Source: Flavobacteriales bacterium (GTDB lineage: Bacteria > Bacteroidota > Bacteroidia > Flavobacteriales_D > Sanyastnellaceae). Taken from it: a DNA stretch of 39,886 bases. Below the pieces are notes generated by a model. The model searched no databases and had not been told where the DNA came from. It saw nothing but the letters and a program-made list of their open reading frames with translations. The stretch spans positions 1 to 39,886 of the forward strand of contig CANIAA010000004.1 in the NCBI GenBank assembly GCA_947465255.1. Direction: 5' to 3'. The position numbers and the translations under genes were made by a program. Of the stretch, positions 1-39,886 are shown in pieces (positions within the stretch are counted from its first letter, which is position 1; each line of letters opens with the position of its first letter).

Positions 1-1221
1 GCGAATACCTAGTGAGTTGTATAAACCGGCAACACGAGGGCCTGCAACCAGAAGTAATTCCGTGTTTTCTATTTCACCGGCGAGTATACTTTGAACGTGT
101 GAAGTGATATTGAACCTGTAGTAGCCTTGTGCTTTTCGGAAATTACCTCCGGGATTTTTGCCATAGTCGGCTGTTAGTGCAAATGCACCGGTTGATTTCT
201 CATATACGACATTCACACTGTCGAGCCGGTCGAATTTCGTTTCATTGTCGAATGGCACAACGAGTTCAGCCTTGTTAATGATGGCATTTGGCAAATCGCG
301 CATCCAGAGTAAATCGTTGAGGTTGACTTTAACTCGGGTGCCGCCACCTCCTTGCAGATATCCAGCCTGATTATCGAAGAGGGGTGTATTTACGCTCAAT
401 GTCTGTAAAGCGCTGCCATAGTATTGTTGCTCAACAACGGAATAGGCCTCGCATGACGAGGTATATTTGAAGGTGTATGAGCCGATGTTCATGCGGTTTT
501 CGCTCGGGTATCGGTAATACACCGTGAGAGACGAGTTGATAGTTGAAAAACTTACCACCCGCCCGTCCATGGTAGAAGAGCTTATTACTAAGCCGTTGAA
601 GTATTCGGCAAACGAATCGAAATTGGTCAAAGCACTGTCGTTGGCTAAAAGAAATTGTCCGAAGGTGGGCTGCAGTCGGAGGGTCAGATATTCGATTGCT
701 CCTGTAGAGAGAGCTGAGGCATATTCGGAGCGTGTGGTTTGGGTTTCTTGTCCGCTGAGAATCAGATTCTGCAAGCCACGCTGAGGTAAATCGTGGTTAA
801 AGTAGGCTGAGTCGAGATATATAGGCTGGGCGAGCTGTTGTACTTGGAAGTACATCGGAGCATTATTTCCGTATGCTTCCGGCTGGTAAGCTAGCTTGAG
901 CTCTACTAAAAAAACTTCTTTGTTTGTTGGCAACGCATCGGCAGAAGCATCCGGGGCAAACTGCATAACGCCGCGACATTTCACCGCACCCATTTGTTCG
1001 TCGACGTAATTGCCGACTAAAATATTGGCGAACAAGTCGGTACGCAATGAGTCAACCCGTTCGGTGCTCATATCAAGCATAAAGGAATCGGTCACCGCGG
1101 CAAACAAACGGTCATCTTCAGGTTGAATGTTCTCGCCTACGGTTTCATCAGGACGCACGCAAGAACTCAGCACCAGTGCAGAGCAAACGAGAAAAAGCCC
1201 CAATTTCTTGAGGCTTTCCAT
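1..1221 (-). CDS. DUF4270 family lipoprotein, 3' end outside the window
   Basis: Reverse-strand reading from ATG at 1221: MESLKKLGLFLVCSALVLSSCVRPDETVGENIQPEDD..., with lipobox LSSC. Open to the window edge. DUF4270 genes commonly follow the short glycogen-synthase-like gene in Bacteroidota. Confidence 0.8.
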   Translation of the reverse strand, partial: MESLKKLGLFLVCSALVLSSCVRPDETVGENIQPEDDRLFAAVTDSFMLDMSTERVDSLRTDLFANILVGNYVDEQMGAVKCRGVMQFAPDASADALPTNKEVFLVELKLAYQPEAYGNNAPMYFQVQQLAQPIYLDSAYFNHDLPQRGLQNLILSGQETQTTRSEYASALSTGAIEYLTLRLQPTFGQFLLANDSALTNFDSFAEYFNGLVISSSTMDGRVVSFSTINSSLTVYYRYPSENRMNIGSYTFKYTSSCEAYSVVEQQYYGSALQTLSVNTPLFDNQAGYLQGGGGTRVKVNLNDLLWMRDLPNAIINKAELVVPFDNETKFDRLDSVNVVYEKSTGAFALTADYGKNPGGNFRKAQGYYRFNITSHVQSILAGEIENTELLLVAGPRVAGLYNSLGIR

Positions 1222-1246
1222 ATTGAATGTAGGATGGTAATTTTGC

Positions 1247-2077
1247 TTAATCAACGAGCTCGGTCTTTCCCAACACTATAGAGTCATAGAATTCATCAGT
1301 TGCACCTAGTTGATCCAACTCATTGAACGGTTTCAATACCGGTAAGTCGATGCTGTTGCAATAGGTTTCTATCGACGGCAACGTTCCTTGTTCGGCAATA
1401 ATGGCACCGTCTGAGTGCTGCAGAGCCAACTTGGTCAAGTTTTCATACGTCGGATTCTTGAGGTGTTCCATCTGGTCCATTCCGATTCCGTCGAATGAAA
1501 TTTTCTGCGCAATTTTACTGTCAAGCTTTCCCTCAAACGTATCGGCATACACCGATGTAACTACTTTCGAGTCAGCAAAGTGGGGGTCCCGCTTGTACAA
1601 TTGCTTCACATAGAGGGGCATGAGGGAGGTAAACCAGCCGTGACAATGAATCACATCGGGAGACCAACCTAGCTTTTTAACTGTTTCCAGAACTCCTTTG
1701 GTGAAGAATATCATGCGCATGTCGTTATCGGGGAACATGTTCATGTCTTCATCATGGAAAAATGCCTTTCTGTGAAAAAACTCCTGATTGTCAATAAAGT
1801 AGACTTGAAGTCTAATTTGAGGGATACTAGCCACTTTAATAATAAGGGGGTGGTCTGTATCGTCGATAATCAGGTTCATTCCGCTCAGTCGGATCACTTC
1901 GTGTAGTTGATGACGGCGCTCGTTGATTTTACCATACCGGGGCATAAAGATCCGGGTTTCTTTTCCACCTTCGTGGACGGCTTGAGGAAGTGAGCGACTT
2001 TGCTGAGCGGTTGGGTTTTCTGGAGTGAAAGGAAGTATTTCCTGAGAGACGTATAAGATTTTCGTTTTATTGCTCAT
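1247..2077 (-). CDS. Short glycogen/starch synthase-like protein (GT5 N-terminal domain only)
   Basis: MSNKTKILYVSQEILPFTPENP...IFMPRYGKINERRHQLHEVIRLSGMNL...VIHCHGWFTSLMPLYVK. About 276 aa. Start chosen at the internal ATG at 2077 because the longer ORF start (2146) lies upstream of a TAnnTTTG motif. Confidence 0.8.
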   Translation of the reverse strand: MSNKTKILYVSQEILPFTPENPTAQQSRSLPQAVHEGGKETRIFMPRYGKINERRHQLHEVIRLSGMNLIIDDTDHPLIIKVASIPQIRLQVYFIDNQEFFHRKAFFHDEDMNMFPDNDMRMIFFTKGVLETVKKLGWSPDVIHCHGWFTSLMPLYVKQLYKRDPHFADSKVVTSVYADTFEGKLDSKIAQKISFDGIGMDQMEHLKNPTYENLTKLALQHSDGAIIAEQGTLPSIETYCNSIDLPVLKPFNELDQLGATDEFYDSIVLGKTELVD

Positions 2078-2107
2078 GCTGTAGTTAATGGTTGCTTTAA
2101 GCGACTG

Positions 2108-2115
2108 CAAAGATA
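2108..2115 (-). promoter_or_regulatory. Putative Bacteroidota -7 element TAnnTTTG (TATCTTTG) for the glycogen-synthase-like gene
   Basis: Plus strand CAAAGATA, reverse complement TATCTTTG, about 30 nt upstream of the ATG at 2077. Confidence 0.5.
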
Positions 2116-2147
2116 GTAATAAAATTTCCACAGATTTTCCAAACAAT

Positions 2148-2155
2148 TACATTTG
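2148..2155 (+). promoter_or_regulatory. Putative -7 element TACATTTG for panC
   Basis: TAnnTTTG match 25 nt upstream of the GTG at 2181. Confidence 0.5.
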
Positions 2156-2180
2156 GGGCCTCACATTTTATGGTAAAAAC

Positions 2181-3029
2181 GTGTCACTCGCTGTATTCGA
2201 ACATATTAGCCAGATCCGTAGTTGGGTGATTTCTCAGCAGGAGCAAGGATATTCCGTTGGTTTTGTGCCTACCATGGGCGCGCTGCATGCGGGTCATCGA
2301 TCGTTAATTGAGCTTGCAGGTCGCCATTGCGACCGCGTGGTTGCTTCTGTTTTTGTAAACCCGACGCAGTTTAATAACTCAGACGATTTGCTGAAGTATC
2401 CCCGAACCCCGGAAGCTGATCACGTTTTGCTGGAGTCGGCAGGTTGTCATGCCTTGTTTTGTCCGGAGGTGTCCGAGATGTATGATGATGGAGAGCGGAC
2501 AAGGCACTGGGATTTTGGTTTAATGACCCATTCTCTGGAAGGTCATTTTCGCCCCGGACATTTTGATGGAGTGCTCACAATAGTCAAAAAGCTGTTTATT
2601 GCCGTTGGCCCCAACAAGGCTTTTTTTGGAGAAAAGGACTTTCAGCAATTGGCGATTATCAAGAAAATGACCGCAGAGGAGGGAATTCCGATTGAAATTA
2701 TTGCCGCCCCCACGATTCGGGAAGCGTCGGGCTTGGCAATGAGCAGCCGTAACGTACGATTAGGTTCTTCTGATCGTGACGCATCGATTCATATAAGTAA
2801 GACATTGTTGGAGGCAAGGAGTATAGGACGGAGCCAGCCTCCCAAGGTATTGGAAAAATGGTCGTATGATCAATTGTCCTCTGCACCGGGTTTGCAGTTA
2901 GAGTATTGCTCTTTGGTACTAGCATCGAACTTTGCAAGCCTTGAAAACTGGTCTGATGAGCCATCGGTTCTGCTCGTAGCCGCATATGTTGGCGGTGTTA
3001 GGTTAATCGATAATGTTATTATCGATTAG
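2181..3029 (+). CDS. panC: Pantoate--beta-alanine ligase
   Basis: VGFVPTMGALHAGHRSLIELA, VASVFVNPTQFN, GHFRPGHFDGVLTIVKKLF, AFFGEKDFQQLAIIKKM, SSRNVRL are PanC motifs. GTG start at 2181 preferred over the ORF-track ATG at 2088, which lies upstream of the putative promoter. Confidence 0.92.
   Translation: MSLAVFEHISQIRSWVISQQEQGYSVGFVPTMGALHAGHRSLIELAGRHCDRVVASVFVNPTQFNNSDDLLKYPRTPEADHVLLESAGCHALFCPEVSEMYDDGERTRHWDFGLMTHSLEGHFRPGHFDGVLTIVKKLFIAVGPNKAFFGEKDFQQLAIIKKMTAEEGIPIEIIAAPTIREASGLAMSSRNVRLGSSDRDASIHISKTLLEARSIGRSQPPKVLEKWSYDQLSSAPGLQLEYCSLVLASNFASLENWSDEPSVLLVAAYVGGVRLIDNVIID
3004..3028. repeat. Perfect 11-bp inverted repeat with 3-nt spacer overlapping the panC stop
   Basis: TAATCGATAAT-GTT-ATTATCGATTA; no T-tract follows. 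Confidence 0.8.
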
Positions 3030-3030
3030 G

Positions 3031-3060
3031 TTGGAAACCGCCGCGGGCATACTATATTTG
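3031..3060 (+). promoter_or_regulatory. Putative Bacteroidota promoter for tatA: TTG-N19-TATATTTG
   Basis: TTG at 3031-3033 and TATATTTG at 3053-3060; the ATG follows at 3089. Confidence 0.6.
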
Positions 3061-3088
3061 ACGCCCCACAGGGAAAAAACGCAAGAAA

Positions 3089-3259
3089 ATGGGAATACAA
3101 GGAAAAGAATGGCTTTGGATTTTGCTCGCAATCATTATCCTTTTCGGCGCAAAGAAAATTCCGGATTTGATGAAAGGAATTGGCCAGGGCGTGAAAGAGT
3201 TTAAGAACGCCAGTAAGGGTGAGACTGCAGAACCCAAAGAGAAGTCTGAAACCAAATAA
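3089..3259 (+). CDS. tatA: TatA/E-type twin-arginine translocase subunit
   Basis: MGIQGKEWLWILLAIIILFGAKKIPDLMKGIGQGVKEFKNASKGETAEPKEKSETK, 56 aa. Has the FGxKKxPDLxKxxGxGxKEFK hallmark. Absent from the ORF track because it is under 60 aa. Confidence 0.9.
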   Translation: MGIQGKEWLWILLAIIILFGAKKIPDLMKGIGQGVKEFKNASKGETAEPKEKSETK

Positions 3260-3436
3260 TGGTTACATCGTAGAAGCGTAGGTCATGTGCGTCAATGCGC
3301 ATGGTGGTGTTGATAACCTTGAGCGCCTATTGTCGGAATCGCTCTGATTTCTCACAATTTGTGCTCTTATAATCAGTTCAGGAGGAGAGTGACTATTTAA
3401 CGGGTCCTTGAATCTGAAAACTAAAACCGGGAAGCC

Positions 3437-5056
3437 ATGATAAAATACGCAATTCTAGTCTCCATATTGTTTGTGTCATTAGCCGGCATTGCAGTGACGG
3501 CAAGTGATACAATTCCACCCTTGGCCATTCGTCCGGATGACCCGGAGTTGGTGGAAATCGACAACATTTTAGTTTCCGGATACCTAAATCATTATTGCTT
3601 TAGTTCTGATGAGTGCCTACTAAATGCCTTTGGCTATTCCCCGGAAACAGTTCCAACCTTTTCTGCGGAAGTGGTAGCTAGCCGCATGGCTGTGCTCGAT
3701 CGCAACACGCCTTTCAATTTAGTCTACAACAGCACGGTTCAAGGTTTTATCGACTTGTATGCAGTGCGTCGCAGAGATATTTCCAAGAAAGTGTTGGGGA
3801 TGTCGGAATTGTACTTCCCGATGTTTGAAGAATACCTTGCCAAGTATGATATTCCACTGGAAATGAAATACCTGGCCATTGTTGAGTCTGCGCTTAATCC
3901 GGTTGCTATTTCTCGCGCCGGCGCCGGTGGTTTATGGCAGTTCATGGTTGGAACAGGTAAAATGTACAGCTTGGACGTTACCAGTTACCAGGACGAACGT
4001 TTTGATCCCTACAAATCAACGGATGCAGCATGTCGCTATTTGAAATCGCTATACAAAACCTTCGGTGACTGGCAGTTGGCTTTAGCAGCCTATAATAGCG
4101 GTCCGGGCAATGTAAATAAGGCTATCCGTCGCTCGGGCGGCAAACGCGACTTCTGGTCCATAAAACCATTCCTTCCAAAAGAGACACAGGGCTACGTTCC
4201 GGCTTTCATTGCTGTAAACTATGTAATGAGTTACGCGTCGGAGTACAACATTTACCCAACCAAGCCCATTATAACGTTTTACGAAACAGACACAGTTGGC
4301 GTATCAAAGCGAATTGATTTTCACGCACTTTCTAAGGTGATTGATATGCCCGTGGAAAACATTTCGTTTTTGAATGGTACTTACAAGCTGAAAGAAGTTC
4401 CTGCTAACGGACAAAAGCACTATTTGATACTTCCGGTAAGCAAAGTTGGTTTGTTCATGGCCAACGAGGAACTGGTGTATGCTCAAAGCGAAGTTAAAAC
4501 GCCGGAGCCTGAGTTGACCGCCAGCACATCGCAAGCAGTAGAAGGCCAGCCCGGTAAAGTGGTTTGGGAAACTACTTGGAAGTCGCACAAGGTTAAAAAA
4601 GGGGAGTCGCTTGGCTCGATATCCGATAAATACAATGTAAGCCTGGCTGATTTGCGCAAATGGAACAAGATCAAGAATTCGCGCATTGTTCCTGGCCAAA
4701 CACTTAAAGTGCAATCGCGCACGAAGAAGGTTATCTATGAAGAAAAACCAACCGAAGCCGCCAAAGAAAAACCAGCCTCGGATGTAGCGGTTACGGGTGA
4801 GTCAGGTGAAGAAGAGAATTACCAGCAATCGACAGACGTTGCGGAAAAGAAACCGGAGGAGCCCAAGGCTAGCGCTTCTGCATCAAAGTCTGCGGCGCCG
4901 GCCAAGTATAAGTACTACACTATCCAGAAGGGTGATACGTTGACCAAAATTGCAAATGCCAAGGGCGTAACGGTTAATGACATCAAGCACCTGAACAAAG
5001 GTTTGAAAGAGAACAAGCTTGCGGTAGGACAGAAAATCAAAATCAAGCAGATATAA
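3437..5056 (+). CDS. Membrane-bound lytic murein transglycosylase D-like protein with SLT and two LysM domains
   Basis: SLT motifs ALNPVAISRAGAGGLWQFMVGTGKMYSL and LALAAYNSGPGNVNKAI; LysM motifs HKVKKGESLGSISDKYNVSLADLRKWN and YTIQKGDTLTKIANAKGVTVNDIKHLN; N-terminal signal peptide. Confidence 0.92.
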   Translation: MIKYAILVSILFVSLAGIAVTASDTIPPLAIRPDDPELVEIDNILVSGYLNHYCFSSDECLLNAFGYSPETVPTFSAEVVASRMAVLDRNTPFNLVYNSTVQGFIDLYAVRRRDISKKVLGMSELYFPMFEEYLAKYDIPLEMKYLAIVESALNPVAISRAGAGGLWQFMVGTGKMYSLDVTSYQDERFDPYKSTDAACRYLKSLYKTFGDWQLALAAYNSGPGNVNKAIRRSGGKRDFWSIKPFLPKETQGYVPAFIAVNYVMSYASEYNIYPTKPIITFYETDTVGVSKRIDFHALSKVIDMPVENISFLNGTYKLKEVPANGQKHYLILPVSKVGLFMANEELVYAQSEVKTPEPELTASTSQAVEGQPGKVVWETTWKSHKVKKGESLGSISDKYNVSLADLRKWNKIKNSRIVPGQTLKVQSRTKKVIYEEKPTEAAKEKPASDVAVTGESGEEENYQQSTDVAEKKPEEPKASASASKSAAPAKYKYYTIQKGDTLTKIANAKGVTVNDIKHLNKGLKENKLAVGQKIKIKQI

Positions 5057-5058
5057 TC

Positions 5059-5083
5059 AAAACCGCCTTCGGGCGGTTTTTTT
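5059..5083 (+). terminator. Rho-independent terminator after the transglycosylase
   Basis: AAAACCGCC-TTCG-GGCGGTTTTTTT immediately after the stop codon. Confidence 0.9.
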
Positions 5084-5122
5084 GTAACCCGAATATAGTA
5101 AGCTTTCGTATACCTGAAAGTC

Positions 5123-5974
5123 ATGTTCACCTTTCGCTCCATATACACTCTTGTGTTCAGTTTGGTGGCTATGTGCTCGTTCGCACAATCTCCTATTGTT
5201 ATTGCCGAGCAACACTACGAGTCGGGTCGTTATGAGCAAGCAATTGCTGCAGCAACTGTGGCATTGGGAGGCGAGTTCAATGCAGAAGCTTATTACTGCC
5301 GTGCGAATGCCCATCACAAACTTGGGCATTTCACAGAGGCGCTGGACGATTACGATCGCGCAAGAATCAATGGGTATTCCAATGACGAGTTATATCTCTA
5401 TCGCGGAATTTGCAAGGTTTCGCTCATGATGTATGAGTCTGCTCGCATTGACCTCATGCAGCATTTGGAATACCATCAAGAGGATCCGCGTTCCTATTAT
5501 TGGCTTGCAACCATTGAGTATATGAACATGGAGAACAAGTCGAGTCTTCGATATCTCGACGAGGCTCTGGCACTCGATACCGCATATGCTGACGCCTACT
5601 ACTTGCGTGCAGCTAATATGGCAGAGCTGAACAAAACGAATCTGGCGCTAGAAGATTTTCAAAGCGCCTTGCTTTGTAATCCGAAGTTATTACGTGCCAA
5701 GTTTCATATGGCAGTATTACTCATTGGTATGGGGCAGTATGAATATGCGCTGGAACTTTTGTCGGAGTTGAGATTGGAAAGCATTGACTTTATCTCGGAA
5801 GTTCTCTATTACCGAGGCGAGGTACTTTACTACCTGCATGACCTTGAGGGGGCCTGCATCGACTGGAATGAGAGTTCTCAGCTGGGCGATCGAGATGCTC
5901 AGCATAACCATAAAAAGGTATGCGCAGAGAAAGGTAAGCTCAAGAGTAAGAAGCGCACGTACTTCCAGTTCTAA
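5123..5974 (+). CDS. Tetratricopeptide repeat protein with signal peptide
   Basis: MFTFRSIYTLVFSLVAMCSFAQ signal; repeated TPR helices (YESGRYEQAIAAATVAL, AYYCRANAHHKLGHFTEALDDYDRA, AYYLRAANMAELNKTNLALEDFQSAL). Confidence 0.85.
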   Translation: MFTFRSIYTLVFSLVAMCSFAQSPIVIAEQHYESGRYEQAIAAATVALGGEFNAEAYYCRANAHHKLGHFTEALDDYDRARINGYSNDELYLYRGICKVSLMMYESARIDLMQHLEYHQEDPRSYYWLATIEYMNMENKSSLRYLDEALALDTAYADAYYLRAANMAELNKTNLALEDFQSALLCNPKLLRAKFHMAVLLIGMGQYEYALELLSELRLESIDFISEVLYYRGEVLYYLHDLEGACIDWNESSQLGDRDAQHNHKKVCAEKGKLKSKKRTYFQF

Positions 5975-6004
5975 CGAACGCATTTTTTAGGCTTGGCCGA
6001 AGAT

Positions 6005-7579
6005 TTATTTCGACAGATTAGACCAGTCAATAACGACTTCCCAGTTTGCACGCACCTGAATAGCGCCGTCATATAAATGGTTTAATTCAGTTGGCTTGTA
6101 AGGGTTGAGCTGAAGAGGATCGAAATAACCGTTTCCATTTGTGTCTGAGCAAATTACAGCAGTGTAATCACCCGGCAGAAGTTGATCGAGCGTGAGCTCG
6201 AGAGAACGGATTGGGCTCAGCTCGTGCACCACCTTCTTGGCACGGTCTATTAATTGAAAAGTGTGCGGCTGGGAGAGGACTTCGTTGTCGAATTTGAATC
6301 GCAATGAGCCCAATTCTTTCGCTGTATAGAATGAAAAACTCACATCAAGCGTGTCGTTGGCTTCACCGCAGTCATCGGTAAGCCAGCCTGGAAGAGCCAT
6401 TATCGAATATGACTTGCCTGGTTTTTTCTCGAAAAAAATCGCGCGTTGCAAAGCATTGAGCTGAACAGAGGAGCAACTGATTTCGATACTATCGATAAAA
6501 CACTTTAGGAGGGTATCAACTACCTCTTGGATAGGTCGCCGTGTTCGAACCACTAGCGAATCGTCCAAGGTCATTTTCAAGCTGAAATCCGCTGCTGCTT
6601 TCAGCGCGTTTATCTCATCCGGTATGTGTTGAATGCTGAGTGTGTCCAGAGTTTTATCTCCTGAAACAACAGCAACCTCCAATCGCTTCTCACACATTGC
6701 GAAGGCTGTGGCATAGAGCGTGTCTGCAACTATCCATTGGATGATGGAATCACCGCTGATTGATTTCACGCGCGCTGCAGGCCTCCACGGATCGACATGA
6801 AATTTCACAATCCCGGAAGAGTCTGTTGCGTAGTTAAAACTTCTTTCAATGGTGTCACGCGGAATACTTGTAACAAGCATGTGTGAAGTGGAATCGCCCT
6901 TGGATGTTGATGGTGTATTCTCCAGCCATCCAATGGATTCACCGATATCAAAGTGATTATTCCCGTTTTCATCACTCAGAGCGCAAAGAGTAAATTGTCC
7001 ATTTCGCAAGTAATTGAACTGGAACTCACCATTTTCATTGGTTCGTGCGAAATAGGCGGGTCGCGCATCGGGGTTGAATGCGTGTAGAAGTGAATCGAAC
7101 AGCAATACCTTGGTTGTGATTGCTGGTTTGTCGGTGAAAGCGTCGGATACGAGACCGGTGCACGTGAGCGAGTCGAGTTGACTTCCGGTGGAGAAAACGT
7201 AGTTCAGATCGGGAATGGCGTTAGACTCATTTACATCTGCAATGGCTTTTCCGAATTGAAAGATGTAAGTTGTTTCTGCCCGAAGCGTGTCGTCCCAAGA
7301 AACCTCCACAGTGCGTTGTTTCACTTTTACGCGCGGTGTTGATTTTAGAGGAGGAGATACAAGCAGTTCTTTCTGTAAATCGCGCAGTTGGACGAACTCA
7401 TCAAAAGCAAGCGTAAATGAGTTTCCGAAGAAATGCAGTGATTTTGTTTCCGGTGTTGCTGAAATAAGTACCGGTGGAGTCGTGTCTTTTTCGCCTCCGG
7501 AAATGGAACGCACCTGAGCGCATCCGGCAACCATCAAACTGATAAGAACAAAGGCTATGTTCAGATGTGCATTACGCAT
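6005..7579 (-). CDS. Ig-like (Big_5-type) domain lipoprotein
   Basis: MRNAHLNIAFVLISLMVAGCAQVRSISGGEKDTTPPVLISATPETKSLHF..., lipobox VAGC. Start at 7579 preferred over the ORF-track start at 7675. Confidence 0.75.
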   Translation of the reverse strand: MRNAHLNIAFVLISLMVAGCAQVRSISGGEKDTTPPVLISATPETKSLHFFGNSFTLAFDEFVQLRDLQKELLVSPPLKSTPRVKVKQRTVEVSWDDTLRAETTYIFQFGKAIADVNESNAIPDLNYVFSTGSQLDSLTCTGLVSDAFTDKPAITTKVLLFDSLLHAFNPDARPAYFARTNENGEFQFNYLRNGQFTLCALSDENGNNHFDIGESIGWLENTPSTSKGDSTSHMLVTSIPRDTIERSFNYATDSSGIVKFHVDPWRPAARVKSISGDSIIQWIVADTLYATAFAMCEKRLEVAVVSGDKTLDTLSIQHIPDEINALKAAADFSLKMTLDDSLVVRTRRPIQEVVDTLLKCFIDSIEISCSSVQLNALQRAIFFEKKPGKSYSIMALPGWLTDDCGEANDTLDVSFSFYTAKELGSLRFKFDNEVLSQPHTFQLIDRAKKVVHELSPIRSLELTLDQLLPGDYTAVICSDTNGNGYFDPLQLNPYKPTELNHLYDGAIQVRANWEVVIDWSNLSK

Positions 7580-8063
7580 GGCATGCCTCCGATAACATGG
7601 CCACCCATTTTTCCAGATAGTGCTTGTCTGCATTTGAAAAATCGCTGAGCTCAGAACTATCGATGTCGAGAACACCCATTACTTCGGCTGATGAGTTGAT
7701 CACGGGAACTACAATTTCCGACTTCGAAAGGGCGCTACAAGCAATGTGCCCGGGAAAGGCTTCAACATCGGGAACGATGATGGTTTCGTTTTTCAGCCAG
7801 GCGGTTCCGCACACGCCTTTTCCTTTAGCAATGCGCGTGCACGCTATGGGCCCCTGAAATGGGCCAAGCACCAATTCCTCGTTTCGCACCCAATAGAACC
7901 CGACCCAATGAAAACCAAACGCAGCATGCATGAGTGCACAAAAATTTGCTGCATTGGCTGTTAGGTCGTTTTCACCCGTCAGTAATGCCTTGAGCTGCGG
8001 CGTAAGAGCCTCATAGGTTTCAGCCCGCGAAGCGCCGGCAGGTATGTGAATGGTCTCAGCCAT
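7572..8063 (-). CDS. msrC: GAF-domain free methionine-(R)-sulfoxide reductase
   Basis: FHWVGFYWVRNEELVLGPFQGPIACTRIAKGKGVCGTAW...VPDVEAFPGHIACSALSKSEIVVPVI. The three conserved fRMsr cysteines are all present. Confidence 0.88.
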   Translation of the reverse strand: MAETIHIPAGASRAETYEALTPQLKALLTGENDLTANAANFCALMHAAFGFHWVGFYWVRNEELVLGPFQGPIACTRIAKGKGVCGTAWLKNETIIVPDVEAFPGHIACSALSKSEIVVPVINSSAEVMGVLDIDSSELSDFSNADKHYLEKWVAMLSEACHA

Positions 8064-8111
8064 GGCGGCGAAATTAGGAGTGTCTGAGCGATAAAACTTG
8101 AAAAATGTGTG

Positions 8112-8143
8112 TTGTGTGCAGCGGGTTCATGCATCTATATTTG
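8112..8143 (+). promoter_or_regulatory. Putative gcvP promoter: TTG-N21-TATATTTG
   Basis: TTG at 8112-8114 and TATATTTG at 8136-8143, about 97 nt upstream of the gcvP ATG. Confidence 0.55.
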
Positions 8144-8240
8144 AACCGTTCCTGCAAGAAATGTTTTTACAAAGGAAACACAGCGAAATTCAATCATAAT
8201 TTCAACCGAATGCCCTCGCGCATTCACCAACGAAACAACT

Positions 8241-11063
8241 ATGTCAAGTACATCCTTTGCGGCACGACACATTGGTCCACGCCCGCACGAAGTGAAACAC
8301 ATGCTCGAAACCATTGGTGTGTCGAGCCTTGAACAACTCATTGACCAGACTGTGCCTGCCGGCATTCGCAGCGCTCAGCCTCTTGCTATAGGCGAGGGTC
8401 TTGCCGAACATGAGTTTCTGCAATTAATGCGCGAAAAGGCATCGAAGAATAAAGTCAATAAAAGCTATATCGGATTAGGGTACCACCCTACTCTTACCCC
8501 AACGGTTATTCTGCGAAACGTGTTGGAGAATCCGGGTTGGTATACGGCCTACACTCCTTACCAGGCAGAGATTGCACAAGGACGACTGGAGGCCCTTCTG
8601 AACTTCCAGACCATGGTCACAGACCTCACGGCATTGCCGATTGCTAACGCATCATTGCTTGATGAAGGAACGGCAGCGGCAGAAGCGATGATTCTGTTCT
8701 TCCATAGTATATCGAAGGAAAAAGAACAGGCGGGAGCGAATCGCTTTTTCGTAGACAATGAGGTGTTTCCTCAAACGGTCGACGTGTTACGCGGTCGCGC
8801 CAAGCATTTGAAAATCGAATTGGTATTTGGTGATTTTGCGTCAGCGCAGTTTGATGCGAGCTACATCGGCGGTTTAGTTCAATACCCGAATAACAGCGGC
8901 CAGATTAATGACTATAAGGCATTCGCGGAGCGCATGCACGCGGTGGGTGGACATGTGGCTTGTGCTGCCGACATTATGTCGTTGACGCTCATTACACCTC
9001 CGGGCGAATGGGGAGCTGACATATGCTTCGGTAACTCGCAGCGTTTTGGTGTGCCCATGGGCTTTGGTGGTCCTCACGCCGCGTTCTTCTGCGCGAAGGA
9101 TGAGTTCAAGCGCAACATGCCCGGCCGAATTATTGGCGTATCAAAAGATCGTCATGGCAACGTTGCCTTGCGCATGTCGCTTCAAACGCGTGAGCAGCAC
9201 ATTCGTCGTGAAAAAGCGACTAGCAACATATGCACAGCTCAGGCACTTCTTGCAGTGATGGCTTCTTCGTATGGCGTTTATCATGGCCCTGATGGAGTAA
9301 AAACGATTGCAACAACCATTCATAGCAAAGCGCTTCAAATTGCAGGAGCGTTGGGTGCTCATCAAGTCAACACACGATTCTTCGATACCCTGAAGATTAA
9401 AGTAGATAATCAGTCAGACGTGCGCGCCAAGGCAGAAGCTGCCGGCGTAAACTTCCGCTATTTCGTGGATGGGCATGTGGGTGTTTCTGTCAATGAAGCC
9501 ATGAGCGCTTCAGACGTTCACCAAGTAATTGAGTTGCTCGGCGGCAAAGCCGGAGCTACCGCGGCAGAGGCGATGAAGGGCTTTGAGCGCACGTCATTAT
9601 ACATGACACACCCGGTGTTCAATTCTCACCGCAGTGAAACGGAGATGCTGCGTTATTTGAAAAAGCTGGAGAATAAAGATTTGTCATTAGCTCATGCGAT
9701 GATTGCGTTGGGTTCATGCACCATGAAGCTCAATGCAACCAGCGAAATGATGCCGCTAACGTGGCCTGAGTTTTCGGACATCCATCCGTTTGCTCCGGCA
9801 GAACAAGCGAAGGGATACGCAGAGATTATCAGCGAACTGCATGATGATCTGTGCAAGTGCACAGGATTCAGCGGCATGTCGCTGCAGCCTAATTCAGGCG
9901 CGCAAGGCGAGCTAGCGGGCTTGTTGGTGATCATGGCATACCATGAAAACCGAGGTGACCATCATCGCAATATTTGTTTGATACCAAGTTCTGCGCACGG
10001 CACCAATCCGGCTTCTGCTGTAATGGCCGGTTTGCAGGTAGTAGTTGTGAAGTGCGATGAAAACGGAAACGTAGACGTGGTTGATTTGGCGTCGAAGGCC
10101 GAACAGCACAAGGATAATCTGGCTGCTTTGATGGTGACTTATCCGAGCACGCACGGCGTGTTTGAGGAAGCCATCAAAGACATAACCCGCATTGTGCACG
10201 ACAACGGCGGATTGGTTTACATGGACGGAGCGAATATGAATGCTCAGGTTGGTTTGACGTCGCCCGGAAATATCGGCGCAGATGTATGTCACTTGAATTT
10301 GCACAAAACGTTCGCTATTCCTCACGGTGGCGGTGGCCCGGGCATGGGACCTATCGGCGTAAACGACAAACTCGTTCCGTTTTTACCTGGCAATGTGCAT
10401 ATCAAAACCGGAGGTCCTCAAGCCATTAACGGAGTATCGAGTGCGCCTTTTGGAAGCGCTTTGATTTTGCTTATTTCCTACGGGTATATCAAGATGCTGG
10501 GAGGACAGGGCGTCACCGATGCAACACGCTATGCAATCTTGAATGCGAACTACATGAAGGAGCGTTTACAGGGTCATTATCCTGTGTTGTATACCGGTAA
10601 TAATGATCGTGTAGCGCATGAGATGATTTTGGACTGTCGCGATTTCAAAAAAGCCGGTATCGAAGTAGAAGATATTGCAAAGCGTTTGATGGATTATGGT
10701 TTCCATGCGCCAACCGTTTCCTTCCCTGTGGCAGGCACCGTCATGGTTGAGCCGACGGAGAGCGAGCCTCTGACAGAGTTGGATCGTTTCTGCGATGCGA
10801 TGATCAGCATTCGCAAAGAGATAGCTCAGGTGGAAGCCGGATTGGCTGATAAGGCCGACAATCTGTTGAAGATGGCGCCACACACAGCAGCAGAGCTTAC
10901 TGCAGATGAATGGAGTCATTCGTATTCACGCACGCAGGCCGCTTATCCGATGGCGAGTTTGCGCGACATGAAGTTCTGGACAACAGTAGGGCGTGTGGAC
11001 AATGCCTTCGGCGACCGCAATCTGGTGTGCACGTGCCCTCCGATGGAGATGTACGAGGTGTAA
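8241..11063 (+). CDS. gcvP: Glycine dehydrogenase (decarboxylating), P protein
   Basis: 940 aa with fused N- and C-terminal halves; [26 protein letters not shown]-lysine region [30 protein letters not shown]-like [11 protein letters not shown]. Confidence 0.97.
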
Positions 11064-11203
11064 TTCTTGATTGCGAGTTTTGCGGACTTTGACGGAATAG
11101 GTGATGTCTGCAAAATCATAACGGGTTCTTGTTGAATAAAAAGATGTTGGTGTTTTGAAAAAAGGTTGAAATTGCAAGCCGATTAAAATCGATTGCATTA
11201 ACC

Positions 11204-14200
11204 ATGAAAAACCTTTTATCACTTGTGCTGCTGTGCATGAGCGCGCTCGCCTTCGGCCAAATCACAGATGTTCGTATCAACGAAGTAGACCAGGATCAGC
11301 CGGGTACCGACACCCTCGAATTTGTGGAGCTATATGGTCCCGCCAATACTCCTCTTGATGGGCTAGTTCTTGTTTTTTTCAATGGTTCGGGAGATGCCTC
11401 GTATGATGTTTACGATTTAGATGGATACTCAACCGATGAGCTTGGGTTCTTCGTCATAGGGTCTCCTCAAGTGCCCAATGTCGATGCTTTTCTGAATCCA
11501 AATGCGCAAGGAACCATTCAGAACGGACAGGATGCGATTGCCCTGTATGAGGGCAATGCGGCGGATTGGCCCGGTGGTACTCCTGTCTCAGCATCCAATA
11601 TTATCGATGCGATGGTGTATAGTTCGGATGACGGTCCGGATGATGTGTTGACAGCGGCTTTAACACCCGGTCAGACCATTCTCAATATCACGGGCAATTC
11701 ACCGTTTTCCTTTTCCCGCGTTCCCGATGGCGGTTTGGTTTCGGATTTAACCAGTTATTTGGTTCAGTTACCTACACCGGGCTATACCAATGTTCCGGAA
11801 TGTTCGGGAGCTGAAGTGTTGCTGCAAGGAGGAGAAACAAATCAGTGCACTGACTCGACGTACATGCCATTATCGATTAGCACCTCCAGCTTGTATGGCG
11901 ACAATTACATTTTTGTTTTAACCGATACAACCGGGTTGGTGTTCGAATGGAATGCTGATGGTTTGTTGGACCTGAATACATATGCTGCGGGTACGTATCG
12001 CGTTTACGGGTTCTCATACAATGGCGTCCTCGATGAGGCCACTTTGGCGGCCGGAATGCCTATCAGCGGTGCTATGGCCTCTGATTGCAATTCTATATCG
12101 AGTAACTTCATTTTGGTAGTGCGAGAAGATTGTGGAGTAACCGCTTGCGACGCCGGCGTTGTAACTCTCGATAACGGGTTGGCATATTTGAGTTTTTGCC
12201 AAATCAATAACCCGGGCGTAATCAATTTCACGGCTCTCAACGCTTCAGAGGGAACCCAGTACCGTTTCTTTTTGACGACCGCGAATGATTTGATTTACCA
12301 AGAACTCACCACAGGTAGCTATGATTTGAGTGTGCTTGATTTTGGCGAGTATCATATTTATGGCGCGTCTTTCTTAGGTTCGCTCGATGCATCAACAGTA
12401 GTACCGGGTGCATCTGTCTTCGACGTAACAACATTGGATGGGTGCCTTGATTTATCGAACAACTATATCGATATCCGCAACATCGATTGTTTCCCGGCCG
12501 ACGGATGTTCACGTGTTCTCATTTCTGAATACATAGAAGGAAACGGGTCGAATAAGGCCATCGAACTTTATAATGCCACGCCGTTTCCGGTTGACTTGAA
12601 CGACTATGATTTGTTCTCTTATAACAATGGCGACACATCGTTTATCGTTCTGGATACTCCTGAAGGAATTCTATTGCCGGGTGAAACGTATGTGGTGTGC
12701 AGCGCACAGGCAGATGGCGCTCTGTTGGCGTTGGCCGACAACTCCACTGCATCCATGAATAACTTCAACGGCAATGATGCTATTGTCTTATCGTATAATC
12801 TGGAGGCGGTGGACATCATCGGCATTGTAGGTGATACGGTGAACGAGTGGACATTTGGTTTGGCCTCAACGATGAACCAGGGTCTGCGCCGGAAGTTTGA
12901 GGTGAACGCTCCTACCACGAATTGGGAGCTTTCGGCCGGGCAGTGGCTTGATTATGACAATTCGGATTATAGTAATTTGGGCACACATGCCGCTGAGGTG
13001 TGCACGCAGCAGCCTTATTTGACCTTTAACCAGTCTGCTATTCAAGTGAACGAAGGGGCCGGCGTTGTGAACGTGGTTGTTAGTGCGTATAATGTGCTTG
13101 AGGCTACACCCGTTCAAGTGCAAGTTTTACAGGGAACAGCAGAAGGAGGCTTGGACTACACCACTGTTTTCCCGGTTCAGTTTGTTTTTGATCCGAGCAA
13201 TACAGAGGAATCCATTCTACTCGAAATTGTCGATGACAACGAGCAGGAGAATTTTGAAACCCTCACGTTGAACATTATTGATGCGTCGGGTGATGCGGTA
13301 TTCGTGAATCAATTCATTACGATAACGATTCAAGATAACGACCAGGTTTTTCCATCCTATACCATTGCAGACGTGACGGGCATTAATTCATTGGGCGCTC
13401 TCGATAGCTTGAATGTATTCTGCACGTTGGGGGGCATTGTTCACGGCGCTAATTTTAATCCCGATGGATTGGAGTTTACCTTGAATGATGGTACAGATGG
13501 CATACGAGTTATTTCGCCGAGTGACAATTTGGGCTACACACCTGCAGAGGGTGATAGCATTTTGGTGGAAGGTCAAGTAAGTCAGTTCAATGGTATGGCG
13601 GAGTTTTTAATGAGCTCTGTCACATTTGTCAATGCCGGTAATGAGCTAGAGACACCGCAATTGGTCACCGTGTTGGGCGAAGAGCATGAGAGTCGAATGG
13701 TAAAGCTCGAATGCATTACATTGATGGATCCTGCACAGTGGGGGCAGTTTGGCACAGGTTTCTTTGCCGGAGGATTTGATGTAGATGTGACCGATGGAAC
13801 AAATGAAAATGTAATGCGTGTCGACTTTAACTGTGACATTTTCAACTTGCCGCCGCTCGATGGGCATTTTACAGCAGTGGGCATTGGGGCACAAATGGAC
13901 GAGACTTCACCCTTTACAATCGGCTACAAGTTTTTACCCCGCTATCTATTGGACATATCGGAGCAGGTGATTTCGAATTTTACGATGCCTAGTCCTGTGG
14001 AGTACACCATTGACGGTGCAGAGGTTGTTTTCACGAATACGAGCACAGATGGTGTGTATGCATGGGATTTTGGGGACACTCAAACGAGCACGGAAGCAGC
14101 ACCAACGCACACGTACACGTATGACTTCTTGTCTACAACACCTTTACTGACTGTCGCTTTGAGCACCACGGTAGATGGCTGCACGGATGTTCAGGAGGTA

Positions 14201-14473
14201 ACGGTTGACGCGATCTTCACGGTTTCCGTGGAGGAAGTGGAAGCCACCATGGATGTATTTCCGAATCCGGCCGGCGACGCCTTGACCATTCGCACCACGC
14301 ACGTAGCGCAAGAGTTTCAAGTTCTCGACGCCAGTGGCCGTGTGGTTTATACCGAAAAGAATCCCGGAACAGGGAACATTCAGTTGCCGCTAGAAAGCCT
14401 TCTTCCTGGAGCGTATACCATTCAGCTCCGTCTAGCAACGAATACAATTAGCAAGCGTTTCATTAAGTTTTAA
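11204..14473 (+). CDS. T9SS type A cargo with two lamin-tail-like domains, a Calx-beta-like domain, an OB-fold-like domain and a PKD domain
   Basis: Signal MKNLLSLVLLCMSALAFGQ; LTD-like ITDVRINEVDQDQPGTDTLEFVELYG and RVLISEYIEGNGSNKAIELYN; OB-like EFTLNDGTDGIRVISPSDNLGYTPAEGDSILVEGQVSQFNG; PKD YAWDFGDTQTSTEAAPTHTY; CTD VFPNPAGDALTIRTT...GAYTIQLRLATNTISKRFIKF. Confidence 0.85.
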   Translation: MKNLLSLVLLCMSALAFGQITDVRINEVDQDQPGTDTLEFVELYGPANTPLDGLVLVFFNGSGDASYDVYDLDGYSTDELGFFVIGSPQVPNVDAFLNPNAQGTIQNGQDAIALYEGNAADWPGGTPVSASNIIDAMVYSSDDGPDDVLTAALTPGQTILNITGNSPFSFSRVPDGGLVSDLTSYLVQLPTPGYTNVPECSGAEVLLQGGETNQCTDSTYMPLSISTSSLYGDNYIFVLTDTTGLVFEWNADGLLDLNTYAAGTYRVYGFSYNGVLDEATLAAGMPISGAMASDCNSISSNFILVVREDCGVTACDAGVVTLDNGLAYLSFCQINNPGVINFTALNASEGTQYRFFLTTANDLIYQELTTGSYDLSVLDFGEYHIYGASFLGSLDASTVVPGASVFDVTTLDGCLDLSNNYIDIRNIDCFPADGCSRVLISEYIEGNGSNKAIELYNATPFPVDLNDYDLFSYNNGDTSFIVLDTPEGILLPGETYVVCSAQADGALLALADNSTASMNNFNGNDAIVLSYNLEAVDIIGIVGDTVNEWTFGLASTMNQGLRRKFEVNAPTTNWELSAGQWLDYDNSDYSNLGTHAAEVCTQQPYLTFNQSAIQVNEGAGVVNVVVSAYNVLEATPVQVQVLQGTAEGGLDYTTVFPVQFVFDPSNTEESILLEIVDDNEQENFETLTLNIIDASGDAVFVNQFITITIQDNDQVFPSYTIADVTGINSLGALDSLNVFCTLGGIVHGANFNPDGLEFTLNDGTDGIRVISPSDNLGYTPAEGDSILVEGQVSQFNGMAEFLMSSVTFVNAGNELETPQLVTVLGEEHESRMVKLECITLMDPAQWGQFGTGFFAGGFDVDVTDGTNENVMRVDFNCDIFNLPPLDGHFTAVGIGAQMDETSPFTIGYKFLPRYLLDISEQVISNFTMPSPVEYTIDGAEVVFTNTSTDGVYAWDFGDTQTSTEAAPTHTYTYDFLSTTPLLTVALSTTVDGCTDVQEVTVDAIFTVSVEEVEATMDVFPNPAGDALTIRTTHVAQEFQVLDASGRVVYTEKNPGTGNIQLPLESLLPGAYTIQLRLATNTISKRFIKF

Positions 14474-14490
14474 TAAACAGCGTAGAGATA

Positions 14491-14522
14491 AAAACCGCCT
14501 CTTAGGGGGGCGGTTTTTTTTT
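14491..14522 (+). terminator. Rho-independent terminator
   Basis: AAAACCGCC...GGCGGTTTTTTTTT after the stop at 14473. Confidence 0.85.
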
Positions 14523-14726
14523 GTGCTCATGCAATCTTTCGAGCGCTTGTATAGTCTCACTATTATGAGTTGGAAAAGAATACGTGATTTTGATGCTGCG
14601 TATCAATAATCCGATTATTTTCACAGCCCATCAATAGTAGGAAGTTTGTTTAATTACGCCTCCCATTCTGTTGAAAATGCGTTTGCAATCACCAATAACC
14701 GCCACGAAATACCTGCTAATCTTGAC

Positions 14727-17700
14727 ATGGTGAAGAGAAATAGTCTCATACAGCTGCCGCCGACAATCTTATTCAGATTTGTCGTAATTGCATTTCTGGC
14801 AATTATGCTAAACCTAACCAATAGCATGCAGGCGCAGTCGATATTGGGGGGAAGCATCACGTGGCAGCGATTGGCGGGAGATCAATACAATATCTCACTC
14901 AACCTGTATTATGATTGTTATGGCTCGATTGTTATTGGTCAATATGACGCCGATCCAGCTCCCGACACTATCAACCAATTTCAGAACTCCATCGACATAG
15001 CATTTATTCCGGACGCATCATGCGCCGGACTTTTTTCATTTACGGCGAATGCGGATAGCACGGAAACAGAAGAGATTTCGGATTTGTGCTCAATTGGCGC
15101 TTTCAATGAGTTGGAGAACAGTACGTGCAACAACCCGGCGAGTTTTTCCCTGGGACTAAAGAAGGTTACTTACGAAACACAGGTTACGCTGGCTGCCGGT
15201 TGCACTTGGAAAGTGGTATACAACAATCAGGACTGGAGTTTCTACTTTGAAAACATGGACGCAGTTTTCTTGCAAGACGCGTACATTTATTCAGAGATTA
15301 ACACAGCGGTTGCGCCAGTTGGAACTGTTGATATTGTGCCGGATGTGAATGGTGATTACATCTCGTATTTCTGTGCACAACCTACAGTTACTGCTGCGGA
15401 GCAACATCAAGTTCAATTGCAGCTGCCTGCCGGAGTCACAGCGACCTATTCACTAGGTGTGCCCTTGACAACGGGAGCCAATGTTGCCTTTTCGTCACCT
15501 ACACCCGGCTTCAGTGTGCCTGCCACAAATGATGGTTCCGGCGCCATATTAACAATCGATTCGAATACCGGACTCGTCAGTTGGTTGCCACCCGTGCTTC
15601 CGGTAGGTGCGCCCACCATGGTTTATATCGTTCCGATAGATATTGAGCTTTCAAACGGAGGAGTGAATGTTGGAACTATTCACTACAATTTGACACTAGC
15701 TGTTCGTGACTGTTCTACCACGCCAACCACATTTGACTCTCCTCCGGTAACTGCTCAAGGGCCAGATGTCACGTACACCGATAATCCTGGCGTGACCAAC
15801 GACCTGGTTGAAGTATGCGCGGGAGATTTGCTTTCGTTTACGGTGCAGGCTTCGAATGTCAATGCATCGCGGAGCATCGAAATCACCTACGAGTTTGATC
15901 CGCCGGCGCCCAGTTTAGCGGGGCTCGTAATGACCCAAACTTCCTTTACGCCCGGTATTGCCACGTTTGAATTACAGACCACGCCGGCAATGGCGAGTAG
16001 TACGCCTTTTACCCTGCGTTTAACCGCTCAGGATAATGCTTGTCCTACAGCAACCAATCAGGTAATTGAGATAGATATTGCTATTCGCCCGAATGTGAAC
16101 ATTACGTCATTAGACGAAGTGATTTGTGTAGGAGACGTTTACACCCTAACGGCAGAAGGCGCCGGATCAACCAATCAGTATACCTGGGAAGCATTACCCG
16201 GAGGTGATGCTACGCCGGCTCTTACACAAAACGCAACCACTCAAAACGTTTCGCCTGACAGTACTACGACGTATCGCGTGAGCACACCACTTGCAACGGG
16301 ATCATGCGTGAGTGAAGATTTTGTAACCGTAGGTGTTTCGCTTCATCGATTACAACTTGATGCAGTAAACGAGAGTTGTGGTACACTTGGTTCGATTGAT
16401 TTAACTCCGCTCGGTGCCTCTAACCCTGCTGATTTGACCTATGCGTGGGTTTTCGGAGCGGGAGGGGCAATAGCTACAGGTGAAGAAGTAAACCAAGATC
16501 CAACGGGTTTAGAAGGATCAACGACAGGTATTACTTACACAGTGACGGTAACGGATTTGCTAAATGTCTGCTCAGCGAGTAACAGCGCAGTCATTACAGA
16601 AACCACAGGTCCGGAGTTTGTCTTCCTCAATAACCCTGTGCCCGTTCAAGTGTGTGCAGGCTCGAATGCTACAATTAACTTCGATTTTACTGCCGGAGTT
16701 CCGCCTTTTGATATTTGGCTGAACCCCAATTTATCAGGGCCTCCGGATGTTGTTGGGGTTTCTGACCCCTACAACTATGTTGTACCAAGCGGCACGGTTG
16801 ATTTTACCGTTACGGTTTATCAGATTCGAGATGGGAGTGGTTGCCCTTCTGATCCGAGCACAGTACCTCAGTCCATTGATGTGGTAGTTCGTCCTTTGGT
16901 AACCACTGACATTGTTTCACCATCAAGTGCATTGTGCCTTGGTGATGCACTGGAGTTGACGTTAGATCATGATGCAGCCGGCACCTATGCCGTTACTTAC
17001 ACGATTGGAACAGGAGCTCCAACAACGGTGAACGTGCCCGACAATGGAACCATAGATGTGGCCGACCCCATTGCGGCGGGATCGGTTACTTATGATGTTG
17101 AATCGGTGGCCTACACCACCGGCCTGCCTTGCCCGAGTTCAGATGCTGCAAACGCATCGATTATCGTGGTAACAAACGCTAAGCCTACGGCAGCGTTACC
17201 CAACACACCTATTACTGTCTGTTCCGGTGCAACTATAACTGTTCCGATAACACTCACGGGTGATGGTCCTTGGGTAATTACCTATGAATTGGATGGAGTA
17301 GTTCAACCGGTATTGAACATTCCTGATGCGCCGGCAAGTCCGAATTATGTGTACAACTGGAGTCCGTCAGTGGCAGGGGAGTATTGTATTACCAATGTGA
17401 GTGACGCTAATTGCAGCAATTCATTATCAGCTACACCGGAATGTGTGGACGTGGTCATAAACCAATTGCCTACCCTTGTTTCGTATACGATTAATTCGGA
17501 AGACGTAACACAGAGTCCGGTGAATGTTTGTGCCGGTGATGTAATTTCGATTGATGTGGAGGTGACGCCTGCGGGTAATAACTATTCGTATGAGTTTGTT
17601 GTCATTGGCAATTCAGCAATTACACTTGGCCCATTTGCGAATCAATCGGAGCTCTTCAATACAACCCTCACTGCTACATCGAATTTTCAGCTCGAGCTTG

Positions 17701-20700
17701 ACAATGTTTTCTTAACTACAGCCAGCACGTGTATAACACCCATTAATCAGACGATTGCCATCAATGTGCCGGCTGAAATTGCGGTTACACCTGCTACCCC
17801 CGTCTGCGATGCATTGGTTTCCGAAACCTATACGGTTGCATATACTATAAGTCCGGGAACCGCACCATTCGATGAGGCTCCGGGTGGAGTTGGTGGTTCA
17901 TTCTCCACTATCGCAGGTCCTACCGGTCCGTTAAACATTTTCACAACAGACCCACTGCCTTCAGGTGGAACCGGCGGAAGTTGGACGATTAATGATTCGT
18001 TCGACTGCAATCAGGTAACGGTTACCAACGCAGGCTTTACTTGTCCCGTGCTTTCGAACGCAGGAGCGATGAGTACAACCCCCATCACAGAATGTTCACC
18101 ACCGTCAGCTCCGGCTCTTGTAACCGGCGTGCAGAATTTAGCTCCGCCATCGACCTATAATCTGGACAACAATGATGCGGTCATGTTCATCCTGCACTCA
18201 GCCCCCGGAAACGTGTTAGGTTCAGAAATAGCCCGTTCGTGCGGTGATGCCGGTTTTGGTGATGCCAATACGCCTTTGGCGTTTGGCGCGGTCAGCGGAC
18301 CCGGAGTAGTGGTCAGCGGAACAACCTACTACATCTCATGCGTAGTTGGAAATGATGATGGCACCGGATGTGTGGATGACACCAATCCAAACATTCAGTT
18401 CTCATCGAATGCCCAGCTGGTGTCGTGGTACATTGCCGGAACAGCCAGTCTCACAGCGCCGTTAGGGGTTGACAATTGTGAGGGTAGCACAACACCGCTG
18501 CAAATTGACGTCGACTTTACAGGTAATGGTCCGTGGACATTTGTATACAGCATTGCAGGAACCAACCAACCGGCCATTGTAGTTCCGGCTGGAAATAACC
18601 CGTATACGTTCACGGCTACTCAAACCGGGCTATTCCGGTTAGAATCGCTCACCAATAGTTCGCAAAACTGCCTGGGTACCGTGAGCGGAACCGCTGATAT
18701 TGTTATCCGCCCAATTCCGCAATTGGCCGGTTTGACCCCTGCCACTGTTTGCAGTGGTGCAACACATTGCTTTGAATTGGATTTTACAGCCGGTACAGGA
18801 CCGTTTGATATTGTAATCGATATTCCTAATGTTGGTCCCAATGAAACAGTGACGGGCGCGCTGGATCTGGATACCTATTGTGCGGATGTTTCCGGTAGTT
18901 ATACAATACTCTCAATTACCGACGCTTTCGGGTGCGTCAATAACAATGTGAATATCGGAGCAACGTTGAGTTCATACCCCACCCTGGCCGTTGCATGGGA
19001 TGATGTTGGTGTCGATTATTGTCCGAATGAAGTTACTTCAACTAATCCACTCACCACCACATTTACCGCTGTGGGCGACGGGCCATTTACATTGAATATT
19101 GTCGGACCTGATCCGGCGATTCCTCCAACGATAACGAATAATGTTGTTACGCTCAATGGTCCCGGTACATACTCAATAGTGAGTATTGAGGATGTACATG
19201 GATGTTTGAATACTAATCAGCAAGATTTTATTGCAACCGAATTGCCTGTGCCGCTTGCCGCTGCAGGCCCTGACGTTGAGCAGTGTGCCGGTGTAGCGTT
19301 CCAGTTGGGAACACCGGCTGTTGGCGGGAACACCTATTCCTGGACACCTTCGGCAGGTATTGCAACAGGTGAGGCTGATGAGGCACAACCTGTGTTGAAC
19401 ATCATCAATACTCTGAATAGTCCTTATACGTACACGTTGTCAGTTACGAATGGTGATTGCTCAAGCACCGATGAAGTTGTAGTGACGATACACCCGAATC
19501 CGAGTGTCATACTTTCTGCTCTGAACAACGACCTTGTGCTCTGCTATGATGGTCCGAATAGTGAGACCACCATCACCGCCACACCAACGAGTGGTGGTGT
19601 TTATGATTATGCATGGACTTCCTCAACCTCTATATCGGGTGTTTTGAATACTGCATCAATCAGTATTGATCCAACGGCAGATGAGCAGTTCGAGGTCACG
19701 ATTTCTGAAGACTTTGGTGCGGTAACTTGCAGTGCGGTAGAGACGATCGACATTGAGGTGAATGATTTGATGGAGCTCATCAACTTGAACTTTCCGGCAG
19801 ATATGTGTTCGGGTTCGTGCATTGAAGTAGAATCGGATTGGTACACTGTGGTTGGCAGTTCGGGTGCTATCACCCAAACCGTTGATGGTAATCCGATAAC
19901 TTCTCCCATTTGCTGGGACGTACCTGAGGATCATACGCTGTTAGTGGTGGACTCTGATGGTTGCGAGGCAGAGGCGAACTTTACGATTGATGTGCGCGAC
20001 CCGGAAACCGTTTTATTCAGCGTGAATGAGCCGTATCCGTTTTGCGCTCGCGATACGGATGGTGTTGTTCAGGGTAATAATTTGGATGCTTCGCAATACA
20101 CGTTAAGTCAGAATAATACGATAATAGCCATTGCAGACCAATCGCCATTCGTTTTCACAGACCTTGGTGTTGGAGCGTATGATATTGAGGTGAATATTTT
20201 ATTGACTTCAAATCAGGTATGCACCGGGCAAGATTCATTCGAAATTCTAGCAGATTCAGACAGCATTGATATTTCCGTACAAACACCTCAGCCGGTGTGT
20301 GCCAATTCTGAAATGTCTTTCGATGCTGAAGTTTCTTACTTCAACAGTCCGGTTGGTGGTGGTTTCGTAACGTATTGGAATGCTTGCCCCGAATCTGTTG
20401 GTTGCCTGGTAGGTGCGACAAATGAAGCTTCCGGTCAAGAGCTAACGATTACCATAAGCCAGGATACAACATTGTATCTGTATGCTCTTGATGTAATTGG
20501 TTGTTCTTCTGATACAATTTCCGTAGATGGTAATATTTCATCTGATGTTTTGTTGTTTGTGCAAAACGGACTGGACACCTTGGAGACTTGTCAATATGAG
20601 TGCGAAGAATTGTCGGCACTCGCAGCCGGAGGAACAGGAGCCTTGACCATAGAGTGGTACAGACTCGACAATATACCGGATTTGACGCCCACGCTGGTGG

Positions 20701-21620
20701 CTTCCTCGGATACAACAACGGAGTGTTTTCTGTTTGATGCTATTTACGAGATAGTAGCTTCGGATGGACAGTGCCCCGGCACGAGGGATACCCTTTGGGT
20801 CACGGTTCACGACACCCCTGAGCCGATTATGGACGCGGAAGGTTCGGGTGGTTGTTATCCGGACACCATCGGCTTGTCGTACATCCTACTCGATACAAAT
20901 TACAATGACTTAAGCACGTGTGTTTGGTCGTTGGGTAATGGGTTTCAGTTGTCGTATTGCGGTGACACATCTGCTGTTTACAATGCGCCTGGAACTTTTT
21001 ATCCTTCGCTTACCATTACTTCTGAGTTTGGTTGTTCTGCCTCGGATACAGTGTCGTCGCCGATTGTTATTCGCAATTATCCGGAGGTTGATTTTACCTG
21101 GGATCCACAGCCGGTTGATATTCTTAATCGCAGGGTTCAATTCCAAAATCTAACGGCGGGTGCCGACTCTATCTATTGGAACTTCTACAATGCCGGTGAG
21201 AGTTTTGCGCCCAATCCTGTGTGGACGTTTCCTGATATTGAGACTACCAATCCTTACGTGGTGTGCTTAACGGCAGGTAATGAGTATGGCTGTCTGGACA
21301 CCTTGTGTCAAGATGTTTTTGTCGAGAATATTCTGCAGGTTTTTATACCCAACACCTTCACTCCCGATGGAGACGGCCTGAACGATGTGTTTATGCCGGT
21401 CGTAAACGGTGAGTTTCAGGGCAGTCTTCGTTTTTGGGTATTTAATCGCTGGGGCGATACCGTCTTTTACACCGAAGAGGTCGGTAAGGCTTGGACGGGA
21501 GGGTATGACGGCGCTTCCTATTACATACAGGACGGCTATTATATGTGGCGGGTAGAAGTCGACTCGCTGGAGACCGGTAAAACGAAGATATATGAGGGCA
21601 ATGTCTTCATCATTCGATAG
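14727..21620 (+). CDS. Giant T9SS type B (gliding motility-associated C-terminal domain) protein with many Ig/PKD-like repeats
   Basis: About 2297 aa from the likely ATG at 14727 (MVKRNSLIQLPPTILFRFVVIAFLAIMLNLTNSMQAQS). Repeated VCxG...GDGPWxxxYxxxG modules. CTD IPNTFTPDGDGLNDVFMPV...LRFWVFNRWGDTVFYTEEVGKAWTGGYDG...DGYYMWRVEV...YEGNVFIIR. Confidence 0.88.
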   Translation: MVKRNSLIQLPPTILFRFVVIAFLAIMLNLTNSMQAQSILGGSITWQRLAGDQYNISLNLYYDCYGSIVIGQYDADPAPDTINQFQNSIDIAFIPDASCAGLFSFTANADSTETEEISDLCSIGAFNELENSTCNNPASFSLGLKKVTYETQVTLAAGCTWKVVYNNQDWSFYFENMDAVFLQDAYIYSEINTAVAPVGTVDIVPDVNGDYISYFCAQPTVTAAEQHQVQLQLPAGVTATYSLGVPLTTGANVAFSSPTPGFSVPATNDGSGAILTIDSNTGLVSWLPPVLPVGAPTMVYIVPIDIELSNGGVNVGTIHYNLTLAVRDCSTTPTTFDSPPVTAQGPDVTYTDNPGVTNDLVEVCAGDLLSFTVQASNVNASRSIEITYEFDPPAPSLAGLVMTQTSFTPGIATFELQTTPAMASSTPFTLRLTAQDNACPTATNQVIEIDIAIRPNVNITSLDEVICVGDVYTLTAEGAGSTNQYTWEALPGGDATPALTQNATTQNVSPDSTTTYRVSTPLATGSCVSEDFVTVGVSLHRLQLDAVNESCGTLGSIDLTPLGASNPADLTYAWVFGAGGAIATGEEVNQDPTGLEGSTTGITYTVTVTDLLNVCSASNSAVITETTGPEFVFLNNPVPVQVCAGSNATINFDFTAGVPPFDIWLNPNLSGPPDVVGVSDPYNYVVPSGTVDFTVTVYQIRDGSGCPSDPSTVPQSIDVVVRPLVTTDIVSPSSALCLGDALELTLDHDAAGTYAVTYTIGTGAPTTVNVPDNGTIDVADPIAAGSVTYDVESVAYTTGLPCPSSDAANASIIVVTNAKPTAALPNTPITVCSGATITVPITLTGDGPWVITYELDGVVQPVLNIPDAPASPNYVYNWSPSVAGEYCITNVSDANCSNSLSATPECVDVVINQLPTLVSYTINSEDVTQSPVNVCAGDVISIDVEVTPAGNNYSYEFVVIGNSAITLGPFANQSELFNTTLTATSNFQLELDNVFLTTASTCITPINQTIAINVPAEIAVTPATPVCDALVSETYTVAYTISPGTAPFDEAPGGVGGSFSTIAGPTGPLNIFTTDPLPSGGTGGSWTINDSFDCNQVTVTNAGFTCPVLSNAGAMSTTPITECSPPSAPALVTGVQNLAPPSTYNLDNNDAVMFILHSAPGNVLGSEIARSCGDAGFGDANTPLAFGAVSGPGVVVSGTTYYISCVVGNDDGTGCVDDTNPNIQFSSNAQLVSWYIAGTASLTAPLGVDNCEGSTTPLQIDVDFTGNGPWTFVYSIAGTNQPAIVVPAGNNPYTFTATQTGLFRLESLTNSSQNCLGTVSGTADIVIRPIPQLAGLTPATVCSGATHCFELDFTAGTGPFDIVIDIPNVGPNETVTGALDLDTYCADVSGSYTILSITDAFGCVNNNVNIGATLSSYPTLAVAWDDVGVDYCPNEVTSTNPLTTTFTAVGDGPFTLNIVGPDPAIPPTITNNVVTLNGPGTYSIVSIEDVHGCLNTNQQDFIATELPVPLAAAGPDVEQCAGVAFQLGTPAVGGNTYSWTPSAGIATGEADEAQPVLNIINTLNSPYTYTLSVTNGDCSSTDEVVVTIHPNPSVILSALNNDLVLCYDGPNSETTITATPTSGGVYDYAWTSSTSISGVLNTASISIDPTADEQFEVTISEDFGAVTCSAVETIDIEVNDLMELINLNFPADMCSGSCIEVESDWYTVVGSSGAITQTVDGNPITSPICWDVPEDHTLLVVDSDGCEAEANFTIDVRDPETVLFSVNEPYPFCARDTDGVVQGNNLDASQYTLSQNNTIIAIADQSPFVFTDLGVGAYDIEVNILLTSNQVCTGQDSFEILADSDSIDISVQTPQPVCANSEMSFDAEVSYFNSPVGGGFVTYWNACPESVGCLVGATNEASGQELTITISQDTTLYLYALDVIGCSSDTISVDGNISSDVLLFVQNGLDTLETCQYECEELSALAAGGTGALTIEWYRLDNIPDLTPTLVASSDTTTECFLFDAIYEIVASDGQCPGTRDTLWVTVHDTPEPIMDAEGSGGCYPDTIGLSYILLDTNYNDLSTCVWSLGNGFQLSYCGDTSAVYNAPGTFYPSLTITSEFGCSASDTVSSPIVIRNYPEVDFTWDPQPVDILNRRVQFQNLTAGADSIYWNFYNAGESFAPNPVWTFPDIETTNPYVVCLTAGNEYGCLDTLCQDVFVENILQVFIPNTFTPDGDGLNDVFMPVVNGEFQGSLRFWVFNRWGDTVFYTEEVGKAWTGGYDGASYYIQDGYYMWRVEVDSLETGKTKIYEGNVFIIR

Positions 21621-21678
21621 CACGAACTGTCATAGTAGCTTTCGCCAACTGCGCTTTTAAAATACAGGGCCGGCATGC

Positions 21679-21707
21679 TTGAGGCTTGATCCTTCCTTTT
21701 ATATTTG
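21679..21707 (+). promoter_or_regulatory. Putative promoter TTG-N18-TATATTTG for the NIDO-like T9SS protein
   Basis: TTG at 21679-21681, TATATTTG at 21700-21707, start codon at 21759. Confidence 0.5.
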
Positions 21708-21758
21708 CAATCCTTGTACTTTAACCTTGAGGAAAAATTAGTCTTACCCATCTTACTT

Positions 21759-24700
21759 ATGAAGAGATATTTACTTCTTACTTGCCTTTTGTCGGTAATC
21801 TGTTTGACGGCAGGTGCTCAGGAGCATTATTACACAGCTCCTTACAATGCCCGTTATTCCCGCAATATGACGGAGGAGCAGCTCTACAGCAAGCCCTTTT
21901 TGCAAAAGATGTCGAAGCAAGACTGGGTTCGTTTTTCCAAGGATCCACGATTCGACGCAGATCGAGTTGCTCGACTAAAGACCGACTGGAAAAGAGAGCG
22001 TCAGCAAAGCCGCAGCCAGCTTAAAACGACACAAACTTCGGGGGAGTCAAATTGTTACTGGGTTGAACCGACTAGTGCATATACGCACCCCAACCCGATA
22101 CAATGGCCCGGAAGTCCGGGGAATAGCACAGATAATTTCAGCGCACCTATCAACCTCGGTTGGAACTTCAATTTCTTCGGAACGAATTACAATCAGGTCG
22201 TTATTACAACGAAGGGAACCGTCGTGCTGGGTAATACCGGATACATTGATTTTACTCCATCAGCATTTCCCGACCCGCTGGGTACTGAAACCAACCAGCA
22301 GTATAACCACCTTGCCGGTTTCTGGTCAGACTTCGACTTCGGTGCGAGCGGTGAAATCTATTACCTCTTAACTCCTGAGGCATTGTATATCAACTATATC
22401 GACGTTGGGTATTGGCCGAATTTCGACGATAAAACCAATTCGTTTCAAATGATCATTACTCCGGATGGTAGCAACGTGATTGGCGGAGGAAATAACGTTC
22501 AGTTCGTATATCTCGATATGCAGTGGGTGAACAGTCAAATTAGCGGTGCTACGGGTGGTTGCGATGCGAACAATAACTTCGCTATTGTTGGAGCCGACCG
22601 CTCTTCCGGCTCGCAGCACTATGCGTTCGGTCGTTTCAATCTTTGTAATTCTACAGCATGGGATGGCCCTTATGGTGTGCAGGAAGCGAATGAAGATGGT
22701 GTTGACTGGCTTGACGGTCGAGTGATTGAGTTCAATACCGGCGTAACAAACTTTGTTGCCAATCAACCACCCGTTGTGGTGGGCGAAGCATGCGACACCA
22801 TTACCATGTGTGTCGGAGAATCATTTGATTTTAACCTGGCATTCACCAGCCCGGAATCAAACCAGACAACGAGCATCACCTATACCCCGATACCGGGTTT
22901 CACTGCTACGTCAACCACAGGAAATGCAGCTGTTTTGAATAACGCTACGTTTACCGCTACGGCAGCCAACATCGGAGCCAATACAGTAACGATTACAGCA
23001 ACAGACAGCGGCATACCCGCCGCCACTACAACCAAGACCTATACGTTTTTGGTCGAGGATGTAGAGGCACCGCCGATTGAAATTACGGGGGTTCTCAATA
23101 TATGTGCGGGGCAGGTTACAGAGCTAACTGCCACGGATGGTTTTGATTCGTATTCGTGGAGCAATGGTTCATCCGGACAGTCGGCAGAAGTTTCACAACC
23201 GGGTACAGTTACCGTTGTGGGTGCGTTTGGCTTCTGCTCATCTGTTGCAACGGCTGAAATTGACGTAACACCTTATTTCATACCACAGCTCCAAGGCGGT
23301 AATGCCGCCATTGAAATTTGTCCCGGTATAGACACGGTAGTATGTGTGTTGGGTGATTATGCCGAGTATCAATGGCAGATTTCACCAGGTTATGATGGTG
23401 AGTTTGTGCCCGGCACACCCCTCGACGAAGCGTGCGCACAGGTAACCGGAAACGTCAATGGTAACTACGAAATTTTGGTAACGGATGAGGCCGGTTGCCA
23501 AGGATTCAATATTAAGTTGGTTACGACATCTCCATCAACACCTTGCCCGACGAATGACGATAACAACGGAATTCGTTGCGATGGCTTGCAGGAACTTGAC
23601 TTCTGCGGATACTCGGTTCCACCTGAAGACAACTTGATAATCTATGCCCTGAGTACGAATCAAAATGGTTGGCAAGGTTCGTTCATTAATATTTACGTTT
23701 ACCCTGCAGACGGAGGCCCGGTAGAAGAGTACTTCCTCACGTCGTTTGCTGCATTGACGTTGTATGACGACATTTTGATTGGTGCAGGCGATAGCGTTGC
23801 GATAGAATATTTCGCTAATGGGAATAACTTCCAAGGCAATTCACTTTGGGTGATTAACTGCGGGCAGACGTCACCCACTATCATTCCGGCGCCTCTCACA
23901 ACAGGACTTGTTTGGTCGGGAGCATCGACGTGTGTCGCAACCGACTTGGATGGAACATGGACTGTAAATGGTCCCGGAGGTTGGACGTTCTCAGATGCGT
24001 CACAAATGACAACTACATGGACCCCCACTCAGTATGGCGTATATGAGTTGTGTTTCAGCAATGCCAATTGTGCATTCGACTATTGCTATGACATTGAATA
24101 CGCTCAAGCACCCAACATCACGATTACCCCCGGACTTCCTATTGCTTTGTGTGATGCGGAAACAGCAGAGCAGTCGGTAGTGGTGAATGACCCTTCGGGC
24201 AATGGAACCATTTCGTGGTCGGGTCCTGGCGTAACCCCTTCTACCGATGGTCTTTCTGCGGTGATGGGACCCTACAACGACTACACGAACGGGACAGTAA
24301 CTGCTAGCATTACGAATGCTTGCGGAACATTTAGCGACACCTTCAACGTGTCTTATCAACCCGACGTGCCAAATCCGTCGATGCAAGATGTACCGCTGTG
24401 TCAAAATGGAAGCGTGACACTTGATCCCATACCATCCAACCAGGATAACGCAGAATTGCAGTATGACTGGAGTCCGGGCAATGAAAGCGGAGCCACGTTG
24501 AATGTTACTACCCCGGGTGTTTACACGGTTGTGGTATCGAACGACTGTGATGAGTCCGCCCCTGTTTCGGTGAACGTAACAGGAGTGGTTGCGGCAACGG
24601 TTACCTCTGCGCCGGCAGCTTCTGTGCTGGAGTGTAATGCGGATGAAGTGACCTTGACGGTGCTGTATGCAGATGCCAATAACTATAGTGCCTCCTGGAA

Positions 24701-25355
24701 TGGTCCGGTGGACTCTTCAACAGGAACAGTAGCAGCCGATCAGGATGGTCAGTATTGCTATACAGTAACGGATAATTTCGGGTGTAATTCTGAAACAGAA
24801 GGATGCGTGACAGTGAATATTTCCGGGGCACCCAACACCTCGTCGGGTAGTAGTGACTTGTTAGCACTTTGTCCGCGCGAGTGTAAAAATCTGGAGGTTA
24901 TTTCTGACGCTGAAGACGCGTCTGTAACATGGACGACAAGCTGCAGTGGCTTTGTTATTGGTACTTCGGGAGCAGCACTTGATTATTGTGCGGACAACGT
25001 GCCATTCAGTTGCTTAGGTGAGGTTGTAACGCTTACGGCCAATATCAGTAACGGCTGTGGAACAGCTCAAGCCACGTGGCAAATTCAATCGAATGCGTGC
25101 GAAGTGAAAATACCGAACGTATTCACGCCAAACGGAGCACAAGGAAATGATAGGTTTGAAATAGAAGGATTGGAGAAATACAATGGTGCCGAGTTACAGG
25201 TATTCAATCGATGGGGAGATGTCGTGTATGAAAGTACGAACTATCGAAATGACTGGCGTGCAACCGACATGAGTGAAGGAACCTATTGGTATATTCTTAA
25301 GTTACCCTACGGAATCAAAACAGAGTACAAAGGATCTGTGCAGATTTTGCGCTAA
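21759..25355 (+). CDS. T9SS type B cargo with N-terminal nidogen (NIDO)-like domain and Ig-like repeats
   Basis: Signal [25 protein letters not shown]-like [48 protein letters not shown]...[66 protein letters not shown]...[11 protein letters not shown]...YKGSVQILR. Confidence 0.88.
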
Positions 25356-25374
25356 GAGATATTCTTATAAGGCA

Positions 25375-25408
25375 TAAAAAAGGCTGCGAGCAATCGTGGC
25401 CTTTTTCT
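25375..25408 (+). terminator. Putative rho-independent terminator
   Basis: AAAAAGGC...GCCTTTTTCTTTTTC hairpin with large loop, between the stop at 25355 and radA. Confidence 0.55.
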
Positions 25409-25426
25409 TTTTCTACCTTCGCCGCG

Positions 25427-26788
25427 ATGAGTAAATTTAAAACAGCCTTTTTCTGTCAGCATTGTGGAAATCAATCGCCCAAATGGTTGGGGAAATGTCC
25501 TTCGTGTAATGAATGGAACTCGTATGTAGAAGAAGTTATTCAGAAGCAGGAGGCAACGGCAACGGGCATGAAAGTGGTGCAAAAGGTGAGTAAGCCGAGG
25601 CCCATTCACGATTTGGAGTTGGCACAATTACCCCGTTTTCCGATTATTGACCAAGAGTTGAATCGTGTGTTGGGTGGTGGCCTTGTGCCGGGAAGCTTGA
25701 TATTGTTTGGCGGCGAGCCGGGTATTGGAAAGAGCACACTCATGCTTCAGTTGGCATTGAAGCAGTTGAATCTTTCGGTATTATATGTAAGCGGTGAGGA
25801 AAGTGAGGAGCAGATCCGAATGCGGGCAGAGCGTCTGGGGCTTGAAAATCCGCGATGCCTTGTGTTGATGGAAACATCCGTAGAGAACATTTTAATGCAC
25901 GCTGAAGAATTGAAGCCGGATGTGCTCATCATAGATTCCATACAAACGCTTTCTTCTCAGACCATTGAAAGCTCACCGGGAAGTGTGTCACAAGTTCGCG
26001 AGTGCGCTACCCGTATGATGAAGTTTTCGAAGGAAACAAACACGGTTGTTTTCCTGATTGGCCATATAACAAAAGAAGGAACGCTTGCCGGCCCTAAGGT
26101 GTTGGAGCACATGGTCGACACGGTGCTGCAGTTTGAGGGCGATCGACATCACATTTATCGGTTGATGCGAACCACGAAAAACCGCTTTGGAAGTACCAAT
26201 GAGTTAGGTATTTATGAAATGCAGGGAGCAGGTTTGCGCGAAGTCGCAAATCCGTCGGAAATACTGATTCATTCGCAAACCGAAGATCTGACCGGCTCAG
26301 CTATTGCGGCTACGCTGGAAGGAGCGCGTCCGCTGTTAGTTGAAATACAAGCGTTGGTGAGCACCGCCGTATATGGGACCCCCCAGCGAAGCACAACAGG
26401 TTTTGATGTGCGACGTCTCAACATGTTGCTTGCAGTGTTAGAGAAGAAGTGCGGGTTTCGACTAGCTATGAAGGATGTCTTTTTGAATATGGCCGGTGGT
26501 ATGCGACTGGAAGACCCGGCCATGGATCTGGCAGTAATCACGGCCATATTATCAAGTAACGCAGAAATTGCTATACCGAAACTGACGTGTTTTGCCGGCG
26601 AGGTGGGCCTGAGCGGAGAGATTCGGCCTGTGACGCGCATCGATTCTCGTATTCAGGAAGCAACGAAGCTGGGGTTCGAGGAAATCTTTGTTTCGAAGTA
26701 TAACAAGGGCTTAGAGGGTTTCTCCAAGAAGATAAAAGTCACACAGGTCGAGAAAGTAGGTGACTTATTCAGCCGAATTTTCGGCTGA
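25427..26788 (+). CDS. radA: DNA repair protein RadA
   Basis: CxxC zinc finger FFCQHCGNQSPKWLGKCPSCNEW; Walker A GEPGIGKST; KNRFGSTNELG motif; C-terminal Lon-protease-like domain. Confidence 0.97.
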   Translation: MSKFKTAFFCQHCGNQSPKWLGKCPSCNEWNSYVEEVIQKQEATATGMKVVQKVSKPRPIHDLELAQLPRFPIIDQELNRVLGGGLVPGSLILFGGEPGIGKSTLMLQLALKQLNLSVLYVSGEESEEQIRMRAERLGLENPRCLVLMETSVENILMHAEELKPDVLIIDSIQTLSSQTIESSPGSVSQVRECATRMMKFSKETNTVVFLIGHITKEGTLAGPKVLEHMVDTVLQFEGDRHHIYRLMRTTKNRFGSTNELGIYEMQGAGLREVANPSEILIHSQTEDLTGSAIAATLEGARPLLVEIQALVSTAVYGTPQRSTTGFDVRRLNMLLAVLEKKCGFRLAMKDVFLNMAGGMRLEDPAMDLAVITAILSSNAEIAIPKLTCFAGEVGLSGEIRPVTRIDSRIQEATKLGFEEIFVSKYNKGLEGFSKKIKVTQVEKVGDLFSRIFG

Positions 26789-26920
26789 GAAGTAGTGTGT
26801 TGTTTAGCTCAGGACTCTTGCTGCGAACGAAAAAAGATTTGTGTTCATGACAGTTATCAATTACTTTGGTTTTCCCTTAATGGGATATTAACCAACCGTA
26901 AACCTCTAATTATCTATACG

Positions 26921-29900
26921 ATGAAGCAGTTTTTACTGTCAACTTTGTTCTGTGTGTTTGCCTCAATATTAGGCTTGGCACAGGCTCCCGTGAATGATGT
27001 GTGTGCGAATGCGATACCTATTACCGTAAATGGAGGTTACATCAGTTGTAACAATTCCAATACAGTGACTAATGCAGCCAACCCCAGTTGTGGAGGTACA
27101 ACCGGTATCAAAGACATTTGGTATAAGTTCGTTTACACAGGTGGAACAGTGGTTATCGAAACACAACTAGGAACCAATACCGATACGCGAATCGCACTTT
27201 ATAGTGCTTGTGGCGGAACACAGTTAGGCTGCAACGACGACTTCGGTGGAACTTACCGCTCTTCGTTGTCGTTCACGTGCGCTCAACTAACAGCAGGCAA
27301 CACCTATTATATTCAGGCCGGTGGTTATAATGCTGTAATAGGAACCTTTACTATGCAGGTTACTGCTAGTGGTATTTTGGGATGTACAGATCCACAGGCA
27401 ACTAACTACACCGCTTGTGCCACTCAGAACAATGGAACATGCACGTATCCGGTGCTCACATCACAGTTCAACTATGCACCAACAGGCACCAATTGTTTGA
27501 ACGTTCAGTATACCAACACAAGCTCAGGAAATATCACGGGCTACAATTGGTCATTTCCCGGTGGTAATCCATCATCGTCAACCGCTCAAAACCCGGTTGT
27601 GACTTATCCGGCAGGAGGAACTTATTCAGCCACATTAACAGTAACGGATGCGGCCAGCTCAAACACGGCAACCAATAACAATGTCCTGGTTACGACAGGA
27701 AGCATTGTAACCGTTGATATTACTCCTGATGCGAACCCAACACAAACTTCATGGAAAGTTTTTGACGTGAACAACGTCGTTGTTGCACAAGGAACTAGTA
27801 ATGATGCTACTTTCTGCATAAATAGTACCTGCCATCGATTTGAAATCTATGACTCTGCTGGTAATGGTCTTACAGGAACAGGTAACTACAAGGTTTATTT
27901 GAATGGTGCATTGGTCTCTCAAGGTGCTCAATTCGGTACTCGCGATATTCGCTATGTAAATTGTCCGGAGGGGACCAGTTGCAATGATCCATTGAATGCT
28001 GTTCTCGGATTGAATGAAGTTCCTTTCGACAACTCATGGTATGTTTTCACTCCATCAGTAAATGGTCAATACAGAATTACCACCTGCGGCTACGCAGCTT
28101 GCGACACGCGTATTTGGGTATATGACTACTGTATCATGGCCAATTTCGACAACACGAACGAAGCAACTTACACCTATAATGACGACTTCTGTGGTGTTCA
28201 AGCACAGGCAGATGTTTTCATGACAGGTGGCAACACGTATTATGTGCGTGTTGGAAGTGGCGGAGCATGCGCAGGAAGCAGCTACGATGTGTTCTTTGAA
28301 TATGTCGGCCCTGTGACAGGTTGCATGGATATTTTGGCGTGTAACTACCAGCCACTAGCTAGCGCAGCAGGTCCGTGTTACTACAACGGTGATCCGAACT
28401 GCTCTGGCTTGGGACCTGACCTTTTCATGGATCAGCCTGCACTGTTCAGCTCGTTGACGTCAACCACCCTAACCAATGGCGATGCATGTTTGGTTAATGA
28501 AGGTTGTTTGCAGAGCAATGCCGGTACACGTCAAATTCTGCGATTCACTACACGCATTGCGAACATCGGAACGCAGGATTATTTCATCGGCGTGCCGAAT
28601 GCTTCGAATTCACAGTTCACCTTCGACCCATGCCACAATCACTACCACTATGCGGGTTACGCGGAGTATTTGCTCTTCGACTCGAATGGTAATTTGATGC
28701 CGAACATTGGCTTCAAGAATGGTTTCTGCGTACTCGACTTGTCTTGTCCGGCAGGAATTTCAGCTCAATACTCTTGCGGAAACATGGGTATTACTGCGGG
28801 TTGTGCCGATATCTACTCTTCAAGCTTGACTTGTCAGTGGATTGATGTGACGGGAGTACCTGCAGGAACGTATTATCTGGTGATTCGCACAAACTGGGAT
28901 CAGGATCCTGACCAGAATGGTCGTTATGAGTTGCGCTACGATAACAACTATGCTCAGGTATGCATATCGTTTGGCCGTGATGCCAACAACAACATCATCA
29001 ACTTTACGAAAAACATTGCCACTTGTCCTGCTGTAGAAGACTGCTTGGGTATTCCTTTCGGTGATGCACAAACTGACTGCGCAGGAAACTGCCCAGGAAC
29101 AGTATTGAGTGGTGATGTAAACAACGATGGTTACCTTACTCCACAAGATGAGCACTTGTATGGTGAAGCTGCTGTAAACGGTGGCATTGCGGTGAGTGCT
29201 TGTACAGACTTAAATGCCGATGGTGAAATCACGATTGCGGATGCATCTTACCTAGGCCAGTGTATTCACCAGCAACAAGACGCAGGCGTTCCGCCACTTC
29301 AATACGAATCATGTGGTTGGGATCCGGAAATTCAAGATCCTGAAAACGTTACAATCGGTCTTGCTAACTTGAACACAACGAATTCAACATTCGACATTGT
29401 AGTGAGCAATCCACAGAATGAATTGTGGGCGCTTCAGTTTGACATCAGCGGTGCGGTTATAACAGGTGTTCAGAATCTATTGCCGACCACTACTTGGGGT
29501 GCACACATTCACTTCGATGGAAACACAATTGCTGTAACGAGCGAAGGAAATACGAAAGTTCCTACATACACCAATGCAACAGCTATCCTTCGAGTGACCT
29601 ATTCGTCATTGAGTGGTAGCACTGTTTGTATTAGCAACATTATCGATGCATTGAACGACTTCAATCACAACGTACTTGCTACGATTGGTTCGTGTGTGGG
29701 TGTTGCTTCACAGGTGGTTGCAAACTTTACAGCTTCAGCCACTAGTGTTTGCCAAGGAGCTTCAGTAACCTATACCAACACTTCATCAGGAGCAACTTCG
29801 TATAGTTGGTCTTTCCCCGGCGGAACTCCTTCAACCAGTTCCGCAGCAAACCCTGTAGTTGTGTATAGCACTCCAGGTACTTATAACGTAACGCTTACAG

Positions 29901-32482
29901 CATCGAATGCGAGTTTTTCAGATAATGAAGTGAGAAACGGATTTATCATCGTTGGACAAAGCGCAACGTGGTATCGCGATGCAGATAACGACGGTTATGG
30001 TAATGCCGGTAATACTGTTTCGGCTTGCACGGCTCCTGCCGGTTATATTGGTGTTGCCGGTGACTGCAACGACAACTCATCTGCCGTTCGTCCGAATGCG
30101 ACAGAGGTTTGTAACAATATTGACGACAACTGTGTTGGCGGAATAGATGAAGGATTTGATGTCGACAATGATGGATTTACCACTTGCGAAGGCGATTGCA
30201 ACGACAACAGTTCTATCGTATTTCCGGGTGCATTCGAAATTTGTAACACGGCTGATGAAGATTGCGATGGAAGTATCGACGAAGGTTATGATGCGGATAA
30301 TGACGGTTATACCTCTTGCGGTGGTGACTGCAACGACAACAATGGCGCTATCCGCCCGAATGCGGTTGAGACATGTAACACCGCTGATGATGATTGCGAT
30401 GGTTTGGTAGACGAAGGTTTCGATGCAGACAATGACGGCTACACCTCATGTGGTGGTGACTGTAATGACAATAACGCTGCTATTCGTCCGAATGCAACGG
30501 AAGTCTGCAATGGCGTCGATGATAACTGTAATGCATCTATCGACGAAGGCTTCGACGTGGATGGTGATGGATTCACCACTTGCGAAGGCGACTGTAACGA
30601 CAATAACATCAACATCAACCCGGAGGCTTCTGAGGTGTGTTCAAACTTTACCGACGACAACTGTTCGGGCGTGGTGAACGAGGGTTGTTGCAATGTGACG
30701 CTCAGCTCATCAGCGACTAGCACAACATGTGCGGCCATTGCCAATGGATCGATTAACTTGACGGTATCGAATGGCACTGCACCGTATAGCTATGTGTGGA
30801 GCAATGGAGCAACTACGGAAGACATCAGTAATCTGGCAGCCGGCACATATTCGGTAACGGTGACTGATTTTTACGGTTGCACAGCTTCAAGATCTGTTTC
30901 TGTTACCAATGGCACCGGAGGGGCACCTGCCACTCCAACGGCTATCAACGGAGCGTATGGCGTATGCCGCAGTTCAACAGGGAACATATTTACCACTCCT
31001 TCAGTAACAGGAGCAACATCTTATCAGTGGACACTTCCTACGGGTGCTACAGGTAGCTCTACTACCAATAGCATAACGTTGAGCTTTAGCTCTACTTACA
31101 ATACGGGTAACTTAAGCGTGCGTGCTATTGGTCCTTGCGGAACAAGCGCTGCATTTACGCGCTCTGTTGTTGCTAATACAGCAGTGCCGGCTTCACCTGC
31201 ATCGATTACAGGTGCGTCGTCAGGAGTATGCGCAGGTTCTACGCAGACGTATACATGCGCTGCGGTAACAGGGGCTACAAGCTATCAATGGACTGCACCA
31301 ACCAATGCTACGGTTGTATCGGGACAGGGAACTCAAACAGTGACTGTTTCTTATGCTTCTAACTTCGGCACAAGCGGCTCTTTGAGCGTTCGTTCACAGA
31401 ATTGTTTTGGGTTGAGCACCGCTCGTACGTTAACCGTGTACAGCATACCTGCTACGCCTGGTGCCATTAGCGGCACAGCAGTGAACGTGTGTCCCGGATC
31501 TGTTCTTACTTATACGATTGCCGGAGTTCCCGGAGCAACCAGTTATGTGTGGACAGGCCCTGCTAATACAACAATTTCTTCGGGTCAGGGAACGACATCT
31601 ATCTCGTTGACTATGGGCGCCGCGTTCACCGGTGGACAAGTTACAGTGCGTGCTGTCAGCAGCTGCGGCCAGAGTGCACAGCGTACTTTCTCATTGTCTG
31701 TTAACCCTTCAGCACCATCTGCCATAGTGGGTCAGACTTCGAATCTGTGCGGAGGAGGACAATACACGTATTCGATTTCACCGGTTAGCGGAGCAACCAG
31801 TTATCTGTGGACCGTGCCAACCGGTTGCACAATTGTTACTAACAGCGGAACTTCTATTGTAATGAATGTGCCGAGTACATTTACTACAGGAACCCTCAGT
31901 GTTCGAGCATACAACATGTGTAATGGAAGCGCTATTCGAACAGCATCACTTACACGTTTGCCGTCAACACCTGCCAGCATCGCGGGTCCGGTCAGTGTAT
32001 GTCCGAACCAAGTGGGAGTGAATTTCACAACACCTGCAGTAAGCGGTGTTACGCAGTCATGGACGGTTCCAACAGGTGTAACACTAACGGCAGGTCAGGG
32101 CACCACAGGCATTACGTGCACATGGGGCACCGCAGCAGGCAGTGTATCTGTGCGAGGAGTCAACGCTTGCGGTCAATCAAGCGCTCGTAGTTTGTCTGTT
32201 TCTCTTGCTACATGCATAGAAGACACAGGCAGTTCTTTGATACGTGGCTTCGAATTGGAAGCATACCCGAATCCAAGCAACGGATCTTTCGTGATTCGAG
32301 CCAATGAAGCGGGTGATTACTATTTAATGAATAGTCTTGGTCAAGTTATAGAATTGGTGAAATTGAATGCAGCGAACAATTTCCGATATGAAATCGGTGG
32401 GTTGAGTGCAGGTATCTATTTCATCAACGGAAATGTCAACGGAACTGCTATTACAGAGCGAGTAGTGGTAACCGGAAACTGA
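26921..32482 (+). CDS. T9SS type A cargo: lysyl-oxidase-like domain, dockerin-like EF-hand pair, possible cohesin-like domain, MopE-type metal-binding repeats, SprB-like and Ig-like repeats
   Basis: Signal [21 protein letters not shown] from the ATG at 26921. [20 protein letters not shown]...[13 protein letters not shown]...[37 protein letters not shown] (LOX-like). [27 protein letters not shown] (dockerin-like). [35 protein letters not shown]...[23 protein letters not shown]. Confidence 0.88.
29969..30688 (+). repeat. Five MopE-type putative metal-binding repeats, mostly 44 aa (132 bp) period
   Basis: Units such as [44 protein letters not shown] repeated in tandem; the first unit is longer and the last is one residue longer. 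Confidence 0.85.
30930..32215 (+). repeat. Tandem Ig/PKD-like protein repeats
   Basis: Recurring pattern C.gst.tyt...[13 protein letters not shown]...GQGT..I.v.....F..G.lSVRa.n.CG across about 1.3 kb; the exact 15-mer GGAGCAACCAGTTAT occurs in two of the units. Confidence 0.75.
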
Positions 32483-32504
32483 AAATGAAATGAATGAAAT
32501 TGAG

Positions 32505-32534
32505 AAGGGCCGCTCAGCGGCCCTTTTCTTTTTT
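32505..32534. terminator. Terminator between convergent genes (T9SS protein and TolC-like gene)
   Basis: AAGGGCCGC-TCA-GCGGCCCTT followed by TTCTTTTTT. Confidence 0.85.
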
Positions 32535-33963
32535 ACAATGTTCCTAGTAAATAAAGAATCTCGATTTCTTGCAGTTTCAGTTGTGTTGAAATTTCACTTT
32601 CCTGGACACGCAAATCGAATAATTGTTGCTCGCGCGTATTGATGAGAAACACGCTGCTTTCGCCCGAGTTGAATTTCTCACGTTCTGCATCGAGCAGGCG
32701 TTGCATGTTGCTTACGTTGCTTGAGACGTTTGTGAGCTGAAGTCGCAGAAGTTCAAGTTGACGAATAGCGGCGAGAGCTTTATTTCGAATTACCGTTGTT
32801 TTCTGCAAGGCCTCTAACTCGAGTTCTTCGATTTTGATACGTGTAATCCCCAGTTCCCCTTTTGCTTTTCGCATCAGAATGGGCCAAGAAATTTGTGCGC
32901 CCCACTTGTAGTTATTCAGCATCAATATGTCGCTAGCGGGTTCTGTAGCTTCACTAAGCGCGTTGTACTGAAGGTTCACAACAGGCTTCATCAACTCTTT
33001 CTTCCAACGCTCTTCTGCGCGCAGTTGCTCGAGCATGGGTGTAAATTTCAGGAGCTGCGGATTGGTTGAAGCCAAGCTGTTGGTTCTGTCGGCGAGTACG
33101 TTTGTATTGATCAATGCCTCATCGAATAAGATTTCCTTTTGAGGTATTGTGTTTTTGATTGATTCCAAGGGAATGAAATTCAGTTCATTTTCCTCCCAAA
33201 GGTGTGATGTTAAGTCGAATGATTCTTTGGCCCACTTGGCCTCGGCTGATTGATACTTTTGTTTTCTGTTCTGAACCTGTATAGCTGTTTCCAGGGTATC
33301 AACAGAAGCGATATCGCCAGCCAGAAAACGGTTTTTTGTGTCTGTCAATCGCTGCTCTGCAATGGCAACCCACTCACGGTGAATGTCGAGCACTTTTCTG
33401 CTCATCCACCATTCCCAATATTGCTTGTAGGCATCGTAGCGCAAATCCTGTTTCAGCCGATTTTGTTCAATGACAGAATAGCGTTGATACGCTTCAGCCT
33501 GGCGCATTTCTGTGCGGCTTTTATCTGTAATTAAACCCTGACCTAAAGGCACTGCAATACCGGCGTTGATCAGACCACCGTTTGGCGTTGTTTCCTCTGG
33601 GCTGACGTAAGTGCCATTGGCATTTTCGAAGCTCGATTTTAGAATGAGGGGTGCACGAAGAGGCACATCTACGCCAACATAGGTTTGGTTATAGTATTCA
33701 GTGGACTTGAAGAATTTGTTTTGATGCGTGGCAGAAATCTTCGGGTCGAAGGCACCTTTTGCCTTGGTAATTTCTTGTTGTCCTTTTTCTACGCTCAAGT
33801 CGGCCATGCGCAATGCGGGGTGGTTATTGAGCATCACCTTGAACGCATCATAGGTGAGTACCTCTTCGCTTTGAGCGTGAATCTTCCAGCTGAAAGAAGC
33901 CGACACCAGGAGGGCAATCAGTTTTATGTGAACTGAATGATTATTTCTTCTCCTTGACGTCAT
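32533..33963 (-). CDS. TolC-family outer membrane efflux protein
   Basis: MTSRRRNNHSVHIKLIALLVSASFSWKIHAQSEEVLTYDAFKVMLNNHPALRMADLSVEKGQQEI...; two OEP repeats; C-terminal NSGESSVFLINTREQQLFDLRVQESEISTQLKLQEIEILYLLGTL. Start chosen at 33963 to reduce overlap with the upstream gene. Confidence 0.88.
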   Translation of the reverse strand: MTSRRRNNHSVHIKLIALLVSASFSWKIHAQSEEVLTYDAFKVMLNNHPALRMADLSVEKGQQEITKAKGAFDPKISATHQNKFFKSTEYYNQTYVGVDVPLRAPLILKSSFENANGTYVSPEETTPNGGLINAGIAVPLGQGLITDKSRTEMRQAEAYQRYSVIEQNRLKQDLRYDAYKQYWEWWMSRKVLDIHREWVAIAEQRLTDTKNRFLAGDIASVDTLETAIQVQNRKQKYQSAEAKWAKESFDLTSHLWEENELNFIPLESIKNTIPQKEILFDEALINTNVLADRTNSLASTNPQLLKFTPMLEQLRAEERWKKELMKPVVNLQYNALSEATEPASDILMLNNYKWGAQISWPILMRKAKGELGITRIKIEELELEALQKTTVIRNKALAAIRQLELLRLQLTNVSSNVSNMQRLLDAEREKFNSGESSVFLINTREQQLFDLRVQESEISTQLKLQEIEILYLLGTL

Positions 33964-35284
33964 CGGCTTTGTAGTAGTTGGGTGGGAATCCATTGAACTG
34001 TCGCCATAGTTCGTAGCCTAGTGGCACATCATTCAGCAAGGCCATACCATGGGCACCGGCGCCCACGCGAATGCCGGAAGGCCAAGGAACGTCATTAGGG
34101 TCAGGCGCAACGAGTATACGATACTCGCCTTGGCTATTTGTGAAGTTATCGATGGCGACTACAACACCTCCGTACGTTCCGGCAGAGGCACCTGGCCAGC
34201 CGCTGAAAACGAAAGCAGGCCAACCATCAAAAATGAATCGCACTTTTTGGCCTTTGGAGAGCAAGGGATAATCAATGGGTTTGACCATGAGCTCTACGGC
34301 AAGCTCATAATTGGCGGGCATGAGGCTGACAATTTCTTCACCATCTTTAATCGTTTCACCAACCCCTGTTTTGATCGCGCGTGTTATATATCCATCGGCC
34401 GGTGATGTGATGAAATAGAAGCCGCTTCGCTGGGTGTAACCGGCAAACTGGCTTTGAAGCTTTGTCACTTGTGCCTCGGTATCATACAACATACTCATGG
34501 TCGAGAACTTGTCGCTTTCTGCCTTGGAAACTTTATCGCGGTAATCTTGTGAAATTGTATTCAGTTCGGTGCGAGCATTGGTGAGTTCTTGTCGAGCAAT
34601 GAGTAGTTTGTTTTCTGTTTCCATTTGTTTCGCCCGGGCGTTTTGATAAGCCACCTCGCGCTGCTCAAGTTCAGTTTCTGATTTCAGTCCTTTTTCGAAC
34701 AGTGATTTGAATCGCTCATACTGGTCACGGGCAATCACCGCGTTACCTTTCACCACATTAAAGTCCATGCTGTCGCTCTGAACTTTTAGTATCGACTGCT
34801 TGATTTTGAGTTCCTGCTGACTTCGCTTCAGTTTTGCGCTTTCGTTGAGAGCGTCAATTTGTCGATCCAGCGCTGCGACTTTTTGCATGTATCCCGATAC
34901 GCTTGATTCTTTGCTCTTTATTTGATCTTCGACGTTAATGAGTAGATTCGGATCGAAGTAGTCGTCTTTGATTTCGGAGATGCGCATAATTGTATCACCG
35001 GTTTTGACTAAATCACCCTCGCGCACGTACCATTGTTCTATTTTACCTGGAATGATGGTTTGAATCGCTTGAGGGCGTTGGTCGGGACGGAGCGATGTAA
35101 GTCGGCCGTTTCCGCTAATGTTTTGAGTCCAGGGCAAGCATAGTAGCACAATGAGAACGCCGAGCAGGACAAAGAGCGAACGCTTCAGCACTCGGTTGTT
35201 TTTAGTGGTGGAAAGCTTGCGAAACGAGGTAAAATCGTCTTGCTTGATTTTTCCGTTTATGGCTGAGTCCGAAAGTTCGAGCAT
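33941..35284 (-). CDS. HlyD-family periplasmic adaptor subunit
   Basis: Single N-terminal TM, SGNGRLTSLRPDQRPQAIQTIIPGKIEQWYVREGDLVKTGDTIMRI, long coiled coil, then FYFITSPADGYITRAIKTGVGETIKDGEEIVSLMP. Confidence 0.9.
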   Translation of the reverse strand: MLELSDSAINGKIKQDDFTSFRKLSTTKNNRVLKRSLFVLLGVLIVLLCLPWTQNISGNGRLTSLRPDQRPQAIQTIIPGKIEQWYVREGDLVKTGDTIMRISEIKDDYFDPNLLINVEDQIKSKESSVSGYMQKVAALDRQIDALNESAKLKRSQQELKIKQSILKVQSDSMDFNVVKGNAVIARDQYERFKSLFEKGLKSETELEQREVAYQNARAKQMETENKLLIARQELTNARTELNTISQDYRDKVSKAESDKFSTMSMLYDTEAQVTKLQSQFAGYTQRSGFYFITSPADGYITRAIKTGVGETIKDGEEIVSLMPANYELAVELMVKPIDYPLLSKGQKVRFIFDGWPAFVFSGWPGASAGTYGGVVVAIDNFTNSQGEYRILVAPDPNDVPWPSGIRVGAGAHGMALLNDVPLGYELWRQFNGFPPNYYKADDVKEKK

Positions 35285-35294
35285 GTGCGATAGT

Positions 35295-36944
35295 TTAAGC
35301 TTTTTGCATGGTTACGACTCTACCGGTCAATTGATGAACAGCCGGGTTGTTGCTGATGATTAAAATGGTCGCCTGCGGGAATTCGCGCAAAATGTTGTGA
35401 AGAATTTCCATGCGTTCATCGGGTAAGATTGCCTGAAGGTTGTCTTCCATTAAGATGAGGTGAGGGTTGCCAACGAGACAACGTGCGAGAACCAACTTGC
35501 GCAAGATTCCTCCCGATAAAATTTTTCCTTCCGGGTCAATCATTGTATGATAACCTTCCGGCATGTGTGTAATGCTGTCGTGCAATTTCACCAGTCGCGC
35601 CGCCTCCATCACTTGGTTTATATCGATGTGTTTTCTTCCGCAGGTAATGTTCTCCACGACGGTTCCTTTGAAGACCCCTTGATCGGCGAAGTTCTCTCCG
35701 GTGATTTCACGCAGCGTAACGAGGTCGATGTTTTCCAGAGGCAATCCATTCACGGTGATGCTGCCCTGAAACCCCGCGAAATATCCCGTGAGTAGTTTCA
35801 TCAGGAGCGTTTTACCACTGCCGTTTCCACCCGCCACACATACTCGTTCTCCCGGCATGATTTCCAGATTGAAATTGTGGATGACGGGGGAGTTGGCGTC
35901 TGAGAACGTGTAGGATAGATTGTCAATTTTTACGTGAATGCCTTGTTTTTTCAAGGTTTCCCGGACGTCAATACCACCTTCGCGTTCCAGTTGAATATCG
36001 GTAATGCTGCCGATTTTATCGAGTGCTGTGAGAACGTCGTACACAGTGCTCATGTTGAGAATGACTTTTTCTACGTTGCCGATAATCATCAGAATTACGA
36101 TTTCGGCAGCTACAAATTGCCCGATGTTGATTTGTCCGTTGATGACCAGAATACTTCCGGCGATAATGAGGCTTGCGGCAAGAATGATTTTGAAAAGAAC
36201 AAGAACCTTGTACTGCGTAACAAGAATAGAGAAGTGGCGTTTACGGGCATCGAGGTACTTCGAGGCGTGATAATCGGTTTGCTCGAGAGGCATCGACGTG
36301 ATGCCGCTTAGTTTAAACGTAGTGAATGTGCGAGAGAGTTCTTCGAGCCAATGGGCTACAGCAAATTTGTGCTTGCTTTCTTCGAGACTGCTGTCAAGCC
36401 CTTCTTTACCGGTGAGTTTGAAGATGGCCGCAATGAGCAGTATGAGAATGAGACCAAGGAGAATGAAGAGGGGGTGGTAGAAAGAGAGAAGGATTAGTCC
36501 GAAAATAATCTGAATGGCTGCTGTGGAGAAATCGAGAAGAAGCTTGGATATTCCTTTCTGTACGGTCATGATTTCGAAGAAGCGATTCATGACCTCCGGG
36601 AAGTACTTGGATTTCACAGAGTCGAAGGAAGCGCGCGGCAGTCGATAGGCAAAGTCGAAGGAAGACCTCACAAACAAGCGCTGTTCGATTGCTTCGGTGA
36701 TGGCCATTTGGCGCAGTTGAAGAAGTCCGTTGAAGAACACACCCAGTATCACGAAAACAACGAGTACTATCCAGGAGGCACGTAACTCACCCGCCTGAAG
36801 CAGGTTGATAATGGCTTGAATGCCGAGGGGTAGGGTAAGATTGACCATCCCCTGAAACAGGGCGAAGATGTAGACGTTCCTTATTTCGGATCGTTCAGAT
36901 TTTACCAAACGCCAAAGGCGTTGCAAAGGACTAATTTGACTCAT
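35295..36944 (-). CDS. ABC exporter, fused permease-ATPase, type I secretion-like, no C39 peptidase domain, atypical NBD
   Basis: N-terminal TM region; Walker A GGNGSGKT; LSGGILRKLVLARCLVGNPHLILMED. Stop is 10 nt from the HlyD start. Confidence 0.88.
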   Translation of the reverse strand: MSQISPLQRLWRLVKSERSEIRNVYIFALFQGMVNLTLPLGIQAIINLLQAGELRASWIVLVVFVILGVFFNGLLQLRQMAITEAIEQRLFVRSSFDFAYRLPRASFDSVKSKYFPEVMNRFFEIMTVQKGISKLLLDFSTAAIQIIFGLILLSFYHPLFILLGLILILLIAAIFKLTGKEGLDSSLEESKHKFAVAHWLEELSRTFTTFKLSGITSMPLEQTDYHASKYLDARKRHFSILVTQYKVLVLFKIILAASLIIAGSILVINGQINIGQFVAAEIVILMIIGNVEKVILNMSTVYDVLTALDKIGSITDIQLEREGGIDVRETLKKQGIHVKIDNLSYTFSDANSPVIHNFNLEIMPGERVCVAGGNGSGKTLLMKLLTGYFAGFQGSITVNGLPLENIDLVTLREITGENFADQGVFKGTVVENITCGRKHIDINQVMEAARLVKLHDSITHMPEGYHTMIDPEGKILSGGILRKLVLARCLVGNPHLILMEDNLQAILPDERMEILHNILREFPQATILIISNNPAVHQLTGRVVTMQKA

Positions 36945-37073
36945 ATACAGGGATAGTGTCAGAATTTCAGCCCGATGTGCTCATTCAGCAAGCAAATGCG
37001 TTGGCTTTTCGGGCGCAATGATACTTAAAGCATCCGAATGGGGGCAAAGTTCACCCAATTGAGGTGAGTTTCC

Positions 37074-37781
37074 TTAGGAAAATTTAATGATTACGCTGTC
37101 AATAACATGGGCGGCATCCTCGCATTTATCCGTGGCGTTTTCCAGAAAGCTTATCACTTCCTTGGTTTTTAGGATAACCATTGCATCCGTTTCGTTTTTG
37201 AAGAGGTCAGCGATGGTGCTATTCATGATCTTGTCGGCTTCGTTTTCCAGCGTGTTGATGGTGTAGAGGTGTGCCTTCACTTTGCGAACGTTGCGCAGGC
37301 TGCGCATTTCGCGCACCGCACTCTGTAGTTCTATAGCAGAAAGGGTAATGATTTCAGCCAACCGAATCATTGCCGGGCTTATTTGATGCACCTTGTAAAG
37401 ATCAAGGCGTTTGGAAGTACCATAGATATAATCAACCACATCATCGATGGCGATGGCCAGCGCATGAATGTCTTCGCGATCGAACGGAACTATAAACGTG
37501 TTGCCCGTTTCACGCATAATGGCGTGGGTAATTTCGTCGCCCTGCTTTTCGAGCAGGTTGATGGTTTCAAAGGATTGAATTCGGGTAACCGAGTCGGCTT
37601 TGAGTGCATTTTCAAGAACCTTGGCAACTTCCACCAAGTTGTTGCATGCTTGGTCGAATAAAGGGTAGAACAATTTGTCCTTAGGCAATAATGCCTGAAA
37701 TATGAAGTCGATAGAGCGTTTCACAAGAGGTTCTTCTTCTCGCGAATTACGATGTTCTGTTTCGTCGGTAATCAAAGCCAT
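37074..37781 (-). CDS. DUF47 family (PhoU-like / Pit accessory) protein
   Basis: FIVPFDREDIHALAIAIDDVVDYIYGTSKRLDLY...LENEADKIMNSTIADLF...LENATDKCEDAAHVIDSVIIKFS. Confidence 0.88.
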   Translation of the reverse strand: MALITDETEHRNSREEEPLVKRSIDFIFQALLPKDKLFYPLFDQACNNLVEVAKVLENALKADSVTRIQSFETINLLEKQGDEITHAIMRETGNTFIVPFDREDIHALAIAIDDVVDYIYGTSKRLDLYKVHQISPAMIRLAEIITLSAIELQSAVREMRSLRNVRKVKAHLYTINTLENEADKIMNSTIADLFKNETDAMVILKTKEVISFLENATDKCEDAAHVIDSVIIKFS

Positions 37782-37816
37782 TTAGGATTTAGGGTAAAAA
37801 TGAGAATCTCTTAACA

Positions 37817-37824
37817 CAAAACTA
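37817..37824 (-). promoter_or_regulatory. Putative -7 element TAGTTTTG upstream of the minus-strand DUF47 gene
   Basis: Plus strand CAAAACTA, about 36 nt upstream of the start at 37781; no well-spaced -33 TTG found. Confidence 0.4.
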
Positions 37825-38033
37825 ACAAACGAACCAAGCCGGGTTGCGCAACTTGGCAGTAACGCGACGTAATCCCATTTTCGTAATTGACCCTCGAAAA
37901 ATTAAAAACCTGCTAATCAGTTGATTGTTTCGACGAGATGAAGAGCGAAAGTGCTTTGCATAACAATATGGTAACATAAAGGAAAGGCAGTGTTCTTATA
38001 CAGCGGGTTCTTTTGCTGAAATCGTTTACGCGT

Positions 38034-38669
38034 ATGAATTTGTTTAAAATGTTCGCACCGAAGTCGGGTGATTTTTTCGACTCTTTCGCTCAATCAACCC
38101 GCAATTTGGTTGCGATGTCTCAAAAATTCAAGCAACTATTGGATGCGAAGGAAGGCGATAGAGATGGTATTGTAAGAGAGATACACGACTTGGAGCACGT
38201 AGGCGACCAAATCACGCATAATCTCTTTATTCAGCTGAGTGAAAATTTCATTACTCCATTCGACCGAGAGGATATTCACTATTTGGCTACCTCGCTGGAT
38301 GATGTGGCTGATTTCATTAACGGCACCGCTTCGCGAATTTCGCTATATCAATTGAAGGAAATCGATCAGGTGATGCATGGATTGGCCAGTGTGTTGTCGC
38401 GTCAGGTAGAGGAAATAGACAATGCAATACAGAACCTGCGAAACATGAAGAATGCTCAGCGGGTAAGAGAAGCCATTGTGCGTATCAATGATTTGGAGAA
38501 TGAAGCTGACAGCATTTTCGACTTGGCTATAGCGCGCTTGTTTTCAGAAGAAACAAATGCGATTGAAATGATTAAGAAGAAGGAAATTCTTTCTGTATTG
38601 GAGACCGCCACTGACAAGTGCGAAGACGTAGCCAATGCGATTGAATCGATTTTGGTGAAGAACTCATAA
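38034..38669 (+). CDS. DUF47 family (PhoU-like / Pit accessory) protein
   Basis: MNLFKMFAPKSGDFFDSFAQSTRNLVAMSQKF...FITPFDREDIHYLATSLDDVADFINGTASRISLY...LENEADSIFDLAIARLF...LETATDKCEDVANAIESILVKNS. Confidence 0.92.
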   Translation: MNLFKMFAPKSGDFFDSFAQSTRNLVAMSQKFKQLLDAKEGDRDGIVREIHDLEHVGDQITHNLFIQLSENFITPFDREDIHYLATSLDDVADFINGTASRISLYQLKEIDQVMHGLASVLSRQVEEIDNAIQNLRNMKNAQRVREAIVRINDLENEADSIFDLAIARLFSEETNAIEMIKKKEILSVLETATDKCEDVANAIESILVKNS

Positions 38670-38678
38670 AAGCGCCCT

Positions 38679-39886
38679 ATGGAATACTCAATCTTGCTTA
38701 TTTCAGTCATAGCGCTGGCTCTGATATTCGACTTCATCAATGGTTTTCATGATGCGGCGAATTCGATTGCGACGGTTGTTTCAACGAAAGTGCTTACCCC
38801 TTTTCAAGCGGTGGTTTGGGCGGCGTTTTTCAATTTCGTTGCCTTCTTCATTTTCAAAGATCACAGTGTAGCCACCACCATTGCCAAGTCGGTGAAGGAA
38901 ACCTACATCACGGCAGCCAATAATCCCTTGGCCATGATATTTTCCGGACTGCTGGCCGCTATTACATGGAACCTAATCACGTGGTGGTATGGCATTCCTT
39001 CCTCCTCGTCTCACACGTTGATTGGAGGATTTGCAGGAGCGTTTTTAGCCGCCTTCGGTTGGAAGGCCATTAACGGAGGCATTATCATGGCTACTGCCAT
39101 ATTCATTTTTGTGGCGCCCATAGCGGGTATGCTTATGTCGTATTTGATTTCGGTTTGGTTTCTCAATTCGTTTCGAAAGGGACCTTTCATGAAGATAGTT
39201 TCGCTGACGATTATAACACTCGTCGTTTTCGCTGTTTACAGTGCACTCGAGTTCAAGCGTGATTTTAACGGAGGAAGCTCCTATACGTTATTATTCGAAG
39301 AAAATCTGTCAAAGGATGACGTGAAAAAGCTGCTGACCATCAAGGACGATGAATTAAAGGAGTTCACGCCTTCTGTTAGCATGGCGAGCAACTCGGAAGA
39401 TGCGTCGGAAGCCCGCTATATCGCTCGCTTCGATTACCTGAAAAAGAGTGGAGAGACCGCGGAGAACGGCGCTTTGACAGCGGCCATTATTCAACGATTG
39501 GAGTCTGAAAAAAAGGAGTATACCATAGAAGAGTCTCACCGAATTACGGAAGCTTCTGCAGATCGTTACGACGCATCCAACCTCAAGAGCAGTTTTGAAC
39601 CCTATTGGATGAAAGTGATTTTTCACGGCTCGAATTTCAAGTGGATTTTACTTGGATTCATTGTGTTGGTGATGGGGGTGTTCACCCTGTTCCTCAGTTC
39701 GATGCACAACTCGAGGGCCAATTCATCATTCAAGAAGTTGCAATTGTTCTCTTCTGCTGCATTCAGTGTGGGGCATGGAGGCAATGATGCGCAGAAGGTG
39801 ATGGGTATTATTACCGTTGCTCTGATGGCCGGAGGACAGATTACAAGTTTGAAGGATATGCCCAACTGGGTGCCACTTTCCTGTTA
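38679..39886 (+). CDS. PiT-family inorganic phosphate transporter, 3' end outside the window
   Basis: MEYSILLISVIALALIFDFINGFHDAANSIATVVSTKVLTPFQAV and SVGHGGNDAQKVMGIITVAL: both PiT GxxDxxN-type signatures. Starts 9 nt after the DUF47 stop. Not in the ORF track because no stop occurs within the window. Confidence 0.92.
   Translation, partial: MEYSILLISVIALALIFDFINGFHDAANSIATVVSTKVLTPFQAVVWAAFFNFVAFFIFKDHSVATTIAKSVKETYITAANNPLAMIFSGLLAAITWNLITWWYGIPSSSSHTLIGGFAGAFLAAFGWKAINGGIIMATAIFIFVAPIAGMLMSYLISVWFLNSFRKGPFMKIVSLTIITLVVFAVYSALEFKRDFNGGSSYTLLFEENLSKDDVKKLLTIKDDELKEFTPSVSMASNSEDASEARYIARFDYLKKSGETAENGALTAAIIQRLESEKKEYTIEESHRITEASADRYDASNLKSSFEPYWMKVIFHGSNFKWILLGFIVLVMGVFTLFLSSMHNSRANSSFKKLQLFSSAAFSVGHGGNDAQKVMGIITVALMAGGQITSLKDMPNWVPLSC

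Follow-up and report, generated by a model that had tools for sequence, protein, structure and literature searches.

Lysyl oxidase is the copper enzyme used by animals to cross-link collagen, and the reason why bacteria keep lysyl oxidases is a standing question. The functions of prokaryotic lysyl oxidase (LOX) homologs have been called enigmatic, and the native role of HTU-LOX, the enzyme of Haloterrigena turkmenica, cryptic (PMC6452851). The window, i.e., the whole 39,886-nucleotide stretch of Flavobacteriales DNA analyzed here, raises the same question through one large gene. Judging by sequence and predicted fold, the core of the giant secreted protein that it encodes is a genuine LOX domain with all catalytic residues intact. 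The family to which this domain belongs offers a tractable route to the question since it is near-universal in one lineage, is under strong selection, has a known export route (as predicted from its sorting tail), and is locked to a docking-type module.

The features of the gene are collected in Table 1. The open reading frame at 26921–32482 of the forward strand is single and unbroken and yields 1853 amino acids from its ATG. An alternative GTG located 126 bases 5′ of the ATG extends the frame; the signal peptide arises from the ATG. Every peptide quoted in the original prediction, which was made from the letters of the DNA, lies in this frame, and the codons that it gave for the cofactor lysine (28715–28717) and tyrosine (28814–28816), as well as the 33-residue gap between them, are exact and in frame. 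The MopE-type repeats are “copper-binding” by their Pfam name, yet they read as calcium-type DxDxDG repeats, and no copper role is drawn from them.

Table 1. Position of the LOX gene and of the modules and residues recognized in its product.
Feature	Position in the window	Strand	Basis
Gene encoding the modular surface protein (1853 aa)	26921..32482	+	ATG start
Signal peptide (22 residues)	26921..26986	+	Sequence inspection
Galactose-binding-like, T9SS-associated domain PF23759	26993..27328	+	Profile match, E = 1.6e-11
PKD domain PF18911	27497..27679	+	Pfam profile
Two conserved unnamed beta modules before LOX, residues 261–475	27701..28345	+	Segment profiles, 93–101 of 104 LOX proteins
Cys-containing linker ending in CYY, immediately 5′ of LOX	28319..28411	+	Profile in 102 of 104 LOX proteins
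Lysyl oxidase catalytic domain	28412..29056	+	PF01186 match at 28508–28975
Predicted copper ligands H572, H574, and H576 (HNHYH)	28634..28648	+	Invariant, 95/95
K599, predicted LTQ lysine	28715..28717	+	Invariant, 95/95
Y632, predicted LTQ tyrosine	28814..28816	+	Invariant, 95/95
Dockerin-like double EF-hand module, immediately 3′ of LOX	29099..29281	+	Weak profile match, two modeled helices
Cohesin-like nine-stranded beta sandwich	29327..29704	+	Fold matches, pLDDT 89
PKD domain PF00801	29723..29914	+	Pfam profile
Five MopE-type metal-binding repeats PF11617	29966..30670 (limits approximate)	+	Pfam profile
PKD_6 repeat array PF19408, six stretches	30938..32218 (limits approximate)	+	Pfam profile
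T9SS type A C-terminal sorting domain PF18962/TIGR04183	32264..32470	+	Pfam and NCBIfam profiles

A lysyl-oxidase-like domain had been proposed for this gene, and both profile and structure searches bore the proposal out. Residues 530–685 matched PF01186 with E = 4.8e-31 (108.4 bits against a cut-off of 20.4), and phmmer reached human LOXL2 (5ZE3) at E = 1.1e-21, with HxHxH, Lys, and Tyr sharing aligned columns. The AlphaFold2 model of the domain, built on an alignment of 19 relatives, was of moderate confidence (pLDDT 76, pTM 0.74). When it was compared with the Protein Data Bank by Foldseek, the sole matches at E ≤ 0.001 were the two chains of LOXL2 5ZE3 (E = 3.1e-10, probability 1.00, TM 0.68 on the query, 27% identity in the fold alignment). 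The match is far beyond chance. The strong likeness to animal LOX motifs might be taken to suggest that the gene was recently acquired from an animal or another eukaryote or, alternatively, that the genome bin is contaminated. We regard both as extremely improbable: the domain lies inside one uninterrupted bacterial frame with a type IX secretion system (T9SS) tail, the fold alignment with LOXL2 shows only 27% identity, LOX sequences group by bacterial family, mostly as single clades, and contigs of the same genus repeat the gene order downstream of the LOX gene. A mobile origin was also considered and rejected; there was no phage match and no viral fold match, and one distant plasmid match was found, in Gemmatirosa.

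Conservation of the catalytic residues was assessed in 95 aligned canonical LOX domains, all distinct, taken from the same family and from other Bacteroidota. The copper ligands H572, H574, and H576 and the two residues predicted to form lysine tyrosylquinone (LTQ), K599 and Y632, were invariant in all 95, in agreement with the original prediction, and so were D630, W640, and D642; the same invariance had been seen earlier in 52 rows. The catalytic domain of LOXL2 contains five disulfides, C573-C625, C579-C695, C657-C673, C663-C685, and C732-C746 (PMC9180022). Counterparts were found for all ten of these cysteines (C523, C529, C571, C603, C609, C619, C628, C638, C681, and C702), each kept in 91 to 95 of the 95 aligned domains, their pairing being predicted. 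Six were assigned by alignment with LOXL2, C523 and C529 by a spacing of six identical to that of C573 and C579, and C681 and C702 were matched to C732 and C746 by order and position rather than by direct alignment.

Two differences from the animal enzymes bear on whether the domain is catalytic. In LOXL2, H623 and H652, which lie outside the copper triad, raise the yield of LTQ, and mutants at these positions contain <50% LTQ (PMC9694262). The alignment places D569 and F598 of the 1853-aa protein at these positions, so that the first histidine of the animal copper talon (LOX H289, LOXL2 H623) is not present. This histidine is reported to be missing from bacterial, fungal, and amoebozoan LOX, with evidence cited that the residue is dispensable (PMC4448552). 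Since it is absent in other bacteria and cited as dispensable, the first talon histidine is not a defining feature of bacterial LOX. The distance between the LTQ lysine and tyrosine is by itself not decisive, because the two residues are already 16.6 Å apart in the LOXL2 precursor (PMC9694262).

A second, divergent LOX lineage was detected across the class Bacteroidia as weak PF01186 matches (E of ~1e-4 to 1e-11), mostly in proteins of roughly 600 to 1600 amino acids. The ten aligned proteins of this lineage (from L195–L206) keep H-x-x-H-x-H-x-H, the lysine in GxKxxFC, and the tyrosine in DxY, and their first histidine aligns with LOXL2 H623. As read from this alignment, the finding contradicts the 2015 statement that bacteria are without that histidine (PMC4448552).

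The replacement of both LTQ-promoting histidines of LOXL2 (PMC9694262) would be compatible with a structural or binding domain in which the LOX fold is kept and enzyme function lost. This is improbable, as the HHH-K-Y set is exact in 95/95 canonical rows and in the divergent second lineage, which is hard to explain without catalysis, and the HTU-LOX precedent is active. Overall, we consider it probable that the protein is an active, exported LTQ amine oxidase of the LOX family located at the cell surface.

Selection and distribution argue, in addition, for a working protein. In comparisons with the two closest relatives of the same genus, the LOX domain has a dN of 0.015 and a dS of 1.0 to 2.0 (omega ~0.01; dS is saturated for more distant relatives), and its dN is lower than that of the flanking parts on both sides. 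These values indicate strong purifying selection on the domain. PF01186 was found in 33 of 37 same-family genomes and, in a larger draw, in ~100 of 114, several of the 14 negatives being incomplete. At wider scales, 136 of 299 genomes from the order carried it, as did 97 of 395 from the class, both counts including the divergent second lineage, and 4 of 395 in an even draw from the phylum.

In the LOX tree, sequences cluster by bacterial family, and families mostly form single clades. The tree is unrooted relative to human LOXL2 owing to the excessive length of both outgroup branches. Over the sampled depth, this pattern looks like mostly vertical inheritance and not a recent gain. The family considered here splits into two supported LOX clades, of 29 and 33 rows (SH-aLRT 98 and 99), and the LOX gene is present two or three times in several genomes; the two deep clades point to an old duplication. 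Paralogs of the two clades lie convergently, ~4 to 6 kb apart, in some genomes of the family (L080, 6467–9490 and 13481–15985; L072, 6842–9898 and 16338–18062). A third, deeper LOX type occurs in the same family (L089, 199–2319; L091, 7421–9817); it has GHKNGFC, with a histidine at the LOXL2 H652 position, and the loop that follows its LTQ lysine is shortened. LOX genes from public metagenome-assembled genomes titled Chryseobacterium gleum (L039, L041, and L050) group with this uncultured Flavobacteriales family, and these titles look wrong.

Secretion by the T9SS, another element of the original prediction, agrees with a type A sorting tail at residues 1782–1850, recognized by both Pfam (E = 4.5e-10) and NCBIfam (E = 2e-9) profiles. 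The same tail profile finds 106 type A sorting tails in the genome bin from which the window comes. A search for SprA with TIGR04189 (the SprA_N profile matched nothing, controls included) gave no match in this bin, which is 77% complete and consists of 265 contigs, and revealed full-length or nearly full-length SprA in more complete genomes of the same genus and family. In some LOX proteins, a dockerin-like terminus replaces the T9SS tail: those from L063, L075, L078, L082, L077, and L072 end in a dockerin-like EF-hand pair closing with FG..C and have no T9SS sorting tail. This terminus is possibly another surface-anchoring or docking signal.

The surroundings of the LOX domain within the protein are fixed. 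According to segment profiles, the linker and the module that precede the domain are present in 101 to 102 of 104 LOX proteins, a set that includes some duplicate records of one genome, and the stretch that follows it is present in 97 to 103; the outer repeats vary, unlike the core. AlphaFold2 modeled residues 701–935 with a pLDDT of 89. The model had 26 matches in the Protein Data Bank at E ≤ 0.001, mostly cellulosome cohesins (best, 1.5e-5), and a Pfam search with the cohesin-like module gave no cohesin hit at E ≤ 5. The module between it and LOX, two helices in the model, scored 19.1 bits against Pfam dockerin type I PF00404, below the cut-off of 22.9 (E = 0.0016), and E = 0.012 against the CelS dockerin by phmmer. 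Because sequence profile matches are below the cut-off or absent, we name the modules dockerin-like and cohesin-like only. The fixed core thus consists of LOX followed directly by dockerin-like and cohesin-like modules. When a profile of the pair was run against six genomes, it was found only beside LOX, in one to two copies in four LOX carriers and zero in two LOX-lacking relatives, which makes the pair a specific companion of LOX in the genomes searched.

Genes for an outer membrane efflux protein, an HlyD-type protein, and an ABC exporter, a type I secretion-like set, adjoin the LOX gene on the reverse strand (32533–36944). The downstream order OEP, HlyD, ABC, PhoU, PHO4 is common only to the genus and therefore does not point to a partner gene. 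A comparison of the relatives’ neighborhoods revealed no conserved neighbor gene that would indicate a substrate. At 11204–25355, three more large T9SS proteins are encoded consecutively: one with lamin-tail/Calx-beta domains, one of 2324 amino acids with POM152-like Ig domains, and one nidogen-like. Lysine is very scarce in the first two of these (0.7% and 0.3%).

The 1853-aa protein itself contains only nine lysines. With the catalytic lysine excluded, the median lysine content of LOX proteins is 0.84%; for the remaining T9SS proteins encoded in these genomes, it is 1.86% (Mann-Whitney P = 5e-7, not controlled for length or relatedness). A genome-wide loss of lysine from the T9SS proteins of LOX carriers was unsupported (medians of 1.86% versus 2.28%, small sample). 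The low content means that the protein can contribute few lysines to cross-links, which argues against self-cross-linking, and it fits an enzyme that spares itself.

Type A tails of T9SS cargo are known to be removed on surface attachment. In the mechanism that we propose, the LOX protein would cross the inner membrane via its signal peptide, pass through the outer membrane via the T9SS, and likewise lose its type A tail as it is attached to the surface. Outside the cell, the domain would fold with the LOX disulfide set and bind copper through H572, H574, and H576; copper and oxygen would then turn Y632 and K599 into LTQ. The cofactor would oxidize primary amines, most likely the lysine side chains of nearby proteins, to aldehydes, with release of ammonia and hydrogen peroxide. 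Last, the aldehydes may cross-link surface or matrix proteins, the enzyme being positioned by the dockerin-like/cohesin-like pair and the adhesive repeats.

We tentatively favor cross-linking of surface or matrix proteins as the role of the enzyme because of the adhesive and docking-type modules in the LOX protein, while holding amine scavenging or peroxide production to be about as likely. HTU-LOX is active, promoted by copper, sensitive to BAPN, and acts on lysine-containing proteins with relaxed specificity (PMC6452851); given this relaxed specificity, cross-linking is just one role among several that are possible. Acting outside the cell, a functional amine oxidase could instead serve nutrition or chemical competition, by drawing ammonia from amines or amine-rich polymers or by producing hydrogen peroxide against competitors, and this reading is as tentative as cross-linking. 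HTU-LOX oxidizes taurine, glycine, polyamines, aminoglycosides, and polymyxin, and a modest contribution to nitrogen availability was proposed by the authors of that study (PMC6452851). The low lysine content of LOX proteins would also suit an enzyme whose substrates are foreign amines and which leaves itself untouched. On the other hand, LOX is a constant part of a long architecture of adhesive and docking type, suggestive of placement on a solid or polymeric target, and no amine uptake or aldehyde-metabolism genes were recognized near the LOX gene. The cross-linking role can be carried further, to a surface LOX in nearly every member of the family that is docked to partner proteins via its own dockerin-like/cohesin-like pair and whose aldehydes build covalent extracellular networks, a counterpart of animal matrix cross-linking; in this complete form, we consider it rather unlikely. 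If cross-linking is true, covalent lysine-based matrix building would be no animal specialty; if not, the protein would be a surface amine oxidase of possible value to biotechnology.

LOX from Bacteroidetes in which the catalytic residues are conserved were already published in 2015 (PMC4448552). In a collection of open-licence papers, nothing relevant was found that links LOX to type IX secretion, to dockerin, or to Flavobacteriales, which is no proof of absence. The following features appear to be unreported in that collection: the T9SS route, the fixed multidomain core and its docking-type pair, retention across the family along with an old duplication, and the second LOX lineage.

Among known systems, animal LOX (human LOX and LOXL2; 5ZE3) share with the present protein PF01186, HxHxH, the LTQ lysine and tyrosine, the ten cysteines, the fold (TM 0.68), and secretion. 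They differ in a lysine-tyrosine spacing of 35 to 36 residues versus 33 here, in the H623 and H652 equivalents, which are missing here, and in the company of the domain: SRCR repeats or a propeptide in animals and, here, the PKD, MopE, and dockerin/cohesin-like modules of a T9SS protein. Cellulosomal cohesins and dockerins (6KGF and 1DAQ) resemble our modules in the fold of the cohesin-like sandwich and in the double calcium-loop helices of the dockerin-like module, whereas here both modules follow the oxidase on one chain and sequence identity is ~10%. The closest experimentally tested precedent that we found is HTU-LOX, likewise a prokaryotic LOX (PMC6452851); unlike the present protein, it is archaeal, and T9SS or docking modules are not described for it. 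The bacterial LOX of Grau-Bové et al. (2015) belong to the same family and phylum, with the copper triad and LTQ residues conserved and predicted to be active and the first histidine absent (PMC4448552). Most prokaryotic LOX in that survey are lone domains with or without a signal peptide, while the proteins described here are multidomain, mostly of 700 to 2250 amino acids, with a fixed core, a T9SS or dockerin-like end, and family-wide retention.
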